Origin: Roseibacillus ishigakijimensis
GTDB taxonomy: Bacteria > Verrucomicrobiota > Verrucomicrobiia > Verrucomicrobiales > Akkermansiaceae
DNA: 64,000 bases
Direction: 5' to 3'
Assembly (NCBI RefSeq): GCF_016595415.1
Contig: NZ_JAENIO010000007.1
Coordinates: 1 to 64,000, forward strand
Position numbers and translations under genes: made by a program. The notes under the pieces were generated by a model. It ran no database searches, was not told where the DNA came from, and was given only the letters and a program-made list of their open reading frames with translations. This document shows, piece after piece, positions 1-64,000 of this stretch. Position 1 is the first letter of the stretch; each line of letters opens with the position of its first letter.

Positions 1-10
1 CTTTCATTTT

Positions 11-658
11 ATGGGGTTGGGTTTGGCGTTTTTCGCCGTTCCTCACCACCAAAATTATCGCTTAACCCCTGGCCCGATTTTCGGGGTCCACCTCAATTGG
101 AGAATGAGACGAGCCTCGGAAAGCGACATCGTGGAAATGAGGTCCTTGGGTTATGACTCCGTCACAATTGAGGAGGCCAAGCGCGATTTGGAGAGGAGCA
201 AGGTCGCTGATGAGATCATCCGGAGTATCGAAGTCGCCTTCGCAGGGGTAACGCTTGGTGAAGGGGTGGGGCTGCGAGAAGCACAAGGGTTGGATGATTA
301 TGAGGATGAAGCTACCTGTGCACAATATCGTGAGGGCGACGAGAAGGAGGATTGGTCGGCGATTACGTCTGATCAACTGAATGCTTGTAATAGCAGTTTG
401 AGTTTTTTTGACGCTGAGGGAATGCGCTTTCACCTGCCAGCCTATCTGATTTCAGATCTGCGGGGAGAATATAATTTTGAGGTAGATTTTAGCCTAACGT
501 ATCTGACACAGCAATGCAGAGAGCAGTATTCGCTCTTTTCACGAGAACAGCGGGCTGTGGTCAGGACGTATCTTCTGTTTCTTCGCGAGGACCCAGAATA
601 CGGGTTTGAACGTCCAAGTATTGAACGAGCCCTACGTGTTTTCTGGACAAGCGGTTAG
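11..658 (+). CDS. DUF6714-like protein of unknown function
   Basis: A 215-codon reading frame with no signal peptide or membrane segment, so probably cytoplasmic. The conserved part lies in about residues 50-200 and includes 'GVGLREAQGLDDYEDEAT' and 'LSFFDAEGMRFHLPA', which I associate with the DUF6714 family (function unknown). The start is uncertain: the ATG at 11 is the most upstream, but the first 31 residues look unlike the rest, and an ATG at 104 has GGAG almost touching it, closer than a normal ribosome binding site. The gene is less GC-rich than its neighbours and converges on the small membrane protein gene at 746-964. No function is proposed. Confidence 0.6.
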   Translation: MGLGLAFFAVPHHQNYRLTPGPIFGVHLNWRMRRASESDIVEMRSLGYDSVTIEEAKRDLERSKVADEIIRSIEVAFAGVTLGEGVGLREAQGLDDYEDEATCAQYREGDEKEDWSAITSDQLNACNSSLSFFDAEGMRFHLPAYLISDLRGEYNFEVDFSLTYLTQQCREQYSLFSREQRAVVRTYLLFLREDPEYGFERPSIERALRVFWTSG

Positions 659-745
659 GCTATCTGGCGCGAAAAACGGCGTCTTCGCGATTTCTGCTTC
701 CGCTCAGCGAGGAGGGAGGGTGCCCGCGGGACTCGATCCGGTGGC

Positions 746-964
746 TTATTGTTTGACGGTTTCCACTTCGCGGGTGGATCCGTCGGCGTTGGCTTCGGTT
801 TTGCGAGTGCGCACGACTTTGCCAGCGGCGGAGGTGATGGCGATGCCGGTGGCGATGAGGGCGATGACGATGAGCCAGACTTGGGGGACGCCGAGGGCCA
901 TGGCGCCGTAGATGATGCCTCCAATGACGAGTAGAGAACCGATGAGATAGGCGGTGATTTTCAT
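746..964 (-). CDS. Small membrane protein, 72 residues
   Basis: Starts at the ATG at 964, which has AAAGAGAAG about 8 bases upstream. The product opens with MKITAYLIG and has two hydrophobic stretches, about residues 4-24 and 28-48, separated by a short turn, followed by a polar, charged tail with 'RTRKTEANADGST'. This looks like a two-span inner-membrane protein with a cytoplasmic tail. I do not recognise the family. It lies downstream of the ThuA-like gene on the same strand, but a 10-bp-arm hairpin lies between them (1088-1121), so it may be a separate transcript. A longer reading of the same frame up to 1111 is unlikely because the extra 49 residues have no protein-like features. Confidence 0.6.
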   Translation of the reverse strand: MKITAYLIGSLLVIGGIIYGAMALGVPQVWLIVIALIATGIAITSAAGKVVRTRKTEANADGSTREVETVKQ

Positions 965-1087
965 AGCAAGCTTCTCTTTGCTATTGCCGGGCCAAGTGGT
1001 TGGTGGAGTTTCCGGGTGTCTTGTGATAAGCAGGTTATCGAGATGGAGCGAGGGGGAGGGGAGTCTTTCTCGGCGGCCCCAGCTGTG

Positions 1088-1121
1088 ATCGCGCAAGCAT
1101 GCACCATGCAACTTGCGCGAT
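1088..1121. terminator. Strong hairpin downstream of the ThuA-like gene
   Basis: Perfect 10-base arms (atcgcgcaag at 1088-1097 and its complement at 1112-1121) enclose 14 bases in which GCATG and CATGC can pair further. It begins 18 bases past the stop of the minus-strand ThuA-like gene. No T-run follows on either strand, so it is not a classical intrinsic terminator; it may stabilise the mRNA end or work with another factor. Confidence 0.45.
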
Positions 1122-1138
1122 TGAGCGGGCGGATTTTA

Positions 1139-2014
1139 TCAGTTGCCGGGGGGGATGGGGAGGCCTGCGGGGGGGATCTCCGCTTCCCGGCCCAGGCACC
1201 AGAAGGCGCCGTTGAGGAAGAGCCGGGTGACGCTAGGGTCGTCGAAGCTCTTGCGGGCACCGATGGTGCTGACGAGGCCGCGTCCGGGGAAGTCCGCGAT
1301 GGTCCAGACCACGGGGTGGGGGCTGCCGATGAGGCGGGTGGCGTCTTTCTCGGCAAGGATGTGGCAGTGGTTGCGCTGGAGGAAACCTTCGCCTAGGTCG
1401 CTGACGAGCTCGGCTTGACCGGTGCCCTGCAGGGCCTGGCCAATGACGAGGGGGGTCACTTGGCCCGCGAGGGGATTGGCCCCGTAGACGAAGTCGGGGG
1501 TCCAGAAGCGGGGTTCCACGCCACGTAGGATGGGGTGCCGGGCGATCATTACGGAATTGACCTGACTGGTCTGGTGCCCGTGGTGACCGCGATAGGGGGT
1601 GCCAAAGAAGCGGAGGGGAAAGGCTTCGTTTTCTTCCTCCAAGGGGTGGCCGGCGGGGTAGCGGAAGGGATGGGTGCTGGTGCGCACCGCGAAGTAGTTC
1701 CCGCCTTTTTCCATATAATCCGCGAGGGCGGTGACCTGGGCTTCGGGGAGAATGAGGAAGCGTAGGTAGAGGATGAGGAGGTCGCTCTCCGCGAGCGCTT
1801 TCTGGAGGCCGGGGAGGTGGTCGGTTTCTCCTTGTTTCTCTGCCCGGAGGTGGACCACGTCCAAGTCATGCTCGTCCTGCAAGATGCGGCCAATGCGCCC
1901 CAGGGTGGTTGCCGAGCCATACTCGGGCTCCCCGGTGACGATGAGGACCTGCTGGCGCTCGGCTGCGAGGAGGGTGGCGGTGCAGCTGAGGAGAAGGAGG
2001 ATCAGTGTTTTCAT
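1139..2014 (-). CDS. ThuA-like domain protein, secreted
   Basis: 291 residues with a signal peptide (MKTLILLLLSCTATLLAA, cleavage near residue 18) followed by a single ThuA-like, glutamine-amidotransferase-type fold. Recognisable pieces are 'QVLIVTGEPEYG', 'DLLILYLRFLILP', 'YMEKGGNYFAVRTSTHPF', 'RGHHGHQTSQVN' and the C-terminal 'VVWTIADFPGRGLVSTIG'. ThuA-like proteins occur in trehalose and other sugar catabolic loci, and the fold is common next to PVC-dehydrogenase genes in planctomycetes and verrucomicrobia. It follows the PVC fusion gene by 19 bases on the same strand, so it is very likely the last gene of that operon. The exact reaction cannot be read from the sequence; a role in extracytoplasmic carbohydrate processing is inference. 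Confidence 0.8.
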   Translation of the reverse strand: MKTLILLLLSCTATLLAAERQQVLIVTGEPEYGSATTLGRIGRILQDEHDLDVVHLRAEKQGETDHLPGLQKALAESDLLILYLRFLILPEAQVTALADYMEKGGNYFAVRTSTHPFRYPAGHPLEEENEAFPLRFFGTPYRGHHGHQTSQVNSVMIARHPILRGVEPRFWTPDFVYGANPLAGQVTPLVIGQALQGTGQAELVSDLGEGFLQRNHCHILAEKDATRLIGSPHPVVWTIADFPGRGLVSTIGARKSFDDPSVTRLFLNGAFWCLGREAEIPPAGLPIPPGN

Positions 2015-2033
2015 CTGGGTCGGTGGCTGGGAT

Positions 2034-5000
2034 TCACTTCACAACGAGGTAACCCTTCATGACCCGCCAGTGGCCAGGCACGGTGCAGAGGTAGGGGTAG
2101 CGGCCGGGCTCGCTGGGCACGCGGAAGCGCACTACGACGGTTTCCTCGCCATCGGCCATGGGGGTGTGGAAGAGGACCTCCTCCATATCCGGGATCCAGT
2201 CGCGGCTCATGGCGGTGGGATCGGCGAGGAGGGTATCGACGCCGTTGCCGATTTTTTCCAAAGAGCCGGGGGTGCCGATGACCACGTTGTGCTGGAGGCC
2301 GTCGATGTTGTGGAAGCGTAGCTCGAGGGGGACTCCGGCTTCCACTGTCACGGTTTCCTCTGCGAATTTCAGCTGATCCGGCACGGTGGAGATGGTGGCT
2401 AGGCGCAGGCTGAGGTCGGCAGCGGCGGCGGCGAGAGCGTCCTGCCCGTCATCGCGGGCGAGGGCCTGCAACAGTTGGTTGGAGAGGACGAAGGCGGGCT
2501 CGCCCCGGTGGGCCACGGGGGTCTCCCGCAGGGTTTGCAGGCGCGCCTGCAGGAGTTTGGCCGGGCTCTCGGTGGGCCAGTTGTCTGCGCCACGGGTCAG
2601 CAGGGCTTGGGCGGCGGCGGCGGTGTAGGCTTCCTGAGGCCAGAGCTCGTGGGCGAGAAGGGTGAAGATTTCCTCTTGGTAGCCGGGTGCTGCGCCCAGG
2701 GAATGGATGGCGGCCTGGCGGAGGGTGGGAGCGAGGTCCTTGTCTTTGGCCAAGGCGAGGAGCTCTTGGGTGAAGGCGCTGCGCACCCTGGGTGAGGCGA
2801 TGCGGGCCACGCTGCGCACGGCCTCGGCTTCCTCGGTCAGCAGTTGGCGGGTTTGCTGCAGTCTCTGGGCATGGAGAGCCTCGCGGGTCTGTGCGCTCTG
2901 GGCTTGCGCCAGGGCGTCATCGAGGGCCGGCAGGGGCAGCTCGAGGGGGTCTCCGGTCCAGTGATTCAGGAGCTGCAACCAGTCGGGGAGGGAGTCGCTC
3001 TGGCGGGTGTCGACCTCGGTGATGATGGCCAGGAGGGTGTCAGCCAGGGGGGCTTGTGTTTTTTCGGCCTGATAGGTCAGAGCTTTGTGGCGCAGTTCGG
3101 CGGGTAGTCCGGCGCGGCGCACGAGGGCCTGTTGCACGGTGGGGGTGAGGGCCATTTTTGCCAAACGTGCGGGCTCGACCATCATGGGGTGGTCGGCGAG
3201 GACGGGCTCCAGCGCTTGCACGGCATTCTGGTAGGCGGCTTCCAAATGTTTGTCGCGAGGTTGGTCGCCGATGGCTTCGAGCACGGGCACGGCGATCTCG
3301 GGGGAGGCCCAGGTAGCGGCGACGACGGCTTCCAAGCGCACCTTGGGATGGCTGTCGCGCGCTTGTTGGAGGAAGAGCTCCTTGGCTTGCGAGAGGTCCG
3401 GCCACCAGCGGGCGAGGACTTGGGTGGCTGCGGAGCGGGCCTGGTGCACGGGCGAGGTGAGGCAAGCCTGCAGCAGCTCTTCGTTCACCCAGCCGCGTTG
3501 CTGGTGCAGCCAGAGAGCCTCCATCTGGTGGAGGGCAAAGTCTTCGCGCTGCGGGTCGAGGGCCTGCACCCAGGCGGTCAGGGCGGGCTGCAGGGTCTCA
3601 TCGCTCAGCTTCCAGAGCTCGCGGCGCACACGGTAGCGGGTGCGGTTTTCGTAGGTCTTGAGGAGGGCGAGCAGGGCGGGGGCGTCTTGGCCGGCGATCT
3701 TGGCGGGTTCCACGAGGTCGCGTCCTTTCGCCGTGATGCGCCAGATACGGCCGTGGTCGTAGTCGCGGCGTTCGTCGCGCAGGGAATACTGCATGTGGCC
3801 GAGGACGGGATTATACCAATCAACCACGTAGAGCGAGCCATCGGGGGCGAACTTCAGGTCCACGGGGATGAAGCTCTGGTTGCGGGCTTCCATCACTTCG
3901 CCCAGATTCTTGTGGTCGAATCCGCTGCCCTCTTCTTTCCAGTCTTCCAGCAAGACGCCGTGGTAGTTTTTGTAGATGTTGGAAAAGACCTTGCCTTGTA
4001 GTTCCTCGGGGAAATGGCGGCTGGAGATGAATTCCTGGCCGCAGAAGCGGGTGTCCTCGGTGACGCGCAAGGCTTTGGCTCCAAAGCCGGGGTAGTGAGG
4101 CTGATTGACCATGGCGGGGTTGAGGTAATCGCCCACGTAGAGGTGTTCTTTCCATTTGTTGATGGCATGTCCCCAGGGATTGCCTCCGGGGGGGCGGCGG
4201 CTGACTACATCCAGCTCGCCAGTGCGGGGATCGTAGCGGAACATCCCGTTGTCAGCGGTGCGGCGGGGGCCGTGGGGGGTCTCGATTTGGGAGTGTTGGA
4301 AGACGCTCTCCTGCATGTAGAGAGCGCCGTCCTGTCCCCAGACGAAGTTGTGGATGGCATGGTGGCTGTCCTCGGAACCAAAGCCATGGAAAAGAATGGT
4401 CGTTTCATCCGCGCGGTCATCGCCGTCGCGGTCGTGAAGATAGACGAGATTGGGCTCTTGGGAAACGTAGACTCCCTCGGTGCCGAGCTCGAAGCCGAGG
4501 GGGAGATAGAGTCCATCGGCAAAGACGGTTTGCTTGTCCGCGCGTCCATCGTTGTCGGTGTCTTCCAGGATGAGGATTTTGTCGTCGGGCTTTTCTCCCG
4601 GCAGGGCATGGGGATAGGAAGGCATGGTGGCGACCCAGAGGCGGCCCTTGGCATCGAAGAGGAAACAGACCGGATTCTTGAGGTCGGGAAAGTCCTGCTC
4701 ACTGGCAAAGAGCTCGACTTCATAGTCGTCCTGCACGCGAAAGGTCTTTCGCTCTTCGGCGGGGTCCAAGAGCTCCGAGACTGCCCGGGGGGAGACAATT
4801 TTGGCCGCAATCTGCTCGGTATTTGAGTAATCGGCCTTCGCGGGAAGTTCTTCTCCGCGGGCGCTTTGCCAGATTCTCTCGTCGTGCAGGCGCGCCATTT
4901 GACGAAGCTTTTTCCGCTCGGCGGGGAAGTTGGTCACGCCGAAGGGGTGCTTGCGCTCTCCGTGGATGTAGAAGCTATTGACGGTGCGGAACCACTCGAA

Positions 5001-5756
5001 GAAGACCTCGTTCTTGGCGATCACTTCCCGTTGCAGATTACTACGAACTTCCTCACTGAGGTCTTGTTCTTGCGGGAAAAGGCGATGGGGCAGGAGATGG
5101 GGGAGAAGCTCGCGATAGCCCCCGGGGGTGAGGTGGATGCCGTTGATCGTCCAGGCTCCGCCGGGATTGTCCTTTTGGAAGAGGGCTTGGGAGGGGGTGA
5201 AGAGATCGACGAAGGGGACATTCTTTGTGGCCGCGACCTCGGCCATGGCATCGCGGTAGAGGGCGAGGAGGCGGTTGCGCTCGTCTTTGTCGGGGACGCG
5301 TTCGTCCTCCACCGCGAGGGGGGAGTAGAGGACGATATCCGGCGCTGACTCACCATTGTAGTGGTGCTTCTGCAGCTCGGAGAGAAAGGCGGCCAGGTCT
5401 TTCCGGAAGCGGGGGAGCCCGTCCTCGCCGCCGTATTCCCAGGTTTCATTGAAGCCGAAGCAGGCCAGAATGACATCGGCTTTGACCTCGCCCAGATAGT
5501 GGTGGGTATCGCCAAACTGGGGAGGCCGCGGCTGGAGGCTGACGGTATCAGCGGGCCAAGCGAGGTTGCGGACAGTGAGGTTGTGGGAGGGGAAGCGAGC
5601 GTGGAGCGAGGTCTCGACCTCTCCGAAATATTGCATCCGCTCGGCGAAGGTGTTGCCGATCCAGACGACGTGATCGTCCTTTTCGAGGAGTTGTCCTTGG
5701 GAGAATAGCGAGGGAGTGAGGCCCAGAAGCAGGCCGCTTACGAGTCGTTTGGTCAT
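2034..5756 (-). CDS. SGNH-like / PVC dehydrogenase / HEAT / cupredoxin fusion protein
   Basis: 1240 residues from the ATG at 5756; the frame is open further upstream but only as a shadow of the next gene. A signal peptide (about 1-20) is followed by four parts. An SGNH/GDSL-like domain (about 25-225) reads GNT at 34-36 and NGIH at 205-208, so the usual catalytic Ser and Asp are absent; Gly101 and Asn103 remain. A PVC-type beta-propeller dehydrogenase domain (about 345-680) has 'NPVCFLFDAKGRLWVATMPS' and 'LKFAPDGSLYVVDWYNP'. HEAT-like alpha-helical repeats cover about 685-1120. A C-terminal plastocyanin/azurin-like domain keeps a complete type 1 copper set: His1156, Cys1224, His1229 and Met1233. 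There is no CxxCH heme motif. Neighbours are DUF1501 and DUF1549/1553 upstream and ThuA downstream. Inferred role: periplasmic oxidation of a sugar-like substrate with electrons leaving through copper. Confidence 0.85.
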   Translation of the reverse strand: MTKRLVSGLLLGLTPSLFSQGQLLEKDDHVVWIGNTFAERMQYFGEVETSLHARFPSHNLTVRNLAWPADTVSLQPRPPQFGDTHHYLGEVKADVILACFGFNETWEYGGEDGLPRFRKDLAAFLSELQKHHYNGESAPDIVLYSPLAVEDERVPDKDERNRLLALYRDAMAEVAATKNVPFVDLFTPSQALFQKDNPGGAWTINGIHLTPGGYRELLPHLLPHRLFPQEQDLSEEVRSNLQREVIAKNEVFFEWFRTVNSFYIHGERKHPFGVTNFPAERKKLRQMARLHDERIWQSARGEELPAKADYSNTEQIAAKIVSPRAVSELLDPAEERKTFRVQDDYEVELFASEQDFPDLKNPVCFLFDAKGRLWVATMPSYPHALPGEKPDDKILILEDTDNDGRADKQTVFADGLYLPLGFELGTEGVYVSQEPNLVYLHDRDGDDRADETTILFHGFGSEDSHHAIHNFVWGQDGALYMQESVFQHSQIETPHGPRRTADNGMFRYDPRTGELDVVSRRPPGGNPWGHAINKWKEHLYVGDYLNPAMVNQPHYPGFGAKALRVTEDTRFCGQEFISSRHFPEELQGKVFSNIYKNYHGVLLEDWKEEGSGFDHKNLGEVMEARNQSFIPVDLKFAPDGSLYVVDWYNPVLGHMQYSLRDERRDYDHGRIWRITAKGRDLVEPAKIAGQDAPALLALLKTYENRTRYRVRRELWKLSDETLQPALTAWVQALDPQREDFALHQMEALWLHQQRGWVNEELLQACLTSPVHQARSAATQVLARWWPDLSQAKELFLQQARDSHPKVRLEAVVAATWASPEIAVPVLEAIGDQPRDKHLEAAYQNAVQALEPVLADHPMMVEPARLAKMALTPTVQQALVRRAGLPAELRHKALTYQAEKTQAPLADTLLAIITEVDTRQSDSLPDWLQLLNHWTGDPLELPLPALDDALAQAQSAQTREALHAQRLQQTRQLLTEEAEAVRSVARIASPRVRSAFTQELLALAKDKDLAPTLRQAAIHSLGAAPGYQEEIFTLLAHELWPQEAYTAAAAQALLTRGADNWPTESPAKLLQARLQTLRETPVAHRGEPAFVLSNQLLQALARDDGQDALAAAAADLSLRLATISTVPDQLKFAEETVTVEAGVPLELRFHNIDGLQHNVVIGTPGSLEKIGNGVDTLLADPTAMSRDWIPDMEEVLFHTPMADGEETVVVRFRVPSEPGRYPYLCTVPGHWRVMKGYLVVK

Positions 5757-5842
5757 GAATGATTGGTGCCGGTTTGACAGGCTCACGAAAGAAAAGCCTC
5801 CGGCCATGAACTTCCGCGAGGGGGTAGGATTGCCCTGAAAGA

Positions 5843-7174
5843 TCAGGCAAAAACCTCGTGGGCCACCTTGCCCGCGACATCGGTGAGGCGGAAGTCGCGC
5901 CCGTTGTGGTGGTAGGTCAACTTCTCGTGGTCGAGCCCCAGGGCATGCAGGATGGTGGCGTGGAAGTCGTGGGTGTGGACGTGTCCGGAGATGACTTTGC
6001 TGCCGCTCTCGTCGGTGGCCCCGTGGACGTAGCCGCGCTTGGTGCCGCCTCCGGCCAGCCAGGTGGTGAAGGCTTTGCTGTGGTGGTTGCGTCCTTTGCT
6101 GCCCTCGGCCTTGGGGGTGCGGCCGAATTCGGAGCACCAGATGACGAGGGTTTCGTCAAGCAAGCCCCGTTGTTTGAGGTCCTTCAAGAGCCCGGCGATG
6201 GGGCGGTCAATGGCGTCGGCCAAGGGTTGGTGGCTGAGCAAGTTGCCATGGGCCCCGTCCCAGTTCTTGTGGGAACCGGTATCGAAGAGCTCCACAAAGC
6301 GCACTCCCGACTCGACCAGCCGGCGGGCGGCGAGGCATTGCCAGGCAAAGGTTTCCGTTGCGGAGTGATTGAGGCCGTAGAGCTCCTTGGTGGACTCGCT
6401 TTCGCGGGCAAAGTCGAAGATGGTGGGGGCCGCCAGTTCCATTGCGGCGGCGGTCTCGAAGGATTGCTGGCGGGCGAGGAGGTTGCTATCCGGGCGGCTG
6501 GCGGCGTGGTGATGATTGAGCCCCGCCACCATGTTGAGCAGGGCCGGTTGGCTCGCTGCGCGCGCGGGTTGCAGATTGCGGATGGGCTCGGCTCCGGGGC
6601 GGGCCAGCACGCCCTGGTGGTTGGCGGGGAGGAAGTTGGAGTCCCAGGCCAATGAGCCGGAGTAGGAGGGCTCCTTGGCCAGCACGATATGCCCCGGGAG
6701 ATTGGGGTTGCTACTACCGAGGGCGTAGCTGATCCACGCTCCCAGGCTGGGGCGCGGGGTGGTGACCGAGCCGGTGTGCATGCCGAGGGTGGCCGCCGTG
6801 TGGTTGTTGTGGTCGCCGTGCATGGAGCGGATCAAGGTGATGTCGTCGATGCAGCGGGAGACTTCGGGGAAAAGGTCGGTGGTCAGGGTGCCATTTTTTC
6901 CGGCGGGAGAGGCCGTCCAGGGGCTGGGCAGGTAGTTGCCGTCCAGCTGGGCGAGCCCGGGCTTGGGGTCGAAAGAGTCGACATGGGAGACTCCTCCGGA
7001 GAGGAAAATCATGATCACGTTCTTGGCCCGGGGGGCAAAGTGGGGGACCAATTCCGCCCGGGGGCCGGTGCGGGCAAAGGCGTGGCCTCCGAAGCCTGCC
7101 ATGGCGGCTGCGGCCCCTCCGGTGCGGAGGAATTGTCGGCGGGAGAAGTGAGGGCTGGCAGTAAGGTGGTTCAT
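5843..7174 (-). CDS. DUF1501 family protein, Tat-exported
   Basis: 443 residues. A twin-arginine signal is clear near the start (SRRQFLRTGGAAAAMAGFG, residues 11-29), so the folded protein is exported. The body matches DUF1501, a member of the alkaline phosphatase/sulfatase-like superfamily: 'VIMIFLSGGVSHVDSFDPKP', 'HGDHNNHTAATLGMHTG', 'CSEFGRTPKAEG' and 'GRNHHSKAFTTWLAGGG' are the metal-site-type segments. The enzyme activity of DUF1501 is not established. In planctomycetes and verrucomicrobia it nearly always follows a DUF1549/DUF1553 gene, as here, with only 11 bases between the genes. It ends 86 bases before the start of the PVC fusion gene. Confidence 0.9.
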   Translation of the reverse strand: MNHLTASPHFSRRQFLRTGGAAAAMAGFGGHAFARTGPRAELVPHFAPRAKNVIMIFLSGGVSHVDSFDPKPGLAQLDGNYLPSPWTASPAGKNGTLTTDLFPEVSRCIDDITLIRSMHGDHNNHTAATLGMHTGSVTTPRPSLGAWISYALGSSNPNLPGHIVLAKEPSYSGSLAWDSNFLPANHQGVLARPGAEPIRNLQPARAASQPALLNMVAGLNHHHAASRPDSNLLARQQSFETAAAMELAAPTIFDFARESESTKELYGLNHSATETFAWQCLAARRLVESGVRFVELFDTGSHKNWDGAHGNLLSHQPLADAIDRPIAGLLKDLKQRGLLDETLVIWCSEFGRTPKAEGSKGRNHHSKAFTTWLAGGGTKRGYVHGATDESGSKVISGHVHTHDFHATILHALGLDHEKLTYHHNGRDFRLTDVAGKVAHEVFA

Positions 7175-7185
7175 GGCTTGAGAAA

Positions 7186-9507
7186 TTATTCGAGATAGGC
7201 GAACTCGTTGCTGAGGAGGAGGGCTTGGGCGAGGGTCTGCCAGGCGACCGCCTCGTTGCTTGTGTCCGCGTGTTCGGGGAAATGCTGGAAAATGAGCTCG
7301 CGTTCTTCCTTCGCCGGGGGGCGTTGGTAGGCGATGGCAAAGGCTGCGGCGAGGCGGTCTTCCGCCTCCCGGGCGCTGGAGAGCAGTCGCTCGGCAAAGG
7401 CGTCCGCAAACTCGTGCATGCGGGGATTATTCAGGAGGTAGAGGGCCTGCACGGGCACTGTGCTGGTCCGCCGCTGACCGGTTGAATTGGTCGGATCCGC
7501 TCCGTCGAAGAGGGAGAGGAACTCCTGCTGGCGGATGCGGGAAGTCATTAGGAAGACACTGCGGAAGTTGTGCTGGAAGGTGCCTTCGTAGGGTTTGTGC
7601 TGGGTGTAGTTGGCTTCGCCCAGACCGGGGAAGGGATGGGGGCCGGGGTTGGCGAGGTCCAGCAGACCGGCCGCAGTGAGGGCGGCATCGCGCAGCTCCT
7701 CTGCCGTCAGGCGTCGGCGGTCGAATCGCCACCAGAGTTTGTTGGAGGTGTCGCTGACCGGTCCCTGGGAGTCGGGGCGCCAGGCTTGCTGATAGGTGGC
7801 GGAGCTCAGGATGAGGCGGCTGAGCTCCTTGAGCGACCATCCCGAGGCGATGAAGCGGCCGGCAAGGTAGTCCAGCAGTTCCGGGTGGGTGGGGAGGGCT
7901 CCGGACATGCCGACATTGTTGGGGGTCTCGGCCAGGGCCCGGCCGAAATGCCAACCCCAGACGCGATTGACGATGACGCGGGCGGTGAGGGGGTTCTCGT
8001 CGGAGGCAATCCACTCCGCGAGTTGCAGACGGCCGCTCTCGCCTTCCGGGATTTCCGGCTTTTCCTCTCCTGCAATGACGCTGAGAAAACCCCGGGGCAC
8101 GATGGGGCCCTTGCGTTTGTGATTGCCCTTCAGGTGGATGGGCGCGTCGTGTCCTTGCCCGCTGTCTTTCACGGCGAAGGCCAGCTCGCTGAGCGCGTGT
8201 TGGGCCTTGAGATCGGCCACAATCTCGGCTCCCACTCCTTGGGTTAGCTTGATGCGGCCGCTCTCGAGGATCCGCTCTTTCACCGAGCGGTTGACTTCCT
8301 CCACCTTGGCATTGATGGCGGGGTCGGGGGTGGTGGCGACCAGATTGAAGGGCACCTGGCGGCCTTCCCGGCCGGCGTAGGGGTAGCGGGTCGAGGAGAA
8401 GTAACCATAAAGCCCGTAGTAATCACTGGCCGGGATGGGGTCGAACTTGTGATTGTGGCATTTGGCACACGACATCTGCATGCCGAGGAAGGCCTGCCCC
8501 ATGGCATCGATGCTGTCGCTGATGACGAGGGGGAGGTCATTCTTCAAGTCATCGCAAAAGCGCACGGAATTGGCCACGAAGCTGGTTGCGATGATGCGGC
8601 GGCGATAGACTTCCTCGTCTCCTTGCGAGTCCATCAAGTCCCCGGCCAGCTGCTCTTTGATGAACTCGTCGAAGGGGAGGTCCTCGTTGAAACTACGAAT
8701 AACGTAGTCGCGGTAGAGGGACATCTGCGGGATGGGAAAGTCGGAATTGTCACCTGCGGTATCGGAGTAGCGGGCCACGTCCAGCCAATGGCGGCCCCAC
8801 TTGCGCCCGTATTCTGGCGAGGCCAGGTAGCGGTCGACTAGTTCGGTGATTTTTCCCTCCTCGGCGAGGGCGATTTCTTGGCTTTGGGGAGGGAGTCCGG
8901 TGAGGCCGAAGCTGAGGCGGCGGGCGAGGGTGCGGCCATCGGCGGGCGGACCGGGGGAGACGGTCTCTTCTTCCAGGCGGGAAGCGATGAAGTGGTCGAT
9001 CTCGTTTTGGGCCCAGTCCTGCCACTGTGGGCTTTTCACCCGGGGGACGGCGACCTTTGCCAGCGGCTGGTAGGACCAGTGCTCGGCACCTTTCTCTGCC
9101 TCGGAGAGAGGATCGGGAGCGGTGCGGGCGCTTTCCGGCCACGGTGCCCCTTCCTCGATCCAGCGGGAGAGGTGGGCGATTTCTTCCGGGGAGAGAGCGG
9201 CGGAATCCTTGGGTGGCATTTGCGTGTCCGGATCCTGGCGGGAAATGGCGCGGATGAGGCCACTGGCTGCGGGATCTCCGGGCACGATGGCCGGTCCGCT
9301 GTCTCCCCCTTTCAGCAAGGCGGCCCGGGAGTCGACCACCAGCCCACCGCGGGCTTCTTCCCCGACATGGGAGTGACAGTCGTAGCAAGCGGTCTGCAGA
9401 ATCGGGAGCACGGTCTCCACGAAGTGAGAGTCTGCCGTGCTTCCGGAGCGCGCCGGGCTGGGCAGGGTCAGGGTGCCCCAGAGGGCGATGGAAGAGATGA
9501 TTTTCAC
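7186..9507 (-). CDS. DUF1549/DUF1553 protein with N-terminal planctomycete-type cytochrome c domain
   Basis: 773 residues, using a GTG start at 9507. A signal peptide (about 1-22) leads into a PSCyt1-type cytochrome c domain with heme motif CYDCH at 41-45 and a probable Met97 axial ligand in 'DTQMPPK'. DUF1549 follows (about 165-375) and holds a second CxxCH (CAKCH, 347-351, in 'CAKCHNHKFDPIPASDYYG'); DUF1553 fills about 480-750 ('ARVIVNRVWGWHFGRALAET', 'LWWRFDRRRLTAEELRDAAL'). The family is abundant in PVC bacteria and is of unproven enzymatic function; heme attachment at both sites is inferred from the motifs. It is the first gene of the minus-strand operon with DUF1501, the PVC fusion and ThuA. 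Confidence 0.9.
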   Translation of the reverse strand: MKIISSIALWGTLTLPSPARSGSTADSHFVETVLPILQTACYDCHSHVGEEARGGLVVDSRAALLKGGDSGPAIVPGDPAASGLIRAISRQDPDTQMPPKDSAALSPEEIAHLSRWIEEGAPWPESARTAPDPLSEAEKGAEHWSYQPLAKVAVPRVKSPQWQDWAQNEIDHFIASRLEEETVSPGPPADGRTLARRLSFGLTGLPPQSQEIALAEEGKITELVDRYLASPEYGRKWGRHWLDVARYSDTAGDNSDFPIPQMSLYRDYVIRSFNEDLPFDEFIKEQLAGDLMDSQGDEEVYRRRIIATSFVANSVRFCDDLKNDLPLVISDSIDAMGQAFLGMQMSCAKCHNHKFDPIPASDYYGLYGYFSSTRYPYAGREGRQVPFNLVATTPDPAINAKVEEVNRSVKERILESGRIKLTQGVGAEIVADLKAQHALSELAFAVKDSGQGHDAPIHLKGNHKRKGPIVPRGFLSVIAGEEKPEIPEGESGRLQLAEWIASDENPLTARVIVNRVWGWHFGRALAETPNNVGMSGALPTHPELLDYLAGRFIASGWSLKELSRLILSSATYQQAWRPDSQGPVSDTSNKLWWRFDRRRLTAEELRDAALTAAGLLDLANPGPHPFPGLGEANYTQHKPYEGTFQHNFRSVFLMTSRIRQQEFLSLFDGADPTNSTGQRRTSTVPVQALYLLNNPRMHEFADAFAERLLSSAREAEDRLAAAFAIAYQRPPAKEERELIFQHFPEHADTSNEAVAWQTLAQALLLSNEFAYLE

Positions 9508-9618
9508 CAGTGGCCACCGAACGGGGAACTGGCGATTTTTCTTTCAGCAGCGGGTCGTAGAGTCCCTATCCTTCCCAAGTCTGCCTAGGTTCTGACGATT
9601 TTCGCGAAAAAGAGGGCA

Positions 9619-9663
9619 CGAAAAAGGCCACCGGAGAGCGACGGGGTCGCCTCGGGTGGCCTT
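9619..9663 (-). terminator. Intrinsic terminator of the pseudopilin operon
   Basis: On the minus strand AAGGCCACC pairs with GGTGGCCTT around a 22-base GC-rich interior that can also pair partly; a run of five T begins within the stem end and is followed by CG. It lies 26 bases past the stop of the last pseudopilin gene (9689) and is oriented to end that transcript. Confidence 0.8.
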
Positions 9664-9688
9664 GGAAAATTTGCTGGTGGCGGTCCCC

Positions 9689-10600
9689 TTAGGGTTGGGG
9701 CAGCAGGATGGTTTTGGAGAAATAGTGGCTGTTTTTCTCCAGCAGCTGCTGCTTGGCTCCTTGGGGCATGCTTCCGTTGCGCAGGGTTTCCAGCGCGGAG
9801 TTGTTGATGACGGTCAGCGAGAGGTCGGCAGCCACGATGCGGCCATTGGCGTAAGGGGCGTCACTGTCGTTGTCGGCAAGGATGCCATTGCCGCTCAGAC
9901 GGAAGTCATCGACGGTGTCGCTGCCTCCCGAGTTGACCACGAGCACGCGCTCGGTGCGGGTGACGTTGTTCTCGGTGTATTCGATGACGAAGGAGAGGCT
10001 GAATTCGTAGATGTTCTCACAGACGAAGTTCTCGGGGTCGGATTCCGCAGTCTCGTAAGCGCGGTAAGCTTGCTCGAGGTCCTCTTGTCCGAGCAAGTTC
10101 TCGAAGGTTTCGTCGGGGTTGATGAGCTGGCGATAGAGGATGAAGCTGGCGAAGTCTTCGTTGTCTGTATCGCTGACCGGGTCCCGATAAAGGAGACGGT
10201 AGCCCACGGTGGAGACGTCGCCGCCGCGGTCTTGGCTGGAGTTCAGGTCACCATCGTATCGGTCGGTGGCGGCGGTGAAGAAGACTGCGCGGGAAGCATT
10301 GGGGCTGGGATTGCCGTTGGGGCCGGGAGGGTTCCGTTCGGTGGAGATCCAGAGCCACTGGAAGTCGTTGCCCGAGCGCACGACGAGGGATTCCAAATCG
10401 CGGGCCATCTGGTCGAAGGCGGCCTTGGCTTCGCGGGCGGCCTTCACTTGATTGCGGCTGGTGGCGTAGCCATCCAGCGCGGTGGCGGTGATGGTCACCA
10501 GCATGGAAATGATGATGGCTGTCACGGCGAGGGCGACAAGGAGCTCCACCAGAGTGAAGCCCTTGCGGGATGATTGGGAAGAGGTGGGAAAGGTTTTCAT
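9689..10600 (-). CDS. Pseudopilin, Verru_Chthon cassette protein C type
   Basis: 303 residues. A type IV prepilin leader is evident: a short basic N-terminus, then GFTLVELLVALAVTAIIIS, with cleavage expected between Gly14 and Phe15 and Glu at mature position 5. The hydrophobic helix is followed by a globular part starting 'AKAAFDQMARDLESLVVRSG', which resembles protein C of the four-gene Verru_Chthon cassette. It should be inserted in the inner membrane and processed by a PilD-type peptidase, as a minor pseudopilin of a type II secretion or type IV pilus-like machine. Last of three adjacent prepilin genes (D-B-C order), 21 bases after B, and followed by an intrinsic terminator. Substrate and machine are not in the window. 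Confidence 0.85.
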   Translation of the reverse strand: MKTFPTSSQSSRKGFTLVELLVALAVTAIIISMLVTITATALDGYATSRNQVKAAREAKAAFDQMARDLESLVVRSGNDFQWLWISTERNPPGPNGNPSPNASRAVFFTAATDRYDGDLNSSQDRGGDVSTVGYRLLYRDPVSDTDNEDFASFILYRQLINPDETFENLLGQEDLEQAYRAYETAESDPENFVCENIYEFSLSFVIEYTENNVTRTERVLVVNSGGSDTVDDFRLSGNGILADNDSDAPYANGRIVAADLSLTVINNSALETLRNGSMPQGAKQQLLEKNSHYFSKTILLPQP

Positions 10601-10621
10601 GGTGTTGCTGAAGAGTGGGTT

Positions 10622-11338
10622 TTAGCGGCGCACGGCCATCGAGCGCGAGAAGAGAGGCGAGCCCAAGGTGCCCTCGAAGTCGGAGCCACCCTTGGACAGG
10701 GGGCCGGAGACATACTGGTAGCTATTGGCGGGCAGTTGGTAGAAGTCAGCCTGGAAGGGGATGACGGCATCCTCGAAGCTGTCGGCATTGGAAGCGCTGT
10801 TGCCTTCCGCGCTGACGAGGCCTTCACCTGCTTCCGCAGCGACGAGCCCGCCATCGGCATCCCGCACTAATTGGCGCATGCGAACGACGAAGACTTTTCC
10901 TTCTACCGCTTCCATCAATTGTTCCAAATCGGAATCACCCCCGCCCAAGCGGCGCACGGCGGACTGCACGAGGTAGTCCTGCCCGGGAGAGCCTTGGGTA
11001 TTGGTGTAGGGCTCCAGGCGGCCGTCGGTGATTTGGGCGGTGTCACCCCGGTAGTTGAAGAGGATGACGGCGCTGTCGAGGGAGCCCGAGGAGGAAATCC
11101 ATTCGAAGGCTTTGTCGAAGGCGGTCTGGTATTGGCCGGTTTCATCTTCGCGCAGAGTGCTCAGCTCTTTCTCAAGGGCGGAGGCGAGACGATCGGCATC
11201 TTGCACGCTGATGGCCCGGCTGATGCCGCTGGTGGCTGGTCCAAAGACGGCCAGAAATGTGGTGAGGAGGACGGCGACCACGGCAATTGCCAAGAGGGTC
11301 TCCATCAAAGTGAATCCGGAACGGGAATGGTTCTTCAT
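10622..11338 (-). CDS. Pseudopilin, Verru_Chthon cassette protein B type
   Basis: 238 residues with a prepilin leader (MKNHSRSG, then FTLMETLLAIAVVAVLLTT): cleavage after Gly8, Glu at mature position 5. The segment after the helix, 'FLAVFGPATSGISRAI', fits the pattern seen in cassette protein B (a Pro-containing end of the transmembrane helix followed by a short amphipathic stretch). The remaining 190 residues are a soluble domain with no recognisable catalytic motif. Middle gene of the D-B-C set, 27 bases after D and 21 bases before C, on one strand and surely co-transcribed. Assigning B rather than another minor pseudopilin rests on the leader helix and position. Confidence 0.8.
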   Translation of the reverse strand: MKNHSRSGFTLMETLLAIAVVAVLLTTFLAVFGPATSGISRAISVQDADRLASALEKELSTLREDETGQYQTAFDKAFEWISSSGSLDSAVILFNYRGDTAQITDGRLEPYTNTQGSPGQDYLVQSAVRRLGGGDSDLEQLMEAVEGKVFVVRMRQLVRDADGGLVAAEAGEGLVSAEGNSASNADSFEDAVIPFQADFYQLPANSYQYVSGPLSKGGSDFEGTLGSPLFSRSMAVRR

Positions 11339-11365
11339 GATTGAATGAGAGAATTTAGAAGGTGA

Positions 11366-12058
11366 TTAGTTGGTAATGAACTCAGTATCGCGAATGGGCG
11401 AAGTGCGGCCATTGCGCCAGATCACGAAGCCAGCAACATCCTTGCCGATTACGGTCGGATCTTGCGCTCCGGGACGGGTCACCCCACGGGCGAGGACGAA
11501 GGCTGCGCCAGGATCGTTCTCTCCCTCGGCAACGCAGAGTCCTTCCGCATTGAATTCGTAGTAGTAGTAATTCGGGTTGCGGGTGCTGCGGCTGTCACCG
11601 GGAAAGCGGATGGCTTCGTCTTTGGAATTGAAAGTGCCCAGTCCGTCGACCCGGTTGGACGCTTGCGTGCTGTAGGTGGGGTGGAAGTAAACGCCGGTGG
11701 GAAGAAAGGTGCCTCGGGAGGCGACCCGCCAGCGGCGGCCGGTTTCTTCTCCCGAGTCGTCGTATTCGATTTCTTCATAGGCAACGACAAAGAAGCGGAG
11801 GTAGCGGTCTTCCTCGTTGGATTCGGCATGGATGCAGAGGCGGGCCCGGGTCCCGCGGCCAATGGCGAGGTTGCGGGCTTCATCCATGAGGGCCTGGGTT
11901 TGGGAAAGCCCACTGACGGTGGCCTGGCCTTTGTCGATATTCTGGATACCGATGGCAGCCACCGAGAGCATGACAGCCATAATGCCAATGACGACCAAAA
12001 GCTCGATGAGGGTGAAGCCGCGAGACGGCGCTGGAGATAGGGAATTATTTCTCATCAT
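11366..12058 (-). CDS. Pseudopilin, Verru_Chthon cassette protein D type
   Basis: 230 residues. The prepilin leader MMRNNSLSPAPSRG is followed by FTLIELLVVIGIMAVMLSVA, the strongest type IV pilin-like signature in the set, with cleavage after Gly14. Downstream, 'GLSQTQALMDEARNLAIGRG' matches the start of the GspH-like soluble domain typical of cassette protein D. First gene of the pseudopilin operon. The 115 bases upstream, up to galE, should hold the promoter; they contain a run of nine T and an AAAGCGCTTT palindrome at about 12154-12163 but no clear -35/-10 pair. Co-transcribed with B and C. Confidence 0.85.
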   Translation of the reverse strand: MMRNNSLSPAPSRGFTLIELLVVIGIMAVMLSVAAIGIQNIDKGQATVSGLSQTQALMDEARNLAIGRGTRARLCIHAESNEEDRYLRFFVVAYEEIEYDDSGEETGRRWRVASRGTFLPTGVYFHPTYSTQASNRVDGLGTFNSKDEAIRFPGDSRSTRNPNYYYYEFNAEGLCVAEGENDPGAAFVLARGVTRPGAQDPTVIGKDVAGFVIWRNGRTSPIRDTEFITN

Positions 12059-12173
12059 GAGAGTAGAGTTTCTGCAAAAGAACCTAGACGGTGGCCAGCT
12101 AAAAGCAAGGGAATGTATTCACAAAGTAGTTTTCTGGGCCTTTTTTTTTGGAAAAGCGCTTTGAATGACCGAA

Positions 12174-13178
12174 TCACTTTTCGAATTGGCCGTTGCGGGG
12201 GCCGGTCATCCATTGCCAGGCGGACTCCACCATGGCCTTGGCATCCTTGTGTTCGGCCTCCCAGCCGAGAATCTCCTTCGCCCGGATGGGGTCTGCGATG
12301 AGTCGGGCCGGGTCGCCCGCCCGGCGGTCGCCGTAAACGACGGGGACTTCTTGGCCCGTGACCTCTTGGGCGGCATCGAGGATTTCCCGCACCGAGACTC
12401 CCAGGCCAGTGCCCAGATTGCAGCGGAGGGAGTCGCCGCCCTCCTTGAGGTGGTCGAGAGCTTTGGCATGGGCCTTCGCCAAGTCGACGACGTGGATGTA
12501 ATCGCGGATGCAAGTGCCGTCCGGAGTGTCGTAGTCGGTGCCAAAGACGGTCATCGTGTCGATCTTTCCTTGGATGGCCAACAAGACGTTGGGGATGAGG
12601 TGGGTCTCGGGGTCGTGGGCTTCGCCGATGAGACCGTCACCCCAGGAGCCGGAGGCGTTGAAGTAGCGCAGGCAAACGCTTTTCAAGCCCCAAGCGGTGT
12701 CGCAATCGGCGAGGATTTGTTCCAGCATCAGCTTGCTCCAGCCGTAGGGATTGACGGGTTGGAGGGAGTGGTCTTCCACGATGGGCACGGCTTCCGGCTC
12801 CCCGTAGACGGCGGCAGTGGAGGAGAGGACGAAGCCTTTCACCCCGTGGTCGCGCATTGCTTCCAGGAGCACGAGGGGGGCGGCGGTGTTGTTTTGGTAA
12901 TACTTGAGCGGGTCTTTCACCGATTCGCCCACATTGATGAAGGCTGCGAAGTGGAGGACGACGTCGACCTTGTTTTCGCGGAAGATTTTGTCGAGGAGGT
13001 CGCGGTCGTCGAGGCTGCCCTCGATGAAGCGCACGGAGTCGTCGACGAGGGCGTCGCGATGGCCATAGATGAGATTGTCGAGGACGAGGACATCGCGATC
13101 TTGGGAAGCGAGGAGGCGCACCGTGTGGGAGCCGATGTAGCCGGCTCCGCCGACGACGAGGGTAGTGAGTTTGCTCAT
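12174..13178 (-). CDS. galE: UDP-glucose 4-epimerase
   Basis: 334 residues from the ATG at 13178 (MSKLTTLVVGGAGYIGSH). A TTG start at 13193 is possible but less likely, because the nucleotide-binding loop normally sits right at the N-terminus. It interconverts UDP-glucose and UDP-galactose with bound NAD in the cytoplasm. Visible motifs: the Rossmann GGAGYIGSH loop, 'VVLHFAAFINVGESVKDP', the Ser-Thr pair in 'VLSSTAAVYGEP', the catalytic Tyr-x-x-x-Lys in 'NPYGWSKLMLEQ', 'RYFNASGS' and 'GTCIRDYIHVVDLAKAH'. The length is normal for the family. It stands alone on the minus strand, divergent from the DsbD-alpha-like gene, and supplies galactose units for surface polysaccharide or galactose use. 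Confidence 0.95.
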   Translation of the reverse strand: MSKLTTLVVGGAGYIGSHTVRLLASQDRDVLVLDNLIYGHRDALVDDSVRFIEGSLDDRDLLDKIFRENKVDVVLHFAAFINVGESVKDPLKYYQNNTAAPLVLLEAMRDHGVKGFVLSSTAAVYGEPEAVPIVEDHSLQPVNPYGWSKLMLEQILADCDTAWGLKSVCLRYFNASGSWGDGLIGEAHDPETHLIPNVLLAIQGKIDTMTVFGTDYDTPDGTCIRDYIHVVDLAKAHAKALDHLKEGGDSLRCNLGTGLGVSVREILDAAQEVTGQEVPVVYGDRRAGDPARLIADPIRAKEILGWEAEHKDAKAMVESAWQWMTGPRNGQFEK

Positions 13179-13197
13179 GATTTGAGGCCACAATGCA

Positions 13198-14088
13198 ATG
13201 GGATCGGGGGCGGGTTGTCAAATCCTCCTTGGTTTGACAGCAGAGCGGCTTTTCTCGCGTAGGGGAGGTATCAAAACTCTCATTATCATCACCCTGCTCT
13301 CGTCGTTCGTCGCATCACTCCGGGCCGCCGACGAGGGAGAGACCCCAGTGGGGGTCGAGCTGGCTTTGCTCCCGGAAGTCTCGGTCATGGCTCCCGGCGA
13401 ACCCTTCCGGGTGGGCTTGCACATCCGGCATCACTCCCATTTTCACACCTACTGGGCCAATCCGGGTATCGTGGGGGTGCCGACCCAGTTGGAATGGAAG
13501 CTCCCGTTTGGCTTTGAGGCGAGCGAGATCCAGTGGCCTTATCCCGAGCGGGTCGATATGGCTGGTCATCCCGCCCACGGCTTTCACCGTGATGTCTTGT
13601 TGATGGTGGAGATCACCCCCACGGCAGAGATCTCGGTGGAAAGGGTGACCCTGGAGGCGGGGGTGATTTGGATGGCTTGTGCACAGACTTGCCATCCCGG
13701 GCAGACCTCGCTGGCACTCACCTTGCCGGTGGGGGAGCAGAGTGTGCGCCATGGCGAGAATGGTCCGCTTTTTACCGCCGCCGAGAAGGAGCTTCCCCGT
13801 GCTCTGCCTGCGGAGAGTGGCCGTCTGCGCTCGGTCCGGGAGGCGGACGAGATTGTTTTTGAATTCAGCGGGTCTCTGCCGGAGGGGGAAGACAGTCCCT
13901 ATTTTTATTCGAGTGACGGTCAAGTCTCCTCCGAGAAGCCTCAGAAATGGGAGGCAATCGAAGCTGGGAAATGGCGGGTGACCCTGCAGCGATCGGATTT
14001 TGGTCCCGCCGGGAAGAAGACTTTACCGGGGGTGCTGCGGACGGCCGCAGGCTGGCGGACGCTGGAGCTGGCCTATCCGGCGCCGTGA
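13198..14088 (+). CDS. Secreted DsbD-alpha-like (DsbC_N) domain protein
   Basis: Up to 296 residues. The signal peptide really begins near residue 25 ('IKTLIIITLLSSFVASLRAA'), so the true start may be a TTG at 13234 rather than the ATG at 13198, which is only 19 bases from the divergent galE start. The body has the immunoglobulin-like fold of the DsbD N-terminal domain: 'VGLHIRHHSHFHTYWANPG', 'IQWPYPERVDMAGHPAHGF' and the cysteine pair CAQTC within 'WMACAQTCHPGQTSLAL'. In DsbD this domain passes reducing power to periplasmic partners, but the transmembrane and thioredoxin parts are missing here, so the partner reductant must be elsewhere. The C-terminal third (about 185-296) is unrecognised. 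Confidence 0.75.
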   Translation: MGSGAGCQILLGLTAERLFSRRGGIKTLIIITLLSSFVASLRAADEGETPVGVELALLPEVSVMAPGEPFRVGLHIRHHSHFHTYWANPGIVGVPTQLEWKLPFGFEASEIQWPYPERVDMAGHPAHGFHRDVLLMVEITPTAEISVERVTLEAGVIWMACAQTCHPGQTSLALTLPVGEQSVRHGENGPLFTAAEKELPRALPAESGRLRSVREADEIVFEFSGSLPEGEDSPYFYSSDGQVSSEKPQKWEAIEAGKWRVTLQRSDFGPAGKKTLPGVLRTAAGWRTLELAYPAP

Positions 14089-14156
14089 GGGGGCGGATTG
14101 TGGGGAGCGCTGGGCGGCGGTTTGGCCGGGGGCACCTATCTGTTTGAGGGGCGGGC

Positions 14157-14885
14157 TCAGGCCGCGTCAGTGTTGCGGGCTTCGCGCTCGGCTCTTTCCT
14201 TGCGCAGTTGGGCGAGGGTGATGGGCTTGCGGTGGTATTTGCGCATGGCTGCCATCCCGGCCAGGGCTCCCCCGAGGTGGCAGGCGTGGCCGATTTGAAA
14301 AATCTCGGGTCCCAGCAGGTGGCTCAGGCTCCGGCCCAAGTCGCTCAGAAGAGGGATTCCCAGCGCGGGTGAGAGGGCGAGGAGGGCGGTTGTCGCGATG
14401 AGGATGCCATCGCGCAAATTGCGGGCCCGCACCGGGAGGGGAAAGAAGCGGGATTCGGGGGAAATGGTGGTCAAGGCGATGAAGAGTCCCAGGCCTGCGC
14501 CCGATGCTCCCACTAGGAGCCCGTCATTGCCCAAGGCGTGGGCGAGGCCGCCGCCCAACGTGGCCAGCAAGGCGGTGCGCCACACTTCCTTCTCGCCAAA
14601 AATGTCATGCAGGCGTCCCCCAAAGTAATAGATAAAAAAGGCGTTGGTGAACCAGTGGAGGGGGGTCCCGTGCAGGAAGGCGTAGGTGAGGAGGGTCCAG
14701 GCTTGGCCCCCCGGCCAGAGGTTGTCTTGGGAGAGCCCGAAGACTTGATACCAGGGAGCGAGCGGGCCTCCCGTTCCCCCGGTGAGGTGACAAGGGAGAA
14801 AAATGAGTAGCAGGGTCGCGGGGACGAGAGTGTGGAAATTCCAACCCGGGCGCGGAAAACGGAGACGTTTCGGACGAAACTCCAT
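14157..14885 (-). CDS. Rhomboid-family intramembrane serine protease
   Basis: 242 residues from the ATG at 14885 (MEFRPKRLRFPRPGW); a GTG at 14900 would add five residues. About six hydrophobic segments. The catalytic dyad is visible: Ser128 in 'LVGASGAGLGLF' (GxSG motif) and a histidine (His203, in 'GHACHLGGALAG') in the last membrane helix with the small-residue pattern expected for helix packing. The 'LLTYAFLHGTPLHWFTNAFF' segment matches the loop 1/helix 2 region. Rhomboids cleave other membrane proteins within the lipid bilayer; the substrate cannot be told. Convergent with the DsbD-alpha-like gene and 98 bases downstream of nuoC on the same strand. Confidence 0.9.
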   Translation of the reverse strand: MEFRPKRLRFPRPGWNFHTLVPATLLLIFLPCHLTGGTGGPLAPWYQVFGLSQDNLWPGGQAWTLLTYAFLHGTPLHWFTNAFFIYYFGGRLHDIFGEKEVWRTALLATLGGGLAHALGNDGLLVGASGAGLGLFIALTTISPESRFFPLPVRARNLRDGILIATTALLALSPALGIPLLSDLGRSLSHLLGPEIFQIGHACHLGGALAGMAAMRKYHRKPITLAQLRKERAEREARNTDAA

Positions 14886-14983
14886 CGAATTGTGAGTCAC
14901 AGTAAAGGGGAGCGACTCCGATGGAAAGTTTTCCTTAAAAAATTTTGTCCCTGGTGGCAGGAAGGCCGGGAAGGCTTGCGACC

Positions 14984-15556
14984 TCAGCTCTCGCCCTTGG
15001 CGCGGGGCTCACCAGTGACGCGGTCGCTGCCGGGGCTGGTGACGAAGGGGCCTCCCTCCATGGGAGCCACGCCGGTATTGGCCACGTCGGGCATCTCGGT
15101 GGGCTTGCCCGCGAGGGGGAATTCTTTGCGCAAGGGGTGGAAGGGGTAGCCTTCCCACATCAGGATGCGACGGAGATCGGGATGGTTTTCGAAGGGGATG
15201 CCCATCATGTCCCAGACCTCGCGCTCATGCCAATTGGCGGTCTTCCAGATGCCGACCGCACTAGGGACTTTTTCGCCTTCCGCCACTCGCGAGCGGATGC
15301 GGAGGTGCTTGGAATCATCCACATTGGCGAGCTCGTAGACCATTTCGAAGCGGGGCTCTTCCTGGTCGTGGTCAATGCTGGAGATATCGAGAAGGAAGTC
15401 GTAACCGAGGGCGAAGGCTTCTTTGAGGGCAGCTTCCAGCGAGGAGAGAGCGACCACGAGGGTGGTTTCGCCGCGGAATTCCACGGTTTCGAGCACGGCC
15501 TCGCCCAGCTTCTCGCGCAGGGACTCGGCATCGGAGGCAATCAATTCGGCATTCAT
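14984..15556 (-). CDS. nuoC: NADH-quinone oxidoreductase subunit C
   Basis: 190 residues, start ATG at 15556 overlapping the nuoB stop by four bases (ATGA). The 30-kDa subunit signature is present: '[20 protein letters not shown]', '[20 protein letters not shown]' and '[19 protein letters not shown]'. It belongs to the peripheral arm of complex I. The C-terminal 30 residues (Pro/Gly-rich) are outside the conserved core. nuoD does not follow, as it does in many genomes; the next gene downstream is the rhomboid protease. A longer open frame upstream to 15994 is only a shadow of nuoB. Confidence 0.95.
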
Positions 15557-16098
15557 GCGTGGGCGGGGTCGTCTTTTCGGCTGGAAGTGAGCGTTTGTTC
15601 GCCTTCGATCTTTTTCTGCAAGCGCATCAGGCCTTCGAGGAGAGCTTCCGGGCGGGGCGGGCAGCCGGAGATGTAGACATCGACAGGGATGAGGTTGTCG
15701 ATCCCCTGCAGCACGGCGTAGCTGCGATACATGCCGCCGGAGGAGGCGCAGGCTCCCATGGCGATACACCATTTGGGCTCGGGCATCTGATCCCAGATGC
15801 GTTTGACCGCCAAGGCCATCTTGTAGGTCACGGTGCCCGAGACGATCATGACATCCGACTGGCGGGGGGAAAAGCGCATCACTTCCGCGCCGAAGCGGGA
15901 GATGTCGTAGCGCGAGGCCCCGGTGGCCATGAGCTCGATGGCGCAGCAGGCCAAGCCCATGGGCATGGGCCAGAGCGAGTTCTTCCGCATCCAATTGATG
16001 GCGGTGTCCACGCGGGTAAAGATGATGTTGCCCTCGATCTTGGAATCGTAGGCGGCATGCGCTTCAGCGGAAGCTCCGGAACTGTCACTCGTGACCAT
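15553..16098 (-). CDS. nuoB: NADH-quinone oxidoreductase subunit B
   Basis: 181 residues from the ATG at 16098 (MVTSDSSG); an upstream GTG at 16134 is also in frame. Subunit B carries the terminal iron-sulfur cluster N2 that hands electrons to quinone. All four ligand positions are visible: the adjacent cysteines in '[14 protein letters not shown]', one in '[15 protein letters not shown]' and one in '[17 protein letters not shown]'. '[17 protein letters not shown]' is also diagnostic. Translationally coupled to nuoC. nuoA is not upstream: the gene diverges instead from the secreted protein at 16364, so nuoB-nuoC form an isolated pair here. Confidence 0.95.
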
Positions 16099-16363
16099 AA
16101 CAGGCGTCACTTTACTGACCAGCGGGCGTCTCACAACCCCTTTGTGAAAAATTTCACAAAGTCTCCGGTGGCCTCTCCCGGATCGGCCGAAGTTGTGTCC
16201 CTGCGCGTCGGCTTGGTCATTTTTCGAAGTGCCGAGACGGGTTCAATCCGATTGTCAGGCGGAATTCGATTGACTTAATGTTAAAAATGTTTTTTTTAAA
16301 ACTAAGTGATAAAATTTTTCAAGCCTCGATTTTCTCCTAACCTCCCTATTTTCAGCTAAAAAG

Positions 16364-18580
16364 ATGAAAAAACCTATTCTGTCACTACTCGCCTGGTTCC
16401 CACTTTTAAACGGTCAAGTTCTCATAGATGCTACTTTCGATGGTATCGACAATGATCTTAACGCCGCCTTTAACGTTATCGATAATGGCCGCAGTTCTCC
16501 CGGGTGGAACGCGGAAACTGGACTCATTGACCGCGGTGCTGCTGTCTCCGCTACAGCGGGAATTGTATCTGAAAGCACCGTTGATTTTACCCTCCTAGGT
16601 GAAAATGCCCTGCGCCTTGAGGTGGTTGTGGATGGGGGCTCGGGTGTGATAGGGGCCAATGGTATTTTCGTGGGTTTTCAGGAGGCGGACGGAGGAACAG
16701 ATTCCGGGTCCGAGCTGTGGAATAACCTTGCTCCGTCCTTTGGTCTTGTCATTGATGGTGGCAAGTTTCGGGCTCTATGGGGTGTTTCCTCGGGTGGTCG
16801 GGATTCCATTGGAGTTTTTACAGACCCAAACTATGGGGTAGCTACTGCAGAGTCGGTGAACGACGGGTTTACCGTTCTTCTTTTTATCGACACCGAAGGT
16901 TACCTCATTGAAATTGAGGGGCTCGAGACTGGAGAAGGGGTGGCCATCACAGGCGGAGATGGGATCTGGGGTGAACCGAGTGAGAACACTCCCTTCCCCT
17001 TCGAGGAGTTCACGACTGCCATGCGAGTAGCTGTCACTGGGCAAAATTCTAATAGTGGTCTGGGCACACTGGATCTTGCTTCGATTAAGCTAGAAATGAT
17101 AGGAAGTCTGGATTCCGATGGTGATGATTTACCAGATTCTTGGGAGGACCGGCATTTTGGAAACAATGATGGAGTTATCGAAGATTCGGATCTGACCCCT
17201 CAGTCGGGTATGGGAGATCCGGATTCTGATGGGCTCAATAACTCAACCGAGTATTCCCTTGGCTTGGACCCCAATGATGAGGATTCTGATGATGACGGTT
17301 TGTCTGATGGTGTCGAAGTTAACGAGGAAGGGACTAATCCCCTATTGGCTGATACTGATGGTGATGGGCTCTCGGATGGCGGAGAGGTGTCGGGTGGTCT
17401 GACGGACCCCAAATTGGCTGATACAGATAGCGATGGCGTAGATGACGGTATTGACGGAGAGCCAGCCAATCCAAATAATGATGATGATGGGGACGGTCTC
17501 ACAAATGTGCAGGAAACGGAAGGAACCCTCAACCCTTACTTGAGTGGAGCCCTAGGCCCTCCTCCGGGAGATCCTACCAATCCCTTGGCGATGGACAGTG
17601 ACGGAGACGGTCTTGCAGATCGAACCGAAATCGAGGACAGCAATGGTTCGGTGACGGATCCGAACCGGGTCGACACTGATGTTGATGGTATTCAGGATGC
17701 CATTGAGATCGAATCAAATTCTGATCCGGTGTCCGCCGAATCGGTCCCCGTCTTTGCTTCTGTGAATTGGAGCGCTGAGGTATTTGATGCCGCTTCCGAT
17801 CTAAGCAACGAAGGGGCTCTTGAGTTCGCCGAAAACTATAATGGCTCTGATCTTACTGTTGATGGAATTCCTTTTCTGGGCGTGCAACGTTCCGGAAGTA
17901 ACAAGGGGAGTGAGCGGGTAAAGACTTTCTTAGGAAGCCAGATTGGAGGCACTTTGGCACAATTTTATGATGGTGAAGTTCCCGAGATTGTGCCCTTGGT
18001 AACGAATTTCTGGTTCGCTGGAGGAGGAGCTTCTAACGATAAAATTGCAATTGGTGGGTTAACGGAAGGAAAGACTTATCTGATCCAGTTTGGGCAAGTT
18101 GATGATAGGGCCGACGCAAGCATTGTTGGACGCTATGTGAGGCTTGATGACTCTTTTGGTGGAAACAGTTCTGGAGACCCGGTAGGTTTGACGAATACTA
18201 TTTATGGCGGACCAGGTAATCCTCCTTTACTTTACACTGGAGTCTTTACTGCCGTTTCATCTTATCAGGTCTACTCACAAAAAATTATTTTGCCCAACGG
18301 GAATACCGCCGGGAGTCATCTGTCCTTTATGCAAGTGAGGGAAATTGAGCCAGAAGGACAGATTGTGGTGTTGGCTTGCGACTATGATGAAGGTGTCTTC
18401 TCTATCGATTTTGGAGGTTTGCATCCGGATAAAAGTTACCGATTGGTTCGAGGGGCGGACTTGCTTGCTTTTGACGAGGTGGTGGAGGGGCCTCGTCTCG
18501 CTTCGGGAACCTCAGATGTTTTCGGAGATTCTTCGCCCGATGACGAAAAGGCCTTTTATCGTCTCGAAGAAGTTGAATGA
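16364..18580 (+). CDS. Secreted protein: choice-of-anchor-like N-domain, thrombospondin type 3 repeats, C-terminal module
   Basis: 738 residues. Signal peptide (MKKPILSLLAWFPLLNGQ). Residues about 19-245 form a beta-rich domain ('ATFDGIDNDLNAAFNVIDNG', 'NAETGLIDRGAAVSATAG') that is clearly paralogous to the N-terminus of the next gene. Residues about 250-465 are Asp-rich, calcium-binding thrombospondin type 3 repeats such as 'DSDDDGLSDGVEVNEEG' and 'DTDGDGLSDGGEVSGG'. A second beta domain follows (about 470-635), then a C-terminal segment ending 'KAFYRLEEVE'. Probably a surface or outer-membrane-anchored glycan-binding protein; no catalytic motif is visible. Its stop overlaps the start of the sulfatase gene by four bases. 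The gene is more AT-rich than the window average. Confidence 0.8.
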   Translation: MKKPILSLLAWFPLLNGQVLIDATFDGIDNDLNAAFNVIDNGRSSPGWNAETGLIDRGAAVSATAGIVSESTVDFTLLGENALRLEVVVDGGSGVIGANGIFVGFQEADGGTDSGSELWNNLAPSFGLVIDGGKFRALWGVSSGGRDSIGVFTDPNYGVATAESVNDGFTVLLFIDTEGYLIEIEGLETGEGVAITGGDGIWGEPSENTPFPFEEFTTAMRVAVTGQNSNSGLGTLDLASIKLEMIGSLDSDGDDLPDSWEDRHFGNNDGVIEDSDLTPQSGMGDPDSDGLNNSTEYSLGLDPNDEDSDDDGLSDGVEVNEEGTNPLLADTDGDGLSDGGEVSGGLTDPKLADTDSDGVDDGIDGEPANPNNDDDGDGLTNVQETEGTLNPYLSGALGPPPGDPTNPLAMDSDGDGLADRTEIEDSNGSVTDPNRVDTDVDGIQDAIEIESNSDPVSAESVPVFASVNWSAEVFDAASDLSNEGALEFAENYNGSDLTVDGIPFLGVQRSGSNKGSERVKTFLGSQIGGTLAQFYDGEVPEIVPLVTNFWFAGGGASNDKIAIGGLTEGKTYLIQFGQVDDRADASIVGRYVRLDDSFGGNSSGDPVGLTNTIYGGPGNPPLLYTGVFTAVSSYQVYSQKIILPNGNTAGSHLSFMQVREIEPEGQIVVLACDYDEGVFSIDFGGLHPDKSYRLVRGADLLAFDEVVEGPRLASGTSDVFGDSSPDDEKAFYRLEEVE

Positions 18581-21500
18581 GAAATTATAGTTTAAAATGT
18601 AACAATAGAATGAAATATCAGATTCTCAGGTTGAGGTGGATTTATGCGGGATTACTCATGGGGCTGTTGCCCAATGTTTGCGCGCAGTTGGTGCTCTTGG
18701 ACGCGACTTTCGATGGGGTAGAAAATGATCAGAATGCCAGTTTTCAGTTGATCGATAATGGCAGAGGCAATCCTGGTTGGAATCCGGAAACTGGCCTTAT
18801 TGATCGGGGAACTGTTACCAGTGCGACAGCGGGAATCGTCTCCCAGAGCACGATTGACTTCACCCAGCTTGTGGGAAAGAAGCTCTCTCTGAGGGTTGTT
18901 TTGGATGGGGCTTCGGGAGCAATCGCTTCCAATGGGGCCTTTATCGGTTTTCAAGAGGCTGAGGGAGGGGCTAATTCCGGGAGTCAGCTTTGGAATAATC
19001 GAGGGCCTTCTTTCGGTTTGGTCATTGATGGAGGCAAGTTGGGTCCTAGTCTAGGAGTGGGCGCGGGAGGCAACAATGGCGGCGGGGTCTCTCTGCTACC
19101 TTTCGAAGTGACAACTGGGGCTTCAATCAATGACGGATTTTCAATTGAAATCATACTCGATGAATTTGGTTTTCGTTTTCATCTCGAGGGCTTGGAAACT
19201 GTTTCAGGTGATCCCATCATCGGGGGGGAAGCCAGTTGGAATGAGACTGGTTTTGACTTCGACGACTTTGGAGCAGGGATGCGGGTGACGGTAACTTCTC
19301 AGAATGGTACTCAGAATTTTGGGGGTTTTGACCTTCAATCTATTTTGGTGTCGACTGATTCGCTGATTAAAACAGATCGTGATTCTGACCAATTAGATGA
19401 TCTTTGGGAAGAGCAGTATTTTGGGAATAATGATGGTGTTGCGAATGACGATGAACTCCTTTTGCAAGGCGGAGGCGATGATCCCGATTTGGATGGCTTG
19501 ACGAATGTGGAAGAGTTTCATCGGCGGACGATTCCTAATGATGACGATAGTGACGATGATGGCATCAACGACGGTGATGAAGTCAACGGAACTCTAAATC
19601 CTTGGGCCGGTGGCGTTTTAGGTTCACCCCCTGGAGACTCGACTAACCCACTTGTGGCTGACAGCGACGGAGACAGCAAAAGTGATGGTGAAGAAATAAT
19701 GGCTGGGACCGATCCCAATTCCATTTTGCCTGTCGTGGGTCCGTCGTTTCCTTTCGTGGATAGCGATGGTGATAGTTATCGAGATGAAGCGGAGATTGCT
19801 TTCGGAAGCAACCCGGAGGATGGGGAAAGTTTCCCTGACTTTTCTGGTGAAAAGGGGACTCCTAATGTTGTCATAATCTATGCTGATGATCTGGGTATCG
19901 GTGATGTTTCCGCATATGGTGAATTATTTGGAACTCCCAGCCCGGCCGAGACTCCTTACCTCGATCAGCTCGCCGCAGAAGGAGTTCTCTTTACTCAAGG
20001 GCATTCTTCTAACGGGATATGCACACCTAGCCGTTATGCCTTGCTTACTGGTCGTTACAATTGGCGGGAATTCAATGGAATCACCTTTCATTACGGTGGG
20101 ACTATGGGAGGCCAAGAAGTACCACGACCGGAAGATGTAACCTTGGCGGAGTATTTGAAGGGGCATAATTTCGATACGGCGGCTTTTGGAAAGTGGCACT
20201 TAGGAGGAGCATTTTACTCCCCATCCGGGGAAAGGATTTCTGGGAATCCTACAAATTCGCAGGATGTTGACTGGGCTCGGCCAGTCGAACACCACGCGGT
20301 GGCGAACGGTTTTGACTACTTTCGAGGCTTGGCGACGACGATTAATATGGGTCCGTATGTCTATCTTGAGGATGATCGGGTTCAGATTTGGGATGAGAAT
20401 TTGAACGCTGGTGCTGGCGGGTTTCGTAATGCAACAGCAACTGATTCCTTCACTTGGCTTACGACGGGAGAGTTGAACTCTTCCGTCGTCGGAGCAAAAG
20501 ATTCGCGGGCATCCCTTGGAGATCCTAGTTATCGACAAGTCGATGCCGAACCAATAATGATTGAGCAGGTCGAATCTTATTTTGCGGAAAGAGCCATGTC
20601 GAATGATCCTGATCCGTTTTTCGCCTATGTTTCCTTGTATTCACCTCACAAACCGTGGGCGTTAACTCAACCATTTGTTGGAGAGGATAGCAGTCGAGGT
20701 TTTCATTATGGGGATTGGATGCGAGAAGTAGACGCCCGGGTCGGGCGAGTAATCTCCGCGTTGGATAACAATGGTTTTAAGGAGAATACCTTGCTGATTT
20801 TTACGGCCGATAACGGTCCGGAAAACGATGCTGTTATACAAGCGATTGCATTCGGTAAGGACTCGAATTCCGCCTTGCGGGGCAATAAACGCGATGTTTG
20901 GGAAGGAGGGACTCGGGTGCCTTTCATAGTCCGTTGGCCCGGACAGGCAGCACCGGGACTCAGAGTTGACGATCTTGTCTGGCAGGGGGATATTTTTGCG
21001 ACTATCGCTGCTTTGCTTCAGGATGATATTGCGGATGGAATCGCGCCAGATGGCGAATCCTTTTTGAACATTTTGCGGGGTCAAAAGAAGCCGTCTGGAA
21101 GTCGTGAAGGAATAGTGATAGCGTCGGGACGGGGTGATTTGGCATTCAAATCGACTACAGGTTGGAAGTTTATCGATTCCTCGGGTGGTGGGAATAGCAA
21201 TTCCTGGGATTCACAGAACAATCAGATTCCCAATGCGGCGGGGACCAATCAAGGCTTTCCCAAGCAGTTTTTTCAGCTGAATCAGGATCTAGGAGAGGAT
21301 TTTAACTTGCTTCAAGGTCTGAATAGTGAGCGGGAAATTCGAACCCGAATTGCAGAACTCTCTGAAGTTGACTATTGGAGTATCCTTGATCAGTTGAGAA
21401 ACACGGAGTCTTCAAGATTCTTTCGGCGGAACCCCGATAATGATGGTGATGGTCTTCCCAATTCGATTGAAAAAGCGCACGGCCTTGAAATGGAGGATCC

Positions 21501-21828
21501 AAAAGACGCGAGCTATGATTTTGATGGAGATCAACAATCCAATTGGGTTGAGTATCTTTTTGGAAGTGATTTAGCTGATGGGAGTGATTTTTTTTCTTTG
21601 CATGGTCTGAAGGTTGCTGATGGTTTTGAAGTCCGTTGGCCAAGTCTTCTCGGGCGACACTACACTCTCTGGTTGTCACGAGAATTGAGTGAATGGAAAA
21701 TGATTTCCCAGTATCCGGGTAATGGAGGAGAGCTTTTGGTTAAACTCAGTCGAGAGCAGATTACGAATTTCGACAATCGCGGTGTAGATTCCCGTCTTTT
21801 TCTTCGAGTTGAAGTTTCTTTGAACTAG
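18577..21828 (+). CDS. Secreted sulfatase with N-terminal binding domain and thrombospondin type 3 repeats
   Basis: 1083 residues from the ATG at 18577, overlapping the previous stop (ATGA); an ATG at 18610 is an alternative and gives a shorter signal peptide. Domains: signal peptide to about residue 36; a domain paralogous to that of the upstream gene (about 38-260); type 3 repeats (about 266-420); a type I sulfatase (about 428-915) with metal ligands in 'VVIIYADDLGIGDVSAYG' and the formylglycine motif Cys482-Thr-Pro-Ser-Arg486; another type 3 repeat; and a C-terminal module with 'RWPSLLGRHYTLWLSRELSE', ending 'LFLRVEVSLN'. It needs a formylglycine-generating enzyme for activity. The likely substrate is a sulfated polysaccharide of marine origin (inference). 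Translational coupling suggests the upstream protein acts with it. Confidence 0.9.
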   Translation: MRNYSLKCNNRMKYQILRLRWIYAGLLMGLLPNVCAQLVLLDATFDGVENDQNASFQLIDNGRGNPGWNPETGLIDRGTVTSATAGIVSQSTIDFTQLVGKKLSLRVVLDGASGAIASNGAFIGFQEAEGGANSGSQLWNNRGPSFGLVIDGGKLGPSLGVGAGGNNGGGVSLLPFEVTTGASINDGFSIEIILDEFGFRFHLEGLETVSGDPIIGGEASWNETGFDFDDFGAGMRVTVTSQNGTQNFGGFDLQSILVSTDSLIKTDRDSDQLDDLWEEQYFGNNDGVANDDELLLQGGGDDPDLDGLTNVEEFHRRTIPNDDDSDDDGINDGDEVNGTLNPWAGGVLGSPPGDSTNPLVADSDGDSKSDGEEIMAGTDPNSILPVVGPSFPFVDSDGDSYRDEAEIAFGSNPEDGESFPDFSGEKGTPNVVIIYADDLGIGDVSAYGELFGTPSPAETPYLDQLAAEGVLFTQGHSSNGICTPSRYALLTGRYNWREFNGITFHYGGTMGGQEVPRPEDVTLAEYLKGHNFDTAAFGKWHLGGAFYSPSGERISGNPTNSQDVDWARPVEHHAVANGFDYFRGLATTINMGPYVYLEDDRVQIWDENLNAGAGGFRNATATDSFTWLTTGELNSSVVGAKDSRASLGDPSYRQVDAEPIMIEQVESYFAERAMSNDPDPFFAYVSLYSPHKPWALTQPFVGEDSSRGFHYGDWMREVDARVGRVISALDNNGFKENTLLIFTADNGPENDAVIQAIAFGKDSNSALRGNKRDVWEGGTRVPFIVRWPGQAAPGLRVDDLVWQGDIFATIAALLQDDIADGIAPDGESFLNILRGQKKPSGSREGIVIASGRGDLAFKSTTGWKFIDSSGGGNSNSWDSQNNQIPNAAGTNQGFPKQFFQLNQDLGEDFNLLQGLNSEREIRTRIAELSEVDYWSILDQLRNTESSRFFRRNPDNDGDGLPNSIEKAHGLEMEDPKDASYDFDGDQQSNWVEYLFGSDLADGSDFFSLHGLKVADGFEVRWPSLLGRHYTLWLSRELSEWKMISQYPGNGGELLVKLSREQITNFDNRGVDSRLFLRVEVSLN

Positions 21829-21830
21829 GT

Positions 21831-21873
21831 TGATTCAATTGTGGCAGGGTCCGCCGCTACCACAATTGAATCA
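21831..21873. terminator. Perfect 14-bp inverted repeat between convergent genes
   Basis: tgattcaattgtgg at 21831-21844 pairs exactly with 21860-21873 around a 15-base GC-rich loop. It starts two bases after the sulfatase stop and ends 18 bases before the stop of the convergent SLC13-type gene, so it is well placed as a bidirectional terminator. Neither strand has a T-run after the stem, so termination is inferred from position only. Confidence 0.5.
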
Positions 21874-21891
21874 TACGGCCCTTGCTTGTGG

Positions 21892-23685
21892 TTAGAACGG
21901 CCAGAAGAGGGGAATGAGAAGCACGGCGGCCAGCCAGAGGATGAGGTTGAGGGGGAGGCCGACTTTGACGAAGTCGGCAAAGCGGTAGCCGCCCGCGCTG
22001 AAGACGTAGGTATTGGTCTGGTAGCCGATGGGGGTGGCGAAGCTGGCGCTGGCCCCGAACATGATGGCGACGACAAAGGGGCGCGGATCGACCCCCATTC
22101 CTTCCGCGATGGTGATCACGATGGGGGTCATCAGCACGGCCACGGCGTTGTTGGTGACGATTTCGGTCAAGGTGGAGGCGAGGAGGTAGATCACGGCCAG
22201 CACGATGAGGGGGCCAAAGGGGCTCAGCCACTGGGTAACGCCTTCGGCCACCAGCTTGGCGGCCCCGGTATTTTCCATGGCTTGTCCCAGGCCCAACATG
22301 CCGAAGATGATGAAGAGAATGGGCCATTCCACGCTGTCGTAGGCTTCGCGGGGATCGACGCAACCTAGGATCATCACGGCCACTGCGCCCACGATGGCCG
22401 CCGAGAGGATGGGCACCCCGAAGGCGGCGAGGATGACCACGGCCAGGATGATGGCGATGGCCAGGGGGGCTTTGTTCCGGCGGTAGGGGCGCTCCACTTC
22501 GGTATTGAGGAAGATGAGGTCTTTCTGGAGGTTCTGGAAGCGGGCGAGGTTGGCTTCCGGGGCTTCCAGCAGCAGGGTGTCGCCCAGGTTTAGGCGCACG
22601 TCTTCCAGTTCCCGCTCCCAGAGATTGGCTCCCTTGCGGTGCAGGGCGGCCACGATGATGCCGTATTGCTGGTGGAGGCGGAGTTCGCGTAAGCTTTTAC
22701 CGAGATAGTCGGATTGCGGGCCGATCATGGCTTCGGCGATGCGGACGCGGCTCTTGGATTTGGTGTCCCGGCTGGTGTGAAAGGTGACGAGGGAGGACTC
22801 CGCAATCTCGGCAATGCCCCGTTGACTGGCTTTGAGAACGAGGACGTCGTCTGCTTCGAGGATCTCCTCCCCCAGAGACCAGGTGTCGATGCGCTGGCCC
22901 CGTCGCACGAGGTAGAAGACGCGGAAAGCTTTGCTCTTCCACAGGGGGGTGTCCTCCAACTTTTTGCCCACTAGGGGGGATTCCTCCATGACGGTGGCGC
23001 TGGAGAGGAAGTCCCGGGAGTCATCGTTGGGCAGAAGGGTGGCGAGGGTGGGGCGGTCGGGGAGGAGCTTGCGGCCGATGGTGAAAAGATAGGCGGTGCC
23101 GATCAGGGCGTAGAGAATGCCGAGGGGCGCGATCTCGAAGACCCCGAAGGGCTCCAGCCCGCTGCCGGTCGCGACCCCGGCGACGAGGATGTTGCTGGAG
23201 CTGCCAAAGAGGCTCATGGTGCCGCCGAGAATGGCGAGGAAAGAGAGAGGCATCAGTAGGCGGGAGCCCTGGATGTCCGCCGAGCGGGCAAAGGCCAGCA
23301 CCACGGGTAGGAAGACCACCACCAGGGGCGTGTTGTTGATGCAGGCGGAGAGCGGTAGAACGATGAGGGCCATGATGGCAAAGCCCCGGGTCTCGCTCTT
23401 TCCTGCCATCTTCTGAAAGACGTGGGCGAGCTGGTTGATCACTCCCGTGCGGGCAAGGGCCGCACTGAGAACAAACATGGCTCCAATGGTGAGGGGGGCT
23501 CCATTCTGGAAGACCTTGGCGACATCTTCGGCGCTGAGCATCTGGCAGATGATACAGAGAGCGAAGGCCCCCAAGGCGACGAGATCGGCGGGCAGCCATT
23601 CTTTGACGAAAAAGAGAAAAGTGCCCCCCAGGATGAGGAAGACAGCAATGATTTGAAAGTGCTCCATCTTGGTCTGCTCAAGCAT
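21892..23685 (-). CDS. SLC13-family (anion/dicarboxylate) permease with two TrkA-C domains
   Basis: 597 residues. Two hydrophobic halves of several membrane helices each (about 1-200 and 410-597) flank a cytoplasmic insert of about 200 residues with two RCK_C/TrkA-C regulatory domains ('EESPLVGKKLEDTPLWKSK', 'DDVLVLKASQRGIAEI', then 'IGPQSDYLGKSLREL', 'LNLGDTLLLEAPEANLAR'). The paired SLC13 motifs are visible: 'SACINNTPLVVVFLPV' and 'TNNAVAVLMTPIVITIA'. This architecture is common in bacterial putative sulfate or dicarboxylate/Na+ symporters. Given the neighbouring sulfatase, sulfate transport is an attractive but unproven guess. Start at 23685; a Met at 23667 is an alternative. Divergent from the PEP-CTERM gene. 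Confidence 0.85.
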   Translation of the reverse strand: MLEQTKMEHFQIIAVFLILGGTFLFFVKEWLPADLVALGAFALCIICQMLSAEDVAKVFQNGAPLTIGAMFVLSAALARTGVINQLAHVFQKMAGKSETRGFAIMALIVLPLSACINNTPLVVVFLPVVLAFARSADIQGSRLLMPLSFLAILGGTMSLFGSSSNILVAGVATGSGLEPFGVFEIAPLGILYALIGTAYLFTIGRKLLPDRPTLATLLPNDDSRDFLSSATVMEESPLVGKKLEDTPLWKSKAFRVFYLVRRGQRIDTWSLGEEILEADDVLVLKASQRGIAEIAESSLVTFHTSRDTKSKSRVRIAEAMIGPQSDYLGKSLRELRLHQQYGIIVAALHRKGANLWERELEDVRLNLGDTLLLEAPEANLARFQNLQKDLIFLNTEVERPYRRNKAPLAIAIILAVVILAAFGVPILSAAIVGAVAVMILGCVDPREAYDSVEWPILFIIFGMLGLGQAMENTGAAKLVAEGVTQWLSPFGPLIVLAVIYLLASTLTEIVTNNAVAVLMTPIVITIAEGMGVDPRPFVVAIMFGASASFATPIGYQTNTYVFSAGGYRFADFVKVGLPLNLILWLAAVLLIPLFWPF

Positions 23686-23890
23686 AGGAGAAGCACCCCT
23701 TCTTTGTCCTTAAAAATCGTGGGGGCTGGAATCATTCCGAGATGCTATTTGTTCGTCCGTCGGCGTTTGCCGAGGGCTGATAGATAGTCCCCTCTTTGAT
23801 TTCATCTCACGGAAAATTGTTTTAACGCATCAATGATAAAACGATTAATTTTCAAATTGATTTTTTTCATAAAAGTGGTATCCGCCGGGC

Positions 23891-24853
23891 ATGTTCGAGC
23901 CTCCCTTGTTGAACCTGCGATTCTCTATTTCCTGCCTAGCCGCTTTTTCTTCCCTCACTGCATGGGGCGCGGGCGACAGCGCCTATTTGATAGATTCCAC
24001 TGGTTTGACCCGGATCACGGGGGTGGGGACCGCAAACCCGCAATCAAGCGTGATTCCGGGCGTTGCGGGCAAGGACATCGAGTTTAATGCGACCAGCCGC
24101 CAGTTTTATGTCCTGGCTGAAGCTCCGGCCGGGGGGCGCCTGCTCGAGACCTATGACAATCAGTTCAATTTGGTTTCTTCTTTTCCGCTGACGTTTTCCA
24201 GCGGGGGTGCTTTTGGCGCGGCCAGTTTTGCTTTGGACTCCGGCACTGGAAATCTCTATGCCACCGAGGGGGGCGTCAACGGAGGCACGGCGACTTCTTC
24301 TTACCTGGTCGATCCGGCGACGGGATTGGCCTCTCTGTATGAGACGGTGGCTGACCGCTCTCACCAAAGCCTCTTTGTTTTTGGGAATGAGATTTATTAC
24401 AACGACGAGAATTACATTTTCTCAGATGCGATTCGCCAAGGTGCGGGTGATCCTCCTCCGCTTCATCGCATTGGAGTTGGAAATATTGCCGAAGGGGCTG
24501 ATCCCGAGGAGACTTATCCCGCTCTCACCAGCGATGTGATTGGGTCGGCTCTGGTTGGGCCGGACGGCTTTCTCTGGGTCTCGGCCAATTATCAAGGCGA
24601 TAATTATTTGATTAAGTATGATTATACGGGAAATGAATTCTCTACTTTCCAGTTTATCATTGATGACCATGTCACGAATCATGGTCGCTTGGAAATCTAC
24701 GACACCAGCTATAACCATACGATCTTGCCTCTTGGCCCCGGGATGCCCGACGGATTTACCATCGCTGATTCCGCTTCGGTGCCTGAGCCCTCGAGCGTGT
24801 GGTTCTTTGGAGCTGGGTGTGCTTGCGCGTTCTTGCGGAGGCGAAGGGGGTGA
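23891..24853 (+). CDS. PEP-CTERM surface protein, beta-propeller-like
   Basis: 320 residues. N-terminal signal peptide ('FSISCLAAFSSLTAWGA', cleavage near 26). The body has loosely repeated strands such as 'FYVLAEAPAGGRLLETYDNQ', 'GFLWVSANYQGDNYLIKYDY' and 'HNHTILPLG'-like ends, suggesting a beta-propeller. The C-terminus is a textbook PEP-CTERM signal: VPEPSS, a hydrophobic helix (VWFFGAGCACAFL) and RRRRG. Such proteins are processed by an exosortase and sent to the cell surface or exopolysaccharide matrix; no exosortase gene is in this window. An alternative start at 23833 in another frame looks like a signal peptide (MIKRLIFKLIFFIK) but leads out of frame. Function unknown. Confidence 0.8.
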   Translation: MFEPPLLNLRFSISCLAAFSSLTAWGAGDSAYLIDSTGLTRITGVGTANPQSSVIPGVAGKDIEFNATSRQFYVLAEAPAGGRLLETYDNQFNLVSSFPLTFSSGGAFGAASFALDSGTGNLYATEGGVNGGTATSSYLVDPATGLASLYETVADRSHQSLFVFGNEIYYNDENYIFSDAIRQGAGDPPPLHRIGVGNIAEGADPEETYPALTSDVIGSALVGPDGFLWVSANYQGDNYLIKYDYTGNEFSTFQFIIDDHVTNHGRLEIYDTSYNHTILPLGPGMPDGFTIADSASVPEPSSVWFFGAGCACAFLRRRRG

Positions 24854-24931
24854 GCGTTCTGTCGGATAGTAGGCGGCCCTGGGGCTTCATTTTGCTCGCC
24901 ACGGGGGAGCCTTTCCGGTTGGGTCTCGGGC

Positions 24932-25711
24932 ATGACTCGACCAGACGGACGCCAAGCCGATGAAATGCGCGAATTGACCTTCACTCCGAACGTGGCTCCC
25001 CATGCCTCGGGGTCGGTGTTGGTCTCCTTTGGGAATACCCGCGTGATTTGTGCGGCGACCATTGAAGAGTCGGTGCCGGGCTGGATGCGTTACCAGAAGG
25101 TGGAAGGCGGCTGGCTGACGGCCGAGTATTCTATGCTCCCCTATTCCACCCACGACCGCAAGCGGCGCGACATCACCAGCGGCAAGCTCGATGGGCGCTC
25201 TACGGAGATTCAGCGGCTCATTGGTCGCTCTCTGCGGGCGGTGATCGACTTGAAAAAGCTGGGGGCCCGCACTCTGTGGGTCGATTGCGATGTCCTGCAG
25301 GCCGACGGCGGCACCCGCACGGCCTCCATCACCGGAGGGTGTGTGGCCTCCGCCATCGCCATCAACAAGCTCATGGCCGAGGGCAAACTGAACGACTTTC
25401 CCATGAAGAGCCTGGTGGCCGCCATCTCCTGCGGTGTCTATCAGGACGAGGTGGTGCTCGATTTGAATTATCCCGAAGACAAAGATGCCTCCGTCGACTC
25501 CAATCTGGTGATGACCGAGAATTTGTCCTTTGTGGAAATGCAGATGTCCGGGGAAGAGGCGACCTTTAGCGAAGACCAAATGGCCCAAATGGTGGCCGTT
25601 GGAAAAAAGGGGATCTCCGAGATCGTAGTCAAGCAGCGGGAGGCGATCCTCGCCGCCGAGCGGGCTGAGCCCGTCGACCTCGCCAGTTTGGCCGCTGCTT
25701 TTCAAAAGTAA
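24932..25711 (+). CDS. rph: Ribonuclease PH
   Basis: 259 residues. A 3'-5' phosphorolytic exoribonuclease that trims tRNA 3' ends. The sequence is diagnostic throughout: 'TRPDGRQADEMRELTFTPN', 'SGSVLVSFGNTRVICAATIE', 'EYSMLPYSTHDRKRRDITSG', the Arg-rich 'RSTEIQRLIGRSLRAVIDL', 'WVDCDVLQADGGTRTASITG' and 'DLNYPEDKDASVDSNLVMTE'. The length is slightly above the usual ~240 because of the acidic C-terminal extension ending 'SLAAAFQK'. It stands 78 bases after the PEP-CTERM gene and 27 bases before the hybrid kinase; no functional link to either is evident. Confidence 0.95.
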   Translation: MTRPDGRQADEMRELTFTPNVAPHASGSVLVSFGNTRVICAATIEESVPGWMRYQKVEGGWLTAEYSMLPYSTHDRKRRDITSGKLDGRSTEIQRLIGRSLRAVIDLKKLGARTLWVDCDVLQADGGTRTASITGGCVASAIAINKLMAEGKLNDFPMKSLVAAISCGVYQDEVVLDLNYPEDKDASVDSNLVMTENLSFVEMQMSGEEATFSEDQMAQMVAVGKKGISEIVVKQREAILAAERAEPVDLASLAAAFQK

Positions 25712-25738
25712 ATCCGGGCCGCCGCCATTGAACCTTCC

Positions 25739-27256
25739 ATGAATCCCGATCCCACTGATCCCGAATACCTGATCGAGTCGACCAACGCGATGTTCGTCGT
25801 CTGCGGGAAAGAGGGGCGGATCCTGACCGTCAACCGGATGGCGGAATTGGTCACCGGGTATCAGCGGGAGGAGTTGATTGGGCAGGATTGGTTTTCTCTC
25901 CTCGTGCCCCGCGATCGCTATCCCTACGTTTGGGAAGCCTTCCTCGCTTGTCGCGATGAGGAGGATTTCGTCTGGGAGTTCGAGAACCCCATCCTCACCA
26001 AGGATGGCAAGGAACGGTTTGTGTCCTGGCGGAATACGCCTTTTCAAGAAAACGGTGAGACGGTGGGCACCATCTCCTTCGGGATCGACATCACCAATCA
26101 GAAGCGCTTGGAAGGGCAGCTCTTGCAGGCCCAGAAGATGGAGGCGGTGGGGCGACTGGCGGGTGGAGTGGCCCATGACTTCAACAATATGCTGACGGTG
26201 ATTCTCGGGCAGATTGAAGTGATTCTCTCCTCCCTGCCTGCGGACCACGGGCTCACCGAAAGCGCCCGGGCCATTGAGAAAGCCGGCCGCCATTCTCGCG
26301 ATGTCACCCGACAGTTGCTGGCCTTTTCCCGCAAGCAGATTTCTTCGCCCGAGGAGATCGATCTGAATGAGCAGATCGGGGCCATTCGTAGCACGGTGTC
26401 GCGGTTGATTGGCGAGAGTATCAATCTCGTCTTTGAGCCCGGACCGGACCTTTGGCAGGTCTGTATCGACCCGATGCAGATTGAGCAAATCATGATGAAT
26501 CTCTGCATCAATGCCCGGGATGCCATGCCCGACGGGGGGGATTTGATCGTGCGCACCCGCAATGAGGTCATCACCCGGGAATACAGTTCGCGCCAAGTGG
26601 AAGTGGTCCCCGGGGACTATGTGCGCATTGACTTTGAAGACGAAGGGGAAGGAATGGCGCCCGGGGTGCTGGCCCACATCTTCGAACCTTTTTACACCAC
26701 CAAGGAGTGCAATCAGGGCACGGGCCTGGGGTTGGCCACCGTCTATGGCGCGGTCAAGCAAAACGGGGGATTCGTCAACGTTTACAGTGAGGTGGGGCAG
26801 GGGACCACCTTCGCCATTTTTCTCCCTCGCTCCGGGAAGTTGCCCATTCGCAAGGTGCCTTCGCCAGCCGGAGAGGCTGTCGCGAATACCGAGACCATTC
26901 TTTTGGTCGAGGACAATGAACTGGTGCGTGAAATGACCGAGCAATACCTCCGCAGCATTGGTTACCGGATTCTTTCCGCTGACGGCCCGACCCAGGGGCT
27001 GAGGGAGCTGCAGGACCACCGGGAAGAGGTCGATCTTCTCCTCACCGATGTGGTGATGCCCGAGATGAATGGAGTTGAGTTGAGCCAAAAGGCCAAGGAG
27101 ATCGCCCCCGAACTCAAGATTCTCTTCATGTCGGGATACACGGAAAACGTGGTGGTGCGCAACGGTCTGCTGAAGGACGAGATCGCTTTCATTCAGAAGC
27201 CCTTCAGTCTCGATGCCTTGGCGGACAAAATCCGGGGCGAGCTGCAGAAGGCTTGA
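25739..27256 (+). CDS. PAS-containing hybrid histidine kinase with C-terminal receiver
   Basis: 505 residues, soluble. Domain order: PAS (about 8-125, 'MFVVCGKEGRILTVNRMAEL', 'GTISFGIDITNQKRLEGQL'); dimerisation/phosphoacceptor domain with His146 in 'LAGGVAHDFNNMLTVI'; HATPase_c with N-box 'MMNLCINARDAMPDGG' and G-boxes 'DEGEGMAPGVLAHIFEPFY' and 'GTGLGLATVYG'; then a receiver (about 383-505) with 'ILLVEDNELVREM', phosphoacceptor Asp437 in 'LLTDVVMPEMNG' and the conserved Lys in 'FIQKPFS'. The PAS signal is unknown. No cognate output regulator adjoins it; convergent with the ABC exporter gene, 19 bases apart. Confidence 0.9.
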   Translation: MNPDPTDPEYLIESTNAMFVVCGKEGRILTVNRMAELVTGYQREELIGQDWFSLLVPRDRYPYVWEAFLACRDEEDFVWEFENPILTKDGKERFVSWRNTPFQENGETVGTISFGIDITNQKRLEGQLLQAQKMEAVGRLAGGVAHDFNNMLTVILGQIEVILSSLPADHGLTESARAIEKAGRHSRDVTRQLLAFSRKQISSPEEIDLNEQIGAIRSTVSRLIGESINLVFEPGPDLWQVCIDPMQIEQIMMNLCINARDAMPDGGDLIVRTRNEVITREYSSRQVEVVPGDYVRIDFEDEGEGMAPGVLAHIFEPFYTTKECNQGTGLGLATVYGAVKQNGGFVNVYSEVGQGTTFAIFLPRSGKLPIRKVPSPAGEAVANTETILLVEDNELVREMTEQYLRSIGYRILSADGPTQGLRELQDHREEVDLLLTDVVMPEMNGVELSQKAKEIAPELKILFMSGYTENVVVRNGLLKDEIAFIQKPFSLDALADKIRGELQKA

Positions 27257-27275
27257 GAGGGCTCGCGCCTGCCGA

Positions 27276-28985
27276 TCATTCCTTTTGCAAGCGGGCATAG
27301 ACCCCTCCGCGGGCGAGGAGTTCCCCGTGGGTGCCTGCTTCCGCGATTTTTCCCGCGACGAGGACGTAAATGCGGTCCGCCTCCTGCACCGTGCTGAGAC
27401 GGTGGGCGATCACGAAACTGGTGCGATTGCTCCGCAGGCGGCCCAGGGCTTCCTGGATTTGGCGTTCGGTCTCATTGTCCACCGCGCTGGTGGCCTCGTC
27501 GAGGAGGAGGAGGGGAGGGTTCTTCAGCAGGGCGCGGGCAATGGAGATGCGCTGGCGCTGTCCGCCGCTCAGCTTGGCCCCGCGTTCGCCGGTGAGGGTG
27601 TCGAGCCCCTCGGGCAGGGCACGCACGAAGGAGGCGGCATTGGCGGCCTCCAGCGCGGCCCAGATTTCATCATCGCTGGCCTCGCTCTTGGCTAGGAGCA
27701 GATTTTGTCGCAGGGTGGTATTGAAGAGAAAGCTCTCCTGCGTGACGTAGCCCGTGTGATCGCGCAGCCATTTTTTGGAAAGCTCGCGCACGGGCACCCC
27801 ATCGATGAGGATTTGCCCCTCCTGGGGGTGGTAAAAGCCGGTGAGGAGATTGAGCAGGGTGCTCTTGCCCGAACCCGTGGGACCGACGAAGGCGATGGTT
27901 TCGCCCTTCGCTGCCTGCAGGCTCACGCCCTTCACAATGGGCTGGTCGGCTTCATATCCGAAGGTCACTTCCTCGAAACGGATTTCTCCTGCCAGATGGG
28001 CCGGCTCTTGGCCTTTCGTCAGGTTGCGCTCCGCTTCGTCGTCGAGGATTTCGTAGACCCGTCGTCCGGAAACCAGCCCGCTGGTGAAGGTCTTGCCCAG
28101 TTGGCTGAGGCGGGAAATGGGCTCGAAGAGGTAGCCCCAGGCAAAGAGGAAGGCCCCGATGACTCCGATCGTCACCGAGCCATCGGTGAGGAGCCAGTAA
28201 GAGCCCATCGCCAGCATCATCACGATGCCGGACTCCGCCACCAGGCTCACGCTGGGCCAGGTCACCGCATTGGCCCGCACCACATGCATTTGCGCCGCGC
28301 GCACCTGATCGCTTTTTTCGGAAAATTCCACCAGCTTCTCGGGCTCCACGGTGTAGGCCTTGATCTGGCGGATGCCGGCCAGGCTGTCGTGCAGGGAGGC
28401 ATTCAGATCAGCGGAAGCCTCCGCCACCCGGGTGTAGCGGGGGGCCCCGAACTTCGAATAGAGCCAGGTGGTGAGGCCCACCAGCGGCATGGGCGCGAGG
28501 GTGACCAGGGTCAGACCCACGTGGTGACTGAACATGAAGGCGAGGATGACCGCGATTTGAATCACGCCGCTGAGCCCCTGGTCGATGCCTTGGATGACCA
28601 CTTTTTCCATGGCCGGGACATCATTGCCCACCCGGCTCATGATGTCGCCACTGGTGCGCTGGTCGAAGAAGCGCAGGGGCATGCGCTGGATTTTGTCAAA
28701 AAGCTCCCGCCGCAGATCGTGCACCACCCTTTGCTCGAAGGCGGTATTGAGCACTGTGCGGCCCATCACCATCACTTGGCGCAGGGCGATGGCCCCCACC
28801 GCCAGTCCGGCCGTGGACCAGATGAGGTCGGCGCGCTCGTCCGCGATGATGACATCCAGGAAGCGCTTGGTCATCAGGGGCGGAACGAGGACGAGGAGAG
28901 TGCTGCCGATGGCGAGGAGGAGGACGCCCAGAGCGAGGCCGGGGTAGTGGGTCGCTTTGCGAAAAATGCGGAGCAAGGTCGCCAT
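27276..28985 (-). CDS. ABC transporter, fused permease/ATPase exporter (MsbA/lipid A type)
   Basis: 569 residues from the ATG at 28985 (MATLLRIFRK); a TTG at 29021 would add 12 residues without features. The N-terminal half has six membrane helices of the type I exporter fold ('FFDQRTSGDIMSRVGNDVPA' is the typical coupling region). The C-terminal ATPase has Walker A 'FVGPTGSGKSTLLNLLTG', Q-loop 'YVTQESFLF', signature 'LSGGQRQRISIARALL', Walker B 'LLLLDEATSAVDNETE' and the H-loop 'VIAHRLSTVQ'. Works as a homodimer in the inner membrane. Such half-size exporters move lipids, peptides or drugs; the sequence alone does not settle the substrate. Divergent from the PhyH-like gene. Confidence 0.9.
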   Translation of the reverse strand: MATLLRIFRKATHYPGLALGVLLLAIGSTLLVLVPPLMTKRFLDVIIADERADLIWSTAGLAVGAIALRQVMVMGRTVLNTAFEQRVVHDLRRELFDKIQRMPLRFFDQRTSGDIMSRVGNDVPAMEKVVIQGIDQGLSGVIQIAVILAFMFSHHVGLTLVTLAPMPLVGLTTWLYSKFGAPRYTRVAEASADLNASLHDSLAGIRQIKAYTVEPEKLVEFSEKSDQVRAAQMHVVRANAVTWPSVSLVAESGIVMMLAMGSYWLLTDGSVTIGVIGAFLFAWGYLFEPISRLSQLGKTFTSGLVSGRRVYEILDDEAERNLTKGQEPAHLAGEIRFEEVTFGYEADQPIVKGVSLQAAKGETIAFVGPTGSGKSTLLNLLTGFYHPQEGQILIDGVPVRELSKKWLRDHTGYVTQESFLFNTTLRQNLLLAKSEASDDEIWAALEAANAASFVRALPEGLDTLTGERGAKLSGGQRQRISIARALLKNPPLLLLDEATSAVDNETERQIQEALGRLRSNRTSFVIAHRLSTVQEADRIYVLVAGKIAEAGTHGELLARGGVYARLQKE

Positions 28986-29088
28986 GGCAGAAAGGCTCTG
29001 ATTTCCAGCGCCAGCTGGCAAGGTCGTGATGGGTCACTCTCGCTCTAGGCTTGCCAGGGGGAGGGGCTTTTTTTAAGGGACCGGGTCC

Positions 29089-29856
29089 GTGATTGCTTCC
29101 CCCGCTCCAGCCAGTGCTCCCTCCCTGCCCGGAGGCTTCACCTTTCTGCGCGATATCTTTGCGACGGAGGAGCTCGCTGCAGCGCGGCGGGGACAGGAAG
29201 CTCTCATGGCGGGGGAGAACGACCGTCAGCCCCAGTTTGCCTGGCCCGCGCCCCGGGCGCGCAAGGCCCGCTCGTGGAAGCTGCCCTACGCGACCCACTT
29301 GCGCAGCGAGCTGGCGGGGCTGGCTCGATCCCCGCGCTTGCTGGAGGCGATCGCGGAGGCCTCCGGAGCACGCACGCTGCGCTTCTGGTTCGATCAACTC
29401 CTTTGGGAAGAGCCCGCCCGGCGACCGGGGAATGATTATCATTGGCATACCGAGCGCAGCCGCTGGAAGACCTGTCAGGCTCCCCTCATGGTCACCGCCT
29501 GGGTGCCTTTGGCAAAAATCGCGCCCGCGATGGGGCCCATCACGATGGCCCGGGGGACGGCGGAGCGGCGCTGGCTGGAATTCCCCGACGGCTGGGCCCC
29601 GGCAGCGGAGGACATCGTGCCCGCCTCCGTGCAGCCCGGCGAGGCCGCGCTCTTTTGCTGGCACACCGTCCATGGCAATCCCCCCAACCGGGCCACCGCT
29701 CCCCGCCGCGCCATCGCCCTGCACTACGCCGTGGATGAGCTGAGCTACCGTCGCCATGGCAAGTTCAGCCACCTCAACGAGCGCTGGGTGCGCCAGCGGG
29801 ATGGCCAGCCCGACTTTACCGACGAGCGCGTCTGTCCGCTGGTGTGGAGGGGGTAG
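29089..29856 (+). CDS. Phytanoyl-CoA dioxygenase (PhyH)-like Fe(II)/2-oxoglutarate oxygenase
   Basis: 255 residues with a GTG start at 29089 preceded by AAGGGA at a suitable distance. The fold is recognisable as PhyH: an N-terminal 'GGFTFLRDIFATEELAAAR', the first metal site 'GNDYHWHTERSRWKT' (His120 and Glu122 in place of the usual His-x-Asp), 'PLMVTAWVPLAKIAPAMGP', and the distal site 'LFCWHTVHGNPPNRA' (His195) with the co-substrate Arg downstream. Members hydroxylate varied small molecules; the substrate is unknown. The HxE variant of the metal triad should be noted when judging activity. Its 3' end overlaps the convergent beta-helix gene by 41 bases. Confidence 0.75.
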   Translation: MIASPAPASAPSLPGGFTFLRDIFATEELAAARRGQEALMAGENDRQPQFAWPAPRARKARSWKLPYATHLRSELAGLARSPRLLEAIAEASGARTLRFWFDQLLWEEPARRPGNDYHWHTERSRWKTCQAPLMVTAWVPLAKIAPAMGPITMARGTAERRWLEFPDGWAPAAEDIVPASVQPGEAALFCWHTVHGNPPNRATAPRRAIALHYAVDELSYRRHGKFSHLNERWVRQRDGQPDFTDERVCPLVWRG

Positions 29857-32059
29857 AGGGTCGCCGCCGCCGCAGGAGGGGAAGGCTGGCGAGCAGGGTG
29901 AGCAGGCCGGTGGCCGGTTCCGGCACGGTGGTGAACTGTAAAAGGCTGCCGGTCTGGGAAAAGACGCCCGCGAAGGAGGCGTCCGGCGCGGTGTATTGAT
30001 AATCGGCGGGGTCGATGGTTGAGCTGCCGAAATGGATGAGGTCGTAGGTCCGGCCCGCGACCCAACCATTGTCCTGAAAGTCGAAGGTCACGACCGAGCC
30101 ATCGCTGGCAAGGGCGCCGGTGACGGTGATGAGATCGCTGGTGGCGGGATTGAGGCCGAGCTCGAACTGGATGCGGCTGTTGTCCGCCAAAGTCAGGCTC
30201 TGAGCGGTAAGATGGCCGGGCGAACTCCCGGGAGCCAGAGTGGAGTTTTCCAAATTGAGGGCGGCGAAGGTTCCGCTGCCGCCGATGGTGGTTCCGCGAT
30301 AGGCGTTGGCCGTTCCGGTGAGGCTACCTTCCAAATAGAGGCCACCCTGCCCCACATTCAGGGTGGAAAGGTCGTTGTCGCCATGGAGGGTGAGGCTTCC
30401 ATTCCTAGTCTTCAGCAGAGTGCCTCCGCCGGAGAATCCGGCAAAGTTGGGAGCGGTGCTGATGGCGTTGCCCATGATGTCGATACTGGCCCAATCCGAG
30501 ATGACGATTTCTCCCGCCTTGAAGTTCTCGAAGAGATTTTGCACCGGATAGTCGATGTCGAGTTCCGCTCCGGTGTCGAAGTGGATGCGCGAGTCGGAGT
30601 CGGGGTGGGTGGTGATGGTCCAGGCGTGAAGATCACTGGAGGGGCCGATATTGACCACCCCGGTCGAGCCCGCCTGGCTGCCGATTTGCAGATGGTGGGC
30701 GATGAGGTTGCCCCGGTTGATGAGGTTGACCGTCCCGCTGCCGGAGACGCCTACCAGGGTGTTTCCCGCGGTGTTGTTGAAGACCCCTTCGCTGACGTTC
30801 AGAATTCCGACCGCATTCTCCTCCACGCCGAGGCGGACCTCCCGCCCGTGCGCGGCGGAGCCGAGGAGAACCTGGGAATTGTCGTTGAGGGAGAGGCTGC
30901 CGGTGCCGGCCCGGCCGATGTCGAGGCGATTGGTGCTTCCTCCGGTGATGACGATGCGGCTGTTGTCATGCAGCTCGATGGAGCCCTGGGAGCCGGCGCT
31001 GGCCCCGAGGGTCAGGAAACGGGTGGTGAGCTGGGCGTCTTGCTCCAGGCCAAGGGTGTTCTCTGCTGCGGTGGCATAGCCGAAAGTGAATTCGTTCGAG
31101 TTGGTCCACTGGGAGGTGCCGCGCAAAGTGGCGGAGCCGGAGGAGGAGCCGAAGGTGCCCAGAAAGGTGTTGTAGCTATTCAGCTCGCCCCCCGACATCG
31201 TCAGCGTTCCGGTGCCGCTCCCACTCCGGCCCAGGGAAAATGTATCTTCAATCGTGAGAGTTCCGCCGGTCTGGAGGTTGAGAGACCCGGAGCTTCCGTC
31301 AGCCAGGCCCATGAAGAGGTGGCGGCTCTCAACGGTTCCCCCCGCAAGGTTCAGGGTGCCTTGGGAGCTCTGGCCCAGAGAGATGAGTCCGCTACTGAGC
31401 CAGGAGCCTCCGCTGATATTGAGGATGCCCGTGCTGCCGGATTCTGCGGCGACGACAGAGTTCCCCGTCGTGGAAAGGGTGGCACTCTCCGTCAGATTGA
31501 CGGTTCCGCTTCCCGCTCGTCCTACCACGAATCCCTCGCCGGTGCTATTGACTTGGAAGCGGGCCGTTCCTCCGAGCGTGAGCTTGCCGGTGGCTCCGCC
31601 GAAGTAGCCGAGGACGGAGCTGTCGGTGGTGACCTCACTGTTGTTCGAGAGCGTGAGATCTCCCTCCCCGCCCCGGCCAATGAGAATGTCCAGATCGTTG
31701 TTCCAGGTGCCGTGAAAGAGCTGCGCGGAGCCGGAATCTCCTCCGTTGTAACCCAAGTGGGAGAAGCGGGTCTGCAGGGTGGGAGTGGAAGCCGGGACCC
31801 CGTCCTCTCCGAGGTGGATGGAGCCCGAACCGTCGCGCCCGACGAGCAGGCCATTGGCATTTGCCGCGTCGCGAATCCAGGAGGTCCCGCCGTTTCCCAG
31901 CCTGACCTCAGTCGAGTTGTCTGGCACGTCGTCCGACCAATGGGAGGCCTCGTGCCAGAGCCCGTCACCGTTGAGAGTCCAGTGGTTCTGGGCGGCCAAG
32001 GGCAAAATGGTGAGGAGTGGGAGGGAGGTGGCCAAGCGCGGCAAATGGAGGTTCGTCAT
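29816..32059 (-). CDS. Large beta-helix PEP-CTERM protein with autotransporter-type strand repeats
   Basis: 747 residues from the ATG at 32059. Signal peptide (MTNLHLPRLATSLPLLTILPLAAQ). Nearly the whole body consists of short Gly/Ser/Asn-rich strand repeats of the kind annotated as autotransporter-associated beta-strand repeats, for example 'GSGTVNLTESATLSTTGNS', 'GSTGILNISGGSWLSSG' and 'SQGTLNLAGGTVESRHLF', which predict a long parallel beta-helix. The C-terminus holds a PEP-CTERM signal (VPEPATGLLTLLASLPLLRRRR) but then continues for 14 more polar residues, unusual for this signal. Likely a surface adhesin or matrix protein. A long opposite-strand frame over the same region is a GC-driven shadow. 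Confidence 0.85.
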   Translation of the reverse strand: MTNLHLPRLATSLPLLTILPLAAQNHWTLNGDGLWHEASHWSDDVPDNSTEVRLGNGGTSWIRDAANANGLLVGRDGSGSIHLGEDGVPASTPTLQTRFSHLGYNGGDSGSAQLFHGTWNNDLDILIGRGGEGDLTLSNNSEVTTDSSVLGYFGGATGKLTLGGTARFQVNSTGEGFVVGRAGSGTVNLTESATLSTTGNSVVAAESGSTGILNISGGSWLSSGLISLGQSSQGTLNLAGGTVESRHLFMGLADGSSGSLNLQTGGTLTIEDTFSLGRSGSGTGTLTMSGGELNSYNTFLGTFGSSSGSATLRGTSQWTNSNEFTFGYATAAENTLGLEQDAQLTTRFLTLGASAGSQGSIELHDNSRIVITGGSTNRLDIGRAGTGSLSLNDNSQVLLGSAAHGREVRLGVEENAVGILNVSEGVFNNTAGNTLVGVSGSGTVNLINRGNLIAHHLQIGSQAGSTGVVNIGPSSDLHAWTITTHPDSDSRIHFDTGAELDIDYPVQNLFENFKAGEIVISDWASIDIMGNAISTAPNFAGFSGGGTLLKTRNGSLTLHGDNDLSTLNVGQGGLYLEGSLTGTANAYRGTTIGGSGTFAALNLENSTLAPGSSPGHLTAQSLTLADNSRIQFELGLNPATSDLITVTGALASDGSVVTFDFQDNGWVAGRTYDLIHFGSSTIDPADYQYTAPDASFAGVFSQTGSLLQFTTVPEPATGLLTLLASLPLLRRRRPSTPSTPADRRARR

Positions 32060-32340
32060 CGGTGTGGATCGTTTGGGCAAGCGTAAGCATGAGAGATGAT
32101 GAAACGGCAATTCACCTAAAGAGTGGTGTTCGTATGACAGAGGGAGAGGGTTCGTCGAAGCGAGGATTCAGTAAGGAGGCCGACCTCGGGTGAGAGAAGC
32201 TGAGGATCTCTGGATGGATGGCAGGCGCGCTGAGTTTTAGTGCGATGGTGGTTTTCTTTGTGGTCTTTCCCGGGGTGAGATGTTGAGGCTTTTCCTGTCG
32301 ATGAGGAGTTGGCAGGAGAGGCGGATTTAGGGCTGGAGAT

Positions 32341-33786
32341 TTGGCTTCAGTATTTTTTCAGTTGGTGATTCCCGTTCTTGCTCAGGCCGGGGAGTCGTGC
32401 TTCTCTCCCGGCGTGCCTGAACGACTTCGTCCCGCCCTAGAGTCCCGTGATGGTTCCGCATTTCTCGCACTTGCCGAGGAGCTGCATTATGCCGATTTGG
32501 CAGCCTTTTATGAGCAGCTGGAGGATGAGGAAGAGCGCAACTTCGTGGTGCGCACCTTGTCGCCGGTGACCTTCTCGGATGCTCTCGCTGAGCTGCCGGA
32601 CTCGCTGCGGGAGGATGCCATTTTGCGCTATCAGCCCTCACAGCAGCGGGAGTTGCTCAATGCGCTCTCCGACGATGATCGGGTGGACATTTTGCAGGAC
32701 ATGTCCGGGGAGACGCAGAGCCAGCTGCTGGATCTGCTTTCCCATGAGCAGAAGGAAATCACCCATACTCTGCTAAAGTATGACGAGGAGACGGCCGGGG
32801 GACGGATGACGACCAGTATCGGACTGGTCACCGCGAATTTGACGGTGAAGCAAGCCCTCGACAAGCTGCGCGATCTGCAGGAGTCGGCGGAGACTTTGTC
32901 CCGGATTTTTGTCATTGATGAGCGCGAGCGGCCCATTGGCTTTGTGCGTCTGCGCGATTTGGCTTTCGCTTCCCGCGATACCCCGGTGCGAGACATCATG
33001 TTCGACGTCAATGAGACCATTTTGGCCACCGCCGACCAGGAAGAAGCGGCTGCGATGGTGCGCAAGTATGACCTCTTGGCTCTCCCGGTGGTGGACGAGA
33101 GTCACCGCCTTCTCGGGGCTATCACTTACGACGATGCCATGGAGATTCTGGAAGAGGAATCGACCGAGGATATGGAGAAGCAAGCGGGTATCGCCGGGGA
33201 ACAATCGGAGGAGAGCTATCTCCGCACCCATTTGTGGACGCATCTGCGCCGCCGCGTGGGCTGGCTCCTGGTCCTCGGCTTTCTCGCCATTGCGTCTGGC
33301 TACGTCATGATTCGCTTCGAGCCGGTCTTGAACTCGGTCTTTTTGCTCGCTCTCTTTTTACCCATGGTCATTGCGACAGGCGGGAATACCGGCGGGCAGG
33401 CCTCCACGATGGTGATTCGGGCCATGTCTCTGGGAGAAATTGAGAGCAAAGATGCTTGGGAGGTAGCTTGGAAAGAGTTGCGCCTGGGGTTGAGCCAGGG
33501 CCTCATCCTTGCCAGTGCGCTGGCGCTGACTTGTCTCTTGGTGTTGCCCTTGCTGCTGCCGGCGGAGATGAAGGAGATCCATCTGGGCCGTTTCACTCTG
33601 GCGGTCTCCTCCGCCTTGGCCGTCCAGGTGGTGGCGTCAACCTTGATTGGCGCTCTCTTGCCCATCGGGGCCCGCTGCATCAAGCTCGATCCGGCGGTGA
33701 TCGCGGCACCGGCGATCACCACCATTGTCGATGTCTCTGGGATGGTGATTTACTTCACCACGGCCCGGCTCTTTCTCGGCTTGTAG
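32341..33786 (+). CDS. mgtE: Magnesium transporter MgtE
   Basis: 481 residues with a probable TTG start at 32341 (GGAG three bases upstream); a GTG at 32365 is an alternative. Cytoplasmic MgtE N-domain (about 25-125; 'LPDSLREDAILRYQPSQQ', 'LSDDDRVDILQDMSGETQSQ'), two CBS domains (about 130-270) that sense Mg2+, then five membrane helices (about 300-481). The family signature 'LPMVIATGGNTGGQASTMVI' and 'DPAVIAAPAITTIVDVSGM' with its pore Asp are present. Dimeric inner-membrane Mg2+ channel. I looked for an M-box riboswitch in the 280 bases upstream and did not see one. Confidence 0.92.
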   Translation: MASVFFQLVIPVLAQAGESCFSPGVPERLRPALESRDGSAFLALAEELHYADLAAFYEQLEDEEERNFVVRTLSPVTFSDALAELPDSLREDAILRYQPSQQRELLNALSDDDRVDILQDMSGETQSQLLDLLSHEQKEITHTLLKYDEETAGGRMTTSIGLVTANLTVKQALDKLRDLQESAETLSRIFVIDERERPIGFVRLRDLAFASRDTPVRDIMFDVNETILATADQEEAAAMVRKYDLLALPVVDESHRLLGAITYDDAMEILEEESTEDMEKQAGIAGEQSEESYLRTHLWTHLRRRVGWLLVLGFLAIASGYVMIRFEPVLNSVFLLALFLPMVIATGGNTGGQASTMVIRAMSLGEIESKDAWEVAWKELRLGLSQGLILASALALTCLLVLPLLLPAEMKEIHLGRFTLAVSSALAVQVVASTLIGALLPIGARCIKLDPAVIAAPAITTIVDVSGMVIYFTTARLFLGL

Positions 33787-33798
33787 GGCAGTCAAGAG

Positions 33799-34104
33799 TC
33801 AGCGGTTTTGCAAATGTTTGGGCTTGGCCAACTGCACTTCCGCCCGCTTGAAGGCGAGGGAAATTGATTTGTCGAGATTGCTCGCGCTGGCGTGGGCCTC
33901 GATGAGGCGATGGCGGCTGTCGTGGACGAGCAAGTGGACCTCCGATTGGCGGGAGAAGGCTCGCAGGTGCAGCTCCGCTTTATTCAAATCCGGATGGAGA
34001 TGTCGGAGATGCTCGTGTTTGCGTTCGATCAGTTCGCGGGTGGTTTCCCAAACGCTGGTGTGCTCGCTATCGAGGTGCTTTGTGCAGTTAATAGTAGTTT
34101 TCAT
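33799..34104 (-). CDS. Ribosome hibernation / RaiA (HPF)-like protein
   Basis: 101 residues from the ATG at 34104, with AAAGGA about 10 bases upstream. It has the size and mixed alpha/beta character of the sigma-54 modulation/RaiA family: 'LNKAELHLRAFSRQSEVHLL' reads as a strand pair, followed by 'SRHRLIEAHASASNLDKSIS' and a basic helix 'AFKRAEVQLAKPKHLQ'. RaiA/HPF proteins bind the small ribosomal subunit in stationary phase and stop translation. It is short, like YfiA/HPF-short, without the C-terminal dimerisation domain. Match strength is moderate. Convergent with mgtE, 12 bases apart. The longer open frame reaching 35157 is a shadow of the TPR gene. Confidence 0.65.
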   Translation of the reverse strand: MKTTINCTKHLDSEHTSVWETTRELIERKHEHLRHLHPDLNKAELHLRAFSRQSEVHLLVHDSRHRLIEAHASASNLDKSISLAFKRAEVQLAKPKHLQNR

Positions 34105-34218
34105 AAGGCCAATCCTTTCTGCAACAGGAAGTGTGCCAAGGACTCTGCGCCGGAACGATTTTGGAAAAATGATGTTGGTTTGACGTGGGGGGGTGGGATT
34201 TGCTATTGGCCCCGGCCT

Positions 34219-35325
34219 ATGGGTTCGGCTGAGAATCAATTGGGTGTCTTTCGGGCTTCCTGCTGGGTGCTGGGGTTGGTCGCCTTTGTGGAATTGGCGG
34301 CAGTCGGCCTTGCTCTGGGTCTCGATCGTCAGCGCGAGGCCTTGGCGGCGGCAGAGCCGGTGGTGGTGGAAAAGATCGTCACCGAATACCGCACTCTTCC
34401 TCCGCAGAAGGAAACCGTGATCAAGGAGGTCATCCGGGAAGTGCCCGCCCCCATCCCGGAGCTCCCCGAAGGCCCGCCCCTGGACTACAACTTCGAGCCC
34501 GTGGCCGACCTCCGGCTCGGGACCCCCGCCATTGCCGATCCTTTGGTGGAAAAGCAGGTGGAAGACTCCCGCAAGCTCCGCATTGCCGGGGACAACATGC
34601 GGGCGCTTCTCAAGCTGGAGGATGCCGCCAAAAAGGCGCCTGATGACGCCAACGTCCTTTACCAAACCGCCGAGGTCTACAGTGCGATGGGGCTCTATGA
34701 TCGCGCCGCCGACTACTACCAGCAGGTCTTCTCGCTCGGCACCATCAAAGCGGGCAATCTTTACGAAATGGCCGCCATCAAGCTTCGCGACGGTATCGAG
34801 CAGCCCGAAGACATGGCCGCCAAGTTCGCGTTGGGCCGCGTCTGGGTCTATCGCGATACCAATTATCAGGCCGGAGAGCGCGTGATTCTGACCATTCCGG
34901 TGTCGGCCGCCCCGGGGCTGAACAAGTCCGCCGATGAGTTGGAGAGCGCCCTGAACGTGCAGGTCTTCCTCTACGATGACCTCAATGGCGAGCCCAAGCT
35001 GTGGGACAGCAGTCGCAGCACGATGGAGACCAAATGGGTGACCGCGCCGGTCGATTGGCAGGAGAACGGGGAGGAACTCCTGCGGGTCACCTACACCATT
35101 CCCAGTCAGGATACCGGCACCAGTCACCTCCTGGGGCAACGGAAATACTTTGGGCAAGTGGTCGAGCTCTTTTATGAGAACGCCCTCATTGACAAAGTGG
35201 CTTCCCCCCGTCGTCTAGCTCGCGAGGTGGAGGCCCGGGGGGAGGAAGTCCATTATTATCCTGAGAACTACATCCCCGACGATTTCAACTTCGACAACCC
35301 CCTCCTGCCTCCCTTGCCGGAATAG
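34219..35325 (+). CDS. Membrane-anchored TPR protein of unknown function
   Basis: 368 residues from the ATG at 34219 (MGSAENQLGVF). One membrane helix near the start ('VLGLVAFVELAAVGLALGL'), a Pro/Glu-rich linker (about 45-90), then TPR-like helices (about 105-180, 'DANVLYQTAEVYSAMGLYDR', 'AADYYQQVFSLG') and a C-terminal beta-rich domain ('ALNVQVFLYDDLNGEPKLWD', 'EELLRVTYTIPSQDTG'). It is probably anchored in the inner membrane facing the periplasm. I do not recognise a named family; similar architectures are common in Verrucomicrobia. It begins a plus-strand run with the unknown secreted protein (58 bases later) and the amidase, which suggests a cell-envelope role. Confidence 0.75.
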   Translation: MGSAENQLGVFRASCWVLGLVAFVELAAVGLALGLDRQREALAAAEPVVVEKIVTEYRTLPPQKETVIKEVIREVPAPIPELPEGPPLDYNFEPVADLRLGTPAIADPLVEKQVEDSRKLRIAGDNMRALLKLEDAAKKAPDDANVLYQTAEVYSAMGLYDRAADYYQQVFSLGTIKAGNLYEMAAIKLRDGIEQPEDMAAKFALGRVWVYRDTNYQAGERVILTIPVSAAPGLNKSADELESALNVQVFLYDDLNGEPKLWDSSRSTMETKWVTAPVDWQENGEELLRVTYTIPSQDTGTSHLLGQRKYFGQVVELFYENALIDKVASPRRLAREVEARGEEVHYYPENYIPDDFNFDNPLLPPLPE

Positions 35326-35382
35326 CTTGGCGGGGAACTATTCCGGTGAAAAACACGGGTTTCGCTTGCCGAGCCGCTGGAT

Positions 35383-36267
35383 ATGTTCTTGATAGGAGCC
35401 TTGAAAACGTTCGTCCAACGCTTCCTTGCCTTCTTCCTGCTCCTCTGCGGCAGCGCCTTTGAAGCCGCCGCCCAGCTCAATGTCGACATCGAGTTCTCCC
35501 GCCGGCAATTCATCCCCCATGAATCCATCCCCATGTCGGTGCGGCTGACCAATCGCGCCGGGGCCGAGCTCCTGCTCCACGGTGACAACCGTCGTTCCTG
35601 GCTCAATGTGCTCGTGCAAGACCAACAGGGCAATCCCGTCGCTCCCTACCGCCCCATGAGTTTCCAGGCAGCCAAGATTCCGGTGGGACGCTCGGTGGCC
35701 AAACAGCTCGACCTCAACAATCTTTTTCCCCTCCACTCCTACGGGAAATACACCGTTTCCACCATCATCACCCTGCCCACCGGCGAGTCCTTCCAATCCG
35801 CCCGCAAAACCATCGACCTCACCCGTGGCCGCGTCATCTACGAGCAGCGGGTCGGCCTCGGTGGCAAGGCCCGCGATTACCGCCTCATCACCTTCACCCC
35901 CGCCCGCACCTCCATGCTCTACTTCCAAGCCGAATTGGTCGATGAGCGCCGGGTGGTGATGACCTATCCGCTGGGCGAGCACCTCCGCCACATGCACCCC
36001 GAGGGCACCGTCGACCGCCAGGGACGCCTCAATGTCCTCTACCTGGCGGCTCCCGATCGCTATGTCCACATCCTCATTGATTCCCGGGGCCAAGTGGCGG
36101 ACCGGACCATTTACAAGCAGGGGCAAACTGGAAAACCTCGCCTCGTGGCCTTTGACAATGGCGAGATTCAAGTCGCCGGTGGCATCGAATTCGACCCCGA
36201 GGCCCAGCAAGCGCAACGGGACCGAATTCGGAAAATTTCCGAGCGTCCCGCCGTTTTATTCGATTAA
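35383..36267 (+). CDS. Secreted protein of unknown function
   Basis: 294 residues. A clear signal peptide (about 1-30; 'FLAFFLLLCGSAFEAAAQ') and then a beta-rich body: 'FIPHESIPMSVRLTNRAG', 'YGKYTVSTIITLPTGESFQS', 'RLNVLYLAAPDRYVHILIDS'. The first 110 mature residues resemble an immunoglobulin-like fold. No catalytic or metal-binding motif stands out and there is no C-terminal anchor. It sits between the TPR protein and the amidase genes on the same strand, 57 and 63 bases away, so the three may form an envelope-related operon. The family is unrecognised. Confidence 0.75.
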   Translation: MFLIGALKTFVQRFLAFFLLLCGSAFEAAAQLNVDIEFSRRQFIPHESIPMSVRLTNRAGAELLLHGDNRRSWLNVLVQDQQGNPVAPYRPMSFQAAKIPVGRSVAKQLDLNNLFPLHSYGKYTVSTIITLPTGESFQSARKTIDLTRGRVIYEQRVGLGGKARDYRLITFTPARTSMLYFQAELVDERRVVMTYPLGEHLRHMHPEGTVDRQGRLNVLYLAAPDRYVHILIDSRGQVADRTIYKQGQTGKPRLVAFDNGEIQVAGGIEFDPEAQQAQRDRIRKISERPAVLFD

Positions 36268-36330
36268 ATTTCAAAAATTCTTGCCGATTTTCCTAATTTT
36301 CCTTAAAATTTAAGAAATCTTGGGGAGTTT

Positions 36331-36930
36331 ATGAAGTCTATCGCACGCACACTCGTTCTTTTGGTGCTCAGCGGACTGCTGAGCGTGGTCAGCGGAAAGA
36401 CCATCATCATCGACGCCGGCCATGGCGGCCACGACATTGGCGGTCATTACGGCAAGGTTTACGAGAAGCACCTCGCTCTCGATACTGCCATGCGGCTGGA
36501 GTATTACCTCAAGCGCAAGGGCTATCGCACCGTGATGATTCGGGACACCGATCGCTTCGTTCCCTTGGCCGAACGCTCCCGCATCGCCAATAAGTATCGC
36601 GACGCTATTTTCATCAGCATTCACTACAACTACACGTGGAAGAGCCATGTGCAGGGCTTGGAGACTTTTTACTGCGGCAGCCACAGCCGGGCCTTGGCCG
36701 AGGCTTGTCACCAGGGGATGCAGGGGGAGGTGCGGGCTGCCGACCGGGGGGTGAAGTATGCCCGCTATCACGTCATCCGGCACTGCAAGCACCCCTCCAT
36801 CTTGATTGAAGGAGGCTTTCTCAGTCATTCCGGCGAGCGCCAGAAGGTGATGAAGGGCTCCTACCGTGACCAACTGGTGCGCGGCATTGTCGACGGCATC
36901 GTTCGCTACGACCGCAGCGGCAAGTGGTGA
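36331..36930 (+). CDS. N-acetylmuramoyl-L-alanine amidase (Amidase_3)
   Basis: 199 residues, GGGGAG just upstream of the ATG at 36331. A signal peptide (about 1-22) precedes a single Amidase_3 catalytic domain. Zinc ligands His31 ('IIIDAGHGGHDIGGHYG'), Glu45 ('YEKHLALDTAMRLEYYL') and His98 ('FISIHYNYTWKSHVQGLE') are visible, and the catalytic Glu160 lies in 'SILIEGGFLSHSGE'. It cuts the bond between MurNAc and the first L-alanine of the stem peptide in the periplasm, acting in septum cleavage or wall turnover. No AMIN or SPOR targeting domain is present, so this is a minimal enzyme; targeting may depend on the neighbouring TPR or secreted protein. Confidence 0.93.
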   Translation: MKSIARTLVLLVLSGLLSVVSGKTIIIDAGHGGHDIGGHYGKVYEKHLALDTAMRLEYYLKRKGYRTVMIRDTDRFVPLAERSRIANKYRDAIFISIHYNYTWKSHVQGLETFYCGSHSRALAEACHQGMQGEVRAADRGVKYARYHVIRHCKHPSILIEGGFLSHSGERQKVMKGSYRDQLVRGIVDGIVRYDRSGKW

Positions 36931-36963
36931 GCAGGGAGCCCCGGGATGGTCGCGGAGGCGTGG

Positions 36964-37602
36964 CTAGATGAGGCCCTTGCGGATGGCGGCGGCCACGGCG
37001 GCGGCGACGTTGGGCACCTGGAGCTTACGGTAAATATTTTCGGTGTGCTGGGCCACGGTGCGGTAACTGATGTGTAATTGCTCCGCGATTTCCTTCTTGA
37101 GGTATCCCAGGGAGAGCAAGCGGAGGATCTCCTCTTCACGCTGGCTGAGGAGACGATCTCCCCCCGGTCGTCCCCGCCCGGTGAGAGCTTGCAAGACGAT
37201 GCGGGAAAGCTGGGGATCGATGAGACAAGCCCCTTGTTGAATCTCGAAGAGAGCTTCCCGGATGGAAGCGATGGGGGTGTCCTTGAGGAGATAGCCGGAG
37301 ACGCCAAGCCGGATGGCTTCCAGGGTGGTGCGATGGTCGGCGTTTTGGGTCAGGACGAGGATATTTCCCTTGGGGTGTTGCTTGAGAAGAGGGGGGATGA
37401 GCTGGAGACCGTCGCGATCGGGGAGGTGGAGATCGAGGAGGGTGAGGTCGGCGCCGGGAGGGGGAGTGGTGGTGAGGTAGTCCTCGGCACAGGAGAAGGA
37501 GGCCGCGAGGGTGAGACCCTCGGTGAGGCGGACCATGTGCTGCAGGGAGGAGCGGTAGCGGGCGTTGTCCTCGATGATCTGGACGCGAATGGCTGGAGGC
37601 AT
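36964..37602 (-). CDS. NarL/LuxR-family response regulator
   Basis: 212 residues: receiver domain (about 5-120) with the acidic pair in 'VQIIEDNARYR', phosphoacceptor Asp57 in 'TLLDLHLPDRDG' and Lys in 'GYLLKDTPIASI'; then a LuxR-type helix-turn-helix (about 150-212) with 'LSQREEEILRLLSLGYLKKE' and 'HISYRTVAQHTENIYRKLQV'. Binds DNA as a phosphorylated dimer. It lies seven bases after the stop of the HisKA_3-type kinase on the same strand and is surely its partner. A likely target is the divergent sulfatase locus, because a 7-4-7 inverted repeat lies in that intergenic region (inference). Confidence 0.92.
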   Translation of the reverse strand: MPPAIRVQIIEDNARYRSSLQHMVRLTEGLTLAASFSCAEDYLTTTPPPGADLTLLDLHLPDRDGLQLIPPLLKQHPKGNILVLTQNADHRTTLEAIRLGVSGYLLKDTPIASIREALFEIQQGACLIDPQLSRIVLQALTGRGRPGGDRLLSQREEEILRLLSLGYLKKEIAEQLHISYRTVAQHTENIYRKLQVPNVAAAVAAAIRKGLI

Positions 37603-37609
37603 GGGGAAG

Positions 37610-39565
37610 CTATTTCAGGATGAGATGGAGGTGGAAGCCGTCACCGGGGGCGGTGGTGACGGTGAGGGTGCCGCCCAGGCGCTTGGCGCGGATTTCGAGA
37701 TGGCGGGGCGGGCGGCTGTCCGCCGGAGCTCCACGTCCGTTGTCGGAGATGTGGAGGTGGAGGTGTCCCTGGTGGCGCTTGATGGCGACCGAAGCTCGGG
37801 TGGCGCGGGCATGCTTGCGGATGTTGTTGAGGCTTTCTTTAATGAAGAGGAAGAGATCCCACTGGCGGGCGGGGGGGAGGCGGGAGAGGCGGGCCTGGGG
37901 GGCGATTTCGCAGTAGTGATCCAGCCCGGTGAGTAGGCGGCTGCAGAGCAGGGCGATTTGTTTGCGGAGATTGAAAGCCGGGCTGTTGGTCTCGAGCAAG
38001 CCCACGAAGTCACGGGTTTCCGCCGAGGTGAGGCGGGCCGTTTCGAGGGCCTCCGCGAGCAGCACCTTCTGGTTCGGCGTGGGTGTGGGCAGGGATTCGG
38101 CGAGGAGCTCGGTGAGGTGGACGAGGCCGCTGGCATTGGCTCCGATTTCATCATGCAAGTCGCAGGCGATGCGGTCGCGCACCCGTTTCCACTTGCGATC
38201 GGCGAGGAGCTTGGCAAAGGCGAGGAGAAGGGGAAGAAGGATGAGCAGCAGGATGAGAGCATCGCGGAAGAGCTCCTGCCGTTGCTCCCGGCGGAGGTGG
38301 AGTATCTGGCGCAGGTTGGCCAAGCGGCGTTCTTTGGCTGCTCGTGTGGCCAGCCCTTCGATCCACTGGCGGAGGGGGAGGATTTTTCCTTCCGTACTCA
38401 AGCCGTCGGTCAGCCGCTGGAGGTGGGGATGGGGGCGACCCGCATTGCTGGTAATGGCAAGGGAGGACGTCTCCTCGCCGCTGACCACCTGCCCCTGGGA
38501 GAGGAGTTGGACCTCACTCAGAATGATGCGGGGTGGTCGTTGGATGCGGAACTCGGGCACGGGATCGAGGAGGGTGAGGCGGAAATAGCGTCCCGCTACC
38601 GAGGGGAAGCGCTGCAGGTGCGGGCTGGAACCCGGGGCGGTGAGCGGGGTCGCGGTGCGTAGCACGGTCTCTCCCTTGCGGTCGCCGGGCGCGTGCAGGC
38701 GCTCGAGCCGGAAGCGGGAGGGAAAACCGACTCCGCTGGCCTGGGGGAAGTTGAATTGCAGGGAATGAACTGCGGGCCAGAGTCGGATTTCGTCCAATGT
38801 GCGGGAGCGGCCGAGGTCGAAGAGCAGTTCGAGGCGGGAACCATTGAAGTAAAAATCCAGAAAAGGATGGCGCAGTTGCCCGTCCACGGGGGAGAAGAGG
38901 CAGAAGCCGTCGGTGAGATAGCGCCGGCTCCAGATTGAGCCGTAGTCCTTGTCGGTGGAAGCCTCCACGCGGGCACCGAGGGCGGCATTCCATGGACCGG
39001 CGAAGGCCAGGATCTCGCTCAAGGCGGTGACGTATTCTCCGTCCCACCAGGAGGGGTCGTCGCCCATGCGGGTGCAGCTCAGGCGCAGGCGATCGGCGAA
39101 GACCGGTTGGGCGAGGGGGAAGAGCTGGGGCTCGATCCCGGTTACCGCATAGTCCTCATCCCGGTAATCAACGACCGTCTGGTAGTCTTTCCCAGGAGCA
39201 GCGAGCTCGATGTGAAAGCGCTTGGGAAAGCCGAGAGGGGTGACTTCCAGCGAGTCTGGCGAATAGGTGGCTGGCACGAAGGCGAGGAGGTCGAGGTCCG
39301 CCGGGCGGGCGAATGAGAGTTCGATGGTGACCCGGTCGTGCTCGTCGTGGGAGAAATGGGACCGGTAGCCAAGGGTATGCGGGCTGGGATTCAGCCGGAT
39401 GCGGGGAAGAGGTGCGATCTCCTGCTCGAGGCGCGCGATGTCGTGTTCGAGGGACTGGAGGTCGTCGGGGCGCTGGCATGAGGCCGCGCAGCCCAGGAGC
39501 AGGAGCGCGACGAGGGCTCCCGGCCAGCGGAAGGGGCCGGAGACGGAGCTGGCAGGGCGGAGCAC
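37610..39565 (-). CDS. HisKA_3-type sensor histidine kinase with discoidin-like periplasmic sensor
   Basis: 651 residues with a GTG start at 39565. The N-terminus has a signal/lipobox-like segment (VALLLLGCAASCQ, Cys26). About 400 periplasmic residues contain at least two segments with F5/8 type C (discoidin) character: 'RSRTLDEIRLWPAVHSLQF', 'AGRYFRLTLLDPVPEFRIQ' and 'RIILSEVQLLSQG'. One membrane helix (about 436-456) leads to a HisKA_3 domain with His471 in 'IACDLHDEIGANASGLVHL' and a short HATPase ('LFLFIKESLNNIRKHARATR', 'HISDNGRGAP'). The discoidin-like folds suggest it senses glycans. Operon with the NarL-type regulator; divergent from the 1429-residue sulfatase. Confidence 0.85.
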   Translation of the reverse strand: MLRPASSVSGPFRWPGALVALLLLGCAASCQRPDDLQSLEHDIARLEQEIAPLPRIRLNPSPHTLGYRSHFSHDEHDRVTIELSFARPADLDLLAFVPATYSPDSLEVTPLGFPKRFHIELAAPGKDYQTVVDYRDEDYAVTGIEPQLFPLAQPVFADRLRLSCTRMGDDPSWWDGEYVTALSEILAFAGPWNAALGARVEASTDKDYGSIWSRRYLTDGFCLFSPVDGQLRHPFLDFYFNGSRLELLFDLGRSRTLDEIRLWPAVHSLQFNFPQASGVGFPSRFRLERLHAPGDRKGETVLRTATPLTAPGSSPHLQRFPSVAGRYFRLTLLDPVPEFRIQRPPRIILSEVQLLSQGQVVSGEETSSLAITSNAGRPHPHLQRLTDGLSTEGKILPLRQWIEGLATRAAKERRLANLRQILHLRREQRQELFRDALILLLILLPLLLAFAKLLADRKWKRVRDRIACDLHDEIGANASGLVHLTELLAESLPTPTPNQKVLLAEALETARLTSAETRDFVGLLETNSPAFNLRKQIALLCSRLLTGLDHYCEIAPQARLSRLPPARQWDLFLFIKESLNNIRKHARATRASVAIKRHQGHLHLHISDNGRGAPADSRPPRHLEIRAKRLGGTLTVTTAPGDGFHLHLILK

Positions 39566-39624
39566 GAGGCCAGCTTACGAGGAGAGGGGGAGGCGGCAAC
39601 CCATCTTTTCCTCACATCGCGCGC

Positions 39625-39642
39625 ATCGGTCGAATGACCGAT
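39625..39642. promoter_or_regulatory. Candidate operator, 7-4-7 inverted repeat
   Basis: atcggtc-gaat-gaccgat, perfect arms, in the 170-base divergent region between the discoidin-sensor kinase gene and the sulfatase gene, 94 bases before the sulfatase ATG. NarL-type regulators commonly bind 7-base inverted repeats, so this is a candidate site for the neighbouring regulator. Position and symmetry are seen; regulator identity is inference. Confidence 0.4.
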
Positions 39643-39735
39643 AGGCAAGAGGAAGGCCTTAACCTTTATTTGCAGACTGTAGAACTGCCGCCTCCACCGG
39701 GAAGTGGGAGGCGTGGCCGGTTCCTCTTCTCTCTC

Positions 39736-42700
39736 ATGAAAATAGCGTTCCTCTCCAGCCTGCTCGGCTTGGCCTTGCTCTGCCCTTTCGCAACGGGGGC
39801 TCCCAACATCGTCTTCATCCTGATGGATGACTTCGGATACAATGATGTCGGAGCCCAGACTTATCCCGCGCCGCCGAATCAATATCCCCATTCCGGGCCC
39901 ACTCCAGTTCCCCTCGCAAATTCGGGTCCCATTCCGGAGCCTAACGTGGCCTTTGGGTTGACGCCGCGCATCGATTCCCTGGCGGCGGATGGAATGCGTC
40001 TCACGCAGTTTTACTCCTCGCCGGCTTGCTCGCCCTCGCGGGCCAGCTTCATGACGGGACGCTATGATCGGCGCATTTCCACCAATAAGGTCTTCTTTTC
40101 CAATCATGGTGACGGCTTGAACACCTCGGAAGTGACGGTGCCGGAGGTGTTGCGGGAGACTGGTTACCTCACTGCGATGGTGGGGAAGTGGCACCTGGGC
40201 TACAACCCGGGAAGGCACAACCCTTTTCAAATGGGTCCCTTGCGCCACGGCTTTCATCACTTTCTCGGCTTTCCCCACAGCAACGACATTGCCAATCACG
40301 ACCTGATTCGCGACGAGGAGGTGCTGATTCGGGACTTCAGCTCGCCCAGCCAGCAGGCGGAGATCACCTGGCGTTACACCGAGGCGGCTCTTGAATACAT
40401 CGAGGATTTCTCGGCGCAGGAGAAGCCCTTCTTTCTTTATCTCGCCCACACCATGACGCACCAGCCTTGCTGGCCGTCGGACCGTGAGTTCACCAATGCC
40501 GATGGCAGCACTTGGCCGGTCTTTCTCGGCTCCAGCGGGGTGAGTAATTACTACGATGTCGTGGCTGAGGTGGATCACAGTGTGGGTCGGATCCTCGACA
40601 AGCTGACGGCGCTGGGGCTGGAGGAGGAGACGATTGTGATCTTCGCCTCGGACAATGGCCCTTGGTTGCGGCTCTCCAATCGCAATCTCACCGATCGCTC
40701 GGTGGGGTCGGCCTATCCCTTGCGAGGAAACAAGGCCCAGACTTGGGAGGGGGGCTGCCGGGTTCCCTTCTTCGTGCGCTGGCCGGGTGTGATTCCTGCG
40801 GGCTCGGTGCGGGACGACACCACGGGCTTGATTGATCTCTTGCCCACCTTCACGGCCTTGGCCGGGGGGGATTTGCCCTCCGACCGGACCATTGACGGGG
40901 TCGACCTTTCCGCCCTCTGGCGGGGTGAGGGGGGAGCCGAGCGGCAGAGCTACGCTCTTTTCAATACTTCCAATGATGGTTTGGGTTCGCTCAGCGCGAT
41001 CATCAAGGACGACTGGAAGTTGCGGGACGGCAAGCTCTACAACCTGGCGGAAGACATCCAGGAGTCCGTCGACCTCGCGAGCTCGCAGCGCCGTCAGTTG
41101 GCCGAGATGGAAAGGGAAATGACGGCGGTGAGTGATTCCATTGCGGCCGAGTCCGCTCCGCGCGGCGAGTTCACGAGTTACGAAGTTCTTCTTTCCGCCA
41201 ACGAGCTGGAGGTGCCCGAAGGGGGGGAAGCCTCTCTGGAGGTGAGCCTTTCGGCGGACCCGGGAAAGGCCGTGCTCGTGACCACTGCCCCCTTCAGTGG
41301 AGACGGCGACTTGAGCGTGGCCGCCGGGGGCGTGTTGACCTTTGACAGCACGAATTGGGCGCTGCCCCGGACCGTCACTCTGGCGGCGGCGGTCGATGAG
41401 GACGACGAAGGCTCCGGGGCCACCTTCCGGGTGACCACGGATGACATCGCGCCGGTGCGGGAGGTCTTTGTTTTCGAAAAAGATGCCGAAGCGGTCGACC
41501 CGGTGGAGCTTTCCCTCCTTTGGCCGAAGGCGAGCCCGGTTTGCCTAGCCGGAACGACGACAGGTCTTGTTGCCGAGGGTGCTGCGCAAGTCGGGGAGGG
41601 TCTCGATCCTGCGGGCACGAGCTATCAGTGGAGCCAGATTTCCGGTCCGGCGGCGGCCAGTTTCACCCACGTCACTGAGGCGCGCACGGGAGTGCGTTTT
41701 CCCGTCGAAGGCCCCTACCGTCTGCGGCTGACCGCGAGCCATCCCGAGGCGGGAGGGGCGGCAGCAGTGGATTTCCGGGTTGAGGTGGGAGAATGGCGGG
41801 AGGAGGAAGAAGGGGTTTCCTATAAATTTGCTCCCCTCTTCGCCCACAACGCCTCGAGCGACGAGGATGGCAACGCGGTCTGGGAAGAGGCCGTGGGTCC
41901 CGGGGGGCGCGAATGGAGCCTGGCGGAGAGTGTGACCCGCAGCAGTGGGGACCCGGCACCGGATCTCGCCTTCATCGAGGCCGCCTACCAGTTCCCGGGC
42001 GGGACGAACCGACCGGCAGGCGGGCTTTCCAATCATCTTGATGCCTTCAGCCAGGACGACGCCAGTATCGAGCTCTGGTTCCGTCCGCAGAGTCTGCCGG
42101 TGGCCGTTCCCCAGGTGCTCTGGGAATCGGGTGGAGAGGTGGGAGCCTCTTTTGTTTTGGAGGGAAACTCCTTCAAATTCGCGGTGGACAACCAATCGAC
42201 CGGGGCCGTGGCGGAGGGGGTCCTCGCTCCGGCTGCCGAACGCAATGGCTACCTCCACGCCGTGGGCGTCATTGACCTCGCCGGGGATGAGATCCGGCTC
42301 TATCTCGACGGGGTGCTGGTCTCCAGCCAGGCCATCCCGGCGGTGGAGGATTGGTGTGGCACGAGCGACTCGGGTCTGGGCACCATTGCCCATTCCTCGC
42401 AGGGGGAAACCACCGACCGCACTCATTTGGGGGCCTATCTTTTACAACCGGCCGGGGTGGAACTCTTTGCAGGCGAGGTGGCTCACTTTGCCTTCTACGG
42501 ACGGACCCTCGCGGGGGACGAGATCGAGGAGCTTCTCTCTGGTCCAGTGGGAGAAGAAGTAGTGACTGGGATTTCGGGGGACTTCAAGCGGGAGCCGGAG
42601 CTGGCTTACGATGCCGCGCAGGATGGGGGAGAAGACCTCGTGTGGGAGAATGAGCAACCTCCCGGTGGTCGGGACTGGACCTTGGCAGAGAGCGTCATCC

Positions 42701-44025
42701 TCTCCTCCGCCGATCCGGCCCCGCAGCTGGACTTTATCGAAAAAGCCTTTCAGTTCAGTGGGTCCACCACCTTGCCCAGCGGGGCGGTGTCCACCCACCT
42801 CGATGCCTATAGCACGGGTGATGCGAGCATTGAGCTCTGGTTCCAACCCGCGAGCCTGCCGGTGGCCACGCCGCAGGTGCTCTGGGAGGCAGGGGGGGCG
42901 ATTGGAGCCGCGCTGATCTTGGAGGAAAATCTCTTGAAGTTCGCGGTGGCCGATAATTCCCAGGGAGCAGTGGCCGAGGCCGTGCTCGCTCCCGCAGCCA
43001 GCCAGGATGGATTCGTGCATGTGGTCGCGGTCATCGACCTCCCGGGGGATGAGGTCCGGCTTTACCTCGATGGCAGCTTGATGGATAGCGAGGCTCTCCC
43101 CGCCGCGCTTGGCGATTGGTGCGGGACGAGTCACACCGGGCTGGGAACGCTGGCTCATTCCAATGGCGCGGAGACCGCGAACATCACCCACCTGGGCGGT
43201 TACCAGCTTCTTCCTGGTGGGGTGCGGCCCTTTGCGGGGCAGATTGCCTATTGCCTTTTCTACGATGAAGCCCTTACTGCCGAGGATGTCGCCGCTTTGG
43301 CTACGGGGCCCCGCGAGATGAGTCCGGGCGAAGCCGCCAAGAATCTGGCACCCTTGGTTTTCGCCGGAGCGGCTCCGGACGCGAGGCAGGGCGAGGAAGC
43401 GGCCTTGCGGGGGGAAGCGAGCGATGATGGCCTTCCCGAGGGGAGCACTCTCGCCACCCAATGGCGCTTTCTTTCGGGGCCTGCGCCGGTCGTGTGGCAT
43501 GATTCCTCTCTCCCGGACAGTGGAGTGACCTTTGAACTGGAAGGCAATTACGTGCTTTGGCTGGAGGCCGATGACGGGGTGGTGCGGGTTTATGATGAGC
43601 TGGCTCTCAGTGTGACCGGGCTGGGCTATCAAGCGTGGATCGAGGGCTATTCCCTCTCGGAAAACGGCCGGGACTTCACTGCGGATCCCGATGGGGATGG
43701 GCTCCCCAATGGACTGGAAGCCTTGTTCGGTACTGATCCAACCCAAAAAACTCCCGGCCTGGCGCTGCAAGCGACCGAGGGTCTGGTGACGGTCCTGACC
43801 CACCCCCGCCTACCGGGGGGCGCGGTCGATGTCTCCGGCACCTGGATGTGGTCCCCTGATTTGCAAAATTGGTATTTGGCCGATGGCCAGGCGGGACAGG
43901 AAGAAGTTGGCGCCACACTGGTGGTTAGCTCGACGTTGGAGGCGGCAGAGGAAAGGGCGGAGATGACTGCCAGCGGGGAATTGAAACAGTTGTTCCTGCG
44001 CCTGGTGGCAGTGCTGGAGCCCTGA
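39736..44025 (+). CDS. Very large secreted sulfatase with tandem LamG-like domains
   Basis: 1429 residues from the ATG at 39736 (MKIAFLSSLLGLALLCPFAT, signal peptide); the frame is open further upstream without protein character. Sulfatase domain about 22-470: metal Asp31-Asp32 in 'NIVFILMDDFGYNDVG', formylglycine site Cys98-Ser-Pro-Ser-Arg102, 'AMVGKWHLGYNPGRH', 'VIFASDNGPW'. Next come an immunoglobulin-like region (about 475-560), a PKD-like region (about 590-690), two near-identical LamG/concanavalin-like domains (about 694-948 and 949-1195), another PKD-like region, one thrombospondin type 3 repeat ('DPDGDGLPNGLEALFGTDP') and a C-terminal module ending 'LFLRLVAVLEP'. Probably acts on sulfated polysaccharide at the cell surface. 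Followed by two secreted paralogues on the same strand. Confidence 0.9.
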   Translation: MKIAFLSSLLGLALLCPFATGAPNIVFILMDDFGYNDVGAQTYPAPPNQYPHSGPTPVPLANSGPIPEPNVAFGLTPRIDSLAADGMRLTQFYSSPACSPSRASFMTGRYDRRISTNKVFFSNHGDGLNTSEVTVPEVLRETGYLTAMVGKWHLGYNPGRHNPFQMGPLRHGFHHFLGFPHSNDIANHDLIRDEEVLIRDFSSPSQQAEITWRYTEAALEYIEDFSAQEKPFFLYLAHTMTHQPCWPSDREFTNADGSTWPVFLGSSGVSNYYDVVAEVDHSVGRILDKLTALGLEEETIVIFASDNGPWLRLSNRNLTDRSVGSAYPLRGNKAQTWEGGCRVPFFVRWPGVIPAGSVRDDTTGLIDLLPTFTALAGGDLPSDRTIDGVDLSALWRGEGGAERQSYALFNTSNDGLGSLSAIIKDDWKLRDGKLYNLAEDIQESVDLASSQRRQLAEMEREMTAVSDSIAAESAPRGEFTSYEVLLSANELEVPEGGEASLEVSLSADPGKAVLVTTAPFSGDGDLSVAAGGVLTFDSTNWALPRTVTLAAAVDEDDEGSGATFRVTTDDIAPVREVFVFEKDAEAVDPVELSLLWPKASPVCLAGTTTGLVAEGAAQVGEGLDPAGTSYQWSQISGPAAASFTHVTEARTGVRFPVEGPYRLRLTASHPEAGGAAAVDFRVEVGEWREEEEGVSYKFAPLFAHNASSDEDGNAVWEEAVGPGGREWSLAESVTRSSGDPAPDLAFIEAAYQFPGGTNRPAGGLSNHLDAFSQDDASIELWFRPQSLPVAVPQVLWESGGEVGASFVLEGNSFKFAVDNQSTGAVAEGVLAPAAERNGYLHAVGVIDLAGDEIRLYLDGVLVSSQAIPAVEDWCGTSDSGLGTIAHSSQGETTDRTHLGAYLLQPAGVELFAGEVAHFAFYGRTLAGDEIEELLSGPVGEEVVTGISGDFKREPELAYDAAQDGGEDLVWENEQPPGGRDWTLAESVILSSADPAPQLDFIEKAFQFSGSTTLPSGAVSTHLDAYSTGDASIELWFQPASLPVATPQVLWEAGGAIGAALILEENLLKFAVADNSQGAVAEAVLAPAASQDGFVHVVAVIDLPGDEVRLYLDGSLMDSEALPAALGDWCGTSHTGLGTLAHSNGAETANITHLGGYQLLPGGVRPFAGQIAYCLFYDEALTAEDVAALATGPREMSPGEAAKNLAPLVFAGAAPDARQGEEAALRGEASDDGLPEGSTLATQWRFLSGPAPVVWHDSSLPDSGVTFELEGNYVLWLEADDGVVRVYDELALSVTGLGYQAWIEGYSLSENGRDFTADPDGDGLPNGLEALFGTDPTQKTPGLALQATEGLVTVLTHPRLPGGAVDVSGTWMWSPDLQNWYLADGQAGQEEVGATLVVSSTLEAAEERAEMTASGELKQLFLRLVAVLEP
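41818..42582 (+). repeat. First copy of a tandem LamG-like domain within the sulfatase
   Basis: Codes for about 255 residues beginning 'KFAPLFAHNASSDEDG' and containing 'GGREWSLAESVTRSSGDPAP', 'SIELWFRPQSLPVAVPQVLW' and 'RTHLGAYLLQPAGVELFAGE'. The adjacent copy repeats each of these with small changes, which shows an internal duplication. Confidence 0.85.
42583..43320 (+). repeat. Second copy of the tandem LamG-like domain
   Basis: About 246 residues with 'GGRDWTLAESVILSSADPAP', 'SIELWFQPASLPVATPQVLW' and 'ITHLGGYQLLPGGVRPFAGQ', matching the first copy position by position. Boundaries are approximate. Confidence 0.85.
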
Positions 44026-44052
44026 AGAACGGCAGGGATAAACGGAAACTCT

Positions 44053-45561
44053 ATGAAAAAAATAAGGCACGGAAAAGCAATCATCGGGGGAGCGGCCGGT
44101 ATCTTGACCTCACTCTCGCTCTCTGCGGTGGAGATCGACATTGACGGGCGTCTGGCGAACTCGGAGGAAGAAAGTGCTCTGGAATGGGGAGACAACTCCG
44201 GACGGGGGGATTCGGGCACGGTCAATAGCGTCCCGGTGGGCACCAACCGACCCGACCCGGTCTCCGACGACGACGGCACTGTGACCCTGACCGTCACCGC
44301 CAATATTCAAGATTGGCGCGTGCATTACTCCGCAGGGGAATACGATGCCGGAGAAGAGTGGAACGTGCGGAGCTCTCACAATGGGCTCGATGCCGAGGCC
44401 GCCCTGGCCAACGAGGCCTACTTCTCCATCACCTTGGATACAACTGCCAACGGTTTCGATCTCATTGACTGGGAATCGGTGAGCGTCAGCTTGTGGCGCA
44501 ATGGCAGCGGGGCGGATCCCACCTTCCAGCTCGCGGTCGATGCCAATGACGATGGTTTCGATGTCGGGGATCTGGTGGGAAGCCCCACCACCTTGGAGCC
44601 CGGCCTCGCCGGAGCCAGCACCCTGAGCTTGGGCCGTGACGATTTGCCCAAAGGGGTGATGACGGCGGAGGTGCGCCTCTACCACTGGGGCAATGGCAGC
44701 CCGTCGGGAAACATGCACCTGTATGACGTCGTCGCCGGGTATGAGGTGGCTGCTGGCTCGGGTCTCGAACTCACCCTCTCACAGGAGGAGGACGGGCTGG
44801 AGTTCACTTGGCCGAGTCTGGCCGGCTTCCAGTATGATTTGCGAAGCAGCACCGACTTGACCGCCGATCCGGCGACATGGCCCCTCTATGACGATGGCGA
44901 AAAGGTCTATGAAGACATCGTTGCGAGCGAAACGGGAACGCACGTGCTCTCCGGAGTCCGGCAAGTGGGTGCGCAACGATTCTTCGTCCTTGTTCGAGAG
45001 CCCGTGCCTCCGCTCTTTGCCGCCGACTTCGAGAGCGACAACGGCAACTTCACTGTCTCCACCCGGGAGGGCTCGGACTGGGAGTATGGGACCCCCGATA
45101 CCGATTCCGCAGGGGGCCGGATAACGACCGGAGCCAATGGCTCGTCCGCTTGTTGGGGCACCGTGTTAGGCAGCGCCTCCGGGGATCCGGAAAGTGGCGA
45201 GGCGGCGGTGAAAGGCTTTTACCTTCCCCAGACGGAGACCACCCTTTCCACCCCCGTGATTGACCTGACCGCCGTGACCACCCCGGTCAGCCTGAGCTAT
45301 CAGGAAGCCCTCGACCTCGCTGAGGGCGCGACTGCGGGGGTCTTTGTCGTGGACCACGCCACCGGAGAGGCCCTTGGAGAAGCCCTCGCTACCGCCAGTG
45401 ATGGGGATTCCAGTGAAGCGCCCTGGACTGCGGTCAACGACCTCCCTCTTCCCGCCGAGGCCCTTGGGAAGGCCATTCGTATCGAGTTCCGTTTCCAGGC
45501 CGGATCGGAGGCCGATTACGCGGGCTGGTATCTCGACGAGATTCGGCTCGAGGCCCGATAA
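44053..45561 (+). CDS. Secreted protein: shared N-domain plus non-PEP C-terminal modules
   Basis: 502 residues. Signal peptide (MKKIRHGKAIIGGAAGILTS, cleavage near Ser24-Ala25). Residues about 26-235 form a domain that is also the whole body of the next gene: 'VEIDIDGRLANSEEESALEW', 'TVTANIQDWRVHYSAGEYDA', 'WESVSVSLWRNGSGADPTFQ', 'GNMHLYDVVAGYEV'. Here it is followed by a short module ('LEFTWPSLAGFQYDLRSSTD', about 240-330) related to the C-terminus of the sulfatase at 18577-21828, and by a third domain (about 335-502, 'FESDNGNFTVSTREGSDWEY', ending 'AGWYLDEIRLEAR') of MAM/choice-of-anchor type. No PEP-CTERM. Probably an accessory binding protein for the sulfatase upstream, 27 bases away. Confidence 0.8.
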   Translation: MKKIRHGKAIIGGAAGILTSLSLSAVEIDIDGRLANSEEESALEWGDNSGRGDSGTVNSVPVGTNRPDPVSDDDGTVTLTVTANIQDWRVHYSAGEYDAGEEWNVRSSHNGLDAEAALANEAYFSITLDTTANGFDLIDWESVSVSLWRNGSGADPTFQLAVDANDDGFDVGDLVGSPTTLEPGLAGASTLSLGRDDLPKGVMTAEVRLYHWGNGSPSGNMHLYDVVAGYEVAAGSGLELTLSQEEDGLEFTWPSLAGFQYDLRSSTDLTADPATWPLYDDGEKVYEDIVASETGTHVLSGVRQVGAQRFFVLVREPVPPLFAADFESDNGNFTVSTREGSDWEYGTPDTDSAGGRITTGANGSSACWGTVLGSASGDPESGEAAVKGFYLPQTETTLSTPVIDLTAVTTPVSLSYQEALDLAEGATAGVFVVDHATGEALGEALATASDGDSSEAPWTAVNDLPLPAEALGKAIRIEFRFQAGSEADYAGWYLDEIRLEAR

Positions 45562-45609
45562 ACTCCCTTGGCCCCCTTTTTCCTCAAAAAGAAAAAAACA
45601 AAAGACTCC

Positions 45610-46365
45610 ATGAAAAAGACAATGACAATGAAAGGCTCGCTGGCGCTGGGATGCGCTCTGGCGACGGGTGCCCACGCAGCGGTCATCGACATCGATGGCC
45701 GGCTGGCTGACTCAAACGAAGCCAGTGACCTGGAGTGGGGTGACAATTCCGGGCGGTCGGATTCTGGTGGCTCCACCCCCATCGGGAGCAACAGACCAGC
45801 GCCTGTGGTGGATAGCGACGGCACGGTGAATTTGACCGTGGCGGCCAATATCCAGGATTGGCGCACTCCGACTTCTTCAGACCCCTATGAAGCTGGCGAG
45901 GAATGGAATGTGCGTAGCTCCAGCAATGCCACCACCGCGCAAGGAGCCTTCACTAACAACGCCTTCTTCTCCATCACTCTCGACTCCACCGCCCTCGGAG
46001 GCTCCCTCTTCGACTGGGATTCGGTGAGCGTCAGCCTCTGGCGAAATGGCACCGGGGCGGACACCGACTTCCAGCTTGCCATCGACGCCGACGGCAATGG
46101 CTTCACCGTTGACGACCTGGTCGGCACGGTGAGCAATCCCGGCGCGGGAATCGGCGGGGCGACGACCATCTCTTTCGCGGGTGGGGAGCTTCCCCAGGGC
46201 GTCACCACCGGGGAGGTGCGCCTCTACACCTGGGGACAAGGGAGTATCTCGGGAAATATCCACCTCTATGATGTCGTGGCGGAATACACCGTCGTGCCCG
46301 AGCCTTCCAGTGCCCTTCTCTTCGGCTTGGGCGGTCTCTTCCTGGTGTGGAGGAAAAGAGGATAA
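45610..46365 (+). CDS. PEP-CTERM protein paralogous to the preceding gene
   Basis: 251 residues from the ATG at 45610 (MKKTMTMKGSLALGCALATG). After the signal peptide the body repeats the N-domain of the preceding gene with high similarity: 'VIDIDGRLADSNEASDLEWG', 'VAANIQDWRTPTSSDPYEAG', 'WDSVSVSLWRNGTGADTDFQ', 'GNIHLYDVVAEYTV'. It then ends in a PEP-CTERM signal, VPEPSSALLFGLGGLFLVW followed by RKRG. So the same domain is presented through exosortase-type sorting here, but through other modules in the neighbour. The strong intrinsic terminator 24 bases after the stop closes the sulfatase group. Confidence 0.88.
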   Translation: MKKTMTMKGSLALGCALATGAHAAVIDIDGRLADSNEASDLEWGDNSGRSDSGGSTPIGSNRPAPVVDSDGTVNLTVAANIQDWRTPTSSDPYEAGEEWNVRSSSNATTAQGAFTNNAFFSITLDSTALGGSLFDWDSVSVSLWRNGTGADTDFQLAIDADGNGFTVDDLVGTVSNPGAGIGGATTISFAGGELPQGVTTGEVRLYTWGQGSISGNIHLYDVVAEYTVVPEPSSALLFGLGGLFLVWRKRG

Positions 46366-46388
46366 GGGCTCCCTCCTTTGAAAAACAG

Positions 46389-46424
46389 GCGGAAGACTCG
46401 AATAAGGGTCTTCCGCTTTTTTTT
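46389..46424 (+). terminator. Intrinsic terminator after the PEP-CTERM gene
   Basis: gcggaagac pairs perfectly with gtcttccgc around a 10-base loop and is followed at once by eight T. It begins 24 bases after the stop at 46365 and is the clearest terminator in the window. Confidence 0.93.
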
Positions 46425-46474
46425 GACTCATCCTGAGGAGGCACTGACGGATTGCGGGTGGTGACGGCCTGGCC

Positions 46475-47167
46475 CTAAGGCTGCAGGCGATAGCCCTGAC
46501 CGGGCACGGTGAGGAGGTGACGGGGTTGACGGGGGTTGGGCTCCAGTTTTTTCCGCAAGGAAGCGAGATGGTTGTCCACCGTGCGGGTGGTGGGATAGCT
46601 GCCGTAGCTCCAGACCTGATCGAAAAAGTCCTCGCGGCTGACGGGTTGGCCCAATCGACTGGCCAGAAGCGCGAGCATCCCAAATTCCTTGCGGGTGAGA
46701 GAGATTTCGCGTGGGCCGCGGTGAACGCGCTGTTGAGTGAAATCAATGGTGACTTCGCTCAAAGTGAGAGTGCGGGGGGCGGATTTTCCGGTTTCTAAGC
46801 GGCGAAGGAGGGCGCGCACGCGGGCATGGAGTTCGCCCAGACTGAAGGGCTTGACGAGGTAGTCATCGGCGCCGGAGTCCAGTCCGCGCACCCGATCGGC
46901 CACCAGCCCGCGGGCGGTGAGCATGAGGACGAGGGTTTGTTCGCCCCGTCGGCGCAGTTCCTGGCAGAGGGCAAAGCCGTCCAGCCCGGGCATCATGATG
47001 TCGAGGAGGATGAGATCGGGCTTTTCGCTGAGTGCTTTTTGCAGACCTTGTTCTCCCTCCTCGGCAGTGAGCACGCGGTGGCCTTCGGCGGTCAGCGAGT
47101 CGGCGAGCCCGATGCGCAACGGGGCTTCGTCTTCGATGATAAGGATGCGGGCGGACTGGTCTTTCAT
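46475..47167 (-). CDS. OmpR/PhoB-family response regulator
   Basis: 230 residues. Receiver (about 6-120): 'RILIIEDEAPLRIG', phosphoacceptor Asp56 in 'LILLDIMMPGLDG', Lys in 'DYLVKPFSLGELHARVR'. Winged-helix DNA-binding domain (about 135-228): 'LTRKEFGMLALLASRLGQPV', 'QVWSYGSYPTTRTVDNHLAS', 'HLLTVPGQGYRL'. Its ATG overlaps the stop of the histidine kinase gene by four bases (ATGA), so the two proteins are made together. Last gene of the ankyrin-kinase-regulator operon. Targets unknown. Confidence 0.95.
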   Translation of the reverse strand: MKDQSARILIIEDEAPLRIGLADSLTAEGHRVLTAEEGEQGLQKALSEKPDLILLDIMMPGLDGFALCQELRRRGEQTLVLMLTARGLVADRVRGLDSGADDYLVKPFSLGELHARVRALLRRLETGKSAPRTLTLSEVTIDFTQQRVHRGPREISLTRKEFGMLALLASRLGQPVSREDFFDQVWSYGSYPTTRTVDNHLASLRKKLEPNPRQPRHLLTVPGQGYRLQP

Positions 47168-48966
47168 GAGCTTAACTGAAGGGGAAGAATGACTTCGACT
47201 CGGGTGCCGCTCTCAGAATCCTCGTTGTTGGTGATGCGGACCGTGCCCCCGTGGGCGTGGGTGATGTGGCGCACGAGGCTGAGCCCGATGCCCGCGCCGG
47301 TTTTTTCGGTATTCGTTTCGAGGCGGTGAAAGCGCTGGAAGACGCGCTCCCGCTCGCTGGGTGGGATGCCTGGCCCGGTGTCGCTGACCACGAGCCGCAA
47401 CTCGTGCTCGTGGCTGGAGACGTGGAGCCGGATGGCGCCCTTTCTGGGAGTGAACTTGACCGCATTGTCGAGGAGATTGACGAGCAACTGGCGGATGGCG
47501 AGCCCGTCGAGGAGAGGAGAATAGTCGGGAGGCAGGGAGATTTCTTCGTGAAGGGTTTGCCCTTTCTCTTGGGCGCGGGGGCGTAGCAATTGCGCGGCTT
47601 CGCGGGCGAGGGAAGCCAGGTCGGTGGGCTCGCGGTGGTAGTGCTGGAGGCCTTTTTCCAGTCGGGAAAAATCGAGGATGTTTTCTACCAGCACTTGCAG
47701 GCGGCGTCCTTCGCAGCCGATGAAATGGTGATATTCGGCTACCTTCCCGGGAGAGAGCCTTTCTTTTTCCAAGCGCTCGGCGAGCAAACCGATGGAAGCG
47801 ATGGGGGTGCGCAGTTCATGCGAGACGCTGGCTACGAAGTCCGCCTGCAGGGCGGTCAGCCGTCGTTGTTTGTCCCAGGCTAGAAAGAGATAGAAGCTGG
47901 CAATGGTGATGACGAGGCAGCTGGTGGTGAGGAGGATGAGAAGTTCGCGCAGCTCGCTACGAATCTGCTGCTGCATCTTCCCCGGGTCGAGGGAAAGATT
48001 GAGGGTGAAAGGGCCGTTGCGCAAAAGGGGGGACTGGGAAGCTTCCTCTGCGGTGAGCTCTTTGACGGTGTTTGTACCGAGGGAGGGGAAGGGCAGAGGG
48101 TGCTCGCGGTAGCGCAGGCGGGGGGCGAGCCATTGCGGCGTTTGCCAGACGGGCGGGGGTCCGACGAAGCTCTGGGCGACTCTTTCCTCCACATGGCGGG
48201 CAAGTGAGGGGAGAGAGATGACTTGGAGGACGTTGCCTTGCCGCAGAGTGAAACGGCCTTCCTTGGGCCAGGCGCTTTCCCCGTTCTCTGGAGGCGGGTC
48301 CTTTTGCAAGGCGTTGAGGACGGTGATCTGGGTCGAGATCACGCTGCTGGCGAGAGTGAAATCGGCTTCAGGGAGATGGGGACGGGCATCGTTGAGCAGC
48401 CGCTGGTTGAGTTCTCCGGGTTGGGCGGTGAGGCTGCGGACCAGCTCTTTGCCGAAAAAGCGACTGCGGGAATCTCCGGCGAGGAGCATCAGGCGATGCC
48501 AGACGAGGGGCTCGAGCGGTAGCCCGCTCTGCGTGCGGGCCTCGGCGAGATGGGGATCATCGCGCAGGGCGAGCAAAGCCCGGAGGGCCTCCTCGCGTGC
48601 GAGGTTCAGTGTCGCTTGGAAATCGGCCTCCAGCTGGCGGCTGGTCTCGGCTGGTTGGGCGGCGAGAGGAATCCACACCGAGGCCAGGTCTTCACAACTG
48701 GGGACGGCAGTGGTCACCGCCCGGTTCTGTCCAAGGAGGCCGGCGCGAATGGACTCGCCACCTGGCTCGCCGGTGAGGAGGTCCAGGAGCCACGTTCCGT
48801 GCTGGTAGGCTTTTCGTTCATAGTCGGCTTGCAGGCGGCTTTCTTCCCGTTGGTAGTAGGCGAAGGCGAGGAAGGTGAGGACAAAAACCTGGAGGGAGAG
48901 GCAAAGGCTTGGCCAGTGGGATGCCCTTCTCTTCATGGATTTTGCGAACTTGGCCATCTTGCGCAT
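47164..48966 (-). CDS. Sensor histidine kinase with large unknown periplasmic domain
   Basis: 600 residues from the ATG at 48966, which directly follows the stop of the ankyrin gene (TGAATG). Membrane helix 1 (about 19-38), roughly 305 periplasmic residues of no recognised sensor type, helix 2 (about 345-365), then HisKA with His383 in 'FVASVSHELRTPIASIGLLA' and HATPase_c with 'LLVNLLDNAVKFTPRKGAIR', 'VVSDTGPGIPPSERERVFQR' and 'GAGIGLSLVRHITHAHGG'. It phosphorylates the OmpR-type regulator encoded next. The abutting upstream gene codes for a secreted TPR/ankyrin protein, which could be a periplasmic partner of the sensor (inference). Confidence 0.92.
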   Translation of the reverse strand: MRKMAKFAKSMKRRASHWPSLCLSLQVFVLTFLAFAYYQREESRLQADYERKAYQHGTWLLDLLTGEPGGESIRAGLLGQNRAVTTAVPSCEDLASVWIPLAAQPAETSRQLEADFQATLNLAREEALRALLALRDDPHLAEARTQSGLPLEPLVWHRLMLLAGDSRSRFFGKELVRSLTAQPGELNQRLLNDARPHLPEADFTLASSVISTQITVLNALQKDPPPENGESAWPKEGRFTLRQGNVLQVISLPSLARHVEERVAQSFVGPPPVWQTPQWLAPRLRYREHPLPFPSLGTNTVKELTAEEASQSPLLRNGPFTLNLSLDPGKMQQQIRSELRELLILLTTSCLVITIASFYLFLAWDKQRRLTALQADFVASVSHELRTPIASIGLLAERLEKERLSPGKVAEYHHFIGCEGRRLQVLVENILDFSRLEKGLQHYHREPTDLASLAREAAQLLRPRAQEKGQTLHEEISLPPDYSPLLDGLAIRQLLVNLLDNAVKFTPRKGAIRLHVSSHEHELRLVVSDTGPGIPPSERERVFQRFHRLETNTEKTGAGIGLSLVRHITHAHGGTVRITNNEDSESGTRVEVILPLQLSS

Positions 48967-51432
48967 TCAGGGAATTTCCACGATGTCGCCCCATTGCAGT
49001 TGGAACCGCGCGCTCTCGGGCTGGGTGGGATCGAGGGTGATGGTGCTCTCTTCTCCGTCGGTTAGCCGGTTGATGGTGAAGGGTTTTTCGAGGTCGAGCT
49101 TGCCCTCGTATTCGGTGCGTAGTTTTTTCAGAATGGCACCGAAGGTCGGGGCTGAATCGTTGTTTTCTTTCTCTGAGAATGGGAGGAAAAAGGGCTCCGG
49201 TGCACCGCGGCCTAGAAGGCTCGGTCTGGAAAAATCGAGGAATCCTTCCAAGGCGGGGAGCCCGTATGAGAGGGCCACTTGTTTTGGACGTTTGGGGTTG
49301 TGGTTGAGATCAAAGTGGGCCGCGTGCCAGAGGAGGGGGAAAATTTCCCGGGTGCCCTCGCGCAGGGTGGTATCCCCGTTGGAATTGGTATTGAGATAGA
49401 GATCATGGTTGGCGAGATAAGCGAGCTTGGGATTGGAGCCTTGCTTGAGAAGGAGTTTGATCGCGTCAATGGGAAGAGGGCCCTTAGCGGGACTGCCAGA
49501 AATGCTGCCGGAGATCCGTTGAGAGCGGTTTGTTTTTCCATCTTCAAGTAGAAGGAGGTTGAGAGGATGGGTATGATTCTCGGGCCATCGATCCGCTCGC
49601 TCCTTAACGCTGCCGTTGGGATTGGCTCCTGCCTCAAGGAGGGCCTTGAGAAATTGATAGCCGATCGAGTCAGTGGTCGAACAATCTTTCCGGCAGATTG
49701 CGGAGAGCAAGGTCAAATTTAAGCTGGATTGCGCGTGATTGAGATGGACCTGAGTTTCCACCTCGAGAGAAGGCTTGAAGGCGAGGGCGGCATGCAGGGT
49801 CGCCAGTAAGCGCTCTATTTCGGGGTCTGAAATTTTTTTGGAAATGGGCTGCAAAGGACCTCCCAGAGTCATCGTTCTTCGCTGTTCAGGTAAGTCCTCG
49901 ATGAGGGTAAAGAGGCTCTTTGGATTCAACTCGGCTTGGAATTCCCGCAGAATCCTCAAGCACTCGACTCGCTCTTGTTCGACCGCGAGATCGGCGGGAG
50001 TCCGGCCCTCTTTGTCTTTGTGATTGGGCGAGACTCCCTCTTCCAAGGCTTGGCGGAGAGAGTCGCCTGCGTCCAGTCTCACGCATTGATGGAGAATGTG
50101 CTTTCCCGCCTTTTTCCAGCTGGCTCCACCCGAAAGGAGGATCTCGATCATCTTTTGAGCCCGTTCTTTCTCCTCCTCGTTAGGCGAGTTGGTTCTTTCG
50201 AGAGCTAAGCCGAGTAAGGAGAGGTCAGGGGGAAAATGGAGATTGGGATCGCCGCCGTGCTTGAGAAGGAGGGCGAGGACTTCAGGGCTGTGAGGAGAGT
50301 TGAAACTAATAGCCCTTTTCATGAACTCCTCCGCACTGCGCCCTGGGGCCCAAGTGATGCCAGCCTGAAGCAAATCTTCGATGATTATGAAAGAGTATTC
50401 GTTGGTTCGGTGGAGAGCAGTCGAGAACGCCATTTCCAGAACTCCTTTTTTGACTTCATTGCCAAAGTCTACAGTCTCATCATAAAGATATTCGCTGAGA
50501 GGGACCTCCTGTTTGATTAGGATGTGGAGTAGTGATCGTTTTCCTAAGTCAATCGATAGATTTGTGAGGTTTCGAAGATTATCTTCCGAAAGCTTGTCTG
50601 ACATGGTAATCCCACCTTCGGAGAAGGCTGATATCAGCCTACTGAGAGTGTTGCTGTTGTCATCATAGTAGAGGGCTGCTTTCAGAGCCGAAAAATTAGG
50701 AAGAATATTGTTCGAGCACAGATAGTCGATGATGTGGTTTCGTTTTTTTCGCACTGCTTTTTCCAAAGCGTCGGAACCCGCCTCATCGTCCGCTCCTCCG
50801 GCCTCGGTGAGCAACTGGCAGGCTGCGAGATGACCAGCACTCGCAGCGAACGTCAGAGGGTAGCCATCGCCATGGTCTTGAGTTTCCCAGTTAATCAGCA
50901 AATCAGCACCCTCTTTGACGAGGAATTCGAGAACTTTGAGCTGACCGTTCTTGGCTGCCAGATGGAGGGGCGGGAGGTCTTCGCCGGGGGCGGGGGCATT
51001 GATGAGATCGGGGCTCTGGGTGATGCGCTTTTTCAACTCGGCCATGCGTTCGTCCTGCTCGTCGCGGTCCGGGGCTGCAGCAGGAGCTTCGGCTTCGTGT
51101 CCGAGAGCAAGGAGGTTCTGTTGCGCCAGCATCGCCACGTCCTCCTCTTCGGGATAGCGGGTGAGGAGGCGTCGGTAGAGGGTCACCGCTTCCTCGTCGC
51201 GGTCGAGCTTGCGCAGACATTCCGCTTGGCGAAAGAGACTGCGGGCGGCAAGAGCGCGGTGTTCTTCCAGTCGTTTGGTGAGGGTTTGGTAGCTCTCCAG
51301 TGCGGCTTCGGCATCTCCCGTGACTTCTTCGGCATAGAGGGCATCGCGGAAGAGGTCCTGCGGGGAAGGCTGGTCCTCTGCTGGGCAGAGAAGGGGAAAG
51401 GCGAGAATGGTGAGGAAAAGGGGTGCTTTCAT
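48967..51432 (-). CDS. Secreted TPR and ankyrin-repeat protein
   Basis: 821 residues from the ATG at 51432, with GGAG five bases upstream. Signal peptide MKAPLFLTILAFPLLCPA. TPR-like helices about 25-110 ('ARSLFRQAECLRKLDRDEEA', 'YRRLLTRYPEEEDVAMLAQQ') with the look of a YbgF/Tol-type tail, then ankyrin repeats from about 145 onward: 'DLPPLHLAAKNGQLKVLEFL', 'GYPLTFAASAGHLAACQLL', 'SPEVLALLLKHGGDPNLHFP', 'KEGRTPADLAVEQERVECLR', 'GYQFLKALLEAGANPNGS'. Repeats are irregular in the middle, where the DNA is also less GC-rich. Probably a periplasmic protein-binding scaffold. It is the first gene of an operon whose next two genes are a kinase and its regulator. Confidence 0.88.
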   Translation of the reverse strand: MKAPLFLTILAFPLLCPAEDQPSPQDLFRDALYAEEVTGDAEAALESYQTLTKRLEEHRALAARSLFRQAECLRKLDRDEEAVTLYRRLLTRYPEEEDVAMLAQQNLLALGHEAEAPAAAPDRDEQDERMAELKKRITQSPDLINAPAPGEDLPPLHLAAKNGQLKVLEFLVKEGADLLINWETQDHGDGYPLTFAASAGHLAACQLLTEAGGADDEAGSDALEKAVRKKRNHIIDYLCSNNILPNFSALKAALYYDDNSNTLSRLISAFSEGGITMSDKLSEDNLRNLTNLSIDLGKRSLLHILIKQEVPLSEYLYDETVDFGNEVKKGVLEMAFSTALHRTNEYSFIIIEDLLQAGITWAPGRSAEEFMKRAISFNSPHSPEVLALLLKHGGDPNLHFPPDLSLLGLALERTNSPNEEEKERAQKMIEILLSGGASWKKAGKHILHQCVRLDAGDSLRQALEEGVSPNHKDKEGRTPADLAVEQERVECLRILREFQAELNPKSLFTLIEDLPEQRRTMTLGGPLQPISKKISDPEIERLLATLHAALAFKPSLEVETQVHLNHAQSSLNLTLLSAICRKDCSTTDSIGYQFLKALLEAGANPNGSVKERADRWPENHTHPLNLLLLEDGKTNRSQRISGSISGSPAKGPLPIDAIKLLLKQGSNPKLAYLANHDLYLNTNSNGDTTLREGTREIFPLLWHAAHFDLNHNPKRPKQVALSYGLPALEGFLDFSRPSLLGRGAPEPFFLPFSEKENNDSAPTFGAILKKLRTEYEGKLDLEKPFTINRLTDGEESTITLDPTQPESARFQLQWGDIVEIP

Positions 51433-51508
51433 CAGGTCTCCATCCTGCCACAAGGGAGCGGGAGAGTTGTCACGAAAGTGTCTTCTTTCACCTTTTCTGG
51501 AAAAAATC

Positions 51509-51529
51509 TTAGAATCATTCCTATTCTTA
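51509..51529. promoter_or_regulatory. Candidate Fur/PerR-type operator
   Basis: TTAGAAT at 51509-51515 and ATTCTTA at 51523-51529 form an imperfect inverted repeat (six of seven positions pair) around seven bases; the first 15 bases also fit the 7-1-7 form of Fur/PerR boxes (TTAGAAT-C-ATTCCTA). It lies 40 bases before the Fur-family gene start, in the divergent region shared with the ankyrin operon. Autoregulation is inference. Confidence 0.4.
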
Positions 51530-51568
51530 CTTGAGATCGGGTCTCTTCGGGGTAGTTTCCCCGCGCCG

Positions 51569-52015
51569 ATGGATTCCAAACCTTTTCCCATGCCCGCTCA
51601 CTCTGACGAAATTCCGTCGGAATTGGGAGGGCTGCGCATGACCAAGCAGCGCAAGGAAGTCTACGGGGTTTTGTTGGAGCATCGCGACCACCCGACGGCG
51701 CAGGATGTCTTTCTCCGTTCCAAGGAGCGGATGCCATCCATCTCGCTGGCAACGGTTTACAATTGCTTGGAGGCGCTGGTGGGCCATGGTTTGGTGAGGC
51801 AGGTCAACTTTGATCGCTCACCTTCGCGCTACTGCCCAAACTTGGAGGAACACGTTCATTTCCAAGATGAAGCCACCGGTGAAATTCATGACGTGGTCTT
51901 TAAAGACGGCGTTAGACTTGAAGATTTTCTCGAATTGCCGCAAGGCGTCGAGGTCAGGGAGCTGGAGCTGACCCTGAAAGGCACTCTGCCGGGCTCCACC
52001 ACCACTAGAAAATAA
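51569..52015 (+). CDS. Fur-family transcriptional regulator of the suf operon
   Basis: 148 residues from the ATG at 51569; an ATG at 51590 is also possible. The winged-helix part is typical of Fur/PerR: 'RMTKQRKEVYGVLLEHRDHP', 'TAQDVFLRSKERMPSISLAT', 'VYNCLEALVGHGLVRQVNF'. The dimerisation domain keeps histidines in 'LEEHVHFQDEATGEIHDV', but the usual structural-zinc CxxC pairs are absent. The gene lies 12 bases before sufC, so it probably controls Fe-S cluster assembly in response to iron or redox state, and perhaps itself through the repeat at 51509-51529. Fur-like regulators leading suf operons are known in several phyla. Confidence 0.88.
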   Translation: MDSKPFPMPAHSDEIPSELGGLRMTKQRKEVYGVLLEHRDHPTAQDVFLRSKERMPSISLATVYNCLEALVGHGLVRQVNFDRSPSRYCPNLEEHVHFQDEATGEIHDVVFKDGVRLEDFLELPQGVEVRELELTLKGTLPGSTTTRK

Positions 52016-52027
52016 TACCAACCGACG

Positions 52028-52777
52028 ATGAGTCTCCTTATTGAAAATTTGCACGCGAATGTGGACGGAACCGAAATCCTGAAGGGTCTTTCTTTGGAAA
52101 TTCCCAAAGGAGAGGTCCACGCTATTATGGGGCCCAACGGTTCGGGTAAATCGACTCTTTCCAAAGTGCTGGCTGGCCATGAGGACTACGAAGTGACCGC
52201 AGGCAGCGCGACCATGGACGGCGAAGACCTCTTTGAGCTGGAAGTGGATGAGCGTTCCCGTGCCGGGCTATTCCTAGCTTTCCAGTATCCCGCCGAGGTC
52301 CCCGGAGTATCCAATGCCAACTTCCTGCGCGCGGCGCGGCAGGCCCGCTTGCCGAAGGGCGAGGAGATCGATGCCGTGAAGTTCTACCACGAGATGTATG
52401 AGAAGATGGACGTGCTGGAGATGGACCGCAAGTTCACCGCCCGCGCCGTCAACGAAGGCTTCTCGGGAGGGGAAAAGAAGCGCAACGAGATTCTCCAGAT
52501 GATGATGCTGGACCCGAAATACTGCCTCCTCGATGAGACCGACTCCGGTCTCGACATCGATGCCCTCAAGGTGGTGGCCAAGGGAGTGAATGCGATGCGT
52601 TCGCCCGAGCGGGGCTTCCTGGTGATCACCCACTACCAGCGCCTGTTGGACTACATCGAGCCTGACTACGTCCACGTCATGTCCGATGGCAAAATTGTGA
52701 AAAGTGGCGATAAGTCCCTCGCTCTCGAGCTGGAGAAGAGTGGCTATGACTTTTTGAAAGAGGAGGTGGCAGCATGA
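52028..52777 (+). CDS. sufC: Fe-S cluster assembly ATPase SufC
   Basis: 249 residues. Cytosolic ABC-type ATPase of the SufBC2D scaffold. Walker A '[19 protein letters not shown]', Q-loop region '[20 protein letters not shown]', SufC-type signature '[17 protein letters not shown]', Walker B '[18 protein letters not shown]' and H-loop '[20 protein letters not shown]' are all present. The length is normal. Its stop overlaps the sufB start by four bases (ATGA). ATP hydrolysis drives the conformational change that exposes the cluster assembly site on SufB-SufD. Confidence 0.97.
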
Positions 52778-54213
52778 GTTACGACACCGCAACGCTGGAA
52801 CCCGATACGAGCACGGCGGAGGCGATCGACATCGATCGCTCCAAGGGGGATTTCACTTTCCCGGAGAATCACAAATACGATGCCGGGCGGGGCTTGACCA
52901 AGGCCACGGTCGATTACATCGCCGATGTGAAGAAGGACGCGGATTGGATTCGCGAGTTTCGCCACAAGGCCTTGGAGGTTTTCGAAAGCAAGCCCATGCC
53001 GACCAATTGGGCGACTAAGGACCTCGATAATATCGATTTCGACATCATTCGCTACTACCTCTCCGATGGCCAGAAGCCGAAGCGGAGTTGGGATGAAGTG
53101 CCGGCCGAGGTGCTGGAGACTTTCGAGCGTCTGGGGATTCCCGAGCAAGAGCGCGCCTTCCTCGCGGGGGTGGAAGCGCAATATGACTCCGAGGCCGCTT
53201 ACTCCAATATGAAGGAGGCGCTCGAGAAAGAGGGCGTTATTTTCGTGAACTCCAAGGAGGGTCTCAACGAGTATGAGGAGATTTTCCGTCCTTATTTCGG
53301 CAAGGTCATTCCGACGGGCGACAACAAGTTTTCCGCCCTCAACAGCGCGGTCTTTTCCGGAGGCTCCTTCATCTACGTGCCCAAGGGGGTGAAGCTGAAG
53401 CAGCCCTTGCAGGCCTACTTCCGCATCAACTCCGAGAACTTCGGGCAGTTCGAGCGGACCCTGATCATCGCGGACGAGGATTCCGAAATCACTTACATGG
53501 AAGGGTGCACCGCGCCCAAGTTCGAGACCGCGACTTTGCACTCGGCAGTGGTGGAGCTGGTGGCGCTTAAGAATGCCAAAATTCAATACATCACGGTGCA
53601 GAACTGGTCCTCCAATGTTTACAATCTCGTCACCAAGCGGGGAGTGGCTCATGAGGGAGCGGAAGTGCGCTGGATTGACTGCAATATCGGCAGCCGACTG
53701 ACGATGAAGTATCCCGGCGTGGTGATGAAGGGCGAAGGCGCCCGCGGCGAGGTGGTTTCCATCGCGCTCGCGAACGATGGTCAGCACCAGGACACCGGTG
53801 CGAAGATGATTCATGCCGCGAACAACACCACCTCCAACGTGGTCTCCAAGTCCATTTCGGTGGGCGAAGGGCGCTCCACTTATCGGGGGCAGGTGCACAT
53901 TCCCAAGCACCTTAAGGGCTGCAAGAACAACACCGAGTGTGATGCTCTGCTCATCAACTCCCACAGCCGGACCGATACCTACCCCGCCATCACCGTGCGC
54001 GGCAACGACCACGTCACCCAGCATGAGGCCAGTGTGAGTCAGGTCAGCGAGGAGATGCTCTTCTATATGCAGCAGCGGGGCATCGGCGAGGCTGAGGCCA
54101 TGAGCCTGGCGGTCAACGGTTTCATCAACGACCTCGTGCGCGAGTTCCCGATGGAGTATTCCGTTGAATTGAAGCGGCTCATCGAGCTGGAGATGGAAGG
54201 CAGCGTGGGGTAG
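52774..54213 (+). CDS. sufB: Fe-S cluster scaffold protein SufB
   Basis: 479 residues, of normal length. The beta-helix core and family motifs are plain: '[20 protein letters not shown]', '[20 protein letters not shown]', '[20 protein letters not shown]', '[20 protein letters not shown]', '[20 protein letters not shown]', '[20 protein letters not shown]'. SufB accepts sulfur and iron and builds the nascent cluster together with SufC and SufD. Translationally coupled to sufC. Unlike the usual order, sufD does not follow directly: about 500 bases with a decayed gene pair intervene. Confidence 0.97.
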
Positions 54214-54230
54214 AATTTTTCTCGCTCAAG

Positions 54231-54434
54231 ATGAAATCCGAATCCTCCTCTTCCCGTGGCAAGTTAGAAGTTTTCGATTCCTTTGAGGAAGCGAAAGCGG
54301 TTGAGCGTGAAGAATGGATGGCGATGACTGGTCGTGACAAAATGACTCTCTTGGAGTCCCTCCGCAAGCAAACTTACCCCCATGAACGAGGAACTGCACA
54401 AGGACTTCAGAGAGTTTTTGCAATTGTCGATTGA
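54231..54434 (+). CDS. Small partner gene of a nucleotidyltransferase pair
   Basis: 67 residues, 17 bases after the sufB stop. The 'KLEVFDSFEEAKAVEREEWM' and 'QGLQRVFAIVD' ends match the widespread small protein (family members typically show an SFEEA-like motif and a final RVxxIVxL-like stretch) that precedes DUF6036/MNT-type nucleotidyltransferase genes and overlaps them, as here by 53 bases. Such pairs resemble toxin-antitoxin modules, though their activity is not established in general. This small reading frame appears intact or only slightly short; its partner is broken, so it is probably a relic. Confidence 0.6.
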   Translation: MKSESSSSRGKLEVFDSFEEAKAVEREEWMAMTGRDKMTLLESLRKQTYPHERGTAQGLQRVFAIVD

Positions 54435-54695
54435 GCGCGATGTCCGGTTCTTGATTATCGGGGGCATGGCATTTTTCGTTTTGGGAATCCACCTTGGAAG
54501 ATTGAGATTTTCGTCTCTATTCCCGGGGTTGAGTTCGAAGACTGTTTCCAGCGTCACACTCATTGGCCAATCGGAGAGATGCAAGTTCCCATGATTTCGT
54601 TGCCAGACCTCAGAGCGAATAAGATGGCCAGTGGCCGCCCCAAGGATTTTGCCGATTTAGCGCATTATCTTCCAGATCCTCAAAGTGACAAATAA
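54382..54695 (+). pseudogene. Decayed MNT/DUF6036-type nucleotidyltransferase
   Basis: The first frame begins 'MNEELHKDFREFLQLSIERD', continuing to 'VRFLIIGG', the normal start of this family up to the beta-strand before the active site. The usual Gly-Ser/Asp-x-Asp segment is then missing, and the homology resumes in another frame from about 54485: 'GNPPWKIEIFVSIPGVEFED' and 'ISLPDLRANKMASGRPKDF', ending at the stop at 54693-54695. So an internal deletion of about 50-60 codons has removed the catalytic centre and shifted the frame. An intact gene of this family is about 150-190 codons; 105 codons remain here. It separates sufB from sufD. Confidence 0.75.
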
Positions 54696-54709
54696 CCAAT
54701 TTTCAAGAA

Positions 54710-55948
54710 ATGACTACCCTGACTACCCGCTTTCCCGCCTGGTATGAGAAGCTCCGCAGTGACGCGGAGAAAGAATACGAACGCCTCGACTGGCCGACTC
54801 GCAAGGACGAAAACTGGCGGTTTGGTTCCTATAAGAAGGGGAACCTTGCCGACGCGCAAATCGTGCACGGGGGACAAGCTGAGGGGCTCCCCGAGCCCGC
54901 GCTGACCGACGCCCTGCGCTTTGTCTTCTGCAACAATGAGTTGATCGCCACCGAGGGCGAGATTCCAGAAGGAATCGTCGCGGGTCCGCTGGAAGATGTC
55001 TTGCGCGATTACGGTGATTGCATCGAGGGCATTTTGCCCCCGTTGCAGGGCAAGCTGGGCTCCCCGAAGCTGGCGGCCCTCCATCGCGCCAAGAGTGAAG
55101 GCGGTATTGCGCTCAATATCAGCATTGCTTGCGAGAAGCCGATCGAGATCGTTCACCTCGTCAGCGGCGAGGGCGTGACGACCCTGCCTTACACCCTCAT
55201 TGTCGGGATGTCGGGCGGAAAGGCGACGGTGCTCGAGCGCTTTGTGAGTGCCAATGAGTCCGATGCCGCCACCGTGGTCTCGGTGAGTGATCTGATCGCG
55301 ATGGACAAGAGCGAATTGCGCTATCTGGTCTCCCAAGAGCTCAATGAGCAGAGCCAATTCATTCGTTTGGCCGATTCCAAACTGGGCAAGAATACCCGTA
55401 CCAAGACGGGGTCGATTCATATTGGCGCGAGCTGGGCGCGGGAAGAGACTTACTCCACGGTCGATGGGGCGGAGAGCAACTCCGAGATTCTTTCGGTGGC
55501 CATCCCCACCACCGGGCAGGAATACGATCAGCGCACCTTCCAGCACCACGGCGCGCCCCATACGGGCAGCGATCTTCTTTTCAAGAACACTCTCTTCGGC
55601 AAGGGCAAGACCGTGTTTTCGGGCTTGATCTTCGTCGATGAAGGGGCCCATTACACTGATGCCTACCAGACTTGTCGTAATTTGTTCATGAGCGACGAGG
55701 CCGAGGCCAACTCCATGCCGGGGTTGGAAATCAATGCCGACCAAGTGAAGTGCTCCCACGGCAGCACCTCCAGTCGGGTCAGTGACGAGGAAATCTATTA
55801 TCTCTGTAGTCGCGGGATTAATCCGGCCAGCGCGCGGCGCATGATTGCGCAGGGTTTCTCGGCAGAAGTGGTGGAGAAGTTCGAAGATGAGGCGCTGGAA
55901 GCCTTCGCCATTGGTCGCATCGAGGCCAAGTTTGCCCGAGTCAGCTGA
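54710..55948 (+). CDS. sufD: Fe-S cluster assembly protein SufD
   Basis: 412 residues. Shares the SufB/SufD beta-helix: 'NWRFGSYKKGNLADAQIVHG' near the N-terminus, 'TYSTVDGAESNSEILSVAIP', 'QRTFQHHGAPHTGSDLLFKN', 'VFSGLIFVDEGAHYTDAYQT' and the C-terminal 'KCSHGSTSSRVSDEEIYYLC', 'SRGINPASARRMIAQGFSAE'. The conserved His in 'HGSTSS' belongs to the SufB-SufD interface where the cluster forms. Last gene of the suf operon; a strong intrinsic terminator follows. sufS and sufU/sufE are not in the window. Confidence 0.95.
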   Translation: MTTLTTRFPAWYEKLRSDAEKEYERLDWPTRKDENWRFGSYKKGNLADAQIVHGGQAEGLPEPALTDALRFVFCNNELIATEGEIPEGIVAGPLEDVLRDYGDCIEGILPPLQGKLGSPKLAALHRAKSEGGIALNISIACEKPIEIVHLVSGEGVTTLPYTLIVGMSGGKATVLERFVSANESDAATVVSVSDLIAMDKSELRYLVSQELNEQSQFIRLADSKLGKNTRTKTGSIHIGASWAREETYSTVDGAESNSEILSVAIPTTGQEYDQRTFQHHGAPHTGSDLLFKNTLFGKGKTVFSGLIFVDEGAHYTDAYQTCRNLFMSDEAEANSMPGLEINADQVKCSHGSTSSRVSDEEIYYLCSRGINPASARRMIAQGFSAEVVEKFEDEALEAFAIGRIEAKFARVS

Positions 55949-55975
55949 GCTCCTGCTGACGATCTCTTTATTGCA

Positions 55976-56003
55976 GCCCGGGATAGACTCCCGGGCTTTT
56001 TTT
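55976..56003 (+). terminator. Intrinsic terminator of the suf operon
   Basis: gcccggga pairs with tcccgggc around TAGAC, followed by seven T. It begins 28 bases after the sufD stop. Confidence 0.93.
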
Positions 56004-56027
56004 GTGGTCTAAGACAATTTGCTGATA

Positions 56028-56043
56028 ATTATTTACAAATAAT
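56028..56043. promoter_or_regulatory. Candidate operator upstream of the P460 gene
   Basis: attattt-ac-aaataat, perfect 7-2-7 symmetry, which can also be read as TTATT-TACA-AATAA, the 5-4-5 spacing of CRP/FNR-family sites. It lies 120 bases before the P460 cytochrome start in an otherwise AT-rich leader. The regulator is not identified. Confidence 0.35.
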
Positions 56044-56163
56044 CGCCAAGATTTCTTCTAATTTTCTCAGGTCTTTGTTAGGTTTCCACTGTTCTTCGTT
56101 CCTTTCATTGCCCCAGTGGGTTGGGAATGCGGATCTTAATAACCTCAACATGCTCATAATAAG

Positions 56164-57363
56164 ATGTCTACCACTCAAATTGTTTCCGCTCGGGCGTTTG
56201 GCAAATTGGCCACCGCCTCCGTCGCTCTCTTCGTCCTTTCGGCACCCCTCTTTCTGACTTCCTGTGAGAAAAGCACTGCCCAAGCGGAGGGGAAAGCGAA
56301 TGCCTTCTTCGAAATCAATGCCGATGGCGAGTTAATACGCCCCACTGGCTACCGGACTTGGGTCTACGTAGGCACCCCGCTGACTCCCAATGATATGAAT
56401 GGAGGGGCGGCTACCTTTCCGGAGTTTCATTCGGTCTATATTGATCCGGTGAGCTACGATCACTATCGGACCACGGGAGAGTTTCCGGATGGCACCATTC
56501 TGGTGAAAGAGATGTCCCTGGTCGGGAGCAAGACCGCATCCAGCGGGGCGGGCTACTTCATGGGGGAATTCTCCGGGTTGGAGGCGACGATCAAGAGTAA
56601 GGAGCATTTTCCGGATGCTCCGGGGAACTGGGCTTACTTCACCTTCACCAATCCCAAGGAGGGAACGTTGGCGGACAAAACCAAGGCGCACCCGAGCAGC
56701 TCCTGCAATGCTTGTCACGAAACGCAGGCCCAAGACGATTTCGTTTTCACCCAATACTATCCCGTGTTGCGAGCAGCCAAGGGCGTGGGTGATGAAGTCG
56801 TTCCCGAAAATGGAGCGGAACGCACCGCTTCCAATCCCGAGGGAACAGCAGCGATCAGCGATGCGGATGCAGAGGCCTCTGCCGAGCAGCCTGCGGTCGA
56901 TCCCCAGTGGCTGCCTACTGCGGAAACACCCGAGGTGGACCTGGAGGTGCCCTTGGAGCGGGAAGCTCTCTTTGCTTACTTGAAAGAAGGAAAATACAAG
57001 GATTTTCCGGCCAAGGAGACCGACATGCACCCCTCCGTGGGGCCTCACCTTGACTACAGCTGGCCGGTGCGCGTTTTCATGAATAAGATCGTGGCCGATT
57101 CCATGACCGCGGGTAATGATCAGCACCCCAAGGGGTCGGTCGTGATTAAGGAACTCTTTGATAACGATAAGAACCTGACTGGTTGGGCGGTGATGGCCAA
57201 GACCCATGATGACACCGATATGGGCAAGGGCTGGTATTGGACTGAGTTCACCTCGGCAGTGGATGCGACCAAAGAAGTGGGTGGCGGCAACGGCGTGCCG
57301 GGATGCTTTGGCTGCCATTTTGCAGGCAAGGATATGGTGCGTTCCCACTTTCCTTTGAAGTGA
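56164..57363 (+). CDS. Tandem cytochrome P460 lipoprotein, di-heme
   Basis: 399 residues. Signal with a lipobox-like end (LFLTSC, Cys34). Two P460-like domains: about 48-205 with 'FPDGTILVKEMSLVGSKTAS', 'YFTFTNPKEGTLADKTKAHP' and the heme motif CNACH at 181-185; and about 265-399 with 'HPKGSVVIKELFDNDKNLTG', 'GWYWTEF' and CFGCH at 381-385. Each domain keeps a lysine after its DG/KG strand (in 'ILVKEM' and 'VVIKEL') where P460 proteins can carry a heme-lysine crosslink. The acidic, Ala/Pro-rich linker (about 206-260) separates them. P460 proteins oxidise hydroxylamine or detoxify NO; the double form here is unusual. Stand-alone gene with its own terminator. Confidence 0.85.
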   Translation: MSTTQIVSARAFGKLATASVALFVLSAPLFLTSCEKSTAQAEGKANAFFEINADGELIRPTGYRTWVYVGTPLTPNDMNGGAATFPEFHSVYIDPVSYDHYRTTGEFPDGTILVKEMSLVGSKTASSGAGYFMGEFSGLEATIKSKEHFPDAPGNWAYFTFTNPKEGTLADKTKAHPSSSCNACHETQAQDDFVFTQYYPVLRAAKGVGDEVVPENGAERTASNPEGTAAISDADAEASAEQPAVDPQWLPTAETPEVDLEVPLEREALFAYLKEGKYKDFPAKETDMHPSVGPHLDYSWPVRVFMNKIVADSMTAGNDQHPKGSVVIKELFDNDKNLTGWAVMAKTHDDTDMGKGWYWTEFTSAVDATKEVGGGNGVPGCFGCHFAGKDMVRSHFPLK

Positions 57364-57393
57364 GGCAGCCTTCCGTCTCAATATTTTTCGTTC

Positions 57394-57418
57394 AGCCCTC
57401 CTCCGGGAGGGCTTTTTT
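57394..57418 (+). terminator. Intrinsic terminator after the P460 gene
   Basis: agccctcc pairs with ggagggct around TCCG, and six T follow from the stem end. It begins 31 bases past the stop at 57363. Confidence 0.92.
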
Positions 57419-57459
57419 GCGGGAGGTTTTCGGTTCGATGGGGTATTGCCTTGCGCGAA

Positions 57460-58047
57460 ATGCTGATTGTCTTTGAAGGAATTGATGGCACGGGCAAGTC
57501 CACCCAAGTGGCTTTGTTGGCCGAGGCCTTGCAAGAGCGAGGTTACGAGGTGGTGTCGTCCCGGGAGCCCTCCGATGGCCCCTTTGGGAAAAAATTGCGC
57601 GATTCCATGGTGACAGGCCGCTTGGGGCCGGAGGAAGAGTTGGCGCTTTTTCATGAGGACAGGCGCGACCATGTCGAGCACGTCATTTTGCCAGCCTTGG
57701 AAGCGGGAAAGGTGGTCCTGTTGGATCGGTATTATTTTTCGACCATGGCCTACCAAGGGGCACGGGGCTTTGATCCGCAGGAAATCCGGCGGCAGAATGA
57801 AGACTTCGCTCCGGTGCCGGATGCGGTTTTGCTGCTGGAGTTGCCCGTCGAGGCGGCTTTGCAGCGGATTGGAATCCGGGATGGAGAGGGCAATGCTTTT
57901 GAGAAGAGCGAAACCCTTTCGGCCTGCGCCCGTATTTTTTCGGATTTGCAGGAGGATTGGGTTCATCGCTTTGATGCCTCCCAATCTCCTTCCGAGCTCC
58001 ATCAGTCCGTGCTGCAGGCGGTGCTGACCTTGCTTCCCGATTCTTGA
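57460..58047 (+). CDS. tmk: Thymidylate kinase
   Basis: 195 residues from the ATG at 57460 (MLIVFEGIDGTGKSTQVALL); a TTG nine bases earlier is also in frame. Converts dTMP to dTDP with ATP. P-loop 'FEGIDGTGKSTQ', nucleoside-binding 'SSREPSDGPFGKKLR', the DRY-type motif 'VVLLDRYYFSTMAYQGARGF' and LID-like 'RIGIRDGEGNAFEKSETL' are visible. Normal length. It sits just after the terminator of the P460 gene and is followed two bases later by an unknown gene that is likely co-transcribed. Confidence 0.92.
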   Translation: MLIVFEGIDGTGKSTQVALLAEALQERGYEVVSSREPSDGPFGKKLRDSMVTGRLGPEEELALFHEDRRDHVEHVILPALEAGKVVLLDRYYFSTMAYQGARGFDPQEIRRQNEDFAPVPDAVLLLELPVEAALQRIGIRDGEGNAFEKSETLSACARIFSDLQEDWVHRFDASQSPSELHQSVLQAVLTLLPDS

Positions 58048-58049
58048 TC

Positions 58050-58481
58050 ATGACCTCGCTCGATCGCTTTCTCACTGCTGTTCTGCGGCTGGCTGCCGGG
58101 CGCACTTTGCTGGCCCGCTACCGCTTGGGACTGGGTTTGCTCTATCGTAAATACACTCACATTCGTCGGCGTATCCGCAGTCGCCATCTGCCGACGACGG
58201 GATTTCGTGATGACCTTTGGAAAAACGGGCAGGAGGGTGAGATGTATCGCCATCTTTATTTCCACATGGGTTGCTATCTTCTCGGCCCTCCGGGCTGGCT
58301 GGTCTCCTGGTTCATTGGATTGACGGACATCAGGCAGGCGGCCTCCGGGCGCAAGGAGTCCGAGACCGAGGTGCGGGACAACATCGCTGGCCGGGAGTGC
58401 GGGCGAATTCTCGTGGCCTACATGGGCCGGCGCATTGAGGAAAAAACCGCGCGTGACCGGCTGCGGCGGGTGCTCAGCTGA
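58050..58481 (+). CDS. Unknown small basic protein
   Basis: 143 residues from the ATG at 58050, two bases after the tmk stop, so probably translated from the same mRNA. The sequence is rich in Arg and Leu ('LTAVLRLAAGRTLLARYRLG', 'KYTHIRRRIRSRHLP'), has one weakly hydrophobic stretch ('CYLLGPPGWLVSWFIGL', about 75-92) that may be membrane-associated, and ends 'EEKTARDRLRRVLS'. I recognise no family. Its last eight bases overlap the convergent gene at 58474-58974. Confidence 0.6.
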   Translation: MTSLDRFLTAVLRLAAGRTLLARYRLGLGLLYRKYTHIRRRIRSRHLPTTGFRDDLWKNGQEGEMYRHLYFHMGCYLLGPPGWLVSWFIGLTDIRQAASGRKESETEVRDNIAGRECGRILVAYMGRRIEEKTARDRLRRVLS

Positions 58482-58974
58482 AGTCGATTTTGCGCTTGGT
58501 GACGGTGAAGCGGTTGCCAGCCCCACGATGGAGAGTGAAGGTCTCGCGGGTGGCGAGCTTGCGCTTGCTGGAGCCATATTCGACCTTGGCGCTCACGCTC
58601 ATGCCATTGTTGCGGAGCTCAAGAAGGCGGAAAACCGGTTCGCGCCGGAGGCGGAAAAAGCAGTGGAAGGGGACATCACGATGGTCGGCATTCCAGAGAA
58701 GGAGGGCGGGGGGAAAGTCGGGCAATTCGGCAAGGGCGACGAAGACCTCGCGGGCGAGCCCTTCGCCATGATCGCGCCGGACCTTGGCCGCTTCGCGCTT
58801 GATAAAGAGTTCCTCCAAGTAGGCGGCGAGGGGATTGCGGCGCATGTCTTCGATTTCGGCAATCATTTCGCGCTGATGGAGGGCACAGCTTTCCTGGAGC
58901 TCGGCGCGGGAGATTTCGCCCGCCTCGAATTGGCGGAAAAGGACCTGGGGAGGGGGCGGGACATTGACTTTCAT
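58474..58974 (-). CDS. Unknown cytoplasmic protein
   Basis: 166 residues (MKVNVPPPPQVLFRQFEAGE). Helical N-terminal half ('CALHQREMIAEIEDMRRNPL', 'AAYLEELFIKREAAKVRRDH') and a beta-rich C-terminal half ('VFRLLELRNNGMSVSAKVEY', 'TFTLHRGAGNRFTVTKRKID'). No signal peptide or membrane helix. I recognise no family; it has normal codon use and a clean start, so it is likely real. Convergent with the unknown gene at 58050 (8-base overlap of the ends). The 400 bases upstream of it hold no gene. Confidence 0.7.
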   Translation of the reverse strand: MKVNVPPPPQVLFRQFEAGEISRAELQESCALHQREMIAEIEDMRRNPLAAYLEELFIKREAAKVRRDHGEGLAREVFVALAELPDFPPALLLWNADHRDVPFHCFFRLRREPVFRLLELRNNGMSVSAKVEYGSSKRKLATRETFTLHRGAGNRFTVTKRKIDFS

Positions 58975-59375
58975 CGCCGTCTACTCTGCCTCACCTGCCG
59001 GGGGGCTCCAGTAGTTTATGAAGATTTGTAGCAGAGGCAGGGCGCACTCGCTTCGGGCACTCGGATTGGAACGACCAAGAAAGTGAGTAGTTGAGCACTC
59101 TTCCAGCGGGCATCAGGAGGCCTTTGTGCTCTCCCCCTCATGCGCCATTACACGGGCACGAAACAATCCTGCAAGGTTGCGGGAGGCCACCAAACCGTCC
59201 TGCAGGGAATCGCGAAGCCCTCAGTATTCTCAAAAAACAAAAGCAATTCAGCCTGAGAGAAAGCCAACAGATTACCGACTAAGAAAGAACTGCGCGCCTT
59301 CATTTTTGCGGCTTCTGAGCCTCTTTGCGGCCGAAACGATCCTTCCTCCACGCCTGTCTTCAGGTTCTTTGCCTC
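58975..59375. other. Intergenic stretch without a recognisable gene
   Basis: About 400 bases between the unknown gene at 58474-58974 and the end of recQ. It should hold the promoter of the unknown gene. I see no tRNA, no convincing short gene and no terminator for the minus-strand genes. The part at about 59285-59345 (the sequence around cttcatttttgcggcttctg) resembles short dispersed intergenic repeats found in many bacterial genomes, but this cannot be confirmed from one copy. Confidence 0.5.
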
Positions 59376-61448
59376 TCACGTGCGATTCATCTCCCGGATG
59401 ATGGCGAGGAATTGCTCGCCGTATTGCTGGGCTTTGCTCGGGCCGATGCCCGGGATTTGCAGGGCTTCTTCGATGGTCTGGGGCAGGACGCGGGCAAAGC
59501 CTTCGAGGGCCCGGTTGCTGAAGATCATGTAGGGCGGGCATCCCTCCTCCTTGCTCAAGCGGGTGCGGAGGTCGGCGAGGCGGGAGTAGATCCGGGAGTC
59601 GAAGGGGCCTTCCTCCCTTTCTGCCGCGGCCTTGCGTTCCGGCCAGACCAAGCGGGTTTTGCGCTTGCCCATCATCACTTGGTGGCCCCGATCAGTCAGA
59701 ATGAGGAGGGGGTAGTCGCCTTTGCGGATGGTCTGCACCAGACCGGCGTCGGCGAGGGCGGGGAAAAGTTCATTGAGAAAGGCGGCTCCTTCTTCTTTGA
59801 GGAGGCCATAGGTGGAGAGCCGGTTGAGACCGGCATTCATGATTTCCTGGCTTTGGCTGCCGGTGAGCATGAGGATAATTTTTCCGCGCCCAAAGCGGGG
59901 TTGCCAGGTGCGGCCAAGGCGCTCACTCATCCGGGCGACGCCACTGAGGGCCTTGCGCACGATGAGCAGTTCGGCCTCGTTGAGGTCGCGCCTTTTCCCG
60001 CTTTGTCCACTGCGGCAGACATCGCAAGTGCCGCATTCCTGCCCTTCTTCCCCAAAGTAGTCGAGGATCCACTCTTGGCGGCAGCCTGCGGATTCGCAAA
60101 GTGTGATCATGGCCTCCAGCTTTTGCCGGTCGCGACGCTCCTTCTCGAGCATGGCGCCCTCGTCCAGCTCCAGCGGGCTTCCGGGTTTCAGCAGGCGGGT
60201 GCCGCGCAGGCGCTGCCCGGGCACCTCGAAGCGCTGCACGTAGCCGGCCTTGACCAATAGGGAGAGGGCGCTACCCACCGCCATGCCATTGGAGACCCCG
60301 ATCTCGTCGCGCATCTCGTCGAGGCTGCGGTGGACTTCCTGGTTGCCATCCGCAGTGGAACAGAGCCATTGATAGAGGTCGCGCACCACCCCGGGGCCGG
60401 GGTTGACTCCTTCGAGGAAAAACTCCTGGGTGCGGGTGTCGGCAAAGTTCCACAGCAGCTCGCACCAGGCGGCTTCGCCATCGCGTCCGGCCCGGCCTGC
60501 CTCCTGGTAAAAAGCTTCCACACTGCCGGGAACCTCAAAGTGGGCCACGAAGCGGACATCGCTGCGGTCGATGCCCATGCCGAAGGCGTTTGTGGCAACC
60601 GCGATGTCTTTTTTGCGGGAGATGAAGCTGTTTTGCACCCGGTCCCGTTCCTGATCAGTCATCCCCCCGTGGTAAGCGGCCACTTTCACTCCCCAACTGG
60701 CCAAGGTTTCGCTCACTTCGTCCACCTTTTTGCGCGTTGCGCAGTAGACGATACCGGTTTTGTATTCCGCGATGATCTCTTGCAGGCGTTTGTATTTTTC
60801 CGCCTTCTTGGAAACTGGGGTGATGTTGAAGCTGAGGTTGGGGCGGGCAAATCCGGTGATGGTCTCGAAAGGCTCCTGGAGAGCGAGGACCTGCAGGATA
60901 TCCTTGCGCACCACTGGCGTGGCGGTGGCAGTGAAGGCCACGCACTGGGGATTGCCCAGATCGCGGCGGGCCTGCCCCAAGCGGAGGTAGTCGGGGCGGA
61001 AATCGTGACCCCACTGGCTCAGGCAGTGCGCTTCGTCAATGGCGAGGAGGGCAATCCCGGTTTGCGAAATCGCGGAAGTGAAGCTGCCCGCGCGGAAGCG
61101 TTCGGGCGCGACGTAGAGAAGCTTGATTTCTCCGGCGCGCACCTGGTCCAAAATTTGCCGCTGCTCGTCCCAGCTTTGGGTGGAGTTGATGACCGCCGCC
61201 GCCACCCCCCGCGCTTGCAGGGCATCGACCTGATCTTTCATCAGGGCGATGAGGGGCGAGACCACCAGGGTGACGCCCTCTTTGACCAGCCCGGGCAGCT
61301 GGTAGCAGAGGCTCTTGCCGCCGCCCGTGGGCATGACGGCGAGGCCGTCGCGCCCGGAGAGGATGTGTTTCACGATAGCCTCTTGGCCGCTGAGGAATTC
61401 CTCAAAGCCAAAGACATCGCGGAGAACTTCGCGGGCGCGGGTGATCAC
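59376..61448 (-). CDS. recQ: ATP-dependent DNA helicase RecQ
   Basis: 690 residues with a probable GTG start at 61448 (then ITRAREVLRDVFGF); the frame is open upstream, but that part overlaps the next gene and looks non-coding. 3'-5' helicase of recombinational repair. Motif I 'LAVMPTGGGKSLCYQLPGL', Ia 'TLVVSPLIALMKDQVDALQ', II 'LLAIDEAHCLSQWGHDFRP', III 'AFTATATP', V/VI 'IAVATNAFGMGIDRSDVRFV' and 'FYQEAGRAGRDGE'. The zinc-binding site is complete ('CESAGCRQEW', 'CGTCDVC'), followed by RQC and a C-terminal HRDC domain ('IFSNRALEGFARVLPQTIEE', 'LQIPGIGPSKAQQYGEQFL'). Confidence 0.93.
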   Translation of the reverse strand: MITRAREVLRDVFGFEEFLSGQEAIVKHILSGRDGLAVMPTGGGKSLCYQLPGLVKEGVTLVVSPLIALMKDQVDALQARGVAAAVINSTQSWDEQRQILDQVRAGEIKLLYVAPERFRAGSFTSAISQTGIALLAIDEAHCLSQWGHDFRPDYLRLGQARRDLGNPQCVAFTATATPVVRKDILQVLALQEPFETITGFARPNLSFNITPVSKKAEKYKRLQEIIAEYKTGIVYCATRKKVDEVSETLASWGVKVAAYHGGMTDQERDRVQNSFISRKKDIAVATNAFGMGIDRSDVRFVAHFEVPGSVEAFYQEAGRAGRDGEAAWCELLWNFADTRTQEFFLEGVNPGPGVVRDLYQWLCSTADGNQEVHRSLDEMRDEIGVSNGMAVGSALSLLVKAGYVQRFEVPGQRLRGTRLLKPGSPLELDEGAMLEKERRDRQKLEAMITLCESAGCRQEWILDYFGEEGQECGTCDVCRSGQSGKRRDLNEAELLIVRKALSGVARMSERLGRTWQPRFGRGKIILMLTGSQSQEIMNAGLNRLSTYGLLKEEGAAFLNELFPALADAGLVQTIRKGDYPLLILTDRGHQVMMGKRKTRLVWPERKAAAEREEGPFDSRIYSRLADLRTRLSKEEGCPPYMIFSNRALEGFARVLPQTIEEALQIPGIGPSKAQQYGEQFLAIIREMNRT

Positions 61449-61515
61449 GGCGCTATCTGAAGGGAGGATGGCGGCTAAGGCAATACTGAACTGTTCAGAA
61501 AGACGCTGCCAGTTC

Positions 61516-62658
61516 CTAGGAATTGGCCGCGAGTTGTTGCACCGCCAGCAAGCCTGCATCCTCTTCGGCGGCTCCTTCTTCAAATTCGAGCCGGAGGTGC
61601 AGTCCATTGTGGCTGGGGACCAGGCTGAGATGGCCTCCTGCGGAAGCGACTTGCAGGCAGGCACCGAGCAGGCTAGCGAGCACGGGAGTGCCTTCGGGAT
61701 CGGAAGCGAGAAGAAGTTGACCATCCTTCAAGGGCACACCGGAGAAGCGGAAGTCAACAATATCCCCGTCCGGGATGACGTCGCAGGCTCCATCCGGAAG
61801 GCGGGCAATCAGTTGCGAGAAAGCGAGCATGAGAGGACGCAGGGTCTCGGCCAGCTGGGGCGCGGGGCCGGGCCAATTGCCCTTCCGGTCACCAGTTTCC
61901 ACGCTCAGTCCCGTGCACCCTACCGCCGCCGCTTCGATCGCGGCCGTGGGGGGAGTGGGGCGGGACCAATCGAGTTCGCTGCGGCCGGCGAGATTCTCGC
62001 TGGTCTCCCGGTAGACGGCTTGGAAGAAGTCCTTCATGGCCAGATAACGGCCGGTCCAGTCGACGGGCTCGCCATCGCCGAGGCCTTGCCAGCCCAGCAT
62101 GCCGAGGAAGACGGTCGTGCCACTGGAGTAGGCAGGCGGCACGCTCTCCGCATTCGCGGCCTGATTGAATGCCAATCCGGTGACCCGCTGGTTGAAGATC
62201 AGTTGATCGATGTCCAGAGTGCCGGAAGTCCGCTGCACGGCTTGTTCTTTGCGCAGCAGGAAGAGCTCCATGGCCCGACGGAGGGTGATTTCCAGCTCGG
62301 GGACGTCCCAGGGCTTGGTGACGTAGCGGTAAATGCCGCCTTCGTTCACTCCTGCCACGGCGGCATCCAGCTCCGCGTAAGCGGTCGAAAGAATGCGCAC
62401 GACATCATTGTTCATTTCGGCCACTTTGGCCAGAAACTGCACCCCGGTCTGCCGGGGCATTTTCTGATCGGTGACGATCACTCCGATCTCATCCTGACGT
62501 TCCTTGAAGATTTCGAACCCTTCGGCTCCATCTCCGGCCAGAAGAATTTTGAACTCGCCACCGAAAAGGCGCGAGAAAGCTCGTTGGGTCTTCTCCTCGT
62601 CATCCACGAAAAGGACGTAGTAGTCTTTCAACGAAGAGGTGGCATTGGTTTCACTCAT
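61516..62658 (-). CDS. Response regulator with unrecognised C-terminal domain
   Basis: 380 residues; its ATG overlaps the stop of the upstream kinase gene by four bases. Receiver (about 12-135): 'YVLFVDDEEKTQRAFSRLFG', phosphoacceptor Asp in 'IGVIVTDQKMPRQTGVQFLA', 'YRYVTKPWDVPELEITLRRA', typical of RpfG-type receivers. The remaining 240 residues hold no HD-GYP, GGDEF or DNA-binding domain. The last 60 ('GTPVLASLLGACLQVASAGG', 'HLSLVPSHNGLHLRLEFEEG') recall the end of an HATPase fold, so this may be a degenerate kinase-like output domain (inference). Partner of the receiver-kinase gene beside it. Confidence 0.85.
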   Translation of the reverse strand: MSETNATSSLKDYYVLFVDDEEKTQRAFSRLFGGEFKILLAGDGAEGFEIFKERQDEIGVIVTDQKMPRQTGVQFLAKVAEMNNDVVRILSTAYAELDAAVAGVNEGGIYRYVTKPWDVPELEITLRRAMELFLLRKEQAVQRTSGTLDIDQLIFNQRVTGLAFNQAANAESVPPAYSSGTTVFLGMLGWQGLGDGEPVDWTGRYLAMKDFFQAVYRETSENLAGRSELDWSRPTPPTAAIEAAAVGCTGLSVETGDRKGNWPGPAPQLAETLRPLMLAFSQLIARLPDGACDVIPDGDIVDFRFSGVPLKDGQLLLASDPEGTPVLASLLGACLQVASAGGHLSLVPSHNGLHLRLEFEEGAAEEDAGLLAVQQLAANS

Positions 62659-64000
62659 GATTTTTCCGAATCAATTTTTACTTTTTGGACTGTGTTTGCT
62701 GGCTGGTCGGCTTCGTCGTCTTCCGGAATGACTGGAAATTTTAACGTGAACCGGGTCCCCTTGTTCACTTCGCTCTCAATTTCGATAGTCACTCCGTGTT
62801 GTTCGAGAATGCGGTAACAGATGCTTAACCCAAGACCCATTCCTTGGCCAATATCTTTACTGCTATAAAAGGGATCAAAGATTTGCTTCTGATTCTCCGG
62901 AGAAATTCCACAGCCGTTGTCTTCAAAGTGAAGGGAGTGAGAATCAGCGAGTTCGGTGAATGAGACGCGGATGCGGCCGTCCTGATTTTCCCGATTTATT
63001 TCCCGGAGAGCATCGAGAGAATTTTGCAGGAAATTGATGAAAACCTGGCAAAGTTGGTTGGAGTTCCCGTTAACGTGGATGTGATCAGGCACTTGGGCGG
63101 AGAAGTCGATTTGGGTGAGCCGATTGCCGAGGAGCCGCGAGCTGGCCGCGACCACTTCGGCCAGATTGATGTCTGAGAATTGCATCTTATCCTTCACCGC
63201 GAAGCTTCTCAAGTCTTTCACAATCTGCACGACACGCTCGAGTCCCTCCTCGACGTCACTGGTAATTTCATTGAAATCCTCGCGCTCCTCCTCGGGGAGC
63301 ATTTTGGCGAAACTGCGCAGAGCGTAGAGGTTCGTTTTGGCGTAGTTCAGGGGGTTGTTGATTTCGTGGATGATGCCCGCGCTCATCTGGCCGAGGGAAG
63401 AAAGCTTCTCCGCCTGCACCAACATGGATTCCGATTCCTTCAGTTCGGCGAGGGCTGCCCCCAATTCCTGTGACTTCTGCACCACTTCTCGCTCGTAGCG
63501 GCCCGCGTTTAGGAGGTGGCCGATGCGTAGTTTCAACTCGGTGGGGGCAAAGGGCTTGGTCAAGAAGTCGTTCGCTCCCGCTCCGAGAGCTTCAATCTTG
63601 GAGCGTTCATCAATGCGCGCGGTGAGCATGATGACGGGAACGCGTTCGAGCCCGGGGGTCTGCCGCACTTGCCGACAGACCTCGAGGCCATCCTTCTCCG
63701 GCATCATCCAATCGAGGAGGATCAGCTCGGGCTGATGGTGGGTGGCCATTTGAATGGCCTGCTCGCCGTCGGAAGCTACCAGAATCTGGTAGTCCGGGAG
63801 CTGGGAGATGATGAGCTGCCGCACATCAGGTTCGTCTTCCGCGATAAGGATAACGGGGGCGGACTCGCTGTCAGGCTTGGTCTCCGGGAGGGCGGGCAGG
63901 AGCCCCGGGACCATCCGCTCTTCGACATAATAGGTAGCGGCGAATTCGGCTTTCCGATCAATTTTTTCGAGGGGGCTTAAATCCTTGAGATTGCGGACGG
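62655..64000 (-). CDS. Receiver-histidine kinase, 5' end beyond the window
   Basis: The reading frame is open from 62655 to the right edge, so the gene is partial. A Met at 63914 looks like a start, but the upstream codons read as protein ('LKDLSPLEKIDRKAEFAATY', 'YVEERMVPGLLPALP'), which suggests a longer product with more N-terminal domains. Visible parts: receiver with 'VILIAEDEPDVRQLI', Asp in 'LILLDWMMPEKDG', 'DFLTKPFAPTELKLRIGHLL'; a coiled linker; HisKA with 'SAGIIHEINNPLNYAKTNL'; HATPase_c with 'VFINFLQNSLDALREINREN', 'FEDNGCGISPENQKQIFDPF' and 'GMGLGLSICYRILEQHG'. Co-translated with the response regulator at 61516-62658. Confidence 0.88.
   Translation of the reverse strand, partial: VRNLKDLSPLEKIDRKAEFAATYYVEERMVPGLLPALPETKPDSESAPVILIAEDEPDVRQLIISQLPDYQILVASDGEQAIQMATHHQPELILLDWMMPEKDGLEVCRQVRQTPGLERVPVIMLTARIDERSKIEALGAGANDFLTKPFAPTELKLRIGHLLNAGRYEREVVQKSQELGAALAELKESESMLVQAEKLSSLGQMSAGIIHEINNPLNYAKTNLYALRSFAKMLPEEEREDFNEITSDVEEGLERVVQIVKDLRSFAVKDKMQFSDINLAEVVAASSRLLGNRLTQIDFSAQVPDHIHVNGNSNQLCQVFINFLQNSLDALREINRENQDGRIRVSFTELADSHSLHFEDNGCGISPENQKQIFDPFYSSKDIGQGMGLGLSICYRILEQHGVTIEIESEVNKGTRFTLKFPVIPEDDEADQPANTVQKVKIDSEKS

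Follow-up and report, generated by a model that had tools for sequence, protein, structure and literature searches.

Adjacent paralogues of a sulfatase-associated secreted domain carry different C-terminal modules in a Verrucomicrobiota gene cluster

Why would a bacterium encode the same secreted domain in two neighboring genes and equip each copy with a different C-terminal end? This question is raised by two open reading frames (ORFs) in a 64-kb stretch of DNA (here termed the window), which is part of a genome of 4.1 Mb in 192 contigs. We found both ORFs where an earlier note on this DNA had placed them; they are referred to by their start positions, 44053 and 45610, and the domain that they share is termed the N-domain. 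Their features are as follows.

44053 to 45561, plus strand: protein with N-domain, WPSL module, and MAM/choice-of-anchor-J-like (caJ) domain, without PEP-CTERM (ORF, family searches, hydropathy)
44128 to 44751, plus strand: N-domain copy 1, sulfatase associated and beta-rich (sequence comparison)
44764 to 45000, plus strand: WPSL module of ~79 residues (profile A6, 94.1 bits; this copy is one of the seeds of the profile)
45013 to 45558 (start approximate), plus strand: MAM-like or choice-of-anchor-J-like C-terminal domain (relatives in class genomes)
45610 to 46365, plus strand: protein with N-domain and PEP-CTERM tail (ORF, family searches)
45679 to 46284, plus strand: N-domain copy 2 (sequence comparison)
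46294 to 46362, plus strand: PEP-CTERM tail, a predicted exosortase signal (PF07589, 28.4 bits; TIGR02595, 26.9 bits)

The mature N-domains are 60 to 64% identical across ~205 residues (E = 1.4e-80 in a within-genome search), a likeness far above chance, and both proteins have a signal peptide-like start. The earlier note had described a paralogous secreted domain in adjacent genes, quoting matching blocks, and had considered that the two domains might prove unrelated; the blocks are present, and the domains are clearly related.

The C-terminal ends are different. Protein 45610 ends in VPEPSSALLFGLGGLFLVWRKRG and scores above both curated PEP-CTERM cut-offs (20.7 bits for PF07589 and 16 bits for TIGR02595). 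PEP-CTERM is known to pair with the EpsH exosortase, and PEP-CTERM systems are associated with exopolysaccharide (Haft 2006, PMC1569441); in Akkermansia, PEP-CTERM proteins were detected by mass spectrometry, and their location was left unsettled (PMC4960237). Because the genome holds one exosortase gene (PF09721, 107.6 bits, at C181:97862) and 47 PEP-CTERM tails over the cut-off (50 in total at E up to 0.01), we take the PEP-CTERM scheme of 45610 as a working candidate and predict cleavage by the exosortase. At the C terminus of 44053, Pfam and NCBIfam searches returned neither PEP-CTERM nor any other family match, and its last 60 residues lack a hydrophobic segment (highest mean hydropathy over 17 residues, 0.51 versus 1.28 for 45610). 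A cryptic exosortase signal, which according to the earlier note would have spoken against two separate schemes, was searched for in this tail by hydropathy and family search and was not found, and no leftover PEP-CTERM was seen in the 48 bp ahead of 45610. The WPSL module and the MAM-like domain were located in place of the tail, as had been claimed. Two more genes of the window, 29819-32110 and 23891-24850, have PEP-CTERM-like ends; in 29819-32110, extra residues lie beyond the basic cluster.

What is the nature of the modules that take the place of the tail in 44053? (i) Both are positionally C-terminal. The analyzed genome has 17 WPSL modules, of which 14 are protein-terminal, 2 are followed by a terminal caJ, and 1 is internal (L105), with a nominal probability for this terminal placement of 3e-23 under uniform placement. 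Strict matches were found in 64 of 236 class genomes; at the loci read outside the analyzed genome (n = 29), the module was terminal in 23, followed by a terminal caJ in 5, and internal in 1 (L148). WPSL is hence C-terminal, directly or through caJ, in 16/17 cases in the analyzed genome and in 28/29 elsewhere, counts that lean slightly, since some profile seeds are among the matches (15 of the 17 own-genome matches are nonseeds). (ii) Relatives of the caJ domain of 44053 were found in 10 of 286 class genomes. Among 19 inspected, 17 end 4 to 7 residues past a common motif, 2 are internal (L082 and L083), and none carries PEP-CTERM; most have a WPSL-type module directly ahead. These data support WPSL+caJ as a recurrent C-terminal module rather than a random extension. 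(iii) WPSL members gave no convincing match in Pfam, NCBIfam, or PDB sequences, and no description of the module was found in the literature searched. The carriers are diverse secreted-type proteins (lectin, Ig, FG-GAP, kelch, and vanadium-peroxidase-like). (iv) The caJ copy of 44053 does not match NF038128 (threshold of 30 bits) and gives a subthreshold match to PF20773 (E = 0.03), its homologue L079 (45% identical) passes NF038128 with 32.5 bits, and the relative L082 has PF20773/MAM matches. The predicted model of full-length 44053 has a pLDDT of 35.6. Two large secreted-type proteins in the window also have WPSL-like ends, namely, 18577-21825 (profile match) and 16364-18577 (weak profile match).

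One way to read this pattern is that WPSL, alone or with caJ, acts as an unnamed C-terminal sorting or docking domain, widespread in Verrucomicrobiota and parallel to the exosortase, so that the gene cluster would route the same domain through both. We put this forward as a tentative idea that is rather doubtful; WPSL could also be a terminal beta-domain of an ordinary kind. An exosortase is encoded in all 17 genomes checked, and independence of WPSL from the exosortase is thus not demonstrable through its absence. MAM-type domains are usually adhesive, and WPSL and caJ could be two extra ligand-binding or adhesion domains, which would make 44053 a simply secreted multidomain binder next to a 45610 retained at the surface by the exosortase. 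This alternative, which we hold plausible without favoring it, agrees with the MAM-type matches of L082, with the size of WPSL, which is that of a small beta-domain, with the diversity of its carriers, and with the internal copies named above; the almost invariable C-terminal position, with no PEP-CTERM following, nevertheless exceeds the expectation for a freely placed binding domain. Protein 44053 could be simply secreted or could bind through its own modules. Taken together, the earlier proposal of one domain with two C-terminal schemes stands, whereas the part that makes the second scheme a sorting route to another location is something we infer.

Tabulation of the C-terminal modules attached to N-domains, which the earlier note had proposed, showed PEP-CTERM to be the most common: it is found on 45610, in genomes G490, G179, and G445, and on the copies of G686. 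The tail of 45610 passes the profile, that of G490 is subthreshold (16.1 bits), that of G179 has no Pfam match, and those of G179, G445, and G686 were read from sequence. Other ends are WPSL+caJ in 44053, a long protein of 1,002 residues in G537, and the sulfatase itself in G176. In a tree of the N-domains, the copies of the window pair as sisters (90/91) inside a group formed with Pontiellaceae (99/98), and G176 and G179 lie on long branches. In the simplest history of these few sequences, PEP-CTERM is likely the older tail and was replaced in 44053, G537, and G176. Within the window pair, 44053 has the longer branch (0.51 versus 0.27), and a second WPSL+caJ cassette, at C33:66354-66887 of the same genome on a frame of 885 residues (L089), is a possible donor of its tail. 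Both points would fit a decaying or drifting paralogue whose tail came by chance, through recombination, from a different gene for a secreted protein and has no selected role. Such a history seems very unlikely to us: the ORF is intact, with a signal peptide-like start, a full N-domain, and a complete WPSL+caJ, and many proteins of related genomes retain this cassette.

The partner with which both copies appear to work is indicated by the genes around them.

36964 to 37602, minus strand: response regulator of the LuxR/NarL type, encoded divergently to the sulfatase operon (PF00072, 62.9 bits; PF00196, 58.7 bits)
37610 to 39565, minus strand: histidine kinase whose large N-terminal region is a putative sensor, encoded divergently to the sulfatase (HisKA_3, HATPase_c)
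39736 to 44025, plus strand: large secreted sulfatase with signal peptide-like start, PF00884, PKD, two LamG, TSP3, and a formylglycine-type motif, CSPSR (family searches; relatives in G176, G179, G490, and G537)
46387 to 46425, plus strand: hairpin of 13 pairs with a T run, resembling a terminator, at the end of the three-gene unit (promoter/terminator scan)

As noted earlier, a large sulfatase adjoins the gene pair: it matches PF00884 above the cut-off (189.9 bits), has its C-x-P-x-R motif at residue 99 of the frame read, and ends 27 bp upstream of 44053 on the same strand. This gap, together with the 48 bp between 44053 and 45610 and the hairpin after 45610, makes a three-gene unit likely, and the gene layout suggests a single transcript. 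The hairpin, the sole addition from the promoter/terminator scan, has the longest stem of the 8 sites found, of which 6.4, mostly weak, are expected by chance. The kinase and the regulator flank the sulfatase divergently in the window and in G537, and in G176 one gene intervenes; in G176 and G537, the homologues of the regulator (50 to 55% identical, in the same place) and of the kinase (43 to 47% identical, divergently placed near the sulfatase) are conserved, which suggests regulated expression of the sulfatase unit. The C terminus of the sulfatase was suspected to be a WPSL module, but the WPSL profile did not detect one there. The formylglycine motif reads CSPSR in the window, G179, and G176, CTPAR in G233, and CSSAR in two Pontiellaceae sulfatases (L064:4351-7947 and L065:8701-12213).

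The N-domain is rare, with matches in 5 of 384 class genomes and 7 of 388 phylum genomes. Strong matches (over 230 bits) occur in five genomes of two classes, and in each of these the domain is either encoded next to a sulfatase of the same type or forms part of it. The N-domain gene is the next one downstream of the sulfatase in G537 (Pontiellaceae bacterium B12227; L042/L064) and G490 and the next one upstream in G179. In G176, which belongs to the genus of the window, the N-domain forms the N-terminal part of the sulfatase protein and follows its only signal peptide-like start, a Rosetta-stone link between the two. The sulfatase of G179 contains two more N-domain-like segments in its interior (residues 836 to 951, weak, and 1046 to 1159, E = 8e-8). 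The sulfatases of the linked genomes are 49 to 79% identical over the main alignments. The accessory part of the sulfatase was found in 6 of 388 genomes, 5 of which have the N-domain; the nominal hypergeometric probability of 8e-11 ignores kinship, and the sampled genomes are not independent (G537 and G490 are of the same genus). The sixth, G233, has the most distant sulfatase (41 to 44% identity) and no N-domain. Matches in G273, G253, G547, and G656 belong, as distant members, to a broader domain family and were left out of the linkage count. The N-domain is a partner of this particular sulfatase, and this conserved association, which includes a fusion and makes the link stronger than was claimed earlier, is the firm part of our account. 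A third match in the analyzed genome (C104, E = 2e-4) was rejected as a different domain whose likeness lies mostly in its PEP-CTERM end. The G537 sulfatase (L064:4351-7947) has, between its signal peptide and PPNIVLIFMDD, the residues AVIDIDG, which match the N-domain start AVIDIDGRLA and may be what remains of a former fusion or of recombination at the 5' end with the neighboring gene. G686 (L068 to L072) encodes five PEP-CTERM paralogues of the N-domain family, four at 100 to 147 bits and a remote fifth (L072, 25.6 bits); two are transcribed divergently from genes for LacI-type regulators.

The N-domain matches no family in Pfam or NCBIfam and no PDB sequence significantly. Its AF2 model is a beta-sandwich (pLDDT of 66; only one of five models was good), for which Foldseek and VIA-align listed mainly jelly rolls of CBM4, 22, 35, 6, 32, and similar families; Z scores of 7 to 8.5 are near background for such models, and CBM families outside the fold listing could also apply. 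The best VIA-align match was a carbohydrate-binding domain (Z of 8.5, root mean square deviation [rmsd] of 3.7 over 125 residues). On this moderate-confidence model, a CBM-like domain with probable sugar binding serves as our working hypothesis. The conserved partnership with the sulfatase, the fusion in G176, and the association of PEP-CTERM systems with exopolysaccharide (PMC1569441) would also suit a docking or scaffold domain that does not bind carbohydrate and holds the sulfatase to the surface or exopolysaccharide, a role that is compatible with both accounts of the tails. We consider this role rather unlikely, as the G176 fusion needs no docking to the enzyme and the fold matches are mostly CBMs, though these are not decisive.

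We return to the reading of the locus as a sulfated-polysaccharide unit whose partner domain exists in two forms with distinct delivery, to which we give an even chance. Downstream of a secreted sulfatase, its dedicated partner domain would be encoded twice, each time in a secreted protein, and enzyme and partner would act jointly on an extracellular sulfated polysaccharide, in cis in G176 and in trans here. The 45610 form would be trimmed and sorted by the exosortase and retained at the cell surface or exopolysaccharide. With its tail swapped for the WPSL+caJ cassette, 44053 would be delivered or docked independently of the exosortase, and the pair would serve to retain substrate or enzyme at two sites or in two modes.

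The role of exosortase tails in Verrucomicrobiota has been little tested, and paralogues that differ mainly in their tail, beside an enzyme partner, offer a built-in control for it; a single gene cluster could serve to compare two delivery modes of the same domain. The locus also draws attention to WPSL, a common C-terminal module unnamed in the family libraries searched, and to a conserved sulfatase partner, potentially a novel family of carbohydrate-binding domains for sulfated glycans.

A number of known systems resemble parts of this locus. (i) As in the PEP-CTERM/EpsH system (PMC1569441), 45610 has a signal peptide-like start, a PEP motif, a hydrophobic stretch, and a basic end, and the genome holds an exosortase and many tails; the difference is that 44053, the neighbor with the same domain, has no such tail. 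(ii) The C-terminal end of 44053 can be set beside choice-of-anchor J and InhA-like MAM domains (NF038128, PF20773), as one member of its homologue set, L079, passes NF038128; the copy in 44053 is itself below the threshold, and the protein stops there without a subsequent anchor. (iii) Like the type IX secretion C-terminal domains of Bacteroidota, WPSL is common to the ends of many unrelated secreted proteins, but no T9SS sorting-domain model matched 44053 (NCBIfam) or the WPSL members. (iv) As in CBM-bearing sulfatases and CAZymes, an enzyme acting on polysaccharides has a beta-rich domain either joined to it or encoded next to it; the N-domain differs in having no sequence-family match and in occurring mostly in trans, with a sorting tail. 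(v) Alternative sorting tails within a protein family have been described before, for example, GlyGly-CTERM/LPXTG/PEP-CTERM (PMC3237569), and such families, as well as the NCBI "choice-of-anchor" domains, share with our pair a homologous body with differing C-terminal delivery elements. The published cases considered compare homologues from different genomes and involve tails of the motif-TM-basic type; here the two forms are neighbors within a single gene cluster, and what replaces the tail in 44053 has the size of a domain and lacks a TM segment. The new elements are this side-by-side pairing, the nontripartite alternative, and the conserved partnership with the sulfatase.
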